From: Crossaster papposus
Lineage: Eukaryota > Echinodermata > Asteroidea > Velatida > Solasteridae
Length of the DNA stretch: 64,000 bases
NCBI GenBank assembly: GCA_037893245.1
Contig: JBAIAA010000238.1
Coordinates: forward strand, 62,001 to 126,000
Direction of reading: 5' to 3'
Position 1 is the stretch's first letter. Each line of letters opens with the position of its first letter. A model generated the notes under the pieces. That model had not been told where the DNA came from, made no database searches, and saw only the letters and a program-made list of their open reading frames with translations. This document shows positions 1-64,000 of the stretch, piece by piece. The position numbers and the translations under genes are program-made.

Positions 1-28
1 GATTCGAGTAATGGTCCTCTCGTGTTAT

Positions 29-108
29 GTGGCGGCCGCCAGATAATTAAGTGGCGGCCGCCAGATATTATGTGGCGGCCGTCACATAATTAGCTGGCGG
101 CCGCTAGA
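29..108. repeat. Tandem GC palindromes (GGCGGCCGCC), four units
   Basis: The 10-bp palindrome GGCGGCCGCC, which contains a NotI-type octamer, occurs at 31-40 and 53-62, and in slightly altered form at 74 and 96, giving a spacing of about 22 bp. The spacers are AT-rich (AGATAATTAAGT type). The same tract recurs near 33700-33740, 33794-33822 and 34246-34270. Such GC palindromes stand out sharply in AT-rich DNA. They probably form the subterminal part of an inverted-repeat element, because 33598-33735 is an inverted copy of about 100-190 plus this tract. Confidence 0.8.
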
Positions 109-214
109 TAAATGGTACCAAAAATATTCTCGCGCGTTACTTTGCAAAAAATATATTCATCAGTATCCAGTGGCACTATCCATCTTCCGTAATAAACTGA
201 TATTGATGTTTGTT

Positions 215-571
215 TTAAAGGTAGGATACACCATTGGTAATTGCTTGAATTATCATGAATGAGTAGATTTGGGGGTTGTATTTTATAGTAAACATCGTTT
301 AACTGAGCTGTCCAAAGTTTTAAAATCTTGGATGCCGAGAAAAGCACGAAAAACAGCGGTTTTTTTCAACCGGCGTCACAAGCAGTTATTGTTATGTTAT
401 CTTTGTTTTTTCGCGATCGCCGTCAATTTTTCGGAATATTTACAGGATATCTAGCGCAATAATTTTGCTGGATGCCTAGAATAATTATTTACTTACCAAT
501 GAGTAAGATATTTCCTAATAATTCGGTAGTAAATATTTTCGATATCTGCAAATGGTGTATACTACCTTTAA
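215..571 (+). mobile_element. TTAA-flanked MITE, family A (full length)
   Basis: Terminal inverted repeats read AGGTAGGATACACCATTGG at the left and the complement of AATGGTGTATACTACCT at the right, each bounded by TTAA. This is the most abundant element in the window. Full or nearly full copies lie at 34381, 42892, 44468, 49009, 53610 and 62255. It has no coding capacity. TTAA target sites are typical of piggyBac-type transposons; that assignment is an inference. Confidence 0.85.
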
Positions 572-2826
572 GTATGTCGTAAAACATGTAGGTCTACATA
601 ACAGCGACGTGATATCGTCCTACCGTTTTCACGAATGGAAGAGCCTCGCGTGGATTTTGAAGAAAGCTTGAAGCGTTTTCGTAGATAATCGGAAGAGTAT
701 TATCTCCTTTTAAAACTGCCAAAAATTGCAGTAAGTAAACCTTCACATGATTCTATGAGCGGTTAATTTTTACATGAACCCAGTAATTAGAATCAAAATA
801 GTGAGGAAAAATCGAAATCGAAAAAAATAATAATTGTTAAAATGTGTGGCTCTTCGTGAAAACGGTGACGATATTAAAGTCCATTAAGAATTAACAAGTA
901 CCCAGACATTTTGTTAATGGCAATTTGTTTATGGGGACTCTAACTACCTCCCATAAATAAATTGACTAAAATCAACCTTGGGGAAACATGTTAATTATTT
1001 GTTTTAAATGCACAATGTATATTAAAAGGCACGTATTTTCGACACCTAAGGCACCATTTCAAAATTCGGAAGTGGGAACGGAAAGATAGCGGAACTCCTA
1101 CTTCGGATCCTGTCTGATCTATCGATAAGGCGAACGAAGTGGAACATAGAAGCCTAGTGTTTGGTGGTCAGGAGTATATTACATAGGGTTATAATAAATT
1201 GCGCTATGTATCCAAAGATCAACCGGCTGGTAAAGGGTTTTGACTGGTGTCTTTTTTACAGGTTTTTAAAAAGTTTTTTGCACTATTACATTTTGTGTAT
1301 GTAGTTTTAATTTTGTTATTGTATTTTTCATTGTTTGTTTGTTGTTGTCTTGTTAATTTACGTGCTGTTTTTTGTTGTTGTTTTTGTGTTTGTCCTGTCT
1401 TGTTTTGTCTTGCAGGATATGTTCTTGTTTTATGTTTTGTCTCGTGTTGTGCATTGTCTTGTCTTGTTTGTTTGTTTGGTTTAGTTGTGTGCTTTTGTAT
1501 CCTGACTTGTGGGGCATTGTGTCGTGTCTTGCTTTGTTGTTTGTCTTGTCTTGTTCTATTTTTTTTTTAAGAATATTTTTAAAGTCTTATATAATGTGCA
1601 ATGTTAATGTTTTAATTTTTAATTTTATAATTTTATTTTCACAATTTGATGTGGGGTGACAGGTCTTTGACCATAGTGATTGTTATAACTTTTGTTTTCT
1701 CAATGCCCATCTTTATTGTGATATCGTTCTTTATGGCATGAATATAATAATAATAATAACATCTAAAAATAATAACAATTTGTTATTGTCATTTATTAAT
1801 TTTACAGTTTACGAGTTGCCCGTATCTACATCCATCAGTGTTGCCACTGCTTGAAAGATCTTTCAACGTCTTGAAAGATTATATGTAAAATATATGTGAA
1901 TGTACATGTATTTTATTAAGTTTATACTCGGTCGTGTATTGATTTACTGAGACTTGAAAGATCTTTAAAGATGTTGATTGCTAATCTTGAAAGAAAGAAA
2001 AATAACAAGTGGTCACACTGACCTCCATACCCGTACGTACTGTTAGTCGAACGTCGTTAATGGTTCAATCACAAAATGGCAACAAGGCTACGGTTATTGC
2101 GAAGTCTAACAATGAATTTTGGAGCACATTTTTGATTATTTTTTAATGATAGTGTATTGAATTACAACTAACAAACCGATAAAGACGTCAATATCATCAG
2201 TTATTTCGACTGGATGTAAACAAACATTGCGTAACATCGAGCGGAAGATAATTTTTGCAAACACAAATTCAAGCATCGCTTGAGGGCGCAATAATGACTT
2301 GCTCATGACTTCGACTGTGCTCATACAAATATTCACTTGAATTACTATACGCGCGATGCTCATTAATATTTTGTGATCTCTCAGATAGTTTTGAATAAGG
2401 GGTCCCTGTGGCCTATACATGGGACTGATTGTAGAAGTGTTTGTGGAGATCAAGTATTTGTGACTTGTGTCTTCCAACTGGGAAAATTGTATTCACACAC
2501 AAAAAAAGACCAACATGTGGGTATATTTTGCACAGAGGCAGAAGGGGAGAGGGGGGTGGGGGGGGGGGGGGGGGGGGTGGCCCACATTTAGACTTGGGCC
2601 CAAAGATTGACGACCATTTGAGGGTTTTTTTGGGGGGAGGGGAATATAATTTTGTTGTAGTAAGTCAACCCTAGTGAAATTGAAATGGAAATTGCTCTAG
2701 GGGTCTTAATCTTTAATTTTCAGTGAAAAATACATTGCCAGTCTACCACTGAGCGTCGCGAGGCGGCGCTGTTTCAGTCTGATTTTGCGTTGTTTCCTAC
2801 CGGCGCGTATTTGGTGTGTGTAGTGC

Positions 2827-2857
2827 GTGTACCCCACAGACCTGTCTGTGGTGTACC
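2827..2857. other. Probable P-type transposon excision footprint
   Basis: Two copies of GTGTACC (2827-2833 and 2851-2857) flank the 17-nt sequence at 2834-2850, which is a back-to-back pair of transposon ends (CCACAGAC and TGTCTGTG, with a C between). The intact P-like elements at 8356-13206 begin with CACAGACAT and are bounded by GGTGTACC. The site therefore looks like a target duplication plus residual ends left after the element was lost. The same footprint stands at 8325-8355 beside the occupied site. The call is inferred from structure. Confidence 0.6.
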
Positions 2858-3796
2858 CATCACACGCGCAAAATTCACAGCGCCACCCACAGTTCAAGTC
2901 TGGCCAGTTCACTTGTCCGATAGCAACTTAGCCGACTCGCCCCTTGGATAATTGTTCCATTTAATTAATCCTAACTCCCTAAGGTGTGTGCAAAATCATA
3001 TCGAATTTGAAGGATTTGGGAGGGTTAGGGTCGTGAGTGCTCATCCCGTTTGTGTGTAGTTTGAGTTACATGTGTTTTTAAGTCCATAATTTTGTGTGAC
3101 TTAAAACAAAAATAAGTCCCACATGCGCGCTGTTTTGCCCTCATATAACAAATGAAAAGACGATGTAAACTTTTCCCTTGATTAATTCTCATGCATGATC
3201 TCGATTATTTTTTTATCTGAGCTTTAGAAAATACCTTTTCCAAGATGTTCGTTTCAATCCACTTAATTGATTTCGGCCAAAAAAAGAATTTTGATTGAAA
3301 AAATATTGATTTTTGCAAAACATTGATTCTTGCCCGATTTGTCCCTTGTACATGCATTTTATGTAGGCTTGAAAAAAATATTATTAGACCAACTAATTCT
3401 CCCATGCTGTTATGATGTAAATTAATGACAAAGCAGTAGGCCTAAATCCTCGAAGCCCCAAAAGTTAAACTAAAAACTATTTATTTATACATATACATAC
3501 ACAACAAAATTGGGGAGGGGGGTAATCAAGCACCTTGGAGTGTTTCCCCCTGAATTTCCAAAGTTGCTTATTAGCAATTTCTTATTATCATGTATAACAA
3601 CTTAAGCAACTCGTAGAGAAAGCAATTGCTATTTTGTATGTATTTGTCCCAGTGTCCGAGTGATTATCAGTCCCTGATGAACACTTTAATCGGTTCCGAC
3701 CCATACATTACACATTGATCACTTGTAACCACAAAGGGTACATGTCATTAATACTGCACTCTCCTAATACCACCTAACTGGTCCGTTGCACGAGGG

Positions 3797-4125
3797 ATTA
3801 TATAGCCACTCAGTACAGAAAGGGCTGCAGAATCGTACTGGTTTCCTCCAAAACAAAAGGAGAACCATACACTTTGTAAGAAATAGAATGGCAATATAAA
3901 AGCATTGGTTAGCAAAACTCAGTAGATTAGATGAGATTTGAAGGTTTGCATGGTAACAAGGCAATAAGATTGTTTGCGGTATTGTAGCATCATTGTGTTC
4001 AATCTCTTTTGTAAATGTGTGTGGTTGTGAAAAGAACCAGAGGAAACTCAACGTTTTGGGCAGTATGTTATACCCGTCGTCAGAGCATAAACTGAAATGA
4101 CCTGTTCGCTAGCGTTATACGTATA
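3797..4125. repeat. Insertion present only in duplication copy 1
   Basis: Copies 1 and 2 align up to GCACGAGGGA (about 3796 and 15493). Copy 1 then has about 330 bp with no counterpart before homology returns at about 4150 (15690). A minus-strand frame at 3764-4051 crosses it but shows no domain. It ends in a CGTCAGAGC-containing stretch. The element type was not recognised. Confidence 0.5.
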
Positions 4126-4451
4126 CGAACCGTATGCGATCTGGAGGCGGAGTAACCAGTGTTAGTTTACATAATTATGGGGCTTCATCTATTCAAGAAC
4201 AGACATGGAGTTTTACACGTGATTTGAAATTCTTCAAAATATTCGTTGTTAGTTATAGCTTCACCAATTTGGACACGTTTGTCTTTGGGGATTATTGTTG
4301 GCAGCATACATTATGATTACTTGACTAGACCACAGAAGAGTTATCAATCAATTTGTAATACAAATGCGCACCAAGGTCGAGTACCGTTTCGCTAAGAAAA
4401 ACACGCTGACGTGAACAGGTATTCTTATCCATACAAACTAGGCAATTAGGC

Positions 4452-4921
4452 CAAATAAAAAAAAAACATGTTTAGCGTCACCGCTCGCTTCTTTTTTAGA
4501 GGCCGCTTCCCGGCTTTAAAAAAATATTTAAAAAAATATTAATTTTATTAATTTTGTTCGAAAAAAATATATAATAAAATAAGATAAAGAAAATTCAAAA
4601 AGATAATAAAATGGAAAGATCATATTTTTGACTTTAGCACCACTGTGTACATGCTGTGGAAATATATTTTGTCTAATTGGAAGGCAAGGGTGTGACGTGT
4701 ATGGTGCATACATGATCGAACCACATGAATTTTGATTTTTAATCATGGGTGAGCCATGTTTTAATTTCAAATAGGAAGATAGGGTGTGACATGTTCACTA
4801 CATGACTTGCATTAAAATGTGTCGGGCAGCCATTTTAAGAAAAAGAAAAAGAAAAAAAGGGCCTCCTCCTTCTTTTTTTTCTCAAAAAGGCATGACGCTA
4901 AACATGTTTTTGTTTTATTTG
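4452..4921. mobile_element. MITE with TIRs, present only in duplication copy 1
   Basis: The left end (AACATGTTTAGCGTCA at 4465-4480) and right end (TGACGCTAAACATGTT at 4893-4908) are inverted repeats, followed outward by A-rich and T-rich stretches. In duplication copy 2 (about 16470) the flanks are joined directly, giving an empty site. It carries no coding sequence. Confidence 0.7.
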
Positions 4922-5015
4922 TCCCGCAAACACGAGGTGACGTCAAGAAATGAAACCCGCCCGTTTATTACCTGCAGGCAAATGACAGACGCTTATCGAT
5001 CGGCGAGTATCTCGT

Positions 5016-5025
5016 TATAAAAAAA
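5016..5025 (+). promoter_or_regulatory. TATA-like box of the duplicated promoter, copy 1
   Basis: TATAAAAAAA lies about 225 bp upstream of the ATG remnant at 5241. The aligned place in copy 2 (16564-16571) reads TATTAAAA. This is a motif-level call only. Confidence 0.35.
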
Positions 5026-5240
5026 AGGCAGTTAGGCTGGCGAATTGTGAACAACATTTAATAAATTTAATGTTCATGCAAACCAATTCCTACACAATAG
5101 CTATTGTCACGGTTACTGTGGAAACCAAGGACGACAAACGGTAATTTTGTAGACGTGATCAATGCTCATCATACCGTACCAGGGAGTGGTGGGGTTTCTG
5201 ATTTGACGCAGATACCAAAGTGAGGAACTGCTGGCTGGAA

Positions 5241-5293
5241 ATGAAGAACCCGCGTAAAATGTTGGTGTTGGTTTTAGCTTTTGGGTTTCTTAA
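5241..5293 (+). pseudogene. Truncated 5' end of the secreted-protein first exon
   Basis: The upstream 200 bp and the first 17 or so codons (MKNPRKMLVLVLAFG...) match the signal-peptide exon at 16760. Homology stops near 5293, in the middle of the signal peptide, where the sequence runs into the region of the minus-strand RG-rich frame. No downstream exon or splice donor survives. This is a dead copy created by the segmental duplication. Confidence 0.8.
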
Positions 5294-5358
5294 TTCCGCC
5301 CCTAGCTGAATTGCACTGATTGGAATGGCAGTATGAGAATCGTTAACATTGTACTCAC

Positions 5359-5965
5359 CCCCACCCCTTACTCCGCTAGTGCTAGTACTAGGACCCGCGA
5401 ACGGATCAGTGTTATTGTTCATGTTGTTGTCATGGTGTAGCAGTTCATTTTCATCATGATGGCTGCGAGGAGGATGCACATCCACGACGGAGGTTGACGG
5501 CTGGGTCTCTGGGTGCAGAACATCCAGATCCGAGACCGAGCTTGGGTTTCTTCGGGGTCGACCGCGGCCACGACGGGTTGGCGGCACAGGTTCCTGTAGG
5601 GCAGGCACAGCTGCCCCGCGTCCGCTGCCTCTTGCAGACGGCTCCTGGTGCAGGGCAGGCCCTGCCCCGCGTCCTCTTCCTCTCGCAGGCGGCACAGGTT
5701 CCTGGTGTAGGGCAGGCACAGCTGCCCCGCGTCCGCTGCCTCTCGCAGACGGCTCCTGGTGCAGGGCAGGCCCTGCCCCGCGTCCTCTTCCTCTCGCAGG
5801 CGGCTCCTGGTGTGGGGGAGGGACAGCAGCCCCCCGCCCTATGCCCCTCACAGACGGTTGGCGTTTCCGATACTTCTTTGGCGGGGGCACGCCGTCTTCA
5901 ACTGTATCTGGCAGAGCTGTGCGACCGGGTCGGCGGCTAGCTACGGCGTTCTTCCGGTACGGCAT
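5359..5965 (-). CDS. RG-repeat / AT-hook protein, putative first exon
   Basis: The minus-strand frame from an ATG at 5965 runs about 202 codons to a good splice donor (GGG then GTGAGTAC, intron starting at 5358). The protein starts MPYRKNAVASRRPGRTALPD and has a basic stretch (KKYRKRQ). Next comes a direct repeat of about 36 residues present twice, rich in RGRGRGAGPALHQEP and RGSGRGAAVPALHQEP, then an AT-hook-like RRGRGRPRR, and an acidic/His/Asn-rich tail (HHDENELLHHDNNMNNN). The amino-acid repeat reflects a 108-bp DNA repeat near 5590-5810. RG runs and AT-hooks suggest nucleic-acid binding, but no catalytic domain is visible. It lies where the duplication copy breaks off, so it may belong to an inserted transposon. 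No downstream exon was found. Unrecognised protein. Confidence 0.4.
5585..5815. repeat. 108-bp GC-rich minisatellite, about two units
   Basis: The stretch beginning GCACAGGTTCCTG repeats with a period of about 108 bp (starts near 5585 and 5693). It is far more GC-rich than its surroundings. It is open in several frames on both strands, so the overlapping + strand frames at 5494-5940 and 5759-6250 are not called. Confidence 0.8.
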
Positions 5966-8061
5966 GTCCGAAGAGGTGGCCAGCAAGTCTTCCACTCCTT
6001 GCTAAACGGAAGCTGTCGGGTTAGACGTGTACGAGGAGTTGTCGGATTATCGACAAGTGTTTCGTCCACAGGTGGTTTCGTCCGGTTGGACGAACGGAGA
6101 GTTGTCCGGTATACAGGGCCTCGAAGCGTCGGAGGAGTTGGAAGTGAAGATAATAACAAAAAGTTTAAGAAGTTTTGGTCAACAATTTTTTCTGAGTTGC
6201 TAATAGCTGCAACCAAATTGGCGGCCCGAATGCCTCGTGTTCCGGGTTAAATACCCAAATTCTTCGGACTGTCTTTTCTTCTCATTGGTCAAGGTAGGAT
6301 ATCTTCAGTTCTTCATTGGTCAATCTTTCCTATTAATTTGCATATCTACCAGATATAACCTTATATGGTAAGGAATTTATTTTCCCCCATCTTCTTGAGC
6401 AACCTTCTAAACGACCAAGCCACGTTTCTTAAAAGTTAAAATATACCCGTCCTAAGGGGAGGGGGTGGGGTGCTATTATTGCTGGTTGTGCAATTTTTCA
6501 GAACGACCTTAGAAACGTTTTGCCTACGACGCAAAAAAGAGTTTAGGCTTTATGTGCCCCAAGTATAACGTATTTTATATTTTATGGATAAAATTAATTT
6601 TTGTTGTTGTCTTTGTGTTTGTCCTGTCTTGTTTTGTCTTGCAGTATATTTTCTTGTTTTATGTTTTGTCTCGTGTTGTGCATTGTCTTGTCTTGTTTTG
6701 TTTGTTTGGTTTAGTTGTGTGCTTTTGTATCCTGACTTATGGGGCATTGTGTCTTGTCTTGTTTTGTTGTTTGTCTTGTCTTGTTCTATTTTGTTTTTTA
6801 GAATATATATATAAAGTCTTATATAATGTGCAATGTTAATGTTTAAATTTTTAATTTGATAATGTTATTTTCACAATTTGATGTGGGGTAACACTCTTTG
6901 ACCATAGTGATTGTTATAACTTTTGTTTTCTCAATGCCCATCTTTATTGTGATATCGTTCTTTATGGCATGAATATAATAATAAAAATAATAACACAATA
7001 TAATAATATTAATAGTTTATTATTGTCATTTATAAATTGTACAGTTTACGAGTTGCCCGTATCTACATCCATCAGTGTTGCCACTGCTTGAAAGATCTTT
7101 CAATATCTTAACAGATTATATGTAAAAGTATATGTGAATGTACATGTATTTTATTAAGTTACACTCGGTCGTGTACTGATTTACATAGGCTTGAAAGATC
7201 TTGAAAGATATTGAATGCTGATCTTGAAAGAAAGAAAAATAACGAGTGGTCACACTGACCTCCATACCCGTACGTACTGTTAGTCGAACGTCGTTAATGG
7301 TTCAATCACAAAATGGCAACAAGGCTACGGCTATTGCGCAGTCTAACAATGAATTTTGGAGCACATTTTTGATTATTTTTTAATGATAGTGTATTGAATT
7401 ACAACTAACAAACCGATAAAGACGTCAATATCATCAGTTATTTCGACTGGATGTAAACAAACATTGCGTAACATCGAGCGGAAGATAATTTTTGCAAACA
7501 CAAATTCAAGCATCGCTTGAGGGCGCAATAATGACTTGCTCATGACTTCGACTGTGCTCATACAAATATTCACTTGAATTACTATACGCGCGATGCTCAT
7601 TAATATTTTGTGATCTCTCAGATAGTTTTGAATAAGGGGTCCCTGTGGCCTATACATGGGACTGATTGTAGAAGTGTTTGTGGAGATCAAGTATTTGTGA
7701 CTTGTGTCTTCCAACTCGGAAAATTGTATTCACACACAAAAAAAGACCAACATGTGGGTATATTTTGCACAGAGGCGGAAGGGGAGGGGGGGGGGGGGGG
7801 GGGGGGCCCACATTTAGACTTGGGCCCAAAGATTGACGACCATTTGAGGGTTTTTTTGGGGGGGAGGGGAATATAATTTTGTTGTAGTAAGTCAACCCTA
7901 GTGAAATTGAAATGGAAATTGCTCTAGGGGTCTTAATCTTTAATTTTCAGTGAAAAATACATTGCCAGTCTACCACTGAGCGTCGCGAGGCGGCGCTGTT
8001 TCAGTCTGATTTTGCGTTGTTTCCTACCGGCGCGTATTTGGTGTGTGTAGTGCGTGTACCC

Positions 8062-8322
8062 ACTGACCTCAACACCTGGACAGATCATTGTCCATATTCT
8101 GCTGTGCTAACACTTGAAGTCGGCGCGAACTGGAAGTGCAACATGGCGTCACTGCTGTGAGCCAATGAAATGTCCAGTTGTAGAGGTCAGTGGATTTACC
8201 AACCAACTGAACTCTACACCTGGACATTTCATTGGCTCACAGCAGTGACGCCATGTTGCACTTCTCTGCATGCCGACTTCAAAATGAAACAATGGAGGAT
8301 CTGTCCATGTATAGAGGTCAGT
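8062..8322. mobile_element. Foldback MITE with 10-bp target duplication
   Basis: Nearly the whole 261 bp is one palindrome. The ends are ACTGACCTC and GAGGTCAGT, and the inner arms at about 8125-8180 and 8211-8265 contain the same ATGGCGTCACTGCTGTGAGC in opposite orientation. It is flanked by GCGTGTACCC at 8052-8061 and 8323-8332. Copy 1 (2825-2834) has a single such site. A 9-11 bp duplication suggests a Mutator-like origin (inference). Confidence 0.8.
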
Positions 8323-8355
8323 GCGTGTACCCCACAGACCTGTCTGTGGTGTACC

Positions 8356-8885
8356 CACAGACATATAAACACATAGACCGCCAGGTCCTATTCAAAACTA
8401 CAGGATGATTTCGTGATTTCGCGGCGCCCGACTAAAATACCAACTATGGGCAAATTTAGCCCTCGGTATAGGGAATTTGTACACACCCGAACTGTTCCAG
8501 TCAAATAATTATATGAAGCCATTTATCGATTTAAAAGAAAATTACATAGGGCTATACTATATACCATGTAGATTAAGCATAACCAGTGTCAATCTTGATA
8601 CCCTAAAATAAAGAAGTTTTAGGCCCATTTTTGTGTCAAGCGCGTTGCCCGGTATGCGCACAGAACGTAAAAAAGCGCGGTGCGTTGCCCGTCGAACGAA
8701 ATATAGTGTACACAATTATATGAACGCGCGTGCAAAGTGCGTTGCATGATAGACGCGTAATTGTACGCGCTTGACTTTTTATAGCCACACGCGCTTGCCG
8801 TCCAGCCTACGCGTCGTTTTGCCCATACTTTGCAAATCACGGTTTTGTGCACACGACTGGCGGTCTATAGGTTTATATGTCTGTG
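8356..8885 (-). mobile_element. P-like MITE, left flank of composite element
   Basis: The sequence runs from CACAGACATATAAACACATA to a complementary ATGTCTGTG end. It is bounded by GGTGTACC at 8348-8355 and GGTGTAC at 8886-8892. It is an inverted copy of 12677-13206. The minus-strand frame at 8619-8852 is shared with that copy but shows no domain. Confidence 0.75.
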
Positions 8886-9789
8886 GGTGTACCACAGACA
8901 TAAATAACCTATAGACGGACAGCAGGGGGCGCCAGAGTGAAATTTCATGAACGCCGCCATTTTTAAAAAATCGTGGGCAAATTGTTTGGTAGGCATCATC
9001 ACACAGTCGTTAGTCGACGGTCCGGTGGCGAGTTCCTCGAAGAAAACTAACACAGAGAAGGGTAATATGCAGCATTATTTTGTTTCTTTTATATATTAAA
9101 ACAAACCTGATGAAGTAAACAAGTAGTTTTAAGGAAATGTAGGCAACAATTTTCATGATTTGTTGGGATTTTGTAAACTGCCGACGGTCACACACAGTGT
9201 ATCGGCATGATGTATACTTTCAAGTTACAGAAAAGGTTCCATTAATAGTCTCACTATTGTTTATACTGATTAGAGGATTAACATGCATATCATGCCCAGC
9301 AGTATGTGTTTGAACTTGTTGGTCCTTTCTGAGTGAAAAACTCTTGGGAATATCTCTATGGGTTGTCTTTCTCTTTACATCTGATTGAATTCCACAGTAA
9401 AGACACTTTCACTCATTCCACGAAGACTGTCCCGTAATTGACTTGCACAGTCGTTAAACAGTTCATACAGGGGAGATTTGCCATTTAAATTATAATTTAA
9501 AGAAGCATGGCAATTGTTGTTAATGTAAATGCAAAATATTTTACTAATCAGGTGCATGGGCTCTGTCCATTTCTTTGTTTTAAACATTTGCTAAATTTTG
9601 TTTTTGCATCTGAAGTCAATTAGGCTACACTTACAATGTAAATGTAGATTGAAGGAACTTTAATTTAATTTGTATTGAAGAAATAGTCAAAATGAAATAT
9701 AAATAATACCTGTGTAACCATTCCCAACTTCCTAGGGTGTGTGCAAAATCATACAAATTTGAGTGTTAGGGTAACATTTAAAGACAATG

Positions 9790-10069
9790 CATAACTTTAA
9801 AAAAAGCTTTCCTTTGTACTATTCACACCTTAGACTGAAAGCCTCTTGTGAAATCCTTGTTGAGCACGTGACAGAATATCAGAAGGAGGTACTGTACGTC
9901 AAGTTTGCAACCACATTGCACTTCTACTCACCCAGAGCCTACATGTATGAAGCCACATCCAGTGCCCTATGTGACTACTCTGCGCTCCTGGGTTATGAAT
10001 ATCGGTGCTCTACCGGGAACCAGGTTTATCACAGCATGCACTTAACTATTTGGAAATGAGACCTTCCAG
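9790..10069 (+). pseudogene. P-element transposase-like exon (decayed)
   Basis: The frame includes FATTLHFYSPRAY, matching the conserved P/THAP9 transposase motif around LHFYSPKAY. The following homologous part continues only in another frame (ISVLYREPGLSQHALNYLEM), with in-frame stops between. The segment ends at a usable donor (CCAG then GTAGGG, intron from 10070). Known P transposases bind the transposon ends and cut and rejoin DNA; this copy is broken by stops and frame changes. Confidence 0.6.
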
Positions 10070-10463
10070 GTAGGGGTCTTTTTTATATTTTGGCTAAATA
10101 TTCCGAAAATGATTATGTTGAACATTTTAAGAAGATATACTTGACCAGAGTAATAAGGCTTAAAGATTACCCACTTAGCTTTCTACCCTGTTGCCCCATT
10201 ATTAACAGACCAGTGCTATGCCCTGTTGTTTTAGATGAAAATATATCAGCCCTGGATAAATTACTGGACATAATGAAATGTCAAATGAAGCCGTTAAAAG
10301 AAATTTCATACTGTAAAGATAATTTTCCAATGATTGAATAGAAACAAATTAATTCTTGTTCAAATCTTGCACCTACGACTGATAGATCAAGATGGTTCAA
10401 TAAGCTTAGGTCATAAATAATTCACATAATTCCTTCAAACAATGTCTTTTGTTGTATTTACAG

Positions 10464-10705
10464 GTTGCTGCTCTTGTAATAGACAGCATGCATGTTAAGC
10501 AGCATGTCGATGATGACCAAGGTCTCAAGCGAGCATTTTGCTACGTTGACTTGCCGGGTAGCTCGACAGAAGAAGATAGTGAACAGGCAGCTATAAAGAG
10601 GTTCTTGTCATCATGTTTGTTGGGCTGCATGGTCATTTGAAACTCCCTAGTGAGGGATACAATTCATCCAGTGACAAGCCTTCAACCTGCGTGTGCCGTA
10701 TGTCA
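10464..10705 (+). pseudogene. P-element transposase-like catalytic-region exon (frameshifted)
   Basis: A clear acceptor (TTGTATTTACAG) precedes VAALVIDSMHVKQHVDDDQG, which resembles the RNase H-like strand of P/THAP9 transposases where the first catalytic Asp sits (LVIDSMHV). A cytosine-thymine-rich slip near 10600 moves the conserved continuation (MFVGLHGHLKLP-type) into another frame. The original function would be DNA transposition; this copy is inactive. Confidence 0.6.
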
Positions 10706-11487
10706 GTTGTGAATGGACTGAGCGCAACATGAAATAAATAAATGACTTCTGCAGGCTTTTTGGATTTTGATGAAACTTTGATGCAGTGACTTGTACAATT
10801 ACGGAGGTCGAAGGTCATGTACAGGCCATTGGATGTCGTTGTTAAAACATGCTCCAAGTGTTTCTTTGTCTACAGAATTTGATACAAAACCTTTGGAATC
10901 CAGGGGTCATTTGAGGTCATTGACTAAAAATGACTTTTAAGAACACAAAACATATAAGAATCGACTGCAGGAAAAGTAGGTCAGGTAGCCACCAGACTGA
11001 TAAAAAGGCCGACACGCGTGATCTGAGGATCACTTGCTCTTTTACTAAATTACTAAATTACTTTTACTAAACTGGCTATTTTGTCTACATAAGGTTCTTT
11101 AGGGTATATGTCACTGCCATTAAGGCCGAACTAACATTGTAAATGGTTACATTTGATGATTCAAATGTATTTTCAGCAATATGTGGAATTATGCTGTTTT
11201 TACTTTTGGATTTTGTTCTTGTGGTTTCAATTTTTTTTCTGAGGCTATTTTAATTTGTTTTTATTTATCATAAAGCCAAAACGTGTTTATTTGTGTATAA
11301 AAAGAACTGGTTTACTTTGTAAATTTATTAAAAATATATAACAGTCATAATAATTTGTGTACAGTTGTATAATGTACTGTATAAAATATTTGGTGGAATG
11401 TTTCACAGTATGTAATTAGTATGTACAGAGACCTCAAAATAATATGTTTTGCATTTTATTTAAATTCACCTAGAAAGAAAAATTGAA

Positions 11488-11780
11488 ACGTGGATATTTA
11501 GCCGGCGCTGGCTACCTCAGTAAATGCTATTTAGCTATCCGGGTTGTACAGTGCCTGCCCCTGTACATTATAAGGTATTACATCACCACTAGAATACAGT
11601 GGAAAGCGTATGAAAATACAGTCCGAAATTGTAAAAAACAAATGAAGTCTCAACGACAATGTTGGTGCAGAACCAGTAAGTAAGATTTGTTATGGAAATA
11701 AAAGGCACTGCGCATGTTCAGTACCTAAACAAAACTATAGCATTTACTGATGTCTAGTGGGCACCGGCTAAATATCAACT
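11488..11780. repeat. Short TIR element inside the P-like transposon
   Basis: GATATTTAGCCGGCGCTGG at 11492 is complementary to the GGCACCGGCTAAATATC near 11760-11778. The roughly 290 bp between has no domain. The call is tentative because the ends are imperfect. Confidence 0.4.
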
Positions 11781-11879
11781 GGCATGCAAGAAGAATACAT
11801 ACATGTACAAATATTTGTGTACAAACATCATGTACATTGTACCCCTAACCCCCTAGGCCCTTTTTGCTAGCAACCGTCT

Positions 11880-12235
11880 TCAATCCTTCAAAAATTCTCA
11901 TTTTTTAATAACCCTAGTATTTAGCCTCAATCCTCAAAAATCCTCCACACTTGAAACCAACAGTGTCTCAATTCTCAAAAATCCTCATTTTTAAACAATA
12001 CCATTCATACTCAATCCTCAAAAATCCTTTAAAACTGCAATGAGGATTCTGGAGGATTGAAAAAAGTAAACACCCATTCAGCCTCAATCCTCCAAAATCC
12101 TCCACACTTTAAACAACATTGTGCCTCAATCCTTTCCAAACTCCTCATTTAAAAAAAATACCATTCATCCTCAATCCTTAAATCCTCCAAAACTGCAATG
12201 AGGATTTTGGAGGACTGAGCAGCGTTAGGGTTAAT
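11880..12235. repeat. CTCAATCCTCAAAAATCCTC-type degenerate repeats
   Basis: At least five related pieces of TCAATCCTCAAAAATCCTC alternate with inverted forms (GAGGATTTTGGAGGA). The stretch can fold into several local hairpins. There is no coding content. Confidence 0.6.
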
Positions 12236-12676
12236 TGCATGGTAGTTTAGGGCCTATAAAGTTAGTGGTCATGTATAACCAGATCGCTGACTGCGATTGC
12301 GTAGGCCTAGCCTATGACATGCCTATGCGCTATGGATATGTGCGCGCGACGGCGTGGTACGGTCGAGACGGTGGCTCAAAGTTATAATTTATGTAAGAAC
12401 TCATTCTTTTTTACAACAAAATACATATTCATAACTATGCAGCATTATATAGTTAACAGCTGAAAGTATTTTTAGTCGACATCAGCTGCGTTATCCACCA
12501 AAATTACCGATTTTTGTCCGTCCTCCCGAAATTTGTCCATAGAGTCGTGCACATTTTTCAATCACTTCCGCCCACGATTTTGTGATTAGTCAGGCGCCGT
12601 CGAAATTACGGTACCTGGACGTTGATTTCCATAGGCGCTGTCCGTCTATAGGTTATTTATGTCTGTGGGGTGTACC

Positions 12677-13206
12677 CACAGACATATAAACCTATAGACC
12701 GCCAGTCGTGTGCACAAAACCGTGATTTGCAAAGTATGGGCAAAACGACGCGTAGGCTGCACGGCATGCGCGTGTAGCTATAAAAAGCCAAGCGCGTATA
12801 ATTACGCGCCTATCATGCAGCGCACTTTGCACGCGCGTTCATATAATTGTGTACACTATCTTTCGTTCGATGGGCAACGCACCGCGCGCTTTTTACGTTC
12901 TGTGCGCATACCGGGCAACGCGCTTGACACAAACATGGGCCTAAACGTCTTTATTTGGGGGGATCAAGATTGACACTGGTTATGCTTAATCTACAAGGTA
13001 TATGGTATAGCCCTATGTAATTTTTTTTTAAATCGATAAATGCTTTCATATAATTATTTCACTGGAACAGTTAGGGTGTGTACAAATTCCCTATACCGAG
13101 GGCTAAATTTGCCCATAGTTGGTATTTTAGTCGGGCGCCGCGAAATCACGAAATCATCCTGTAGTTTTGAATAGGACCTGGCGGTCTATGTGTTTATATG
13201 TCTGTG
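12677..13206 (+). mobile_element. P-like MITE, right flank of composite element
   Basis: This is an inverted copy of 8356-8885. It starts CACAGACATATAAACCTATA and ends TATATGTCTGTG. GGTGTACC lies at 12669-12676 and 13207-13214. Copy 1 of the segmental duplication continues directly across the outer junction. Confidence 0.75.
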
Positions 13207-13565
13207 GGTGTACCCATCACACGCGCAAAATTCACAGCGCCACCCACAGTTCAAGTCTGGCCAGTTCACTTGTCCGATAGCAACTTAGCCGACTCGCCCC
13301 TTGGATAATTGTTCCATTTAATTAATCCTAACTCCCTAAGGTGTGTGCAAAATCATATCGAATTTGAAGGATTTGGGAGGGTTAGGGTCGTGAGTGCTCA
13401 TCCCGTTTGTGTGTAGTTTGAGTTACATGTGTTTTTAATACGTTTGAGGCAAATAAAGCTTCAAATAATTTATCCCCGCGGGACAGTTTGCAAGGCTTTG
13501 ACGGAACTAGAGTTTGGTCAATTCAGGTCACTCCCCTTGTGGTCGGATTGATTTATGGATATGAA

Positions 13566-13841
13566 CTAGTTCAGTCTTGGCTTGATACTATAACCTGAAT
13601 TCGAGCACTCAGCCACCCACTTTCGTTTGAGCAGTCGACCTGTTTGCATGGTTGTAGAAATTTCGTCTTGCAAATAATTCCCCTCCTCCACCCCGTCATT
13701 GCCGCCTATTTTAATGAACATTGTTTTGAGATTATACTTTTCTTTGCCAAATTCGTATTTAGCCTGCATCATGTTATGTTGCAATTTTCCGATTCTAGAG
13801 TGTTTGGTAGTGATCTTTATTTTGCTATACTCGGTTGCCAT
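13566..13841 (-). CDS. Hypothetical 91-residue frame, unrecognised
   Basis: The frame runs from an ATG in good context (AACAATGG) to a stop. It begins MATEYSKIKITTKHSRIGK and is basic, with no membrane segment or recognised motif. The frame extends upstream to 13976. It could be chance or a transposon remnant. No splice sites or neighbours support it. Confidence 0.15.
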   Translation of the reverse strand: MATEYSKIKITTKHSRIGKLQHNMMQAKYEFGKEKYNLKTMFIKIGGNDGVEEGNYLQDEISTTMQTGRLLKRKWVAECSNSGYSIKPRLN

Positions 13842-14359
13842 TGTTAGCGGAGCCAGAAAGGAATTTTCCCCTTTTTTTCCCAATGTGGTTTTGAGGGGGT
13901 TTTCGCCTTTCTTAGAATCGGCAAGGTTACTAACTGCGGGCGGAAATTGCATTCCAATAGCGCAAATAGGCCTCAAAGATTGGCCAATAAAACCTTAATT
14001 TAAGAGGCTTCAGGGAATTTGCGGCAAAAGCACTTAACCCTCTTTCTTTGTCGGTTCCAAGATGAAATCGGAACACGGTAGTTGCAGTCCCTATATGTTT
14101 ACCACATTCGCTGATTGATATTTTGATTATTGCATTTCTTACTTATTGCCGACGATAATAATAGCTTAAGGTATTGCTTGTGCTACTTGGCCACTACGGT
14201 ATTGATTAATGGTTATATATGATATGATTTGCTTTGATAAAATGTCATAATATTGCTTGCTAATGAATATGGCATCGTATGTGCGGATGATGCTATTTAT
14301 ATCTGAATTATTTGGATTATGGTAATTGCAGATCTGTGTCACAAACTGTGACATCATTG

Positions 14360-14545
14360 CTAAATTTAATTGCTGTTTGCGTCACAAACTGTGACAATAT
14401 TGCTGAATATAAATTGCTGTTTGCGTCACCAACTGTGACAATATTGCTGAATGTAATTGCTGTTTGCGTCACAAACTGTGACAATATTGCTAAATATAAA
14501 TTGCTGTTTGCGTCACCAACTGTGACAATATTGCTGTTCCCCGAC
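14360..14545. repeat. 44-bp tandem repeat, about four units
   Basis: Units start with TTGCTGTTTGCGTCAC near 14370, 14414, 14457 and 14501 (periods 44, 43, 44). Each contains GTCAC(A/C)AACTGTGAC, an internal inverted repeat. Alternate units share the same A/C variant, so the array may have grown by doubling an 87-bp pair. Confidence 0.85.
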
Positions 14546-16164
14546 ATCAGCTTCGGACGGGAACAAACTGTGATAATTGTGTAATATAATATTGCTGTCC
14601 TGTGCTACCAGCTTCGGGCACGGACAAACTGTCTTTACATTGCTTGCATTGCTGTCCCGTGCTATCATAGCTTCAAGCTGGGACAGCGCTTACAACAATA
14701 AACGGCTGCTCAGACCTGAAACGCAACAAATACGAGTGCTCGATCCTGTATGTCCAGTCTTGTCACATGTGGGGATAAGTCCATAATTTTGTGTGACTTA
14801 AAACAAAAATAAGTCCCACATGCGCGCTGTTTTGCCCTCATATAACAAATGAAAAGACGATGTAAACTTTTCCCTTGATTAATTCTCATGCATGATCTCG
14901 ATTATTTTTTTATCTGAGCTTTAGAAAATACCTTTTCCAAGATGTTCGTTTCAATCCACTTAATTGATTTCGGCCAAAACAAGAATTTTGATTGAAAAAA
15001 TATTGATTTTTGCAAAACATTGATTCTTGCCCGATTTGTCCCTTGTACATGCATTTTATGTAGGCTTGAAAAAAATATTATTAGACCAACTAATTCTCCC
15101 ATGCTGTTATGATGTAAATTAATGACAAAGCAGTAGGCCTAAATCCTCGAAGCCCCAAAAGTTAAACTAAAAACTATTTATTTATACATATACATACACA
15201 ACAAAATTGGGGAGGGGGGTAATCAAGCACCTTGGAGTGTTTCCCCCTGAATTTCCAAAGTTGCTTATTAGCAATTTCTTATTATCATGCATAACAACTT
15301 AAGCAACTCCTAGAAAAAGCAATTGCTATTTTGTATGTATTTGTCCCAGTGTCCGAGTGATTATTAGTCCCACACGAACATTTTAATCGGTTCCGACCCA
15401 CACATTACACATTGATTACAACCACAAATTAAGGGTACATGTCATTAATACTGCACTCTCCTAACACCACCTAAAGTCCATTGCACGAGGGAATCTAGAC
15501 AAACGAACCAACCGTGCTTATTAATTACCTTCTGAAAACGATGCTACACATAACGTTGTTTGTATAACCCCAGCCTATTATCTCGCTAATACCTAAAACG
15601 ATGTGTTTACGTTGTTTGGCCTAACCACCATTCAACCGACCCCCGTTACCTTCAGCAAACGTGAAGTCAGTTAAATAATCAATTAGTGTAGTGTTAGTTT
15701 ACATAATTATAGGGCTTCATCTATTCAAGAACAAACATGGAGTTTTACCCGTGGTTCGAAATTCTTCAAAACATTCTTTGTTAGTTTTAGTTTCATCATT
15801 TTGGACACGTTTTCGTTTTGGAAAATGTATCGCAGCAAACACTCATTATGATTTATGATTACTTGAAATTAAATGCGCACCGTACCAAGGTGTACCGTTA
15901 GCTAAAAAAGCACGCTGACGTGGAATGGGTATCACGAGGGGAGAACTTCAATTCTTAAGGAGGGCATCCATTCATACGTGTCCGTGTATGCGTGAAGTGA
16001 ACATCCATACAGTATACGTGTTGACATACGTAAAAAGAAAACCCACTCTTTTCCCCCTATGAAAATATGAAAATCAATGCTCCACTGTCACTGAGGTCAT
16101 CGAGGTTCTGCCAAGCTGAAAAAATAACACGTCAGTGTCAGTGTCAGAGCCACTGCAAATCGCT

Positions 16165-16425
16165 CACTGCGCGATTGCTCGCGGACGCGGACACGGACAC
16201 GTACACCGAACGGATCAATGGATGCTTCGCAATGTTTTCCCATGTGAGCGATTGCTCGCGGACGCGGACACGGACACGTACACCGAACGGATCAATGGAT
16301 GCTTCGCAATGTTTTCCCATGTGAGCGATTGCTCGCGGACGCGGACACGGACACGTACACAGAACGGATCAATGGATGCTTCGCAATGTTTTCCCACGTG
16401 AGCGATTGTTCACGGACATGGACAC
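16165..16425. repeat. 77-bp tandem repeat, three full units
   Basis: GCGATTGCTCGCGGACG begins at 16171, 16248 and 16325, and a diverged fourth start lies at 16402: an exact 77-bp period. The units are GC-richer than their flanks. 77 is not a multiple of three, so the open frames drift and no protein is called. Confidence 0.9.
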
Positions 16426-16563
16426 GGATCACGCATGAATGGATGCCCTCCTTTATCTATACAAACTAGGCAACTGGGCAAACACGGGTGATGTCTAGAA
16501 ATGATACCCGCCCGTTTATTACCTGCAGGCAAACAAAAAACGACAATCGATGGAGTATACCGA

Positions 16564-16571
16564 TATTAAAA
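16564..16571 (+). promoter_or_regulatory. TATA-like box upstream of secreted-protein gene
   Basis: TATTAAAA lies about 190 bp before the ATG at 16760, aligned with TATAAAAAAA at 5016 in the duplicate. The whole 16570-16760 stretch is conserved between the two copies. The transcription start was not determined. Confidence 0.35.
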
Positions 16572-16759
16572 GGCAGGTTGGCTGGAAAATTGTGAAGGTC
16601 ATTTATTAAATTGACATTCCATGCAAACCAATTCCACACAACAGCTATTGTTATGGTTACTGTGGAAACTTAGGACGACAATTCCTATCAACCGTACAAG
16701 GGAGTGGTGGGGTTTCTGATTTGGACGCAGATACCAAAGTGAAGAACTGTTGGCTGGAA

Positions 16760-16964
16760 ATGAAAAACCCGCGTAAAATGTTGGTGTTGGTTTTAGCTTT
16801 TGGGCTTCTTAGTTTCCTCTCTTTGCAACCCGTACGAGGGAAGATGTGTAGCGCCATGATCAAGGCTGCTGCCGGTGATAATCTGACCACGCTTCGTGAC
16901 AAGGCTTTCGCGGCTTTCAGAACCGAGTGCCGTGGTAAACGAGGCAATCTGAACGACACCAAAT
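16760..16964 (+). CDS. Secreted gene exon 1: signal peptide and N-terminal region
   Basis: The exon encodes MKNPRKMLVLVLAFG..., a likely cleavage after PVRG, then a Lys/Arg-rich region (CSAMIKAAAGDNLTTLRDKA) ending NLNDTK. It stops at AAAT then GTAAGT. One base is left over, which joins the next exon to make Ser. A fragment of its 5' end lies at 5241 and a fragment of its 3' end at 18669. Confidence 0.8.
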
Positions 16965-19900
16965 GTAAGTTATCCTACCACGTACAAATCGGTTGAATTT
17001 GCGGGTACATATTCACAATGGTGAGGTAGCATATAGCACACTCAAAATTGAAAAAGACTCTAAAAAGATTTCTAAAATGATATGTTTGCAAGCGTTGTTC
17101 AAAACGTATGCAAATTAACAGGCGAGGTAACCAGTGTTAGTTGCTATCATTTTAAACATTGGGCTTCATCTTATCATCTGCTCAAGAGTTGATCTTAAGT
17201 GCATTTCCATTGGATTCGTTTTCCTGATTAGAATGTCTTGCCATGTACATTTTGTTTCTCAATTTCCTTTTTTGTTTGACTCTTTATTGCTTATTCTGTA
17301 TAGTTGAGTTAAATATGATTTAGATAATGCAAAAATGGACTTATCAACATCTGTTTTGAACAAGAAATGTGATTGGAGTCGTAGTGTGTACGCGATGCCA
17401 CATAGGTTTGGTTTTTTACAATTATAGGTTTTCATTAAAAATCCCTCGGTACATCCTCTAGTTTTTTTACCTTTTTTTGGAAGTTTAAAAAAAAACCATG
17501 GTTTCTGCCGATTCTCAGTGCCAGCTCAAACGCGAAAGTTTACGCCGGTCTTCCCGTGAAAACCACCGCAATGTTGGGCACTGTGTGCGCGGTTGTCATC
17601 ACACGAAACAAAAAAATGTAGCAGTGATATACTGAATTAAAAAAAAATCTGTCTGTACTGTGGACCCCATGCGTTTTATCCTGTAAATGGCAGAAAATGG
17701 CATCTCCCCCAAAATTACAAAGTATCATCCTTGCCCTTACCTGAGGAAAAAAATGTTTTAAATGTCACCCTTATGCCAGTTTTATAACATGCATTAAAGC
17801 ATGTTTTCTCGTCCATTATTTGCACGAATCTAGTTTCTCGTCCATTCTTCTTGACATAATGTTTTAGTTCACAACAAGTATTGTTTCACTTTTTTATATG
17901 CCACTAATAAAATGTTATCAGAAAATGGTATGTAAGAAAATGTTGTGGAGGGGACTTTCATGAAAATATTATTGTTTGTGTGTATTATTACTTCAAACTG
18001 AAGAAAAAGCTCAAATTTCATTGTTGTTGTTTTTATGGGAGAATGACCATTTTTGATGCAGTACTGCCTTAAGAGGATACAATCCCCCAATATTTTGTCA
18101 CCAGATATGAAAAGGCAAATGTTGGCTCTAATTAAATCCAAAAGGAAAATATTCTGAGACCCCTGGCAAGTAGACTTTTTGAGGAACAAAAATTTTAATT
18201 TTAAAATTAAGTTCTGAAAACATGCTTTAATACACTAAATGGCCTGTTACCATGGCTAATTGCCATACAAAAATTAAGTTGATTTTTTGTTATTTGCTTA
18301 CCAAGTCCTTTAATACTAAAAATCGAAATATTTACGTAGACTCACTCTTTATTTTTTGTTTGAGTAAGGGCAAGATTGATACTTTTGTGATAAAATTGTG
18401 TATTTTGGCTGGGTGATTTTTTTTAAATAAGCAAAAACACTATTTTTGCGGTGGCCTCCAAACTGGCTAAAAATAGCAACGGGCAATAGAAAAAAAATGG
18501 TTACTTGCTTACCAAGAGCTTCCATATAAAAAAGAAAATAAAAAAATGCCGAGGACACTTTAATGTATATGAACCCACTCTTAAGAGTGGGTCTACGTAA
18601 ATATTTAATATAAGTGTCCTCGGCATTTTTTTGTTTTGTTGTATATGGAAGCTCTTGGTAAGCAAGTACGGCAATCTGAACGACACCAAATGTAAGTTAT
18701 CTTACCACGTACAAATCTGTTGAATTTGCGAGTACACATTCACAATGGTGAAGAAGCATATAGCACACTCAATATTGAAAAAGACTCTAAAAAGATTTAT
18801 ACAATGATATGTTTGCAAGCGTTGTTCAAAACGTATGCAAATAAACAGGCGAGGTAACCAGTGTTAGTTGCTATCATTTTAAACGATGGGCTTCATCTTA
18901 TCATCTACTCAAGGGTTGACCTTATGTGCATTGCCATTGGATTTTTTTTCCTGATTAGAATTTCTTGCCATGTACATTTTGTTTCTCAATTTCCTTTTTT
19001 GTTTAACTCTTTATTGCTTACTCTGTATAGTTGAGTTACATTATGATTTAGATTGTTGTAGTAGAGTGCAAAGTGTCAAGGGCCACGTTCACATCATCAA
19101 TATCAATAATAGCATCCAAATGAACATTACCTAAGTCATTTTGAATTTTTGCTCGTCAAGATGCCCAAAAGAACGATATTCGAAGCAATTTCCAAACGAT
19201 TTGGTATTCACATTAAAATCTCTTACAGCATAAATAAAATGTAGGAGAAACACCACAATCATGATAACAATTTTAATTAGTAGCAAAAATTAAGTCAATA
19301 ATAGTAGCACTATGGTTTGTGACTCGAGTAGGAGTCTCAATAAGCTGGGTAAAACCATTAGAAGATGTATGAAATAATAAATTACGACAGTGGGTATCAC
19401 TTACCGGAGGCATCAGATCATAGTTAAAGGTAGTATACACCATTTGCAGATATCGAAAATATTTAATACCGAATTATTAAGAAATATCTTACTCATATAA
19501 AAGTAAATAATGATTCTAGGCATCCAGCAAAATGATTGCGCTAGATATCCTGTAATTATTCCGAAAAAATATAATTTTATAAAGACAAATTCGCGATCGC
19601 CGGCCGGCCGAATTTGTACTGATGGGACCAAAAATGGAACCAAAATTGCTCGTGTTCCAGTACCGTTATTTCTACATCAAAATACAATTATTTACTCCGG
19701 AAAATGTGGACCTTTTAGTAATTTGGGAGGCGAATTTGTATAGATGGGACCAAAAATGAAACCAAAATTTTGCGTGTGCCAGTCCATTTTTTTCTACATC
19801 AAAATATCATTTTTACACCAGAAAATGTGGAACTTTTGGTAATTTGGAGGGGTGCGTACGCACCCATCGCACCCCCCCCCCCCCCCCCCCCCCCCCTGCG

Positions 19901-22900
19901 TACGGGCCTGACTTCGGTAAGTCGACTTGGCAATATATTACATGTATCTCGAAAAGTAATTTTCTCGACTTCGTTAAGCTGGGAGCACACGACACGCAAG
20001 CTTTGGCGTTGACTGGCGTTTTTTGCCGCAATTGTTGGCTGCCAGCGGATCCTGGTCAGAGCACACGACGCTTTTTCTTGCGTTCACTGGCGTTGAAGCG
20101 CGTTCACGCTCGTCAAAAATCAAACATGTTAGATATCTGGCGTTGAGTTGCGGCAAGTAGCGGCAAGTCGCTTTCTCCAACGCGCGTTCGTAGCACACGA
20201 GGAATTTTAAAAGGCGTTCAGGACTGTTGCGCCAAAAAAAACGCCAGTCAACGCCAAAGTTTGCGTGTCGTGTGCTCCCAGCTTTAGGACGACTTGGCCG
20301 ACCACCCGTAAACTCGAATCAAGGCAGCTGCGACTTGGGTACTCGTCTTGTTGGTTAGTGGTTCGGTCTCTTTATATCAAGTCGCCAAATCCACGACGGT
20401 CAGCGCGTACTAAACAGGTCAAAAGAAATAAGTCCCCCCTGGGAAATTTGCATTTTTTCTGGAAGACAGTTAGACTCCTTATCCTGTTACAAAAATGTAA
20501 AATGTAGTCTGAAATGTTACACATTTATTGTGTAAAAGAGTTTCACCCAACAGTTAACTTCGCCTTGAAATGCTGCCATTTATTAAATGTGATGACCAAC
20601 ACAAAATGACACTTTCTTGCATAGGGATTGGACAAATGGAGAAAATTATGTTTTTACAGAATCTTTTAATATTCTTTCCTCACTTCAATTAATTTTCCTA
20701 AAGTGTACAAATGTAAACATGCATTTAATGTTTTTGTTTTTGTTTTTAATTTTTTTAATTTACGAAGTACAGTAAATTAGAGTCACTCAAGCAAAACACT
20801 TTTTTTAGAGCATAAAGGTTTTGTGAAAATGGAAAGTTGTTTTTGTTGGTCCTTTCGTTTCAGTAATAAAATTAAAAACAAAACCCCAACATTTTTATGC
20901 ATGTTTACATGTGTACACTTTAGAAAAAATTAATTGAAGTGAGAAAAGAATATTAAAAAATTATGTAAAAACATGATTTTCTTCATTTGTCCAATTCCTA
21001 TGCAAGAAAGTGTCATTTTGTATTGGTCATCACATTTAATAAATGGCAGCATTTCAAGGCGAACGTTAACTGTTGGGTGAAACTTTATTGCACAATAATT
21101 GTGTAACATTTCAGACTACATTTTGCATTTGTGTAAAGGTTGAGGAGTCTAACTGTCTTTTTACCGATCTATAGGTTAAACATAAGGTCGACCTGATGCA
21201 TTTTGTTGGGAAATTCCGTAGATCTATTGAAACTCATGGGTCGAGAAACGTACGTGGGAGACGGCAGATACATTTGCCACGATTCGGATTTGATTAGAGG
21301 GATGTATAGATAAGAATACGACCGTACTACTTTGTGTATAGTGTGGCCATGTATAGGTGGGATTACAATCATATAGTTGGTGGCAACTTGCTGGATTGTA
21401 TGTACAATTCAGCATTATTATGCACATAAGTTGCGGTCACGACAATTCATAGGAGTTACACCGCGTTCACACTTGATCCTGCTATAGGAGGATCAAAGGA
21501 GGATCTGATCTCGAAAGGGCGATCAAAGGGAGATCACTGGCTAGTGTGAACGCGATCAGGATCAGGATCAGATCCTCCTTTTTGATCTCCCTTTATTGCG
21601 AGATCAAATGGAGACACAAAACGCGACACAAAAATGCTTGATCTCGCTTTCGGGATCTGATCCTTCTTGGATCCTTGTAGGAGGATCAAGTGTAAACGCG
21701 GTGTAAGTTGCTTAGACCAAAGCTCTATGCTCAGACACAATAGGTCGGATTAGAAGCGCGTGCATGCTGCTGCGTACATGTTAAAAGTGTTAAGAGTAGG
21801 TCCACGTAAATATTTCATATAAGTGTCCTCGGCATTTTTTATTTTTTTGTTTAATATAAAAGGACTTTGTAATCAAGTAACCAACATTGATATATTTTTT
21901 TTTTCTATGGCCCGTTGCCATGGAAACAGGCCATTTTGTGTTTTGGGCATTTTTAGCCAGTTTTGGGGCCGCAAAAACATTTTTTTAGCTTATTTAAAAA
22001 CAAAATCACCCAGCCAAAATACAAATTTTATCACAAAATCAACTATATCATTAGAAAGTATCATCCTTGCCCTTACCTGAAAAACAAAACATGTTTTAAA
22101 TGTCACCCTTATGCCAGTTTTATAACATGCATTAAAGCATGTTTTCTCGTCCATTATTTGCACGAATCTACAGTTTATCGTCCATTCTCCTTGACATAAT
22201 GTTTTAGTTCACAACAAGTATTGTTTCCCTTTTTTATATGCCACTAATAAAATGTTATTAGAAAATGGTATGTAAGAAATGTTCTGAAGGGGATTTTCAT
22301 GAAAATATTATTGTTTGTGTGTACTATTACTTCAAACTGAAGAAAAAGCTCAAATTTCATTGTGTTGTTGTTTTTATGGGAGAATGACCATTTTTGATGC
22401 AGTACTGCCTTAAGAGGATACAATCCCCCAATCTTTTGTCACCAGATATGAAAAGACCAATGTTGGCTCTAATTAAATCCAAAAGGAAAATATTATGAGA
22501 CCCCTGGCAAGTTGACTTTTTGATGGACAAACATTAGAATTTTACAAGTTCTGAAAACATGCTTTAATACACAAAATGGCCTGTTACCATGGCTAATTGC
22601 CGTAAACAAAGTTCATTTTTGGTTACTTGCTTACCAAGTCCTTTAATACTAAAAATTAAAATATTTAAGTGGACCCACTCTTTGTAATGATATAGTTAAT
22701 TTTGTGATAAAATTGTGTATTTTGGCTGGGTGATTCTTTTAAAATAAGCAAAAAAGGTTTTTGCGGCGGCCCCTAAACTGGCTAAAAATGGCAACGGGCA
22801 ATAGAAAAAAAATATATAAAAAAATGGTTACTTGCTTACCAAGTCCTTTCATATAAAAAAAAATAATGAAAAAATGCCGAGGACATTTATATGAAATATT

Positions 22901-25900
22901 TACGTGGACCCACTCTTAAGAGTGGGTCCATGTAAATATTTCATATGTGTCCTTTGCATTTTTGTATTATTTTTTTATATGAAATTATAGGTTTTTCCTA
23001 TATTTCATTTAAAAGGATGCTCCGTTGCATCAGCATTCAACAGTCAAAAGGAGTAATTCCATAGTCAGAGCACACGACGCTTTTTCTTGCGTTCACTGGC
23101 GTTGAAGCGCGTTCACGCTCGTCAAAAATCAAACATGTTAGATATCTGGCGTTGAGTTGCGGCAAGTAGCGGCAAGTCGCGTTCTCCAACGCGCATTCGT
23201 AGCACACGAGGAATTTTAAAAGGCGTTCAGGACTGTTGCGCCAAAAAAACGCCAGTCAACGCCAAAGTTTGCGTGTCGTGTGCTCCCAGCTTTAGGACGA
23301 CTTGGCCGACCACCCGTAAACTCGAATCAAGGCAGCTGCGACTTGGGTACTCGTCTTGTTGGTTAGTGGTTCGGTCTCTTTATATCAAGTCGCCAAATCC
23401 ACGACGGTCAGCGCGTACTAAACAGGTCAAAAGAAATAAGTCCCCCCTGGGAAATTTGCATTTTTTCTGGAAGACAGTTAGACTCCTTATCCTGTTACAA
23501 AAATGTAAAATGTAGTCTGAAATGTTACACATTTATTGTGTAAAAGAGTTTCACCCAACAGTTAACTTCGCCTTGAAATGCTGCCATTTATTAAATGTGA
23601 TGACCAACACAAAATGACACTTTCTTGCATAGGGATTGGACAAATGGAGAAAATTATGTTTTTACAGAATCTTTTAATATTCTTTCCTCACTTCAATTAA
23701 TTTTCCTAAAGTGTACAAATGTAAACATGCATTTAATGTTTTTGTTTTTGTTTTTAATTTTTTTAATTTACGAAGTACAGTAAATTAGAGTCACTCAAGC
23801 AAAACACTTTTTTTAGAGCATAAAGGTTTTGTGAAAATGGAAAGTTGTTTTTGTTGGTCCTTTCGTTTCAGTAATAAAATTAAAAACAAAACCCCAACAT
23901 TTTTATGCATGTTTACATGTGTACACTTTAGAAAAAAATTAATTGAAGTGAGAAAAGAATATTAAAAAATTATGTAAAAACATGATTTTCTTCATTTGTC
24001 CAATTCCTATGCAAGAAAGTGTCATTTTGTATTGGTCATCACATTTAATAAATGGCAGCATTTCAAGGCGAACGTTAACTGTTGGGTGAAACTTTATTGC
24101 ACAATAATTGTGTAACATTTCAGACTACATTTTGCATTTGTGTAAAGGTTGAGGAGTCTAACTGTCTTTTTACCGATCTATAGGTTAAACATAAGGTCGA
24201 CCTGATGCATTTTGTTGGGAAATTCCGTAGATCTATTGAAACTCATGGGTCGAGAAACGTACGTGGGAGACGGCAGATACATTTGCCACGATTCGGATTT
24301 GATTAGAGGGATGTATAGATAAGAATACGACCGTACTACTTTGTGTATAGTGTGGCCATGTATAGGTGGGATTACAATCATATAGTTGGTGGCAACTTGC
24401 TGGATTGTATGTACAATTCAGCATTATTATGCACATAAGTTGCGGTCACGACAATTCATAGGAGTTACACCGCGTTCACACTTGATCCTGCTAGGAGGAT
24501 CAAAGAAGGATCTGATCTCGAAAGGGCGATCAAAGGGAGATCACTGGCTAGTGTGAACGCGATCAGGATCAGGATCAGATCCTCCTTTTTGATCTCCCTT
24601 TATTGCGAGATCAAATGGAGACACAAAACGCGACACAAAAATGCTTGATCTCGCTTTCGGGATCTGATCCTTCTTGGATCCTTGTAGGAGGATCAAGTGT
24701 AAACGCGGTGTAAGTTGCTTAGACCAAAGCTCTATGCTCAGACACAATAGGTCGGATTAGAAGCGCGTGCATGCTGCTGCGTACATGTTAAAAGTGTTAA
24801 GAGTAGGTCCACGTAAATATTTCATATAAGTGTCCTCGGCATTTTTTATTTTTTTGTTTAATATAAAAGGACTTTGTAATCAAGTAACCAACATTGATAT
24901 ATTTTTTTTTTCTATGGCCCGTTGCCATGGAAACAGGCCATTTTGTGTTTTGGGCATTTTTAGCCAGTTTTGGGGCCGCAAAAACATTTTTTTAGCTTAT
25001 TTAAAAACAAAATCACCCAGCCAAAATACAAATTTTATCACAAAATCAACTATATCATTAGAAAGTATCATCCTTGCCCTTACCTGAAAAACAAAACATG
25101 TTTTAAATGTCACCCTTATGCCAGTTTTATAACATGCATTAAAGCATGTTTTCTCGTCCATTATTTGCACGAATCTACAGTTTATCGTCCATTCTCCTTG
25201 ACATAATGTTTTAGTTCACAACAAGTATTGTTTCCCTTTTTTATATGCCACTAATAAAATGTTATTAGAAAATGGTATGTAAGAAATGTTCTGAAGGGGA
25301 TTTTCATGAAAATATTATTGTTTGTGTGTACTATTACTTCAAACTGAAGAAAAAGCTCAAATTTCATTGTTGTTGTTTTTATGGGAGAATGACCATTTTT
25401 GATGCAGTACTGCCTTAAGAGGATACAATCCCCCAATCTTTTGTCACCAGATATGAAAAGACCAATGTTGGCTCTAATTAAATCCAAAAGGAAAATATTA
25501 TGAGACCCCTGGCAAGTTGACTTTTTGATGGACAAACATTAGAATTTTACAAGTTCTGAAAACATGCTTTAATACACAAAATGGCCTGTTACCATGGCTA
25601 ATTGCCGTAAACAAAGTTCATTTTTGGTTACTTGCTTACCAAGTCCTTTAATACTAAAAATTAAAATATTTAAGTGGACCCACTCTTTGTAATGATATAG
25701 TTAATTTTGTGATAAAATTGTGTATTTTGGCTGGGTGATTCTTTTAAAATAAGCAAAAAAGGTTTTTGCGGCGGCCCCTAAACTGGCTAAAAATGGCAAC
25801 GGGCAATAGAAAAAAAATATATAAAAAAATGGTTACTTGCTTACCAAGTCCTTTCATATAAAAAAAAATTATGAAAAAATGCCGAGGACATTTATATGAA

Positions 25901-28900
25901 ATATTTACGTGGACCCACTCTTAAGAGTGGGTCCATGTAAATATTTCATATGTGTCCTTTGCATTTTTGTATTATTTTTTTATATGAAATTATAGGTTTT
26001 TCCTATATTTCATTTAAAAGGATGCTCCGTTGCATCAGCATTCAACAGTCAAAAGGAGTAATTCCATAGTCAGAGCACACGACGCTTTTTCTTGCGTTCA
26101 CTGGCGTTGAAGCGCGTTCACGCCCGTCAAAATTCAAACATGTTAGATATCTGGCGTTGAGTTGCGGCAAGTAGCGGCAAGTCGCGTTCTCCAACGCGCA
26201 TTCGTAGCAGCCGAGGGATTTTTCAGGCGTTTAGAACTGTTGCGGCAAGAAACGCGAGTCAACGCCAAAGTTTGCGTGTCGTGTGCTCCCAGCTTTAGGA
26301 GGACTTGGCCGACCACCCGTAAACTCGAGTCAAGGCAGCGGCGACTTGGGTACTCGTCTTGTTGGTTAGCGGTTTGGTCTCTTTATATCAAGTCGCCAAA
26401 TCCACGACGGTCAGCGCGTACTAAACAGGTCAAAAGAAATAAGTCCCCCCCCCCCCCTGGGAAATTTGCATTTTTCTGGAAGACAGTTAGACTCCTTAAG
26501 CTGTTACAAAAATGTAAAATGTAGTTTGAAATGTTACACATTTATTGTGCAAAAGAGTTTCACACAACAGTTAACATTCGCCTTGAAATGCTGCCATTTA
26601 TTAAATGTGATGACCAATACAAAATGACACTTTCTTGCATAGGGATTGGACAAATGGAGACAATTATGTTTTTACAGAATCTTTTAATATTCTTTCCTCA
26701 CTTCAATTAATTTTCCTAAAGTGTACAAATGTAAACATGCATTTAATGTTTTTGCTTTTGTTTTAAATTTTTTTAATTTACGAAGTACAGTAAATTAGAG
26801 TCACTCAAGCAAAACAATTTTTTTTAGAGCATATGGGTTTTGTGGAAATGGAAAGTTGTTTTTGTTGGTCCTTTCGTTTCAGTAATAAAATTAAAAACAA
26901 AACCCCAACATTTTTATGCATGTTTACATGTGTACACTTTAGAAAAATTAATTGAAGTGAGAAAAGAATATAAAAAAATTATGTAAAAACATGATTTTCT
27001 TCATTTGTCCAATTCCTATGCAAGAAAGTGTCATTTTGTATTGGTCATCACATTTAATAAATGGCAGCATTTCAAGGCGAACGTTAACTGTTGGGTGAAA
27101 CTTTATTGCACAATAATTGTGTAACATTTCAGACTACATTTTACATTTGTGTAACAGGTTAAGGAGTCTAACTGTCTTTTTACCGATCTATAGGTTAAAC
27201 ATAACAGGTCGACCTGATGCATTTTGTTGGGAAATTCCGTAGATCTATTGAAACTCATGGGTCGAGAAACGTACGTGGGAGACGGCAGATAAATTTGCCA
27301 CGATTCGGATTTGATTAGAGGGATGTATAGATAAGAATACGACCGTACTACTTTGTGTATAGTGTGGCCATGTATAGGTGGGATTACAATCATTATAGTT
27401 GGTGGCAACTTGCTGGATTGTACGTACAATTCAGCATTATTATGCACATAAGTTGCGGTCACGACAATTCATAGGAGTTACACCGCGTTCACACTTGATC
27501 CTGCTAGGAGGATCAAAGAAGGATCTGATCTCGAAAGGGCGATCAAAGGGAGATCACTGGCTAGTGTGAACGCGATCAGGATCAGGATCAGATCCTCCTT
27601 TTTGACCTTCCTTTATTGTGAGATTAAATGGAGATCAGATCCCGCAAAGGCGATCAAAAAACAAGTGTGAACGCAGATCGAGATCAGATCCTGCAATTTA
27701 AGCTGCTCACACCCGGTGTGTCAGGTCATTAAAAACAAACCGCGAAACAAGAAATTGTAAACAACGCTTTGCCTACCACCTGTCATCGTCCGTGGCCGGC
27801 CAACGCACCCAGACGCTGTGTAATGTATATGGGAGATTGCAACGTACGTGTGTCGCCGTATCGTTTACACACATGTACACCAAATAAAAAAAGGGCGCGA
27901 CGCAACGAACAAAACAACATGCGCGCGCACAATCAATGACCTCGCACAGTAACCTTTGCCGTCAGCTGAACTGAACTTCCGTTTAACTATGCGAGATCAA
28001 TGCGAGATCACACTCAAGTGTGAACGCGGTACAAAAATGCTTGATCTCGCTTTCGGGATCTGATCCTCCTTGGATCCTTGCAGGAGGATCAAGTGTAAAC
28101 GCGGTGTAAGTTGCTTAGACCAAAGCTCTATGCTCAGACACAATAGGTCGGATTAGAAGCGCGTGCATGCTGCTGCGTACATGTTAAAAGTGTTAAGAGT
28201 AGGTCCACGTAAATATTTCATATAAGTGTCCTCGGCATTTTTTTTGTTTGTTTAATATAAAAGGACTTTGTAATCAAGTAACCAACATTGATATATTTTT
28301 TTTCTATGGCCCGTTGCCATGGAAACAGGCCAATTTGTGTTTTGGGCATTTTAGCCAGTTTTGGGGCCGCAAAAACTGTATTTTAACAAAATCACCCAGC
28401 CAAAATACAAATTTTATCACAAAATCAGCTATATCATTACAAAGTATCATCCTTGCCCTTACCTGAGGGAAAAATGTTTTAAACGCCACCCTTTTGCCAG
28501 TTTTAGAACATGCATTAAAACATTAATTATTGCACGAATCTAGTTTCTCGTCCATTCTCCTTGACATAATGTTTTAGTTCACAACAAGTACTGTTTCCCT
28601 TTTTTATATGCCACTAATAAAATGTTATCAGAAAATGGTATGTAAGAAATGTTGTGGAGGGGATTTTCATGAAAATATTATTGTTTGTGTGTAGGCCTAC
28701 TATTACTTCAAACTGAAGAAAAAGCTCAAATTTCATTTGTGTTGTTTTTATGGGAGAATGACCATTTTTAATGCAGTACTGCCTTAAGAGGAAACAATCC
28801 CCCAATCTTTTGTCACCAGATATAAAAAGACCAATGTTGGCTCTAATCAAATCCAAAAGGAAAATATTCTGAGACCCCTGGCAAGTTGACCTTTTGATGG

Positions 28901-31900
28901 ACAAACATTAGAATTTTACAAGTTCTGAAAACATGCTTTAATACACAAAATGGCCTGTTACCATGGATAATTGCCGTTAACAAAGTTCATTTTTGGTTAC
29001 TTGCTTACCAAGTCCTACCCTCTTATGGTTTTACCTTTCAAAATCTGCTTAAAGGGCAAAATGGCTATCAATAAGTATGAACCTTTCAAAACGCTCCAGA
29101 ATTTTTTGCTACTGCACTACTACACCTTTCAAAACCTTTTGAAAGTTTTTTTTTTTTTAACACCAGTTTGTTCAGAGAGTTGTTTTACCTTTCAAAACCT
29201 TTCATAGGTTCCTTTTGTCAGACAGCTTTCTCACCTTTCAAAACGCTTCAGTCCAGAAAACTTGAAAGGTTTTGAAAGGTCTGACAGCTCTATGGTAACT
29301 GCACTGTATATAGGAGGGCTACTAAAAATTGAAATATTTACGTGGACCCAATTTTTTTTCAAGTAAGGGCAAGGTTGATACTTTGTAATGATATAGTTGA
29401 TTTTGTGATAAAATTGTGTATTTTGCCTGGGTGAATGTTTTTTTAAATAAGCAAAAAAAAACTAAGCAAAAAAAAAACGGCGGCCCAAAAACTGGCTAAA
29501 AATGGCAACGGGCAATAGAACAAAAATATGGAAAACAAATTGGTTACTTGCTTACCAAGTCCTTTCATATAAAAAAAATAAAAATGCCGAGGACACTTGA
29601 AATATTTACGTGGACCCACTCTAAGAGTTTATAATATTTTATATAAGTGTCCTCGGCATTTTTTTATTATTTTTTTTATATGAAATATAGGTTTTTTTCG
29701 GCGAATTTAAACATAAATTCAATCAATTTAATACCCGGCTTATTCAATTTCATTTGTAAATGAATGCTCCGTTGTATCAGCATTCAACAGTCAAAAGGAG
29801 TAATTCCATTTAAGCAGTTAGCATTCATTGGCTAAATAAGATCATTTAAATTCATGAGGTCACAAAGATCATTCAATTTGGTAATAGCCAGCAGCAAGAG
29901 GCTGGTCAGCCATTCATTTTCATCAATTGGCAAACATGTTTTAAATGTTCACATTCAAAATCGTTTCTATGGTATGTGCTTTCTGATTTCGTATGTGCCT
30001 AAATAAAGGCAGATATTTTGAAGAGAATTAGTTTTCACACTTATTCTGCGTTATATATCTTTAGTTAGAGCGAATTTGAACGAAAAGATGGCTGCCCGTA
30101 TAGTTAGTATATAACTAAATGTCTGCCAAATATAGGTTTTTCCGGACGATATCGCAAAATGTGCACATTCATTTGTAAAATATGTATTCAATTTCGCGTT
30201 GAATTTCAGAACGACGTATGTCCGAGTTTCATTTTCGCAAAAACGAGCATTCAATTTTATTTAGTTTAATTCAAATAAATGGCTGCCCCTATAGTCAGTA
30301 TATAACTGAATGCCTGCCAAATAACTATTGAAAAGTGTGTGAAATGGTATAACCACAGCCAAACGTGCATGGCGAGATAGCAGTACCGTCAGTAATCTTT
30401 GAAGATTAAATAAACTTCAGATATAAAGAAACGATTAGAAGAAATACATATAAAAACCGAAAAAGAAAAGCGGACATTTGAATAAAATGAAAAGAACAAC
30501 ATTTTGTTTTGGTAAATTTTATAACGACCCCCTGATAATTGTAAACGTTTGTTTCTTAAAAACATTTGTTTAGTTTTTAATTTGACATGGTCCGAACATT
30601 AGCAGAAATAAAGAAGAAAACATAAATACCAGTGCAAACGATCACAAGGCTGTAGCGAAAGATTTTGTTTTTATTTGAAACACCCAACCATAACTTTTCC
30701 AACTTTAATTAACATTCTTCAAGAATACGGGGTGCAGGTTTTAATTGTAATCATGGGGTAACAAAGCACAAGGAACAATTGTTGCAATTAAAACATAACG
30801 TCTAATGAGAAAGTAACCCTACATTCTTAACCCAAGCAACAAAATCGCTGAAAAACACACAAAAATCTTACTTATCTAAAAGTAAATAATGATTCTAGGC
30901 ATCCAGTTAAATTATTGCGCTAAATATCCTGTAATATTGTTCCGAAAATTGAATTTTATTTATAATAATTTACGATCGCCGTCCGGAACATAAAAACAAA
31001 ATCAACTGCGCAAGACTGGGACTTGACGTTTATGGGAATTGATAGAATAATGAAGGATCTTCAATTTATCTCCCGTGCGTAAAATCACGTGACCCTTTCT
31101 TCCAGTCGAAACCGGAAGTGCCTTATAATTTGAAAGTGAAAAATGATGCGAACTTACTTTCAACGATGTTAGTCTCTGGCTAATAGTGCTTTTCAAAACA
31201 ATTACCGGTGACGTCATAAATTATTATAGCGCCCTCTAGCGACAGGTTGAAAAATGATTAAAATGAATAATCAGTTGATGTGTGTGGCGAAGTTTGCTCA
31301 AATCACTTTATAACTGGTGTATATAATAAGCATCTTGTTAGGAACAAGTTGGTGGAGAGAAACTAAATAATATGACGTCACTAGACCGGAAGTTACAATG
31401 AAAAGACCTTTAAACCTTAAATAAAATCAACCGCGACAGATAGGCCTATAATTCAGATTTTTGCTTTAAATAGCAAAGTTCAGACAGCTCTCGAGCTATA
31501 TATTAAAGGCGTCACGATGACGTCATCAAATATCCGATTACAAGCAACCAATGATTAATAGATTTAATCTTCGAAAATCAATATAAAATAAACTGTAAGA
31601 GATCCGATTTTGATTTTTAAGGTAATTGATAGAATAATACAGGGTTTTAATATTTCGTATAACATGCAAAATAATTTCACCCTTTCTTTCGGTCCAAACC
31701 GAGAGTGCCTGAAAATCAACAGCAAGAGATATAATCAATTTTTTTTTTTCAATTTCTATTCTGTATACAATGAAAATTAAATGACAAGAATCTTAAATGT
31801 AATAAACAATAAACACAAATTGCGAAAAAAGCCATATGCTCTGTTCATAGAACAGACATATTTCTAGTTGTTATTGTTTTTGTCTTATCACAAGCTTCTA

Positions 31901-33317
31901 GAAATTGGCAGCAGAACCTATTATTCGCGCAAAAAAATCGCGTCAATATTGACGTCAATATTGACGACAATATTGACGACTATAGGTGCCAAGTCGTGAC
32001 ACTTGTCGTGAATATTGATGTCAATTTTCACGTAATCTACGTACTCCCATCAGGGCCGCCATACGTAAGGGAGTTTTATTGGAAGGTTCTCCTCATATCA
32101 TATACATATCATATCATTATTTACATGTTGACTACAAGCCCTATAATTCGGTTTGGTTGGTAATTTTTGTATTTATATCTTGGGGTGTCACACAGCTTGC
32201 TCGTTCACTTTGGAGGCGTCCGACCCTCGCGGTGTCAAGTTCATCTTGCAGCCGCTGAGGGCGCCTTTCCGGTTGGACTTTGATGTGAAGACACGCAATG
32301 ATGCTACAATAAATCTGGCGGAGGAAATTACAGAAGCGTCCGTCTTTGCCAGAATAAGTGAGTGTCAGTGAGCTATTGTTTGGTTACTCATTTGATGTTT
32401 TTCGAGGAAAGGGTTGTATCGCAAGAGCCACGAGGCGTGGGATCGACGGTCTGGAGTTCGTTGAATTAGTAATGGTGGGAAAAAAAAGGGGGGGGGGGGT
32501 GCAATCTTTTGTTCGTTTATTAAAGCCTTCAAACTTATTTGCCTTCAATATGCCTATTGCCCAAGTCCACGTGAATGTGTAATTGATTAGACAGAAACAA
32601 GCACTTTCCTACCTAGTTCTATCGGTCCTATAACTTCTAGTGAGTTACCTATAAATCCAAAACTGCCACGGAATGTTACACGGTGGAACAAAAAGCACTA
32701 CTGTTTTACCAAAGCTTTGCTAATGTTACGATCAAAAAGAGAGTAAGCTTAAAAAACAATTTGATGATATAGAAAAGGTACTTTATGACGTCATAATGAT
32801 GCCATGACGTCAAAAATCATTAAGATGTCGCCCCCGTCGTTGCAAATTCTAAGAAGCTGATTGAACATTCTGAAATGCCATTATGCTATTTAGGAGTTTG
32901 ATGCAAACCATCGTAATCTGTGATTGGCCATTGAGAAGTACACATACATTATTAGTGATAATTTGCATACGCACTCACCCTTTGTTTTTTTCTATAGTCA
33001 TAGGTGGCTGGGCTAACTCGATGTCGGCTATCCGACCCTGTTACTACTCTGACCAACCCTCAACCGAGTGCCCTCTTCTTACGCAGTTTTCAGAATACTC
33101 CGAGGCAGGTATCGTCAGTGGCACTGAACGTCGCCCCTTCTGGGTAGAGTACAAACGGGGCATGGTGACCGTCGGCAAAGGAGGACAGGAGGAGGCTTTC
33201 CTGGAGTGGGACGCCGCTGCGCATCATCGTCGCAACATATCAACGCCGGTATACGTTGGTATAAGTTCTTATGACCACGAACCAGCGGAGTGGGTGTTCA
33301 ATCAATTCTGTGCCTAA
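16760..33317 (+). CDS. Secreted Methyltransf_FA (FAMeT-domain) protein, three exons
   Basis: Joining 16760-16964, 32196-32357 and 32998-33317 gives a 228-residue protein with one continuous frame. Both introns are phase 1 with GT...AG ends. Residues 1-27 form a signal peptide (hydrophobic core MLVLVLAFGLLSFLSL). Residues from about 85 to the end match the Methyltransf_FA family: IIGGWANSMSAIR, then GIVSGTERRPFWVEY, VGKGGQEEAFLEW and YVGISSYDHEPAEWVF. The family is named after a crustacean farnesoic acid O-methyltransferase, but many animal members are extracellular and catalysis is unproven; a binding role is equally possible. No methyltransferase SAM motif is seen. An alternative start is Met 7 (16778). 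The first intron is 15.2 kb of repeats, so a further small exon cannot be excluded. Confidence 0.75.
16943..17345 (+). repeat. Exon 1 tail and intron start, tandem duplicate partner
   Basis: This stretch (end of exon 1, its donor, and about 375 bp of intron) recurs at 18669-19050 with few changes. The copies are separated by about 1.3 kb of foldback-element DNA. Confidence 0.85.
17540..18502. mobile_element. Diverged copy of the long foldback element of the 3 kb units
   Basis: From about 17720, GTATCATCCTTGCCCTTACC and the following 600 bp match 22065, 25072 and 28445 inside the tandem units. It contains the conserved AATGTTGGCTCTAATTAAAT stretch. Minus-strand frames here (for example 17869-18189) recur with frame changes in the other copies and show no domain. 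Confidence 0.7.
18503..18668. repeat. 166-bp near-perfect hairpin
   Basis: CTTGCTTACCAAGAGCTTCC and, further in, AATGCCGAGGACACTT pair with GTGTCCTCGGCATTTT and GGAAGCTCTTGGTAAGCAAG. The centre is ACCCACTCTTAAGAGTGGGT, itself a palindrome. It has the structure of a foldback MITE and sits exactly at the break of the duplicated exon 1 tail. Confidence 0.85.
18669..18697 (+). pseudogene. Orphan copy of the exon 1 tail with splice donor
   Basis: GGCAATCTGAACGACACCAA followed by ATGTAAG repeats the last 24 or so coding bases of exon 1 and its donor. There is no upstream coding sequence, because a hairpin element ends directly before it. It could act as a decoy donor. Confidence 0.7.
19424..19612 (-). 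mobile_element. TTAA MITE family A, partial copy
   Basis: TTAAAGGTAGTATACACCAT starts the right end of the family in reverse orientation. The copy runs through GATTCTAGGCATCCAGC and stops after the GCGATCGCCGGCCGGCCG stretch; the other end is missing. Confidence 0.75.
19618..19858. repeat. Two-copy ~124-bp tandem repeat followed by a C-run
   Basis: GATGGGACCAAAAATGGAAC (about 19620) recurs as GATGGGACCAAAAATGAAAC (about 19744), each followed by TTTCTACATCAAAATA and AGAAAATGTGGA-type sequence. A run of about 30 C follows at 19867-19896. Confidence 0.8.
19977..20283. mobile_element. MITE with ~56-bp TIRs and TTA target duplication
   Basis: AGCTGGGAGCACACGACACG at the left and CGTGTCGTGTGCTCCCAGCT at the right are inverted, with pairing continuing through TTTGGCGTTGACTGGCGTTT. 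TTA flanks both ends (19974-19976 and 20284-20286), which fits PIF/Harbinger-type insertion. The 3 kb tandem units begin inside this element at 20055. Confidence 0.8.
20461..21165. mobile_element. ~700-bp foldback element (in each tandem unit)
   Basis: AGACAGTTAGACTCCTTA at the left pairs with GAGTCTAACTGTCTTTTT at the right. The arms continue through CTGCCATTTATTAAATGTGA and its complement. The arms are about 270 bp with a short centre. No coding sequence is seen; small frames here are mirror images of each other. Confidence 0.85.
21456..21706. mobile_element. GATC-rich MITE with TIRs
   Basis: TTACACCGCGTTCACACTTG pairs with the complementary CAAGTGTAAACGCGGTGTAA end. The interior has more than ten AGGATC/GATCTC motifs. 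A longer version, with about 380 bp more interior, lies in unit 3 (27478-28109), so this is probably an internal deletion of that form. A TA duplication is possible. Confidence 0.8.
21791..22980. mobile_element. Long foldback element of the 3 kb unit
   Basis: GTCCACGTAAATATTTCATA, then GTGTCCTCGGCATTTTT and the downstream poly-T/AAGGACTTTGTAA stretch, pair with complementary sequence near 22800-22916. A further half-arm follows to about 22980. Related copies are at 24798, 28199, 17540 and 29560. Small frames such as 21823-22080 lie in it and show no domain. Confidence 0.75.
23064..26068 (+). repeat. 3 kb tandem unit 2
   Basis: The unit is 3005 bp and nearly identical to unit 1, including all small reading frames. 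The high identity means very recent duplication, gene conversion or an assembly artefact. Confidence 0.95.
27478..28109. mobile_element. GATC-rich TIR element, long form
   Basis: The ends are the same as in the 251-bp forms in units 1 and 2, but about 380 bp of additional interior lies between about 27606 and 28030, including ACCGCGAAACAAG and GCGTACG-type sequence. No transposase was recognised in it. Confidence 0.75.
29015..29300. repeat. ACCTTTCAAAAC short repeats
   Basis: ACCTTTCAAAA(C/T) occurs about six times within 290 bp, with an inverted GAAAGGTTTTGAAAGGT near 29265-29282. This stretch is absent from units 1 and 2. Confidence 0.7.
29810..32195. other. Intron 1 (3' part) of the secreted gene, no gene seen
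   Basis: The stretch has a fragment of MITE family A (about 30866-31005), and two related pieces near 31020-31150 and 31610-31720 that share GGTAATTGATAGAATAAT-type sequence and an ACCCTTTCTT(C/T) block. A GTCAATATTGAC palindrome cluster lies near 31943-31985. No reading frame with a recognisable domain was found. Confidence 0.6.
32196..32357 (+). CDS. Secreted gene exon 2: start of Methyltransf_FA domain
   Basis: The acceptor GTGTCACACAG precedes CT TGC TCG TTC ACT, and the exon ends ATA A then GTGAGT. It encodes CSFTLEASDPRGVKF, followed by FRLDFDVKTRNDATINLAEE, the typical first strands of the domain. Phase 1 at both ends. Confidence 0.8.
32998..33317 (+). CDS. Secreted gene exon 3: conserved core and stop
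   Basis: The acceptor TTTTTTTCTATAG precedes TC ATA GGT GGC TGG. The exon carries the family's signature blocks GGW.NS.SAIR, RPFWVEY, VGKGG..EAFLEW and YVGISS, and ends ...NQFCA with TAA. A lineage-typical Cys pair (PCYY and TEC) may form a disulfide. Confidence 0.9.
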
Positions 33318-33597
33318 GAAACCAAAAAGCATGCGGGTGAAATAAGGGTGATGTATAACAAGTTGAAATTTAATAGTACTGGAATTTAATCTTTTACAGT
33401 GTAGTAGATGACTGAGACGTGTTAACACCACAGTTATTTTCACACGTGTGCTTATGGAAGTCACTGTAGTGAAGAAACCAAGATACCGAGAAACCAATAG
33501 CGGGATGGTGGAAAATTGGAGTAACGAGTTGAAGAAGGGCACACATAGATGTACTTATACACTTTTAACTATAAACAATTAACTCGTAAACTCACAT

Positions 33598-33740
33598 CAC
33601 TAAACTACGGAAGACAGATAGTGCCACTGGATACTGATGAATATATTTTTTGCAAATGCGCGAATAAATATTTTGTTGTTGTACCATTCATCTGGCGGCC
33701 GCCACTTAATTATGTGGTGGCCGCCTCAACATAATCTGGC
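33598..33740 (-). repeat. Inverted copy of the 100-190 / GC-palindrome segment
   Basis: CAGATAGTGCCACTGGATAC and ATATATTTTTTGCAAA are the complement of about 140-190, followed by CTGGCGGCCGCC. Together with 34250-34360 this makes a large inverted repeat around 33740-34250. Confidence 0.8.
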
Positions 33741-33822
33741 GATACTATTCGAGTATTGTCGCAAGATTCGAGTAATGGTCCTCACGTGTTATGTGGCGGC
33801 CGCCAGATAATATGTGGCGGCC

Positions 33823-34242
33823 GGCGAAATTTTTTTCCCCACTATGGGAAAGGGTAAATGGGCGTTTCTACACCCCTCGCGTCATGATTATTCAGTAGTT
33901 TCAACAATAATACTAAAATATATTGTTATTGCTCAGTCAACTAGTTACACGTAGGCCAGAGGTACATTAAAGCACTTTGAAAAACGGCTTCTGTCGACCT
34001 CTCCCAGTAGCCAAGTAGATAATGGGTTAGGTTATAGATCGTAAGATTGGGGTTCGAGTTCTCATGGGTTCGATGGTGCTCATTTTTCATTGACTATTTT
34101 TGGATTGTAAGTTTATTGTGGGATGAGTTTAATTTGAGGGGAAGCAAGGTTCTAAGAACCTAAGTATCTTCCATTCAGTGGGGTCTAGACACGCCCAGTT
34201 ATGATAATTGGCCTTTACCATGCTGGGAAAAAAAATCACGCC
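33823..34242 (+). mobile_element. 420-bp TIR element carrying a tRNA-like A/B box
   Basis: The ends GGCGAAATTTTTTTCCCC and the complement of GGGAAAAAAAATCACGCC are inverted, and GGCC stands at both borders (33819-33822, 34243-34246). The uninterrupted site is at 72-84. Inside, 34007-34062 has an A-box-like TAGCCAAGTAGATAATGGG and a B box GGTTCGAGTTC, as in tRNA-derived SINEs. No intact cloverleaf was confirmed. Confidence 0.65.
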
Positions 34243-34380
34243 GGCCGTCACAAAATTAGGTGGCGGCCGCTAGATAAATGATACCAAAAATATTCTCGCG
34301 CGTTACTTTGCAAAAAATATATTCATCAGTATCCAGTGGCACTATCCATCTTCCGTAATAAACTGATATTGATGTTTTTT

Positions 34381-34738
34381 TTAAAGGTAGGAAACACCAT
34401 TGGTAATTGCTTGAATTATCATGAATGAGTAGATTTGGGGGGTTGTATTTTATAGTAAACATCGTTTAACTGAGCTGTCCAAAGTTTTAAAATCATGGAT
34501 GCCGAGAAAAGCACGAAAAACAGCGGGTTTTTTCAACCGGCGTCACGAGCAGTTATTGTTATGTTATCTTTGTTTTTTCGCGATCGCCGTCAATTTTTCG
34601 GAATAATTACAGGATATCTAGCGCAATAATTTTGCTGGATGCCTAGAATCATTATTTACTTTCAAATGAGTAAGATATTTCCTAATAATTCGGTAGTAAA
34701 TATTTTCGATATCTGCAAATGGTGTATACTACCTTTAA
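34381..34738 (+). mobile_element. TTAA MITE family A (full length)
   Basis: Bounded by TTAA on both sides. It is the duplicate of the copy at 215-571, with a few substitutions. Confidence 0.85.
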
Positions 34739-35851
34739 GTATGTCGTAAAACATGTAGGTCTACATAACAGCGACGTGATATCGTCCTACCGTTTTCACG
34801 AACGGAAGAGCCTCGCGTGGATTTTGAAGAAAGCTTGAAGCGTTTTCGTAGATAATCGGAAGAGTATTATCTCCTTTTAAAACTGCCAAAAATTGCAGTA
34901 AGTAAACCTTCACATGATTCTATGAGCGGTTAATTTTTACATGAACCCAGTAATTAGAATCAAAATAGTGAGGAAAAATCGAAATCGAAAAAAATAATAA
35001 TTGTTAAAATGTGTGGCTCTTCGTGAAAACGGTGACGATATTAAAGTCCATTAAGAATTAACAAGTACCCAGACATTTTGTTAACCGAAACAAATTGTAA
35101 TGGCAATTTGTTTATGGGGACTCTAACCACCTCCCATAAATAAATTGACTAAAATCAACCTTGGGGAAACATGTTAATTATTTGTTTTAAATGCACAATG
35201 TATATTAACAGGCACGTATTTTCGACACCTAAGGCACCATTTCAAAATTCGGAAGTGGGAACGGAAAGATAGCGGAACTCCTACTTCGGATCCTGTCTGA
35301 CCTATCGATAAGGCGAACGAAGTGGAACATAGAAGCCTAGTGTTTGGTGGTCAGGAGTATATTACACGTGGTTATAATAAATTGCGCTATGTATCCAAAG
35401 ATCAACGGGCTGACCACTTGACAACATGTGGTAATGGTTTTGACTGGTGTTTTTTTACAGGTTTTTAAAAATGTTTTTAGCACTATTCAATTTTTTCATG
35501 TACAGTTTTCATTTTTTTCTCATTTTTCATTGTTTTGTTGTTGTTGTCTTGTTCATTTAAGTGCTGTTTTTTATTGTCGTCTTTGTGTTTGTCCTGTCTT
35601 GTTTTGTCTTGCAGTATATTTTCTTGTTTTATGTTTTGTCCCATGTTGTGCATTGTCTTGTCCTGTTTTGTTTGTTTGGTTTAGTTGTGTTCTTTTGTAT
35701 CCTGACTTATGGGGCATTGTGTCGTGTCTTGTTTTGTTGTTTGTCTTGCCTTGTATTTTTTTCGAATAAGTATAAAGTCTTTTATAATGTGCAATGCTAA
35801 TGTTTTAATTGTATAATTTTATTTTCACAATTTAATGTGGGGTGACAGGTG

Positions 35852-36231
35852 TTTAAAGGGATCATATTCGTTTGGTAATTACTCCAAAAATAAAAAACTT
35901 ACTTGGTAAGCAGCTTTGGATAGTATCATGCATTTTTAGAAACTTTTCACTTCGAAGTACTGCGGTTATGGAAAAAGATATCACTTTTTATCCCCCAAAA
36001 AATGAATCTGAGAAGCGTGACTGCTGTGACGTTTTCTCAGATTGTGTATTCCAATGCAGAATATTTTTTCTGCGTGGACATAACCGCTCCAGATTTTCGG
36101 CAATATCTCAAAATCGCTACCACCTTTTGAAATGAAATTTTTACAGGTTAGTTTGTTGGTATATATCTATAACTATTAAATTTTGAAACAAACAGTGGGT
36201 TCCAATTACCAAACGTATACGATCCCTTTAA
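35852..36231. mobile_element. MITE family B (GTATACG ends)
   Basis: The ends read AAAGGGATCATATTCGTTTGG and the complement of CCAAACGTATACGATCCCTT, bounded by TTTAAA/TTTAA. Other copies lie at 40188-40584 and 45404-46336. Non-coding. Confidence 0.8.
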
Positions 36232-36297
36232 CCATGTGATTGTTATTACTTTTGATTTTTCAATGCCCATTTTTATTGTGATATTGTTCTTTATGGC

Positions 36298-36303
36298 ATG
36301 AAT

Positions 36304-36334
<31 letters not shown>
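36298..36334. repeat. (TAA)n microsatellite
   Basis: An uninterrupted AAT/TAA run of about ten units inside the third copy of the duplicated block. The paralogous places at 1740 and 6972 have shorter runs. Confidence 0.9.
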
Positions 36335-36336
<2 letters not shown>

Positions 36337-36929
36337 TATTATTGTCATTTATTAATTTTACAGTTTACGAGTTGTACTATTAGCCGAACGCTAACGTCGT
36401 TAATGGTTTATTCACAAAACGGCAACAATCCTACGGCTTTTGCGCAGTCTAACCATGGTCTAACAATGGATTTTTGGGCACATTTTTGATTATTTTTTAA
36501 TGATAGTGTATTGAATTACCAGTACAACTAACAAACCGATAAAGACGTAAATATCATCAGGTATTTCGACTGGCTGTAAACCAGCATTGCGTAACATCGA
36601 GCGGAAGATAATTCATGTAAATTCCTACGTCATAATTTTGCTAACACAAATTTAAGCATCGCCCACCACAGACATAAGTGGTGCACAAGTAGTACACAGA
36701 GCTCTGGTCAGTGGTGTGATGTCTGTGGTGTGCACACATTACGCGCAAAATGCACAGCGCCACCCACAGTTCAAGTCTGGCCAGCTCACTTGTCCGATAT
36801 TGCAACGCCAGCTAGTTGTTTATCACACGCGTGAGTACGAGTGTCGACTGCAGAGTATACCATAGATAAATTATAATCACTGTGGCCAAAATTACGGTGC
36901 GACAGCGAGTGCGAGATAAGATCATCCCC

Positions 36930-37087
36930 ATATGAAGCGGTAGCTAGCTGTCCGTGGTTTCTTTCTAGTTGGAGCGAGCGAGAGTGGACGGGGAGTCCGC
37001 GGACCGTGCTCTGCCCCACCGCGCGCGAGGGAAAACTACTGCCGTGATTTGACACCTCTGCTGGGCGGACTGTTGCGTTGTGGCGAT
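36930..37087 (+). promoter_or_regulatory. GC-rich stretch before the ankyrin gene start
   Basis: The sequence becomes notably GC-rich (GAGCGAGCGAGAGTGGACGG, CCCCACCGCGCGCGAGGG) just upstream of the first coding ATG, as expected for a promoter or 5' UTR. No TATA box is evident. Placement is inferred from composition only. Confidence 0.35.
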
Positions 37088-37136
37088 ATGCATGCCATTT
37101 ATTCTTCCATGGCCATACCAAGTCTTCACGAGGCAG
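37088..37136 (+). CDS. Ankyrin gene exon 1
   Basis: It encodes MHAIYSSMAIPSLHEA plus one base. The donor is GCAG then GTAAAC. The frame is open upstream of the ATG, so an earlier start is not strictly excluded. Confidence 0.75.
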
Positions 37137-40100
37137 GTAAACTATTGCGTAGAATTAAACTAGAATTAAATAGACCTCCGATTAGCACGGCTGATTCACG
37201 CTTAGAAAAAAAAGGGCAATTTTGTATAGTCTGCAGAATAGCTAGACTAGAGTCTGTCTCTAGTGAGTGTAGTTAGTACTGTCAGTGACTGTAATTTGTG
37301 TACAAATTTGTACATACCCCTGGCCCTAGAACTATCATCGGGAGCCCTATAATAAAGGGTAGACTCTGTAGTCATAGTGACTGCCTTGACTGCACAAAGT
37401 TAGAGATTTTATTCCATTTATTCCAAATCATTCGGCCTCAAACTCAGCATGTAGGTTAACTACTTTATCGTAGCATCTCAATATTTCGCCAAAATTAGGA
37501 TTATTCCATTGTTCTTGCGGCTTAACAGTTTTTGTTTAATACACCAAGCACTGTTACCATGGTTACTGTTGGGTTTATTAAATTAAACAATTTTTATCCG
37601 ATTTTGTTTTTTTACAGCTTTTTCGGGGGATGCCGGATTGGTTCGGTCCATCCTTGATCAAGGAGAGGTGAGAAGATTTTGCTTTAGCAGCACTTGGCAG
37701 ATTGTTTAGAAATGGGAGGGGGGGGGGGGGGGGGGGGCTTACTAGATATCTGGATATCCTGTAAATGTTCCGACAAATTTAATTTTCTAAAACAAATTCA
37801 CAATCGCCTCATGGCGATTGCGAACAAAAACAACTGCCAAACAGGACAAGTAAGGTTCGGTTGAGCTTAGCAACGGCTATGTTCTAATCATTATTTCTTC
37901 TTGAAACTTCCCACGCATACAAACTTGTATAATCAACTAATATCAACGTAGGACAGTTAGACCTAATTTGGATATTTAATTACCGTGTTAATTAGACCAC
38001 TGATGGACTTTAATCCAAACACTAACTACGCAAACACTACTCAAAATCACGTAATTTAAGAGGTTTTCGATCATCTGATTGCACCCAAAACAATAGGAAT
38101 ATGTAGAGGAGGACTTTAGGCTTTCCAAATTACACAAAATCTCAAAATTGACCACCCCTTCATATTTTGACTTTGGATGGCCATATCTCCAAATTACACT
38201 GTGCGACTTTACTCTCATTTTGTGGTGACAGGTCACATATAGCACAGCCCAGTTAGCTCTGTTGAAACCTATCACTTGATAGGTCATTGCATTATGCCGT
38301 TTTATTTTTGGCTCTGAAAGTGGAGGGTTAAATTGAGTCCTTTGCCGTATTATTGATCACTCCATCGTGTTTGGTGACTGTTTGCTTGAAAAATTCATGG
38401 AAGTAGAATATCGGCCTGAAACGTGAAACCACTATGCAGTGTTGTATTCGAGTCCCTGCAAGTCCTTTCACAAGTCCTTTCACAAGTCCTTTCACAAGTC
38501 CTTTCACAAGTCCTTTCACAAGTCCTTTCACAAGTCCTTTCACAAGTCCTTTCACAAGTCCTTTCACAAGTCCTTTCACAAGTCCTTTCACAAGTCCTTT
38601 CACAAGTCCTTTCACAAGTCCTTTCACAAGTCCTTTCACAAGTCCTTTCACAAGTCCTTTCACAAGTCCTTTCACAAGTCCTTTCACAAGTCCTTTCACA
38701 AGTCCTTTCACAAGTCCTTTCACAAGTCCTTTCACAAGTCCTTTCACAAGTCCTTTCACAAGTCCTTTCACAAGTCCTTTCACAAGTCCTTTCACAAGTC
38801 CTTTCACAAGTCCTTTCACAAGTCCTTTCACAAGTCCTTTCACAAGTTAAGTCCTCTCACAAGTCCTCTCACAAGTCCTCTCACAAGTCCTCTCACAAGT
38901 CCTCTCACAAGTCCTCTCACAAGTCCTCTCACAAGTCCTCTCACAAGTCCTCTCACAAGTCCTCTCACAAGTCCTCTCACAAGTCCTCTCACAAGTCCTC
39001 TCACAAGTCCTCTCACAAGTCCTCTCACAAGTCCTCTCACAAGTCCTCTCACAAGTCCTCTCACAAGTCCTCTCACAAGTCCTCTCACAAGTCCTCTCAC
39101 AAGTCCTCTCACAAGTCCTCTCCCAAGTCCTCTCACAAGTCCTCTCACAAGTCCTCTCACAAGTCCTCTCACAAGTCCTCTCACAAGTCCTCTCACAAGT
39201 CCTCTCACAAGTCCTCTCACAAGTCCTCTCACAAGTCCTCTCACAAGTCCTCTCACAAGTCCTCTCACAAGTCCTCTCACAAGTCCTCTCACAAGTCCTC
39301 TCACAAGTCCTTTCACAAGTCCTTTCACAAGTCCTTTCACAAGTCCTTTCACAAGTCCTTTCACAAGTCCTTTCACAAGTCCTTTCACAAAGCCAGTCGC
39401 AAGTCCTTTCATAAAGCCAGTCGCAAGTAACCGGTTGAACATTGACAAAGGAATGCTTTTGTTAACAGTTCATCTGAATAGCTAGTGACTTGACTTAAGA
39501 CTGAAAGACTTGTGATGGACTTGCAGGGACTCGAATACATCACTCTGCCACTATCCGAGTCTCATTGGTTCTTACCACTTTAAAGCCCTGTTCGCACTGG
39601 ACTTTTTTTGATAAACGTACCGAGACGATGGGTACTTTTCCCATTTTAAGTCCAGTGTGGACAGCCTAGGACGTTTTCCTCTCAGGTACTTCTCCTGAGT
39701 CCAGTGGCTACTTCTACCGGCCAACTGCTGCCCGGTTAAACTTCCCAGGTCACTTTTCCCTAGACGATAAGTCCAGTGCGAACTGTGCGTGTCGGTAAAA
39801 GCGGCCCAGGAAAACGTACATCCGGCCTCCCAGTGCAAGGCCACGCTACACAAGACACCGCGCATGCGCTCTTTGCATTGTCACGAGTCATTAGTAAAAC
39901 CTTCCCCCCAAAAAGTCCAGTGCGAACACGGCTTAAATGGCAAATCTTTCCACTTCATGCATTTCATCATTATGTTATGGGCTTTATACAGTGTAGTTTG
40001 ATTTTTCAAGCTACATCTGTAGCCCAGGGCTGATATTCATAATAGCTTGCTAAGCATAGTTGGCTTGCTAACCCTAGTTGACAGCTAAGCCTAGTTAGTT

Positions 40101-43100
40101 GTGGAAGCTTAGTGATATTCATAAAACTTTGCTAAGCTTAGTTGGTTGCTAAGTTAACTGCTAACATTAGAGTTGATCTGGGGTGTCTTTAAAGGGATCG
40201 TATACGTTTGGCAATTGCTCCAAAAATTAATGGCAATAAAAACCTACTTGGTAAGAAGTACAGCAGCTTTGGATAGCATAATGCATTTTTATAAACTTTT
40301 CACTTCGAAGTACTCCAGTTATGGAAAAAGATATCACTTTTTATCCCAAAAATTTGAATCCGAGAAGCGTTACTGCAGTCACGTTTCTCAGATTGTGTAT
40401 TCCAATGCAGATTATTCTTCCTGCGTGAACATAACCGCTCCAGAATTTCGGCAATATCTCAAAATCGCTACCACCTTTTGAAATGACATTTTTACAGGTT
40501 AGTTTTATGGTATTATATATATAACTATATAGGATTGAAACAACCAATAGGTTCCAATTACCAAACGTATACGATCCCTTTTAAGTCGCTAGATGGCAAC
40601 TTGCCTGATGTCCCTGCTGTGTGCCTCAACTATCTAGCTGTCAACTAGCTGGTAACATTCTTAGCAAGGTTTTGTGAATACATAATTAGTTGGTAACCAC
40701 AGAGCAGCAAACTAGGGATTTAGCAGCTGCTGAGGCCTAGTTGGCTGCTAAGTTAGCAGTTTTTTTGGTTTAATATCGGCCCTGGTCTACATACCACCAA
40801 AACAACATCATGACTAATTCAATCACGATGGCATCTATTTTTATCTAAAAAAAATAAATATATAAGAATAATCAAATTAAGAAGAACTGCATATATATCA
40901 ATGCTTGTTCCCATTTTGTATAAATTAAATCAGTTGTTGCTCAAGGCTGACGTTATTACATTATCCTCTCTTTTGTGCATACAAAAACATATGCTCTGGT
41001 CCTTGTAGCACTAATTGACGTCAGAAAGTGGGATTCTCCGGTTATAGTGATTTGTAGATGGTAATTTTTTTTTGTAACCCTCAAAGCTCGTAATTATTTG
41101 ATTTATTTGATAGACTTACGATGTACAGCTTTGCATGATCTATTGTACATGTGTTTATGTACTATGTTTTCCATTATTAGGCCAGTTATAATTAATTATT
41201 CATTTTTAGGTTTTTAATCGTTACCCCCTGTCCTAATTTTCACGCCCGCCCCAATATGTTTTTGTTTTTTTCAGCAATGCCACAGGTGTCTCTGTTTTTA
41301 TTTCAGCAGGTTTTTCTTTGCGTGGCGCATATATTGTAACTGCAATAAATGCAAAGAATAAATGAATAAAACATTCCCCTCCCGATCAAGTTTTATATTT
41401 TATATTTTATTCTAAGTACTGAAAATCTAAACATTTATTTTAACTTGCCTTGACAAAAAATGCCTGAATGACAAAATGTCTTACAAAGGGGTTACATTTT
41501 TTGAAAATACCCACTTATTTGAAATTAAATAATGATTCTAGAACACATCTAGCAAAATGATTGCGGTTAGATATATGTGACACGATCAAGCAGATGTCGG
41601 TCCCGGTCAAAAAATGAGTTTTCATGTAGGGGGGCATATGTACGTTTTAAAAAATGAAAACCCCATGTTGATACGATGTTTTGTTGTCGAGTTATGTAAA
41701 TTTGTTTAAATACCAACGAAGAACACACTGGAATTCCCCGACTTCCGACTTATTCCGCTTGATCGTGTCGTATATATATCCTGGAATTGTTCCCATACAA
41801 AAAATTGAATTAAAAAAAAATAAAAATTGTGGTTCACTTGTCCCGAGGGGGTGTTTTAACTTGTTGGGGGAAGTGGAACCATGCATAAACAATTTCATCA
41901 AACGGATGGCGAAACCTTCATGAATTATTGATTGCAGACAAAACCGTCGGTATTGTGGGAAAAAACAAATTGTAAGCTGCGTTCATTTGACTTATAAAAA
42001 TCCATAGGCAAGGTTTGCCTTCTGGGCTTGCAGCTTTCATTTTTTTACCTTTAACTGCAGCAGGAATTGATGGAATTAAAGAATCTTTAGGAGGGAATGT
42101 CATTATAAATGTCTTTGCAGATTTAGCAGATGTTTTCTAGCAACAAAAACTGGCTTTTGAAAAGATTACAAAAAAAATCTGAATTCCGTCTCATTGGGAA
42201 CAACGTAAATGAAAGATATCTCTGCTCGCTTTAATTTGACCACATTTGTGACCCACTCTGCAAAAATGAGTCTGATGTGTTAAAAATGTTTGTTTTTTTC
42301 AATTTTACAGTTGGTCAGAAAAAGCAGGAAATAAGCTTTCATTTGATGTATGGCACAACTCTGTAGTGTAATGCATTGGTCTTTTACAATTTTGAGACAT
42401 TTGCTTTTTCTCAGTTATATTCAAAATGTCTTTGAAAAGAAATGGAGATTTAATTTAGGGATCAAAACAATCTTTTCAATCGATCAGATCTGAAAATATC
42501 GGTGTCGGAGAAACCAAAATGGCTTAAAACAAAAATATTATTTGTTGAAATTTGTTGAAAAATCACCTCCGAATCAATAAACAGCCCTTTACCTAAAAAT
42601 GTATTTTGCGACATCAGACTCATTTTTGCAGAGTGGGTCACATTTGTTGTTGTGATGCTTGTAGTTCACTAGGGTTATTTTATTAATTGTCTACTTAAAT
42701 TCAGCCTTGTCCACTTTTGCGTGGAACTGACCATCTCATCAAAGGATGCCTTTCAGCAGTGGTCAGATGACCATAATTGGCCATATTAAAATGTACGTGC
42801 ACGTCATAAAACTCAAGATGCAACACACAGCATATTGTAATATCTCAAGTGCCAATTATGCAATGGGGACCTACTAAATATGGATGCACCATTAAAGGTA
42901 GGATACAGTATTAGTAATTGCTTGAATTATCATTAATAGGTAGATTTGTAGGGTTGTATTTTATAGTAAATATCATTTGACTGACCTGTCCGAAGTTTTA
43001 CAATCATGAATGCCGAGAAAAGCACAAAAAACAGCGTTTGTTTTTAACCGGCGTTGGGCAGTTATTCTTATGTTATCTTTGTTTTTTCGCGTCCGGCAGT

Positions 43101-46100
43101 CGCGAATTTTTCTTTATAAAATTATATTTTTCAGAGTTATTACAGGATATCTAGCGCAATCATTTTGCTGGATGCCTAGAATCATTATTTCTTAATAATT
43201 TGGTAGTAAATATTTTCGATAACTGCAAATGGTGTATACTACCTTTAATATGTACTTTAATCCAAGGTGTTAGCAGGTACTATGCGAATTTAACGTGAAG
43301 CCAAAAAAACACATAATCAACTTTTGCAAAATTGTAGCTTGAAAACCTGCCGTGATAGTCACAAGTTCGAGTTCGCTTTCCCACCGAATATGAACCAGCC
43401 TTTAGCATACGTACTGCCAACTAAATTATTTAGAATTAATTCAATATACGATACACAAGTACCTGTGCATGCAATGTATATGATCCCTGTTATATATGTA
43501 CCTGTGCCCTTGGCATTTCACAATTGTGCTGATTTTTGATAGAATTATTCTGACATGCCCGCCCGAGCTCTACCTGTTCGCTAATCTGCTCTTGAATGCC
43601 TTCTGGCTTGTGGTTGGCACGGCGTTGATCAGCCCAAGAAAAGCAATGAGAGAAAATTAAACGCACATAAATTAAGAAACAATTTGCTGGGAGTGTGGGG
43701 GATTTTTGTTGCTTAATAATATGCAGGGATGAAGGATTTTGGTTTGCAGACTCGATCTTAGTTTTGTTATGATTATAACTGCATGCATGTTTCGTTCGCG
43801 TACCTGTTTTCGAGGACCTTTTACCGGTACGTCGCAGGTAGTACGACGTCTGTGCAGATATGATAGACCTAGTCCATGTTTCGGGAGAATACTTAAATAA
43901 AAGAAACTGCAACGTCAAAAGTTTGCTTTTTTCATGGCATACATGTAAATCCTTAGTTTTACAGTTACACCCTCGAAAAATGGTACATGATGGATGATAC
44001 TGGTACGTGTAGATAGGTATAGCCAGAATTTTATTTTTAATATTTGCTAATTAGCAAAATAAAATTATATATTATTAAAATAATTTAAAACATTTATTAT
44101 AAAATATTTATTATAAAATAAAACCCTACAAATCCACCCATTCATGACAATTCAAATAATTACCAATGGTGTATCCTAATGTAACTTTACGCCTGGATAA
44201 TTTTAACATCACCGAGCATCGAGGCGCGGGATTATTTTTAATGAAACTCAATCCGAGGCGGGTTCAGGCCGATAGTACCGAGAAGCACACCCACGCATTT
44301 CCGGCCTTGCTCGCTGCTGACAGACATTTCTGGCATTGCTCGTGACGTGTTTATGCGTTATCTGTATTAAATTGGGGGAAAACTCTGCGTTTATATGTAC
44401 GTCCTCAGGCGCGAACTGGTTAAAACAATTAGATTTAATACAAGCCACTGCTAGAAAAGTGCCCTAGTTAAAGGTACGATACACCATTGGTAGTTGCTTG
44501 GATTATCATGAATGAGTAGATTTGGGGGGTTGTATTTAAGAGTAAATATCGTTTAACTGACCTGTCCGAAGTTTTACAATCATGGATGCTGAGAAAAGCA
44601 CGAAAACAGCGTTTGTTTTCAACCGGCGTCGAGCAGTTATTCTTATGTTATCTTTGTTTTTTTTGCGATCACCGTCCGGCAATCGCAAATTGTACGATAT
44701 TTCTTAATAATTCAGTAGTAAATATTTTCGATATCTGCAAATGGTGTATCCTACCTTTAAGATTGTTTTCCCCTCCTACTGAATCCTGATGTGATTTTCA
44801 TCCCAGGATCCCGACTCGCAGACCTGCCATGGCGAGACTGCGTTACACCGAGCTGCAATGAATGGCAACATGGACTGTGCTAAGGTGCTGATTAGCCGAG
44901 GAGCTCAGACACACATACAAGACCAAGCAGGTACAGGTATGGTATGAGATAAGGGAGCACCCGGGATTTTGTCTTAAGCCGCGTTTGCATTGGACTTTCT
45001 TTGGTAAAATCTACGGAGACTGTTGTCAACTTTAACCAAATTAAATCAAATGCGGACAGAGGGTAACATTGTCAAATTGTCCATTTTACCCTCCGCAACA
45101 GTAAGATCTACAGGCCCAAGCTTCTAGCGGAGGATTTAACACCGTGAACTTTGACAATCACGTACGGTAACTTTTGACAAATAAAGTCCAATGCGAACGC
45201 GGCTTTAGGGGGCCTAAAGAAAACTTTACTTTTCCAAATCAACTAGGCCTAGTATAGTATGTATGTTTATGGGGTGGATCCAGAATTGTTCAAATGTCGG
45301 GGGGGGGGGGGGGGGGGGGGGCGTGACAAATGTTGACCGACAAATGGTATATTGCCCACTTTTAACGATGACAATGTACAACCAACAAATGAGGTATTGT
45401 CCCTTTAAAGGGATCGTATACGTTTGGTAATTACTCCAAAAATTAATGGCAATAAAAACTTTTTTGGTAAGAAGTACAGCAGCTTTGGATAGTATCATGC
45501 ATTTTTAGAAACTTTTCACTTCGAAGTACTGCGGTTATGGAAAAAAATATCACTGTTTATCCCAAAAAATTTGAATCTGAGAAGCGTTAGGGGCCGTCCA
45601 AAGTTGTCAACATTGTTAAGGTCGTACAGAGCGTACTACAAGACCCCCCTCCCTCCCCCCAAAGTAGTACTTTTCAACATTTAGTCCAAACACCGGTACG
45701 GTAGGGCGCGGTGGGGCATTGCGTGCACGATGTCCATGCACAGCTGTGGGAACGAGTCGCAGTACAGTCGTGTCAAAGGTTATTCATTCACGCTTGGCAC
45801 ATTCGCGCGCTTATTCAGGGCTAGGGCATCAATGTGTGTATGTACACCGCATGGTTAACGTTGCGCTATATGAAATCATTGCCAACTCGGTCGCCGCGGC
45901 ATGTAGTGCGGGCGGCGTCAAAAGTATCTCATCCTCGCAAGCTACGTATAGCTAGCCAGGGACGCATCTGATTTTTTTTTTGGAGTTGCACAATAGCTGT
46001 TAACAAGGTATAACCATACCTGCCGAAGCAATCATTTTTGAACAGCGGACTTTGTATCGCTTCTGATTTTAACGTTGCAAATTCTTTCGAGAACAAAAAA

Positions 46101-49100
46101 AGAAGGAAACAAAACCAATTATATAATTATTTTTTGCTGATTGTACGGTACAAAATCAACATTTTATACACAATTTTAAGTTGTACGCGGCCTCCGACCC
46201 CCCTCCCCCCTGTCGTACGCTTTGTACGACCATTAAAATGTTGAAAACTTTGGACGTCCCCTTACTGCAGTGACGTTTCTCAGATTGTGTATTCCAATGC
46301 AGATTATTCTTACCAAACGTATACGATCCCTTTAAATGAAAAAAATGTACAACTGACTTGAAACAGTATGTGACTTTATATTTATAAAGTGACATACTGT
46401 TTGAAGTCAGGTAATAGTAATAGTCTAGATAGTGTATAGTTATAGGGGGCTAAGCGGGGGAGTCCCTCGGTCTCAAATCGTGCTGGGTACATGTATATCA
46501 AAAAGGCCCATTTATAAAATGATTTACAAATAGTCCGGGAGCCCAGCCAGGTTTAATCATAATTTTGAGTGCAAAAGGTTTGAAGCGTGGGATATGTTGG
46601 GGTGACTGGGACAACTGCAAAATGGGTTTTCTTAAGTTTGGCGAGTGGTGCGTTGGGTGGGGGGAGCCCCTGACAGACCCCCTAAAATTCGATTTAATCA
46701 TAATCTTGAGTGCAAACATAATTTCTTCATGAGTCGAAAGTTTATCGTGTACTGAATAGGATTTGTATACTTAAGAACAATATAATTGGTGCTAAGTACA
46801 CTTAAGAAGGTCTTTAATTAGTGCTAATTACACGTTTAATCATAATTTTGAGTGCAAGGATAAAACAAGTGTCAATGTGTAGCTGACACCTTGCTGGAGC
46901 AAAATACGTCACTTAAGAAAGTTTCAAGTGGTGCCATCCACAATTAAGAAAGGGTCAAAGGTAATCAGAAATCAATAAACACTATTCATCATAACGTTGA
47001 GTGCAACTTGCATTTTGTATATCAACAGTTTATCATAGACCGATCACTGATCACAAGCTTCGGAACAGGATATATAGTGCAAATTTCAATTAAGAAGGTC
47101 TTTAATTAGTGCTAATTACACGGTTTAATTATAATGTCAAGTGCCATAAAAACAAACACGTTTTAATGTGTACCATACACTGTGGTAGAGCAAAGTGTGT
47201 CAATTAAGAACGTTCCAAATTGTGCCATACCTACTAAAGAAATTGTCAAAGGTCACCAGGATTCCGAATTATCGTAATAAAGTCTAGTTTTTTATGCATT
47301 CGATCGATAACTTTGTGAATTAACAAACACCTTGTCAGGGTCTGATACACTTTATGACACGATGGGGATCTTGTATCAAAGCGAGCTCCAACAGGCCTTT
47401 TCTGAACAACCACCGAACACTGCGTCTTGCAAATCGAGAAAGAGAAGGCTTGAAGTGGAAGATATCTGAAATCTGCCAGACGTTTACAAGTACGGGCACA
47501 CGTTTTATCTTATGGTTTATGGATGATGCAGCATGTACTAACGGGCCGAAAATATCCCGATATGGGCTGGGTTCATTGCGAAATACTATTTTGACAACCT
47601 CCCCAAGCAGATTTATATATTTATTTTTTACACAAAAATACAAACAGAATATTTACAGATGTACAAGGATATTTATAGGAATACAAAGCATTGATACTTA
47701 GGTATGTTTGTACATTAACTTAAAGAAAAGAAGGGCTGTAACTACGAAAGCTGTTTATCTTTATACCAATGTAGCATATAGACGTGGATAAATCCAAGTT
47801 ACACGCGTCTTCCTAAACACCTGAATTAAACAGCTCTTACTAATTATCTTAAATGATTGTTTAGTTATCCTCGTGTAACTTGGACAGTCTAAACTTATTG
47901 ACCGTGGACCCTATTGTTAATTACATTGTAATATAGAGGATTGCGCAACAGTATGAACATACGATAGGCCTCAGTAGATAAATCTTCAGCAGGTCTTTAC
48001 TTAGATACTCTACAGCCTGAGCCATATGGCTGATACCAAAAGGCAACGCAGTGACAGTTTCACTGCTGACGAAAGGATGGCTCTCGTTGAGACCATGAGG
48101 AACTTTAATTCCATTACATGTATTGGTGACAAACGATGTGACACTAAAGCCAACCAGAAAAAAGCTGATGCCTGGAAAGCTAATATTTCAGAAATGTCCA
48201 TCTCGTTTCCTGACCATAAAAGCCGATCTGCTATAAGGACAACAAAGAATTGGGTGTCCTAAATACAATCCGAGAAGTCCAAGTAAATCGTTCAACGTGT
48301 CTTTGCTAACTCTGAAACGTCTGATGAAATGTTCCTCGTCATACTCTTCTAAGGGATTCACCTTGTCCCTAAAAACTCCTGGTGCACGTTGGTGTTGGCG
48401 ACCATGACGATATTCTTGTTAGTTGGCCTCCTCTTGTGCAATTAAGAAGATTTTAAGCGCATCCATCCTGTCCACCTTTCTACCTTTCTGTGTACATATC
48501 TGGCTTCTAAATGGCTCAGAATACTCACTAAACAACCCCCGTACCTTGTTTAAGAATTGCTATTGTTTGTTATAAACACATGTTTAACTCCAATGGTCAT
48601 TTAAACGCGGCTAACTTAAAACAAGCTTTGTAGTACTTGTTTGAAGTTAGACACCAGGTTTAAACAGTGACTACTAATTTATACGCACCCAATGGCTTAA
48701 ACAGCTTTCGTAGTTACAGCCCGTACTGTTTAAGGCCGATTCTGATTTATGAGAAAGACGAAAACCCGTACAAAATGTACCTTCCTCCTCACACAGTACA
48801 ACAATACTCTAATGTTGGCATAACTAAACTTACAAAATAGTGTATGTAGGCTGTGTTTAGGAACATAATCACGGATTATGTTTAAATTTAGATACAACAG
48901 CTTTCCTTACGTATTCGACATGTGGGCACCAACTTCATGCTCATCAATAACTGCGCCCACACAATTACAAGACCTCACGTTTTTAATAAGACTATCACTC
49001 AGCAATGCAGGTTGGATACACCATTGGTAATTGCTTTATTTATCTTGAATTGGTGGATTTGGGGGGTTGTATTTTATAGTCAATATCGTTTAACTGACCT

Positions 49101-52100
49101 GTCTGAAGTTTTACAGTCATTGATCCTGAGAAAAGCAAAACAAAAACGGCGTTCGTTCTCAACCGGCGTCGGGCAATGGTTTTTATGTTGTTCTTGTTTT
49201 GTTAGATTTACCGTCCGGCGATCGTTATTTTTGTTATATACAATTTAATTTTTGGAACAATTACAGGATATCTAGCGCAATAATTTTGCTGGATGCCTAC
49301 AATTGTTATTTACTTTCAAATTAGTAAAATATTTCTTAATAATTCGGTAGTCATTTTGTTCGATATCCGCAAATAGTATACTACCTTTAAGTCAACATTG
49401 GATATTTTCTGCCTTGTACCAATAAGCATACATTTAGTTTTGGTGGCGTTTAATGCTAGCTTGTTTCTTACGCACCAGTTGTGAAAACTAGTAAGAGCTG
49501 TATTTGAGGAGCTTCACATATTGACGTGGAGTCATCAGCTTACATAAATAAGTTGCAGTTTGGGAATATAGAAAATGGAAGATCACTAGTATAAACAAGG
49601 AACTAGTATCGACCCTTGTGCGGAACACCAATGTTTACGGACATGGTGCCGCCAATATTTACAGACTGACTGCGGTCACTTATTTACGACTTTAATAAAC
49701 CAATTAATTACAGAAGATGACATGTTCATCTTTTCTAGTTTCTCTGGTAAGATTTCATGATTAACACAATCAAATACTTTACTGAGATCTAAAAACACAC
49801 TGCCTGTAACTTCTATATTCTCCATGGCCTCAACACACATGTTTGTTAAGTCGTGAATGGTGCTTTCAGTTGAGTGCAGCAGTCTAAATCCTGACTGGCA
49901 ACTAGGAATCAGATTGTTTTCATCAAGGTAGCTATATACCGATGTGTGCACCTATCTTTCAAAAATCTTAGAGATAATTGGCAGTATAGAAATAGGCCGA
50001 TAGTTCATTTATTTCCTGCATGTTTCAAATTTGTAGGGTATCGCTCACATCTTATGGTTAAAAATCCCAGTTAAAGATTTAATGATATATTTAATGATAA
50101 GATAAGGTGAAGCAATTCTGATCATTTTAACACTAATGCCATCCAGAGCTGTTGCTTTCCCAACCGACATAGATTATATTTGCTTTTGAACAAACTCTTA
50201 GGTAACATTAGGTACTACGATATTGTGATATTTCGTATGCGGTGGGTTTTGTTCCTGCGTTTGGTAAAGTACATGTACACTTTGACGTTTTATGATTTCA
50301 ATTATCATTCTAATCATTTATTAATCAGACATTTTGATCGGACATTGCGCTGTGTAATCAGTGATTGGTCCATAATAAACGGTTGATCCACATAGAAATG
50401 TAAGTTGCACTTACATTGTTCTTTGTTGGTGTTCAGTTTACACCCCCGGTGACCTTTGACTCTTTCTTAATTAGGGATGGCACCACTTGTAACTTTCTTA
50501 AGTGGCGGATTTTGCTTCAGCAAGGTGTCAGCTACACATTGACACTTGTTTTATTTTTGTACTCGTAATTATGATTAAACGTGTTATTAGCACTAATTAC
50601 AGACCTTCTTAATTAGACTTTGCACTATATATCCTGTTCTTAAGCTTGTGATCAGTGATCGGTCTATGATAACCTGTTTGTATACACATGAATGCAAGTT
50701 GCACTCAACGTTATAATTATTGGTGTTTAATGACTTATGATGACCTTTGACCCTTTCTTAATTAGGGATGGCACCACTTGAAACTTTCTTAAGTGGCAGA
50801 TTTTGCTCCAGCAAGGTGTCAGCTACACATTGACACTTGTTTTATCCTTGCACTCAAAATTATGATTAAACGTGTAATTAGCACTAATTAAAGACCTTCT
50901 TAAGTGTACTTAGCACCAATTATATTGTTCTTAAGTATACAAATCCTATTCAGTACACGATAAACTTTCGACTCATGAAGAAATTATGTTTGCACTCAAG
51001 ATTATGATTAAATCGAATTTTAGGGGGTCTGTCAGGGGCTCCCCCCACCCAACGCACCACTCGCCAAACTTAAGAAAACCCATTTTGCAGTTGTCCCAGT
51101 CACCCCAACATATCCCACGCTTCAAACCTTTTGCACTCAAAATTATGATTAAACCTGGCTGGGCTCCCGGACTAAAAGAGCACCGTGTAAAAAGCATTTG
51201 ATTTGATAAAAAATAAAAATTCCCTGGACAAACAAAATGTAAAAATACCTGGAAGCATTTTGCAGTCAAGCTACCATCATTGACATGAAAGTGGATTGTA
51301 CATGTATAGTCTGTGGTTGCCATGCCAATTTCCCCGGTAACTATAGCGACATCTGAAATCCAATCTCTTCAATTTGTTTATGAGTCTCTTTCCCAGCGGA
51401 TATTTAATTTGTACCTATAGATACATGTAGTATGCTGATCTACTTTATATGTACAAACCTCGGTTAAAATTTAGGCAGAAAATCTCAAGCGTTTCCTTAA
51501 TTGCATTGGGATACTCGGAGCTTGGGGCCTGATGAGGCCCACGAGGAAAGGCAAACTGATTGGACAACAGATCCAAAACATTACATGAGTAATAGTACAC
51601 GGTATGAGTGGGCATATCTTGCGGCGGAAGAAAAATTGTAGCAAGCTACTGTACTTTACAGTAGGTTGTGACGATAACATATGTGACCTGTCATCACAAA
51701 ATGAGCGTAAAGTCGCACGGAGTGATTTCCCAGTACGGCCAGTCAAAGTCAAAATTTGAAGGGGTGGTCGATTTTGAGATTATATGTTTGTTTTAAAGAC
51801 TAAATCCCCAACAATCAATTCCCAATTTTTCAGGACGATCAGATGAAAAAAAGAAAGAAAAAAAAACAATTTTGACTATGCCTTTCTTTGCGCGTTCACA
51901 CAATTTCTCGCAAGAAATGCCCGTTTTTTTCATAATCTCTGTATTAAGACTCCAGACTATAAAATTAAAAAAAAAAAATATTGAGTATCAAACCTCCAAG
52001 TGTTATATACCATTGGAAAGCTCTGTTTCCACAGAATTAAGAAATACCCATCTCAATTTTGGATTTTGCCGACTTTACGCTCATTTTTGTGATGACAGGT

Positions 52101-55100
52101 CATATATATCTCGACATGTCAGAATTTCAAGAGATATGGGGTTTTGCCACCTGGGTAGTAGTAACATGATTAAGACACTGATTGGTATTTTTTTTTTCCA
52201 TTGGTTGATTTTTTTTCTCAGGATGCACTCCTTTGCATTACGCGGCAGGCAACGGTCACCTTGTGCTGGTCAAATGGTTGATCCACGAGGCCAGAGTAAG
52301 CCTGACCCCTCAGAGCAAGAAAGAACGGACGCCTAGGACATTCGCTAAGAAAAACGGTCACAGAAAAGTGGTGCTCTTCCTGGCTGAAATGGGTGAGGGA
52401 AAAAAGCTAGGTTGTCATAAGCCCTGTTCGCACTGGACTTTTTTTGATAAAACTTACCACCGAGACGATGGGTACTTTTCCCATTTTAAGTCCAGTGCGG
52501 ACAGCCTAGGACGTTTTCCTCTCAGTTACTTTTCCCGAGTCCAGTGGTTACTTTTACCGGCCAACTGCTGCCCGGGAAAACTTCCCAGATAACTTTTCCC
52601 TAGACGATAAGTCCAGTGCAAACAGCGCGAGTCAGTAAAAGCGGCTTAGGAAAACGTACATCTGGCCCCCAAGTGCGATAGTCTGAAAAAATCAAGAGAA
52701 CCAATTATGCTTTTGTAGTCAGGTACACTCACCTCACTATATAGATTAAATGGAGCAATTTGTAGACATATGAGAATTGTAAGGTCAGAGAATCGGAGAA
52801 ATGTGTAATCAATTGCAAGAAAAATGTGAAATAACTAAATATGAAAAATTAAAAGCAGTATTGTCGGTTAACCAGTTGGGAATCGATACAAAATACCACT
52901 TTACTTGAAAATGTCAGCATACCGGGAGCCATTATTTTATAGGATGCTTCAGACTGCCATTTCTGGCTCGGATGTGACTTTGGTGGTGCACTGTGGATAG
53001 GATGCATTCAAGCCGTTCAAAGTGCCCTCTATAAATTGCACACCCCTACATGTACAGCAACGGACCCTTCATTATAATGTAGCTCTAAAAGACCAGATAT
53101 TTTCAGCATACTTAGAGAGAAAAAACACCTCTAGCCCCATCAAACACTGACAGCTCTGTCAATATTGAGATTGGAAGTGGACCATCCTTAAGTAGACTGT
53201 AGTGGGCAAGATCCATACAATGTACACTTGTAGACGGGCATTTTTATATGGAAGCAAAGTGTGTGTATGTGCAAACAGTACGACATGTGTTAGGCAACCT
53301 AAATCAAGGATTAGCTGGAATTGTTTTTTGTTTTTGTTTTTTTCGCCACAATTTTATTTGTTGGTTTTTGGAGAGAATTTTGTTTTTCTTCTGAAAAAAA
53401 TAAAATGCTACAGTATATTGTCTAGTCAAGTATTTAGGTCGAGCCAAATCGAGACACAAAAATTTGAAAACTATACAGTTAAGTGTGTCGAGATTGAAAT
53501 ACTCATTATACTCGAAAAGTACATTGTTTATTACCCTAACTATCCCCATCCAGCCAAACTCTAACACAAGGGTTTGGTGGAGTCCAGCTGTTAGTGCACA
53601 GTTGTAAGCTTAAAGGTAGGATACACCATTTGCAGATATCGGAAATATTTACTACCGAATTATTAAGAAATATCTTACTTATTTGAAAATAAATAATGAT
53701 TCTAGGCATCTAGCAAAATAATTTCCTGTAATTATTCAGAAAAATATAATTTTATAAAGAAAAATTCGCGCTCGCCTGACCGCGATCGCGAAAAAACAAA
53801 GATAACATCAGAATAACTGCTCGACGCCGGTTAAAAACAAACGCCGTTTTTCGTGCTTTTCATGGCATCCATGATTGTAAAACTTCGGAGAGGTCAGTTA
53901 CACGATATTTACTATAAAATAAAAACCCCCAAATCTACCCATTCATGATAATTCCAGCAATTACCAATGGTGTATCCTACCTTTAACATGTTGACTGCCA
54001 ACTACGAGTATAGTCTTACCATGGAGGAATCCTCCATGGTCGTAGTACTTAACAGGTGTATCGGATTCTGCCACTACGAGTATACTCGTAGAAAATGAAA
54101 GCTTTTTGTATTGTAAACTAAATATGCTGGCATCACTGATAACACAACAAATACGCTGCTGGCAGTGCTAAGGGTATACATGTTTATGTTCAAATTATTT
54201 TGTTTCCGTAAAAAAAGTTTCCATTAAGTATGCGCATGCATACAATGCTTGGCAAATAGGGGCGCCCTGTGAAATTATGCCCGGCAGTCAATGTGTTAAC
54301 CCCTCTCAGAACCTATTGAGCTTAATACTTTCTGAGTAATACATGTAATAAACAATTAAATCTCGATGAGAGTTCGTCACATTATGTTGGTTGTACCACA
54401 ATCATGTATTTTTGCTATTATTCGCGAACATAAACAAGATGTGAACATAAAGTGATCTGTCACCACATATAAACAACAGGACCTAATTTGCATATTTATT
54501 TACTGTGTTAATTAGACCACTAATGGACTTCAATCCAAACACTAAACTACGCAAAATTGCGTAATTTAAGAGGTTTTCGATCATCTGATCGCACCAAAAA
54601 AATGGAGATATATGTAGAGGAGGACTTGGGCTTCCCAAATAATGCAAAATCTCTAAATTAACCACCCCTTAATATTTTGACTTTGGATGGCCATATCTCC
54701 AAATTGCATATTGGGGTGACAGGTCACATATATATACAGGCACTGGTATATAGTTAAGTCTCATTTTTGCTTGTATTTTTTGGACTCGAGTCGAGTCATT
54801 CTGATGAGGGCCTAAAGTCGAGTTGCCAAAAATTGTACTTAGAAAGTACTCGGTTAAGAACCTACATGTACGTCGAGTACTTACCGAATGCTTTTGTCTT
54901 AAAGGAAATTTACATCATTTACTTTTGCTGTAATTTTAAGAAATTAAGACTCGAGTCACAATTTTTGGCAACTCAAGTCGAGTTGCCAAAAATTGTGACT
55001 CGAGTCTCTAGCTGTTGAGTACCTGGTTCCGACTATAGCCCTGCTCGCACTGGACTTTTTTTGATAAAACTTACCGAGACGATGGGTACTTTTCCCATTT

Positions 55101-55678
55101 TAAGTCCAGTGCGGACAGCCTAGGACGTTTTCCTCTCGGTTACTTTTCCCCCCGAGTCCAGTGGTTACTTTTACCTGCAAACTGCTGCCCGGGACAAACT
55201 TCCCAGGTAACTTTTCCCTAGACAATAAGTCCAGTGCGAACAGTGCGAGTCGGTAAAAGCGTCTCAGAAAAACAGACATCCGGCCCCCTACTGCGATTTC
55301 ATGCTACACAAGATGCCACGCATGCGCTCTTTGCATTGTTTCCGTGCGCGCGCTGATGCATGCACATCGCATTGTGATCACATTCGCCTTCATGAGTCAT
55401 TATAATGACAGCTCGGCTATTTCACCCGCTGTCTCGGTAAAATTTTCCCGTGTCGAAAGTCCAAGTGCGAACAGTGGTAACATTTGACCATTTTTTATTT
55501 TACAATCGTCTCAGTAAAACCTTCCCCAACAAAAATCCAGTGCGAACACGGCTTGAGGTACGTGTACATGTACATGTTATGTGACCTAAAATGTTTCTGT
55601 CTGTGTTTCTGTCTCTCCCGTCTTCATCTTACTACAGAAAACAAACAGTCTGGCTTTGACTGGCTGGGAAGCTCTTGA
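37088..55678 (+). CDS. Small ankyrin-repeat protein, complete five-exon gene
   Basis: Joining 37088-37136, 37618-37667, 44807-44930, 52222-52392 and 55638-55678 gives 144 residues plus stop with every junction in frame (phases 1, 0, 1, 1) and GT/AG ends. The protein is almost entirely ankyrin repeats: LHEAAFSGDAGLVRSILDQG, then GETALHRAAMNGNMDCAKVL, CTPLHYAAGNGHLVLVKWLI and a degenerate TPRTFAKKNGHRKVVLFLAE, ending in a short tail FDWLGSS. Ankyrin repeats bind partner proteins, and nothing here suggests catalysis. Order and length resemble the vertebrate ANKRD66 type (LHEA start, four repeats), but that is a resemblance, not an assignment. Met 8 (37109, with G at +4) is an alternative start. 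The introns are full of transposons. Confidence 0.85.
37618..37667 (+). CDS. Ankyrin gene exon 2
   Basis: A 50-base exon after the acceptor TTTTTTTACAG. It encodes AFSGDAGLVRSILDQGE, the second half of the first ankyrin repeat, with donor GAG then GTGAGA. It is too short to be found by frame length alone. Confidence 0.85.
37712..37738. repeat. Poly-G run in ankyrin intron 2
   Basis: About 25 consecutive G. Comparable runs are at 2549-2577, 7786-7807, 32490-32500 and 45299-45322, and C runs at 19867-19896. Several sit inside transposon copies. Confidence 0.9.
37742..37845 (-). mobile_element. TTAA MITE family A, internal fragment
   Basis: GATATCTGGATATCCTGTAA and the GCGATTGCGAACAAAAAC stretch match the middle of family A in reverse orientation. 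Both ends are missing. Confidence 0.55.
37968..38243. mobile_element. MITE family H (TGTGACCTGTCA ends), left end lost
   Basis: CCTAATTTGGATATTTAATT to GTGACAGGTCACATATA aligns with 54451-54732. The left terminal repeat present there (AGTGATCTGTCACCAC) has decayed here. A related copy lies at 51679-52108. Confidence 0.7.
38439..39543. mobile_element. TIR-bounded element filled by a 12-bp minisatellite
   Basis: GTATTCGAGTCCCTGCAAGT (within 38439-38465) is repeated in inverse orientation at 39517-39543 with one mismatch over 27 bp. Almost all the sequence between is the 12-bp array (38457-39428) plus about 85 bp. The array's own unit, CAAGTCCTTTCA, overlaps the inner edge of the left TIR (GCAAGTCC). 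The repeat therefore probably grew from the subterminal sequence of a small transposon. Confidence 0.75.
38457..39428. repeat. 12-bp minisatellite CAAGTCCTTTCA/CAAGTCCTCTCA, ~80 units
   Basis: There are three blocks: about 32 units with TTTCA (38457-38846), a two-base break at 38848, about 38 units with TCTCA (38849-39309, one TCCCA variant at 39121), then about 7 TTTCA units and degenerate GCCAGTCG units to 39428. Because 12 is a multiple of three, long open frames appear on both strands (LVKG, LSQV, HKSF, FTSP repeats). They are consequences of the array and are not called as genes. Confidence 0.97.
39583..39934. mobile_element. MITE family G (TGTTCGCACTGGACTT ends)
   Basis: AGCCCTGTTCGCACTGGACT at the left and AGTCCAGTGCGAACACGGC at the right are inverted repeats with TTAA on both sides. 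Related copies are at 44974-45207, 52421-52680 and 55037-55554. Confidence 0.8.
40024..40785. mobile_element. MITE with CCAGGGC(T/C)GATATT ends, host of a nested MITE
   Basis: CCAGGGCTGATATTCATAAT at 40024 pairs with TTAATATCGGCCCTGG at 40770-40785. The inside is rich in GCTAAG/CTTAGC and TAGTTGGCTGCTAAGTTAGC motifs. A MITE B copy (40188-40584) is inserted in the middle. Confidence 0.75.
40188..40584. mobile_element. MITE family B (complete), nested
   Basis: The ends AAAGGGATCGTATACGTTTGG and complement are intact, with TTTAAA/TTTTAA at the borders. The sequence GAAGCGTTACTGCAG at 40365 is the empty-site version of the insertion at 45590. Confidence 0.85.
40800..41510. other. Ankyrin intron 2 stretch with nothing recognised
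   Basis: AT-rich sequence with AATAAATATATAAG and repeated TATATTTTATTT-type stretches (about 41390-41410). No frame, TIR or known motif could be supported. Confidence 0.5.
41512..41925 (-). mobile_element. Decayed MITE A fragment with a nested ~200-bp MITE
   Basis: AATAATGATTCTAGAACACA and GATTGCGGTTAGATA (MITE A, reversed) are split from CCTGGAATTGTTCCCATA by 41576-41776. That inserted piece has ends TGTGACACGATCAAGC and GCTTGATCGTGTCGTA, with ATATA on both sides. Confidence 0.6.
42247..42642. mobile_element. MITE family I (TGTGACCCACTCTGC ends)
   Basis: TGTGACCCACTCTGCAAAAA at the left pairs with TTTTTGCAGAGTGGGTCACA at the right. The arms are about 33 bp and nearly perfect. Non-coding interior. 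Confidence 0.85.
42892..43248 (+). mobile_element. TTAA MITE family A (full length)
   Basis: TTAA with AGGTAGGATACAGTATTAG at the left and GGTGTATACTACCT with TTAA at the right. Several indels relative to the 215 copy. Confidence 0.85.
43250..44110. other. Ankyrin intron 2 stretch, no gene seen
   Basis: A 142-codon minus-strand frame spans 43490-43918 (basic, no recognised domain, no splice support) and a 71-codon + frame spans 43324-43539. Neither is convincing. The region is otherwise unique within the window. Confidence 0.45.
44113..44184 (-). mobile_element. TTAA MITE family A, one end only
   Basis: ACAAATCCACCCATTCATGA to ATTACCAATGGTGTATCC matches the left end of the family in reverse orientation. 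The rest is missing. Confidence 0.65.
44193..44365 (-). repeat. SINE-like dispersed repeat (inverted partner at 56046-56220)
   Basis: About 170 bp containing GGTTCAGGCCGATAGTACCG, AAGCACACCCACGCATTTCC and GACAGACATTTCTGG. The reverse complement of each is found in order at 56046-56220, while the flanks differ. It is GC-richer than its surroundings. Confidence 0.75.
44468..44760 (+). mobile_element. TTAA MITE family A, internally deleted
   Basis: Both ends and both TTAA sites are present, but about 65 bp of the interior is missing after the GCAATCGCAAATT stretch. The element stops 46 bp before exon 3 of the ankyrin gene. Confidence 0.85.
44807..44930 (+). CDS. Ankyrin gene exon 3
   Basis: The acceptor TTTTCATCCCAG precedes GAT CCC GAC. 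It encodes one full ankyrin repeat (GETALHRAAMNGNMDCAKVL, then ISRGAQTHIQDQAG). The donor is followed six bases later by a second one (GTACAG then GTATGG). Use of the second would add two residues in frame. Confidence 0.93.
44974..45207. mobile_element. MITE family G, short form
   Basis: AAGCCGCGTTTGCATTGGAC at the left pairs with GTCCAATGCGAACGCGGCTT at the right. The internal sequence differs from 39583, so it is a subfamily. Confidence 0.75.
45404..46336. mobile_element. MITE family B, split by a nested insertion
   Basis: The left part is 45404-45589 and the right part 46265-46336, both matching 40188-40584 in order. TTTAAA stands at each end. Confidence 0.85.
45590..46261. mobile_element. 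PIF/Harbinger-type non-autonomous element, TTA duplication
   Basis: The ends GGGGCCGTCCAAAGTTGTCA and the complement of TTGAAAACTTTGGACGTCCCC extend as TIRs of about 47 bp (through GGTCGTACA(G/A)AGCGTAC). TTA stands at 45587-45589 and 46262-46264, and the empty site (GCGTTACTGCAG) is seen at 40365. A TTA target and GGGGCCGT ends are usual for PIF/Harbinger. The 672-bp interior has no transposase; frames at 45719-45955 are unrecognised. Confidence 0.85.
46353..46410. repeat. 58-nt hairpin
   Basis: CTGACTTGAAACAGTATGTG and the inverse CATACTGTTTGAAGTCAG pair over about 27 bases with two mismatches and a tiny loop. The size is below that of usual animal pre-microRNAs and no conservation is known, so no RNA gene is claimed. 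Confidence 0.7.
46533..47262 (+). repeat. Left long terminal inverted repeat
   Basis: It contains at least four copies of a TTTAATCATAAT(T/C)TTGAGTG motif and two of CTTAAGAAAGTTTCAAGTGG-type sequence, in arrays spaced about 150-160 bp. This pattern is often seen where a transposase binds several sites. The outer 190 bp is GC-richer than the rest. Confidence 0.85.
47263..47732. other. Interior of the long-TIR element, unassigned
   Basis: Overlapping frames on both strands (47354-47701 plus, 47335-47643 minus) cover this stretch. Neither shows a recognisable domain. It might be a remnant of the element's own gene. It contains CAAATCGAGAAAGAGAAGGC and TGGGCTGGGTTCATTGCG. Confidence 0.4.
48026..48262 (+). 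CDS. Myb/SANT-like DNA-binding protein fragment (Harbinger ORF)
   Basis: The frame starts MADTKRQRSDSFTADERMAL and continues VETMRNF...DTKANQKKADAWKAN and SRSAIRTTKNW, the Trp/helix pattern of Myb/SANT-like domains found in Harbinger second proteins and in NAIF1-type nuclear proteins. In active elements this protein carries the transposase into the nucleus and to the DNA ends. The 78-residue frame stops soon after the domain, where the deletion junction lies. Probably non-functional. Confidence 0.65.
   Translation: MADTKRQRSDSFTADERMALVETMRNFNSITCIGDKRCDTKANQKKADAWKANISEMSISFPDHKSRSAIRTTKNWVS
48251..48466 (-). pseudogene. PIF/Harbinger transposase N-terminal fragment
   Basis: The minus strand reads MDALKIFLIAQEEAN, a stop, then QEYRHGRQHQRAPGVFRDKV and NPLEEYDEEHFIRRFRVSKD before the junction. 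The NPLEE.DEE.FI.RFR.SK block is the conserved N-terminal region of HARBI1-type transposases. There is one in-frame stop (at about 48418-48420), and the DDE catalytic region is absent. Confidence 0.8.
49009..49390 (+). mobile_element. TTAA MITE family A, nested in the long-TIR element
   Basis: AGGTTGGATACACCATTGGT at the left (left TTAA lost) and AGTATACTACCT with TTAA at the right. It is older than most copies, judging by its substitutions. Confidence 0.8.
49410..50190 (-). pseudogene. LINE reverse-transcriptase relic
   Basis: Read on minus, the fragments in order are GKATALDGISVKMIRIASPY, NYRPISILPIISKIFER, LDENNLIPSCQSGFR...HSTESTIHDLTN, GSVFLDLSKVFDCVNHEIL, and GVPQGSIL, followed by ADDS. 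These are the ordered motifs of a non-LTR retrotransposon RT. Stops and shifts break it: an open piece remains at 49676-49951. The codon before ADD is TAA, where Tyr is expected in the catalytic YADD. Dead copy; clade not determined. Confidence 0.9.
50440..51172 (-). repeat. Right long terminal inverted repeat
   Basis: This is the inverse of 46533-47262. It also shows an internal duplication: about 50450-50690 resembles about 50748-50990 (both contain GGATGGCACCACTTG and GCTACACATTGACACTTG). Confidence 0.85.
51679..52108. mobile_element. MITE family H (TATGTGACCTGTCATCAC ends)
   Basis: TATGTGACCTGTCATCACAA at the left pairs with TTGTGATGACAGGTCATATA at the right, with arms of about 36 bp including GAGCGTAAAGTC. 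It lies in ankyrin intron 3, about 110 bp before exon 4. Confidence 0.85.
52222..52392 (+). CDS. Ankyrin gene exon 4
   Basis: The acceptor TTTTTTTCTCAG precedes GA TGC ACT CCT. It encodes CTPLHYAAGNGHLVLVKWLI and the final degenerate repeat ending VVLFLAEM. The donor is ATGG then GTGAGG. MITE G begins 28 bp after the donor. Confidence 0.93.
52421..52680. mobile_element. MITE family G, right end missing
   Basis: GCCCTGTTCGCACTGGACTT and about 240 bp match 39587-39835. Homology stops at the CCAAGTGCGATAG stretch. Confidence 0.75.
52690..53605. other. Ankyrin intron 4 stretch, nothing recognised
   Basis: A 120-codon + frame (53202-53564) and its antisense frame cover an AT-rich part with no domain or splice support. 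No repeat shared with the rest of the window was noticed. Confidence 0.45.
53610..53986 (-). mobile_element. TTAA MITE family A (full length, reversed)
   Basis: TTAA with AGGTAGGATACACCATTTGC at the left and CAATGGTGTATCCTACCT with TTAA at the right. It contains CGCGCTCGCCTGACCGCGATCGCG in the centre, another GC palindrome. Confidence 0.88.
54451..54732. mobile_element. MITE family H
   Basis: AGTGATCTGTCACCACATAT at the left and GGTGACAGGTCACATATA at the right. Nearly collinear with 37968-38243. Confidence 0.75.
54948..55006. repeat. Perfect hairpin, 27-bp arms, 5-base loop
   Basis: GACTCGAGTCACAATTTTTG and GGCAACTC are followed by AAGTC and then the exact complement, ending GACTCGAGTC. A partial third arm lies upstream near 54784-54835 (GTCGAGTTGCCAAAAATTGT). 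Confidence 0.95.
55037..55554. mobile_element. MITE family G, long form
   Basis: GCCCTGCTCGCACTGGACTT at the left pairs with TCCAGTGCGAACACGGC at the right. The longest copy in the window, ending about 80 bp before ankyrin exon 5. Confidence 0.8.
55638..55678 (+). CDS. Ankyrin gene exon 5 and stop
   Basis: A long pyrimidine tract (TCTGTCTCTCCCGTCTTC) and CTACAG precede AA AAC AAA CAG. It encodes ENKQSGFDWLGSS and ends with TGA at 55676-55678. The frame matches exon 4's phase. Confidence 0.8.
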
Positions 55679-57300
55679 TCGGCACGTCACAGTGACACCG
55701 ACTTTGTATGTGCAAACAGCAGATATTATGAGCCGTCGTGGACAAAACATCTCAGGGATCTGGCCTGATGGGCAGGTGGGGTGACTGACAGTACAAATAA
55801 TGAGAAAAAAAAGCTTATTGGCTTTTGTGAGGCGTTCTGGCAAAATGTGACCGAACCATGCACAGACCTAAAAAATGCCAATTAGTGAACGGGACAATTT
55901 TCAGATTGATCTATATTTTTATTCTTTATGTCTGCTAATCATATTTGTTAAGAAAAAGTAAGAAAGTGTTAAGTGTTTGTTAAGAATAAGTGTTAACCAG
56001 TTTGCGACCGATGACGTATATAAACACAAAGTTTTCCCCAGATTTAAAACGGATGACGCATAAACACGCTACGAGCAAGGCCAGAAATGTCTGTCAAGGC
56101 TGGAAATGCGTGGGTGTGCTTCCCGGTACTATCGTCCTGAACCCGCCTGTGATCGAGTTTCGTTAAAAATAATCACGCGCGTCGGCTTATTGATGTTAAA
56201 ATAATCCTGGCTAAGTGACTGTAAGAGAATAACAGTCTTAACTATTCTGTGAAATCACAGCATCTGGTGGGCTGTGATTTCCGTTTAAAAATTGTCTTCA
56301 AAATAATATTTCTACCCCAAAATAGTTCAAGAGACCCATCATTTTAAAGCAAGTTGTATCATATTTTGAACTTTAATTTGTGTGTACTGGTATTTTATTG
56401 TTATCTTGCTCTTTGCTTTGTACTTTAAATGTGACCCGCTCCAGGAAAAGGTGACATAAGTCGCGCTGTGCATTTATGAGTAATGGCCTGTTAAAGTTAA
56501 TAGGGTAAATATTTTTGTCTTTAATAAATGACATCTTTAATATCCAAAGTTTCATATTTAATTAACAACAAGCTGGAATTTAATAAATAAAGTGAAACAA
56601 AACCTTTTAAGAGTGCATGGTTCCAATGTATTGTTTTAGATTTGTTGTGTTTCGAAGCCTGTTTTCTCAGTTGTGTATTTTGAATTCCATTGAACCATTA
56701 ATATGCAAAAACGTCATATCACCAAAACGGGAGGGGCTATGGAGCTGTACTATGTACCAAATGAAAGCTTATATCCTGGACTTTCCAATTGTGTACATAA
56801 CTCCATTTTTAGTTTTTGCGACTTATGTCACCTTGTGTCCGAGTGCTGTAATAAATAAACTGGCACACGGATTGCTAGCAAGGGCTAGCAAACAGTGTTT
56901 GTGTCGGGCAGATATCGGTCACCTATATAACCAACTGATGCATGCTCCCTTTGGACGAGGCTTTTCCTCAGGGACCATCTCTGACTGCGGTGTCACAAGA
57001 CATAAAACTGCCGTGGAGTTTTTCTGCCTCCTGGAAAATGTTGCTCTTGTGACACCCGATGTGCATTAAATCGTGCTACATTGTCGTCAGGGTCGACTGG
57101 GGGAATGTAAGTACACACATTGCACATGTTGTCGGGAGTGTGCATCATAAACTATCCACCATGTCCTTAATTACTAACCTGTAAAAAATAGATATCACAG
57201 CGTTCATGTTCAGGATTTGTTCCATTTCAGTTTCTTGTGTACATGTACATAATTGGTAAGTATTTTCACGAGTTAACTCGGGAAGCCGTTCACTCTTTTC
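55679..57300. other. Between ankyrin gene end and helicase exons
   Basis: The stretch includes the presumed ankyrin 3' UTR (AATAAATAAAG near 56583), the SINE-like repeat 56046-56220, and a loose inverted repeat with GGTGACATAAGTCGC (56449) and GCGACTTATGTCACC (56820). A 150-codon frame at 56617-57069 has no domain. No upstream helicase exon is visible. Confidence 0.5.
56046..56220 (+). repeat. SINE-like dispersed repeat
   Basis: Inverted partner of 44193-44365, with about 80% or more identity by eye over 170 bp while the flanks are unrelated. Confidence 0.75.
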
Positions 57301-57308
57301 TTTCTTTA

Positions 57309-57505
57309 GGGTTCTTTTCAATAAAAACCTGTCTCTGGAATTCCGTGGAATTCCACCGTTGCTAAGAGCCAACCATCCGTGGACTCTGCAGACATCAGTT
57401 TATTCATGCCTGACCAAATGAGCCTTCTAGTCTCTTAACTAGCCTATAACTACGAACAATATTTGGTCTGCAGAGTCGGCAGATAGCCCTTATTGAAAAG
57501 AACCC
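57309..57505. mobile_element. 197-bp MITE with TTA target duplication
   Basis: GGGTTCTTTTCAATAA at the left pairs exactly with TTATTGAAAAGAACCC at the right. TTA is at 57306-57308 and 57506-57508. PIF/Harbinger-like. It ends 59 bp before a helicase exon, close to the branch-point region. Confidence 0.85.
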
Positions 57506-57564
57506 TTATACATTTTGTGTGTATTGGACTAATTTTTTATTTCACACTATCAAATGGTCCACAG

Positions 57565-57798
57565 ATGTGCACGACATCAAGTTTGTCATAAATTATGACT
57601 ATCCCACTTCCTCGGAGGACTATGTTCACCGCATTGGACGAACGGCCCGTAGCGAGAACACCGGCACGGCGTACACGTTTTTCACAGCCAACAACGCCAA
57701 GCAGGCGAACGAGTTGATCGCAGTCCTTCAGGAAGCCAAACAGAAGGTTCACCCGAAGCTGATACAGCTGGCCCAGAGTTCTCGTGCGTTTGGTAAAG
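57565..57798 (+). CDS. Helicase exon: domain 2 with motif VI
   Basis: The acceptor ATGGTCCACAG precedes AT GTG CAC GAC. The first codon's G must come from an upstream exon (Asp of the usual ARGLD). The donor is AAAG then GTGAGA. All motif VI residues (HRIGRTAR) are intact, so this exon looks functional. Confidence 0.93.
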
Positions 57799-58892
57799 GT
57801 GAGACATTGCTTGTATTCAAGATCCTCCCCCCCCCCTTTTTTTTCTCTAATGGTCTTTCAGTTTTAAATTTGGTCGACGGCGCAGTTTTAACACATGGCC
57901 ACTTCTAGCAAACCTACACTGAAATAAAATTTGTGTTTTGCTTGCCAGGACGGCAGCGTTACCGTCAAGGAGGCAGCAGTCGTGGATCTTCAGATGGTTA
58001 TGGAGGCGGTAACAGAGGACGGAATGCCGGATACAACGGATCAGCCAGTGAAAAGTATGGCAACAATGACTTCTCTCACACAAAATCTAGGGGAGGGGCC
58101 AATGCAAGTTCTGGGGGCGGGAGGGGAGGCTTTAGAGAACGGGGTGGTGGAGAATACAGTGGCAGTAGTAGACGTGGTGCGGGGAATGAGGGAAATGGGT
58201 CCTTTGGTAACGATAACCCCCACAGATCGGGCCCGCCGTCTGGATTTCAAAGTGCGTACCCCGAGCCTGGTATGCACGCTGAAAAACACGGCGATCACAG
58301 GAAGGAACCAAGGGGTTTCCAACCGCAGACCAATCAAGGTCCACCCGGTCATCCGGGAAGGAGACCCCAAATGCACGCGGACCAACCTCCGCAGACTCGT
58401 TTTTCCGGACCCAAACACGAGATGAAGCCGGATCAAAACTCAGAACACGGGTTGCCGCAGCAAATGAACATGATTCCGCATGGGGGAGGGCATAATTCGC
58501 AGCAGCCCCCAAGGCAAAATATGCAGCCGCAGCAAATGCGACAGCAGCCACCGCCGCCGCAGCAGCTGCGACAGCAGCAGCAGCAGCAGCAGCCGCCGCT
58601 GCCACCACCACAGCTGCAGCAACAGCCGCCTCACAAAGCGCTGCCACCCAAGCAAAAGATTGACACGAGCACACTGCAGCAGCAAGCCGCAGCCTTTGCC
58701 GCCCAGCAGCAGGCGCAGCAGCAAGCCCAACCGCCAGCGGCAATGGACAGCCAGCCGATGCAAGGGGCTGCCACTGCTGGTATGGATCCCGCGGCATATA
58801 CAGCGGCGCAGCAGCAGTATATGCAGTACTATCAGGCAATGGCGTATTGGCAGCAGTATCAGCAAGGCGCTGCCCCCTCTGCAAACAAGTAA
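57565..58892 (+). CDS. DDX5/DDX17-type DEAD-box RNA helicase, last two coding exons
   Basis: The exons 57565-57798 and 57949-58892 join in phase 1. The first encodes the end of helicase domain 2: [20 protein letters not shown], then HRIGRTAR (motif VI) and [19 protein letters not shown]. The second encodes an RGG/Gly-rich region (residues [14 protein letters not shown]...), then a Gln/Pro-rich tail ([22 protein letters not shown]), ending [11 protein letters not shown]. This matches DDX5/p68 and DDX17/p72, nuclear RNA helicases acting in splicing, transcription and microRNA processing. Motifs Q to V, including DEAD, would lie upstream and are not in this window in any recognisable form. The CAG/CAA tract is long for the family. 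Gene symbol withheld because DDX5 and DDX17 cannot be told apart here. Confidence 0.9.
57949..58892 (+). CDS. Helicase terminal exon: RGG and Q-rich tail
   Basis: The acceptor TTTTGCTTGCCAG precedes GA CGG CAG CGT. The exon has no stop over 313 codons and is low-complexity: Gly/Arg/Ser, then Gln/Pro/Ala. Long frames on the other strand and in other frames (58132-58950 minus and others) are shadows of this composition. Confidence 0.92.
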
Positions 58893-61850
58893 TATCTGGG
58901 TCATAGACACCCACCCACACACTTGACTTGACTTGAAGGGTAAAGTACACCTTTCATATCCCTTTGTCAAGAACATGCATGTACCTTATCTTGTTGGTGG
59001 TAGTGGGAGTCTGGTATTTGTGGGTGATTTGTGTAATGATACCAATTCTCCCTCAAAATGGCTCTGCCTAGAGATACACCAGTGCGCATACGATTGTTTG
59101 TGTGGGCTGAAACTATTAAATTTACAGATTTTTTTATCTACAGTCTAATTTCCCTGTAAATAGATCAGGATAATTAAGCCAGAAAGCCATAATTAATGAA
59201 GATGATGGCAAAAACATTCACATGTACAAAGTCTCAAATAAGTGCCCTGGTTCACATTTAAATCCCTTGGTTCACATCCCTTTAAAACTATCCCGTTTAT
59301 ATTTCGTCTAGTCCCGAACTCGAAGGTTCGTCACCTTATTGACGAAATAAATTGTTGCCAAAGTGATGATTACTTTGTGTGAAGGTGGGATAATCGTTTG
59401 TTTAATATTGTACAGTTTCTTCGAACCTCGACTCGTCGATATTTCAGTTTGTTTTGGCTTTTTTTTTGGGGTCGAGTTTTAATTGTTCAACTATTTTTCA
59501 TGCAGAATAATGTAGAACCCTAGAACGGCATGTTGATTCTGATAGTTGTACATGTACTTGTAATGGAGTTTTTTGCTTGCTATACCAAGCAGTTAAATAA
59601 AAACTTTACCGTATTTTACAAAATGTAGTATACATGTATTGCTTTGACTTAAAGTAAAATATGACATAACGATAATTTATTCAAGAATCGTTAATGTTTA
59701 TTTACAAGAGAGCCTGTTCAAGGCTCCGAATAATGGAATAGATGTGCTCCGTTAAAGATGAAACGTTTGATCTTGCACATTGAGGGAAGAGTGTGTGGCT
59801 TTGCGCTGGGTGCTCTGCTCTGAAATTAGGTTTTATGAGCAGTTAATTTTATAGCTTGCTTCAAGGGGCCAAGTAGGTTTTTGCATACAGTGGTCTAAAC
59901 CTGCAGTGGGAGTGCAAGTGCTTGTTTTAGCTGTGCATGTCATAATGTGTATTTTTTTTTTATACCGGCACCTCTGATGGAGGAAGTGTTGTGATAAGTG
60001 TTGTCAAAATGCACCATGGCTTTGCGGGGTAACGTTTTTTTTCGTGACTGTTTTTTCCACACTACAGGTGGGGGTCCTATAAATCCACCAGTGGATTCAA
60101 CAGATAAAACGGTCCCTGCTGTGGTGCTTGCGTATGAGGCTATCAAGGGTGAAGGTGTGACGAGGCGATTGGGCAAGGCAGAAAACGCGGACAACAGACT
60201 GTATTATTATTATCCTAGCATTCCCTATGGCATGTCGGCACTCCGCTGCAGTGCAGACCAACCCAAAAAAATATGAAGCATTTTAGGAAATTTTAAAAAA
60301 AAATACAAAATTGGATTCAATGTGTACATTGTACATCTATCATTTCTGTGTATGAAAACGGAGCACCCTTTGTTTAACAGCCATAGTTTGTAGTTTGAAT
60401 ATATTTAACTTAAGCTGTTTTATTTTGTTTTGTTTAGTTTATTTGGTCAGTGGAAACCCATTTGGCTGTGTAATAAAGTTTGGTTTTAATAGACGTGCAT
60501 GTACATTGTAGTTTGAGATGCGAGATGCTTAATAAGGCGTCCTTGACTGGCAGTTTCTTGTCTGTTGATCCCGTCGGGGTTGTGTTTTTGGCATGCACTC
60601 GCCTATTAGTACGGCAGATAGTTGATCAGATTGTACCTTTGATGATAAAAGTGTGAAATCAAGCATAGTAGGAGTATGTCGTGAGAAAGATATTTGGGTA
60701 TAGGGCAATCGCAGATTTGTCCTTTGAGGAAATTATAGGTAGAATAACAAGCGATTTTGAAAATGGCTGTTATTACTTCAAAGGACAAGTCTACTATGGC
60801 CCTAGATCTAAAAAAATCTCTCGTGACATACTTAGACAATGTGCAAAATTTCATTCTTGTGCCATCAAATACCCAATTTACCCTATCTGCCTGTATACCT
60901 TTTGAAGTCGTAGCCTAATTTAACTTGGTCGGGTAAATTATCATTCGTATTGCAGTCTATTTATATCGAGAGAAACTGGTGTAAAAAATACTGGAAATAG
61001 TAAATGGTTGTTCATGTCCCTGGTAACAATGCACTGCAGTTTCACGCGTGTCTAAAGAAAATCATGCAACCTTTTTGAGTCTTTAAGAAGTATTAAACAA
61101 TAAAAATTAATGTCGGTTCAATTTGAAACAAAGAAAAGTGATCAGTGCTTTGTGTCTGCAAGTTTTGGTTTATCATTGATACGCACAATAGCACCATAAC
61201 CTTATGATATACCTATCAACGGGAAAAGACGTTTTCCCCAGTAAGTATTTCAGATGTGCGTTTTGTTATCCACATGTTGCACTCGGTTTCAAAGAATGTC
61301 TGCAATGTTCAAATTTAAAAATTAACATTTCACCAACATTCTTAAATTTGTTTTTTAAGGTTTTTTTTCTCGAAACATTTAGTCATGTTTTGTTGTACAT
61401 GTATTTATATTAAGCAGTAATAGTCCCCAGCTATGTGTATAGGGTTACTAAAACTATTTAACAACTTTTTCTTGAAGGTGGCCTACACGTGTTGGATATT
61501 TAAAGCTTTTGTGTTGAGTTTTCAATTAAATTCGATATTTGATAATTTTACTATTGTTTTTTTTGTGTTATTTTTTTTGTTATCTGATACTGCAGTGTTT
61601 TATGGGTACAAATGTACTCGTTTTATGGCCAAGATTTATTTTAGTTTTTTTTTTTTTTTCATTCGGATGTAGGCCATCTGGCTGCTAAGTTTGGGGAGGT
61701 GTGCCCCGGACTCGTGCTTGGTAACTTTGCTAAGTTTATACATGTAATGATTTAATTGGACAGTGTTACAGAATTACAATACATGTACATTGTACATTTT
61801 GTACATGTACACTACTGTACATGGTTAATAGCAGAATAAAGAAGCATTTC
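58893..61850 (+). other. Presumed long 3' UTR / downstream region of the helicase gene
   Basis: No coding domain was found. AATAAA occurs at 59596-59601, 60472-60477 and 61835-61840, any of which could end the transcript. The stretch is AT-rich and, unlike the rest of the window, nearly free of TIR elements as far as could be seen. That fits a transcribed UTR under some constraint (inference). Confidence 0.45.
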
Positions 61851-61903
61851 CCGTTGGTGAAAAAAAACGACTTCTGTTTTAGGGCTGTTCGTCGGAATCT
61901 TAA

Positions 61904-62153
61904 CCTGGGGCCAATTTCACGGAGATGCTAAGCACAAAAATTTGCTTAGCATGAAAATTTGTTCTTGGTAAAAACAAGGTTACAGACTAAATTTTCACGT
62001 GATCTTTATTGTTTTTCATTGATAATCAGCTGGTGTTTTGCTTAGCATGAAAAACACGTAGAATTTTGGCTGATAACTTGTTTTTTAATGAGCAAGACTT
62101 TTTGGTGCTAAGCAAATTTTTGTGCTTAGCAGCTCCGTGAAATTGGCCCCAGG
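61904..62153. mobile_element. Palindromic MITE (CCTGGGGCCAATTTCACGG ends)
   Basis: CCTGGGGCCAATTTCACGGA at the left pairs with CCGTGAAATTGGCCCCAGG at the right. Inner arms carry GCTAAGCA...TTTTTGTGCTTAGC. Non-coding. Confidence 0.85.
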
Positions 62154-62254
62154 TCCTCGAGTAGCCAATTTTGTTTTAACTACATCTTCTCGTACATGTA
62201 ACTTTTCAGAAGATTAAATCGAAGGTTTTTGAATGTCGCTTGGGAATTTGTATT

Positions 62255-62596
62255 TTAAAGGTAGGATTCACCATTGATAATTGCTTGAATTATCATGAAT
62301 GGGTGGATTCGGTGGAGGGTTGTATCTTATAGTACATGTAAATATCGTTTAACTGACCTGTCTAAAGTTTTACAATCGTGGATGCCAAGAAAAGCACAAA
62401 AAAACGATTGTTTTCAACCAGGATTAAGCAGTTATTATGTCCGGCGATCGCAAATTTTTCGGCATGATTAAAAGATATCTATAGCGCACTTATTTTGCTA
62501 GATGCCTAGAATCATTACTTTCAAATGAGTAAGATATTTCTTAATAATTTGGTGTAAATATTTTTGATATCTGCAATTGGTGTATCCTACCTTTAA
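62255..62596 (+). mobile_element. TTAA MITE family A (full length)
   Basis: TTAA with AGGTAGGATTCACCATTGAT at the left and TTGGTGTATCCTACCT with TTAA at the right. Confidence 0.85.
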
Positions 62597-62599
62597 ATT

Positions 62600-63255
62600 G
62601 ATGACGCTTGTGAATTTGCAGTTGACACACTGTAAAGCTCGCTGTAATCTTGCTGGCAATAGCACACTATGTGGCAATATTAGTGTAGATCTTTATGAAC
62701 AAGCTGAAATGGAACTTTAGATATTACAATTTTGGGGTCGAGTTTTTTTTTTAAACAAAATTATCGTGTACAATGTACTCGGTTTCCAAATACCCATTAA
62801 TGTACGCCCCTACTCTGTACCCCAAATGAAAGAAAGACATTTTATGTATGCCATGATAGTTTTTTTTCTGAAAATGGTGCCAAACGATGGCAAACTACAC
62901 AATAACGTGTGATCCGAGTTGTCATGTTTCATAGTCTGGTAGATAATCTGAAACAGTGTTTACCCACTGGTGTAATTGTATCCGTTTACAAAGACAAAAT
63001 TGTACTCTAATTTTTAATACTCGTTCCCAGAACATAATACTACATGTACATTGTACAAACCATATAAATGATGCACATTGGAAAATGGCCCATGATTGCG
63101 TATAATTTTGTAACAGGGGCAGTTGATAAGTCTGTAGCTTAGAAAGGTAGATGCAGTTTCCACTAAATTTTTATGCTGTTCAACCTGTTAAATGATTAAG
63201 TTTGTTAAACTGCATAATTGTCTGCATGCGTTTATGTGGTCTCTTGTTGGCCGTG
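62600..63255. other. Intergenic stretch, nothing recognised
   Basis: AT-rich DNA with several TGTAC(A)TTGTAC-type short palindromes. No reading frame or repeat ends could be supported. Confidence 0.45.
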
Positions 63256-63700
63256 TGGTTATAATAATAATAATAATGTATTCTTAATAGAGCGTTTTAC
63301 ATAAAAATCTTAAAACGCTTTACAAAATATAAAAATTACATAAAAAGTAAACCAATTAGTTAAAAAGTAGATTTAAAAAGTAGTTGTTAACAATAATGCC
63401 TTTTAAAAATATAGGTCTTAAGATGCGATTTAAAAATTCCCACTTCGTTAAAATTTCTTAAATAAGCAGGAAGTCTGTTCCACATAGTAGGAGCATATAT
63501 TGCAAAAGCCCGATCACCATATGCCTTGCTGGGCTTTGGACGAACCTTAGGATGGTCGAGCTTTACTCCATTACAGCTTTTAGTGTGAATGTTGGAAACA
63601 TGAACTGATACTCAGTGAGGTACTGTGGCGCTGAATCACTATGGCGTATGAGTTTTAAAATAATACAAAGAATCTTTAATTCAACCCGCACCGTAACCAG
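63256..63700 (-). mobile_element. LINE 3' end with ORF2 C-terminus
   Basis: On minus, the frame ending at a stop at 63387 reads ...LDHPKVRPKPSKAYGDRAFA, then IYAPTMWNRLPAYLRN, FNEVGIFKSHLKTYIFKRHY. The YGDRAF...APTMWN.LP...R....FK..LKT..F block is the conserved C-terminus of many non-LTR retrotransposon ORF2 proteins. It is followed by a short 3' UTR with AAAACGCTCTATTAAGAATA and a (TTA)n tail at 63262-63276. The frame upstream has a stop (near 63571). A 5'-truncated dead copy. Confidence 0.85.
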
Positions 63701-63769
63701 AAGCCAATGTAAGTATGCGAGTCATATCTGCATATGCAACAGTACGGATCGCATGCGGAAATACTGTAC

Positions 63770-63960
63770 TTTTAAGGGTTAGCCTCGCATTTTTAATTAA
63801 AATTTGGGAACATTTGATTTATCTTGAACAATAAAAATGGTAAGGGAATAGCCTTGCTTTGTAATTAAAATTGGACAAAATTAGATTATTTTAAGAAATA
63901 AAAAATGATAAGGGGTTAGCCTTGCATAAAATTGGTGGAAATATATTTTTTCTTTGAAAA
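63770..63960. repeat. ~68-bp tandem repeat, three diverged units
   Basis: AGCC(T/C)(T/C)GC(A/T)T begins near 63781, 63850 and 63918, each preceded by AAGGG-type sequence and followed by AATTAAAATT and a purine-rich stretch. The last unit runs into the window end. Confidence 0.65.
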
Positions 63961-64000
63961 AAAAATGACACCTACAGGGCCGGCTCTGTGTTCAGGATGA

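Follow-up and report, generated by a model that had tools for sequence, protein, structure and literature searches.

How three transposons came to lie end to end, with the same 8-bp word at every border, is the question raised by positions 8348-13214 of the 64,000-nucleotide stretch of Crossaster papposus DNA analysed here, referred to as the window. Stacked transposons are easily mistaken for composites or local duplications, and in this case the sequence alone separates all three. The block probably arose from three or more separate cut-and-paste events in which P-superfamily elements entered a single site, following the excision of an earlier element. Each of the three most likely jumped independently into the short sequence beside an earlier one, which would account for their adjacency. 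Such stacking recurs at dozens of other places in the genome, with element ends seeming to help set the next landing position.

The block consists of a MITE (MITE1), a P-type element and an inverted MITE (MITE2), each flanked by a perfect 8-bp duplication of its target, as follows.

8348-8355, + strand: left target duplication of MITE1, GGTGTACC
8356-8885, + strand: MITE1, 530 bp, ends CACAGACAT..ATGTCTGTG, A end left and B end right
8886-8893, + strand: right target duplication of MITE1, GGTGTACC, overlapping the left duplication of P, GGGTGTAC, at 8885-8892
8893-12667, unstranded: P-superfamily element, 3775 bp, target duplication GGGTGTAC at 8885-8892 and 12668-12675
12669-12676, + strand: left target duplication of MITE2, GGTGTACC
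12677-13206, - strand: MITE2, inverted relative to MITE1
13207-13214, + strand: right target duplication shared by MITE2 and the array as a whole, GGTGTACC

If CACAGACAT is taken as the terminus, MITE1 and MITE2 both have the exact duplication GGTGTACC/GGTGTACC, and the P element has GGGTGTAC/GGGTGTAC, offset by one base from the GGTGTACC frame. The MITE-P-MITE arrangement described in the initial annotation, with two inverted MITEs of about 530 bp (95.5% identical) around a P element, is confirmed apart from the right border of P, which lies at 12667 rather than 12668. The same 8-mer does occur at all four borders, GGTGTACC being present at 8348, 8886, 12669 and 13207; it has 6 matches in the window against 1.07 expected, a number that 0 of 100 shuffles attained. 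As to the ends said to be common to all three elements, CACAGACAT has 8 matches in the window (0.5 expected), and 6 of them lie on block borders.

The P element has perfect 31-bp terminal inverted repeats and a decayed transposase. No open reading frame of at least 120 aa is present within 8893-12667, where the coding region has decayed and two fragments can be observed.

9820-10056, + strand: transposase fragment, Pfam PF12017 Tnp_P_element (E 3.7e-6, 27.7 bits, cut-off 23)
10464-10637, + strand: transposase fragment weakly matching PF21787, TNP-like RNase H N (E 0.0016, under the curated threshold)

The 8-bp duplication GGGTGTAC and the P-type transposase domain place this element in the P superfamily. 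Regarding the 530-bp elements, which hold no open reading frame of at least 120 aa, assignment as MITEs follows from their noncoding nature, from ends in common with a larger element (CACAGACATA is common to the MITEs and P) and from many near-identical copies, 43 of the 48 matches listed before the weaker ones being 98-100% identical to MITE1. Each stands free, with an 8-bp duplication to itself, and they are not the ends of one larger element. An exact 8-bp duplication flanks 39 of 41 single P or MITE insertions.

The site itself is present more than once in the window, and its tandem copies, A and B, allow the empty state to be compared with the filled one.

1369-3081, + strand: paralogue A, tandem copy of the insertion site lacking MITE-P-MITE and carrying the footprint only, 95.6-99.6% identical to 6598-8069 and 13199-13438
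2827-2858, + strand: GTGTACCC-CACAGACCTGTCTGTG-GTGTACCC in paralogue A, a palindromic remnant of 16 bp enclosed by an 8-bp repeat, putative footprint of P-type excision
8325-8355, + strand: identical 16-bp footprint, copy B; GTGTACC at its right overlaps the GGTGTACC used by MITE1
8053-8331, unstranded: CACTGACC-ended hairpin MITE at 8061-8323, possibly two inverted units, duplication CGTGTACC at 8053-8060 and 8324-8331
36667-36727, + strand: third paralogous flank, 61-bp CACAGACAT..ATGTCTGTG remnant, then GTGTGCAC

Cutting 8356-13214 from copy B yields exactly the sequence of paralogue A over the 50 bases compared, in agreement with the reported paralogue near 2857 without the block. The GTGTACCC-CACAGACCTGTCTGTG-GTGTACCC arrangement, unmentioned in the initial annotation, is found in both paralogues. 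Its 16-bp palindrome resembles the footprint that an earlier element would leave on excision from this site. Drosophila P makes a 17-nt staggered cut in its inverted repeat and depends on GTP (PMC7776569); a 16-bp footprint is only compatible with a cut of that kind. The CACTGACC-ended MITE, also previously unmentioned, adjoins the block on its left in copy B and is absent from paralogue A and from a second copy of the block, at C125. Two further paralogues of the site are occupied differently: at C238:33.3k a single MITE occupies the same 8-mer (both ends read, interior unread), and at C5:787k P alone does so. Direct descent of MITE2 of the window from the C238:33.3k MITE is unsupported, the latter being missing from the lists of both MITEs (best 40 candidates).

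The copy at C125 shares its flanks with the window (5.8 kb at 99.93%), and therefore the two blocks most likely derive from one event. Between its MITE1 and P lies a 4.78-kb P-type element of another family with CATTG ends, whose target duplication GGTACACC is GGTGTACC on the opposite strand. This element belongs to the P superfamily, with THAP, Tnp_P_element, RNase H and GTP-binding domains all present (PF05485 5e-12, PF12017 1.5e-17, PF21787 2e-51, PF21788 4e-47). Among CATTG copies with both ends read, 10 of 15 have an exact 8-bp duplication; of the others, one is off by one base, two on C482 have exchanged duplications, and those on C877 and C83 have none.

The sequences of the block are compatible with the following order of events, the most likely one. 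An element would have entered at GTGTACCC and departed, leaving the 16-bp footprint. A MITE would then have inserted into GGTGTACC, followed by a second, inverted MITE in one of the two target copies produced by the first. Subsequently, P would have entered the 38-bp palindrome of the facing MITE ends, one base off its centre, and in the C125 copy the element of the other P-type family would have been added last.

The initial annotation had left open whether such successive insertions occurred or the block moved as a composite, and the arrays at other loci favour insertion beside an existing end. A composite transposon bounded by the two MITEs and mobile as a unit, now or in the past, is suggested by the outer flanks of the block, which form one 8-bp duplication of GGTGTACC, and by the inverted MITEs, as in an IS-flanked composite. 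However, among the 40 best-scored of 3,593 candidate places, the whole 4.85-kb block with its inner junctions occurs only in the window (C238) and as the near-identical C125 copy. Furthermore, most of the other arrays that were read carry one 8-mer on the inside and outside alike, a different one at each locus: CCAAATAC at C152, GTCGCAGC at C1024, AGTGGAAC at C195, GGTGCGAC at C354, TTCAGAAC at C794, GGTCTCAC at C1407, GGGGGTTC at C5:3.47M, GCCGTACC at C267 and ATCAAAAC at C605. The exceptions are C120, C556 and C111, where inner and outer flanks have no simple match, and C702, where the left flank of the outer 78-bp unit is mismatched. Since a moved block would bring its own inner 8-mer, locus-matched inner 8-mers speak against composite movement, which is refuted for the loci read and exceedingly improbable in general. 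A local origin, with sister-chromatid hopping, template switching or gene conversion turning one resident copy into two, would suit neighbours only bases apart and the known local hopping of P elements (PMC7776569). Nevertheless, neighbouring MITEs are no more similar than copies at different loci (97.19% identity for 12 pairs within 10 loci, and 96.95% for 288 pairs between loci), 24 of 25 nested copies have their nearest relative at a different locus, with a tie for the remaining one, and MITE, P and CATTG elements are mixed in one array. Local duplication was thus rejected as very improbable. The lack of extra likeness within loci, together with the locus-specific 8-mers, points to independent successive insertions at a resident duplication or end. 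Adjacent MITE pairs read by eye showed no orientation constraint: B-B at five loci (the window before P, C152, C1024, C579, C354), A-A at two (C1407/C130, C267) and direct at four (C777, C5:3.47M, C120, C797), with a further direct pair separated by an 18-bp spacer at C258 and an unclear junction at C246.

Regarding the choice of target, the sample of single sites comprised 41 insertions, leaving out array loci and the single-ended copies L032, L033 and L056; two with mismatched duplications were removed for the consensus (39) and three CTCGCCAT repeats for the matrix (36), and 35 sites served in a cross-check after removal of one inside a CACAGACAT-like end. For the palindromic pattern, a hit seen on both strands was counted once. 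The 39 sites share only the loose palindromic consensus RTGnGTTnnAACnCAY, which rules out a fixed preference for GGTGTACC. The strong self-targeting proposed in the initial annotation stands in part: junctions of resident ends are re-used, but the 8-mer is not special, and the re-use is not strictly of self, as the CATTG family demonstrates. A general hairpin preference is possible but was not accepted, the 39 joined empty sites giving P = 0.06 for GC-adjusted folding and P = 0.27 for stem length, with sites GC-richer than the window (0.51 against 0.38); stems of at least 9 occur in 4 of 39 empty sites (two with 35-36 bp arms) against 4% of background.

Genome-wide, two ends face each other 4-24 bp apart at 59 places, against 1 in the control. 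The spacing is 5, 7, 8 or 9 at 43 of the 50 places listed from those 59, and at 35 of 42 after related places were merged (8 of the 50 rows); spacings 4 and 6 are absent from those 50. The matrix built from the 36 un-nested insertions predicts 6.4, 18.4, 3.9 and 6.5 places at spacings 5, 7, 8 and 9, where 8, 10, 7 and 10 were observed, and 0 at spacings 4 and 6. Learned from simple sites, the matrix predicts the positions of nested insertions base by base. Its log-likelihood is -59.4 (cross-validated -57.2), against -70.1 for a uniform model and -114.3 for re-use in the same register only, and the spacing prediction was unchanged when the background was made flat and a further site left out. 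Random end sequences fitted as well as the real end in 4.3% of cases, scored on a third of the sites. Of the eight listed spacing-5 places, the outer flank is readable at four (C5:3.47M, C18, C267 and C130 with its reverse copy C1407), and in all four the newer element's duplication combines 5 bases taken from the older one with CAC from its end. It should be noted that the matrix overweights spacing 7, that spacings 1 and 3, allowed by the model, have 1 and 0 loci with the control also giving 1, and that the counts at 7 and 9 are not fully independent, as a single insertion in an 8-bp junction adds one to both. The real end is not exceptional as a target overall, its summed score of 54 lying within the random-end spread (median 23, 90th percentile 79), and part of the matrix may reflect base composition (sites 51% GC, window 38%).

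Resident ends (GTG/CAC) seem to supply part of the palindromic target, which would explain the register. A living transposase would favour RTGnGTTnnAACnCAY; each insertion would duplicate the 8-bp core and place a P-type end (CAC/GTG) against it, and in certain registers this end would give the outer target letters (CnCA or CAY) or the last core letters (AC). With the end supplying target letters, the junction would remain a usable target, re-used at shifts 0, +1, -1 or +3.

The second family extends this pattern and complicates it. CATTG elements re-use junctions of CACAGACAT ends at 11 cross-family places, counting both sides of the C125 element. They fit the register model only in part: of seven CATTG junctions, four have the predicted spacing of 8 or 9, one the forbidden 4, and two lie at 13 and 20. 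Repeats without CACAGACAT-type ends are also re-hit. CTCGCCAT, within a palindromic repeat with 272 exact half-sites, accounts for 4 of the 41 single insertions read, and GTTGTTTC was hit by both a CATTG element and a MITE, at two places whose right flank is identical. Such sites would be expected if a strong original target were simply hit again in its duplicated core with resident ends adding nothing, and natural Drosophila P insertions do coincide exactly with mutagenesis-insertion positions in 178 of 1,226 cases (PMC3276498). Yet only 7 of 35 places keep the original register (spacing 8), and the other 28 show the shift of 1 or 3 that the resident end predicts, so hot-site re-use only is an unlikely account. 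The register is explained by the matrix; a further local excess of several hundred-fold is not. At spacings 5, 7, 8 and 9 the matrix predicts 0.024 events where 35 were seen, approximately 1,500-fold more, and spacings 11-24 are also about 765-fold above uniform, which requires a local effect not bound to register. Both excesses could reflect transposase on resident ends drawing in an incoming complex, with the consensus fixing the base. Such tethering, compatible with successive independent insertion, has a chance approaching even. Against it, neighbours are in excess also at 300 bp to 50 kb (first 100 listed ends, small numbers), which fits favoured regions equally, and the use of CACAGACAT ends by CATTG elements would require a tether acting across families. 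A broader proposal, less likely than not, is that P-superfamily transposases of this starfish possess an IS30-like dual target choice, using loose palindromic hot sites as well as the end-duplication junctions of any resident P-type element, of their own or another family; the motif RTG..8-mer..CAY would be a relaxed image of end-spacer-end, every insertion would recreate and multiply the target it had used, and arrays would grow by themselves across families. If the register model holds, P-type ends would be regenerating targets that pile up insertions, different P families could interact through junctions, palindromes and recombination-prone inverted pairs would be built, and a testable register rule would be available for any P-type transposase.

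In a literature search with most subscription journals outside its range, the only precedents found for target re-use were those described here for animal P elements, Galileo, IS30 and KolobokP. A further, classic precedent is the double P insertion at singed, with two elements in inverted orientation at one site. Animal P elements and P-MITEs (Drosophila P, PMC7776569; Anopheles, PMC1562414; zebrafish Pdre2, PMC10983969) share with the present elements 8-bp duplications, inverted ends, P-type domains and MITEs with the ends of a larger P, whereas arrays re-using one target duplication are not described in the available text of those papers; in Anopheles, en-bloc movement of tandem P copies was proposed (PMC1562414). 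Galileo, a Drosophila member of the P superfamily, likewise has a palindromic target motif extending past the duplication, but the duplication is 7 bp (GTATTAC), and insertions in its termini were counted, in the text available, with no tie to duplication or register (PMC4168063). KolobokP composite-like transposons likewise surround an internal element with repeats that have inverted ends of their own, and also occur as multimers; however, these are direct terminal repeats within one element, with the superfamily target TTAA (PMC9587614), whereas the flanking MITEs here are independent insertions. The closest functional analogue is IS30 of E. coli, which chooses between near-palindromic hot spots and positions beside its own inverted repeats, but is bacterial and proceeds by copy-out-paste-in via joined ends, with attack 2 bp apart (PMC9333248). 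The starfish elements display the same two choices, beside their own ends and at hot sites, as a sequence pattern only, a likeness of behaviour for which no homology is claimed.

The block at 8348-13214 comprises three elements with common ends; in copy B (the block-bearing copy of the insertion site) a MITE with other ends precedes it, listed first:

8061-8323, hairpin MITE with CACTGACC ends, in copy B, duplication CGTGTACC
8356-8885, MITE1, ends CACAGACAT..ATGTCTGTG
8893-12667, P-type element (P), ends CACAGACAT..ATGTCTGTG
12677-13206, MITE2, inverted, ends CACAGACAT..ATGTCTGTG

Read with the CACAGACAT terminus, all three elements of the block carry perfect 8-bp duplications (GGTGTACC for MITE1 and MITE2, GGGTGTAC for P). 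The arrangement of MITE, P and inverted MITE with junction 8-mers reported in the initial annotation was correct. Since P lies one base off the MITE register, the junction spacers are 7 and 9 bp, not 8. When P and one duplication were taken out in silico, there remained MITE1-GGTGTACC-MITE2, which has a 38-bp palindrome where the two meet, and removal of 8356-13214 left a sequence identical letter by letter to 2833-2882 of paralogue A, the tandem copy of the site without the block. P is decayed in the window, with zero open frames of at least 120 aa; its fragments matched PF12017 of Pfam (E 3.7e-6) and, weakly and below cut-off, PF21787 (E 0.0016). Besides the copy on contig C125, at least about 20 matches longer than 2.4 kb (91-98%) were found among the best 40 scored of 3,593 candidates in the 1.02-Gb assembly.

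The same site has a record of other events. Both A and B contain GTGTACCC-CACAGACCTGTCTGTG-GTGTACCC, a 16-bp palindromic remnant flanked by 8-bp repeats that is best read as a putative excision footprint. The block recurs on C125, 99.93% identical over 5.8 kb when the right flank is included. There the CACTGACC insert is absent, and an extra 4.78-kb CATTG-ended element stands between MITE1 and P; this element has THAP, Tnp_P_element, RNase H and GTP-binding domains, and its duplication, GGTACACC, is the same 8-mer in reverse complement. A single MITE occupies GGTGTACC in the paralogue at C238:33.3k (read at both ends, interior unread), and P alone occupies it at C5:787k; four near-identical paralogues among the 40 scored candidates are uninterrupted, namely A and three on C125.

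The window holds further repeats. A 484-nt inverted repeat (46531-47014 / 50691-51174, 97% complementary, 3.7 kb between) may be a transposon whose inverted ends are long. Tandem units of ~3,009 bp occupy 20055-28187, two near-identical and the third diverged; 14325-14536 holds tandem repeats of 43/44 bp with core GTCACAAACTGTGACAATATTGCT, and 38315-39430 a ~1-kb minisatellite with a 12-bp unit and several frames open on both strands. A dispersed repeat with AAAGGTAGGATACACC or close variants is present in six copies (206-577, 34372-34744, 42883-43254, 44459-44766, 48996-49398, 62246-62602). Open frames at 57450-58892, with a helicase-like stretch followed by an RGG/Q-rich tail, presumably resemble a DDX5/17-type RNA helicase.

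The flanks of other family members, which the initial annotation had proposed to list, showed an exact 8-bp duplication in 39 of the 41 single P or MITE insertions with both flanks read. The 8-mers differ among these 39, with a symmetrised consensus of RTGn-GTTnnAAC-nCAY, in which core position 8 is C in 55% and A in 3% (n = 39); the target is thus loose rather than fixed, and GGTGTACC matches it fairly well. Four of the 41 insertions fell in CTCGCCAT, a site without any CACAGACAT end in a palindromic repeat of which 272 exact half-sites exist, and where the insertion rate per copy exceeds that of a resident end. This site lies in the arms of a palindromic element with TAGTCTTTGGGCAAGACG ends, seen as short hairpins and ~2.3-kb forms (L129-L138; C5, C7, C18, C48, C54, C74, C82); the four insertions there are of P and MITE elements. 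The 8-mer AGTGGAAC recurs among the insertion sites of P, MITE and CATTG elements (C195, C553, C573, C734, C804); one side at C734 reads AGCGGAAC instead, and the flanks of C553 resemble those of C573, while the other flanks that were read are dissimilar.

Across the genome, the search for ends side by side, a check that the initial annotation had proposed, gave the exact end-8 bp-end pattern at 8 loci, against 0 in the reversed control, and facing ends 4-24 bp apart at 59 loci, against 1. Among the 50 listed of these 59, the spacing was 5 at 8 loci, 7 at 11, 8 at 7, 9 at 17 (6 of which are one repeated C798 junction) and 10-18 at 7, with zero loci at 4 and 6. After merging of the C798 repeats and of copies common to several contigs, 35 of 42 had a spacing of 5, 7, 8 or 9 (P = 4e-19 versus uniform). 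Spacings 0-3 yielded a single locus, with spacing 1, and the control likewise yielded one, so use of 1 and 3 was not seen. Multi-element places made up 9 of the 40 listed for MITE1, a listing that may over-represent places with two copies, or 7 of 38 once related contigs were merged; one of them, C258, has an 18-bp spacer.

These arrays bear on whether the block moved as a composite or grew by successive insertion, the two readings offered initially. Each of nine arrays repeats its own 8-mer inside and outside (C152, C1024, C195, C354, C794, C1407, C5:3.47M, C267, C605), and in C579 and C777 the inner and outer 8-mers are consistent over the part read; the flanks of C120, C556 and C111 show no simple match, and at C702 GTGTGCAC stands on both sides of P and is absent left of the adjoining 78-bp unit. 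MITE identity within arrays (97.19%; 12 pairs, 10 loci) is similar to that between arrays (96.95%; 288 pairs), and the nearest relative of 24 of 25 nested copies lies at another locus, with a tie for one. Together with the locus-specific 8-mers, this argues against block movement and against local copying. For the arrays read, composite movement is unsupported and successive insertion is supported.

The choice of spacings was analyzed with a matrix of 16 positions, built on 36 single sites and scanned over the junction of single-site flank and end CACAGACAT. Mean weights were 28.4 at spacing 7, 10.0 at 9, 9.9 at 5, 6.1 at 8, 3.8 at 1, 2.6 at 3 and 1.2 at 10, against a background of 1.28; they were 0.0 at 4 and 6, because an A of the end lands on core position 8. 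At spacing 5, the CAC of the resident end would form the final three core letters of the new target, and the duplication of the newer element ends in CAC at all 4 places (C5:3.47M, C18, C267, C130/C1407) at which the outer flank is readable, of 8 listed. The prediction was stable under cross-validation and a flat background, and the cross-validated matrix (log-likelihood -57.2) fitted better than uniform spacing (-70.1); re-use of the original register alone was far worse (-114.3). Random ends matched the fit of the real end in 4.3% of cases, and its summed attractiveness was unexceptional. The resident end thus sets the register, and as a target overall it is unexceptional among random ends.

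A second P-type family, the CATTG elements, uses similar targets. Exact 8-bp duplications, mostly of GT..AC type, flank 10 of 15 copies read at both ends, and these 10 sites average the 94th percentile of the matrix trained on the CACAGACAT-ended family. One copy (C825) lies within the end of a CACAGACAT MITE, and another, at a GTTGTTTC, has a right flank common to a MITE insertion on a different contig. Facing pairs of one CACAGACAT and one CATTG end, 4-24 bp apart, occur at 11 places (control 0), two of them the sides of the C125 element, and 8 of the 11 are at 5, 7, 8 or 9. At C415 a P end, slightly shortened, and a MITE flank a CATTG footprint of 32 bp, with GTGTAGCC common to all. Facing CATTG ends occur at 7 loci (8, 8, 9, 9, 4, 13 and 20); for these the matrix ranks 8 > 9 > 7 > 5 with almost nothing at 4, so that, in small numbers, the four loci at 8 and 9 fit and the locus at 4 conflicts. 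At C674 (L123) a CATTG end stands 9 bp from a AGAGATCAGTG end (..ATCAGTG-GGTACGGTC-CATTG); this AGAGATCAGTG end resembles the CACTGACC family seen at 8061-8323. Two inverted CATTG elements ~66 kb apart (C482:892443-897224 and 958501-963285; L089-L092) have exchanged target duplications, the mark of an inversion in which the two recombined with each other, or else of a wrong join in the assembly; this inversion pattern is reported for Galileo in Drosophila (PMC2775673).

Target preference accounts for the register and leaves an excess. At the four spacings 35 junctions were observed, where uniform insertion predicts 0.0022 and the matrix 0.024 from 1,538 ends (24 ends in the control). Spacings 11-24 also exceed uniform insertion, by ~765-fold, which leaves a register contrast of ~20-fold (matrix: 10.6) added to a local effect, and neighbours are in excess to 50 kb, declining with distance (first 100 listed ends). 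Favoured regions, hot sites or tethering may cause this excess, and the single insertions in CTCGCCAT speak for hot sites. Of the self-targeting first suggested, the re-use of P-type junctions stands; the 8-mer is not fixed, and the CATTG family also uses CACAGACAT junctions. The better term should be P-type junction re-use, in registers that target preference and the sequence of the end determine, with a local excess left unexplained.

Comparable behavior is known elsewhere, including a double P insertion at singed. The P element is described as making 8-bp duplications, with cuts 17 nt inside the ends, and as hopping locally (PMC7776569). Natural P insertions at the exact position of a mutagenesis insertion are given as 178 of 1,226 (PMC3276498). 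For Anopheles, PMC1562414 describes 8-bp duplications of P-MITEs and proposes en-bloc movement of tandem P copies, and IS30 is described as targeting hot spots or positions beside its own inverted repeats (PMC9333248).
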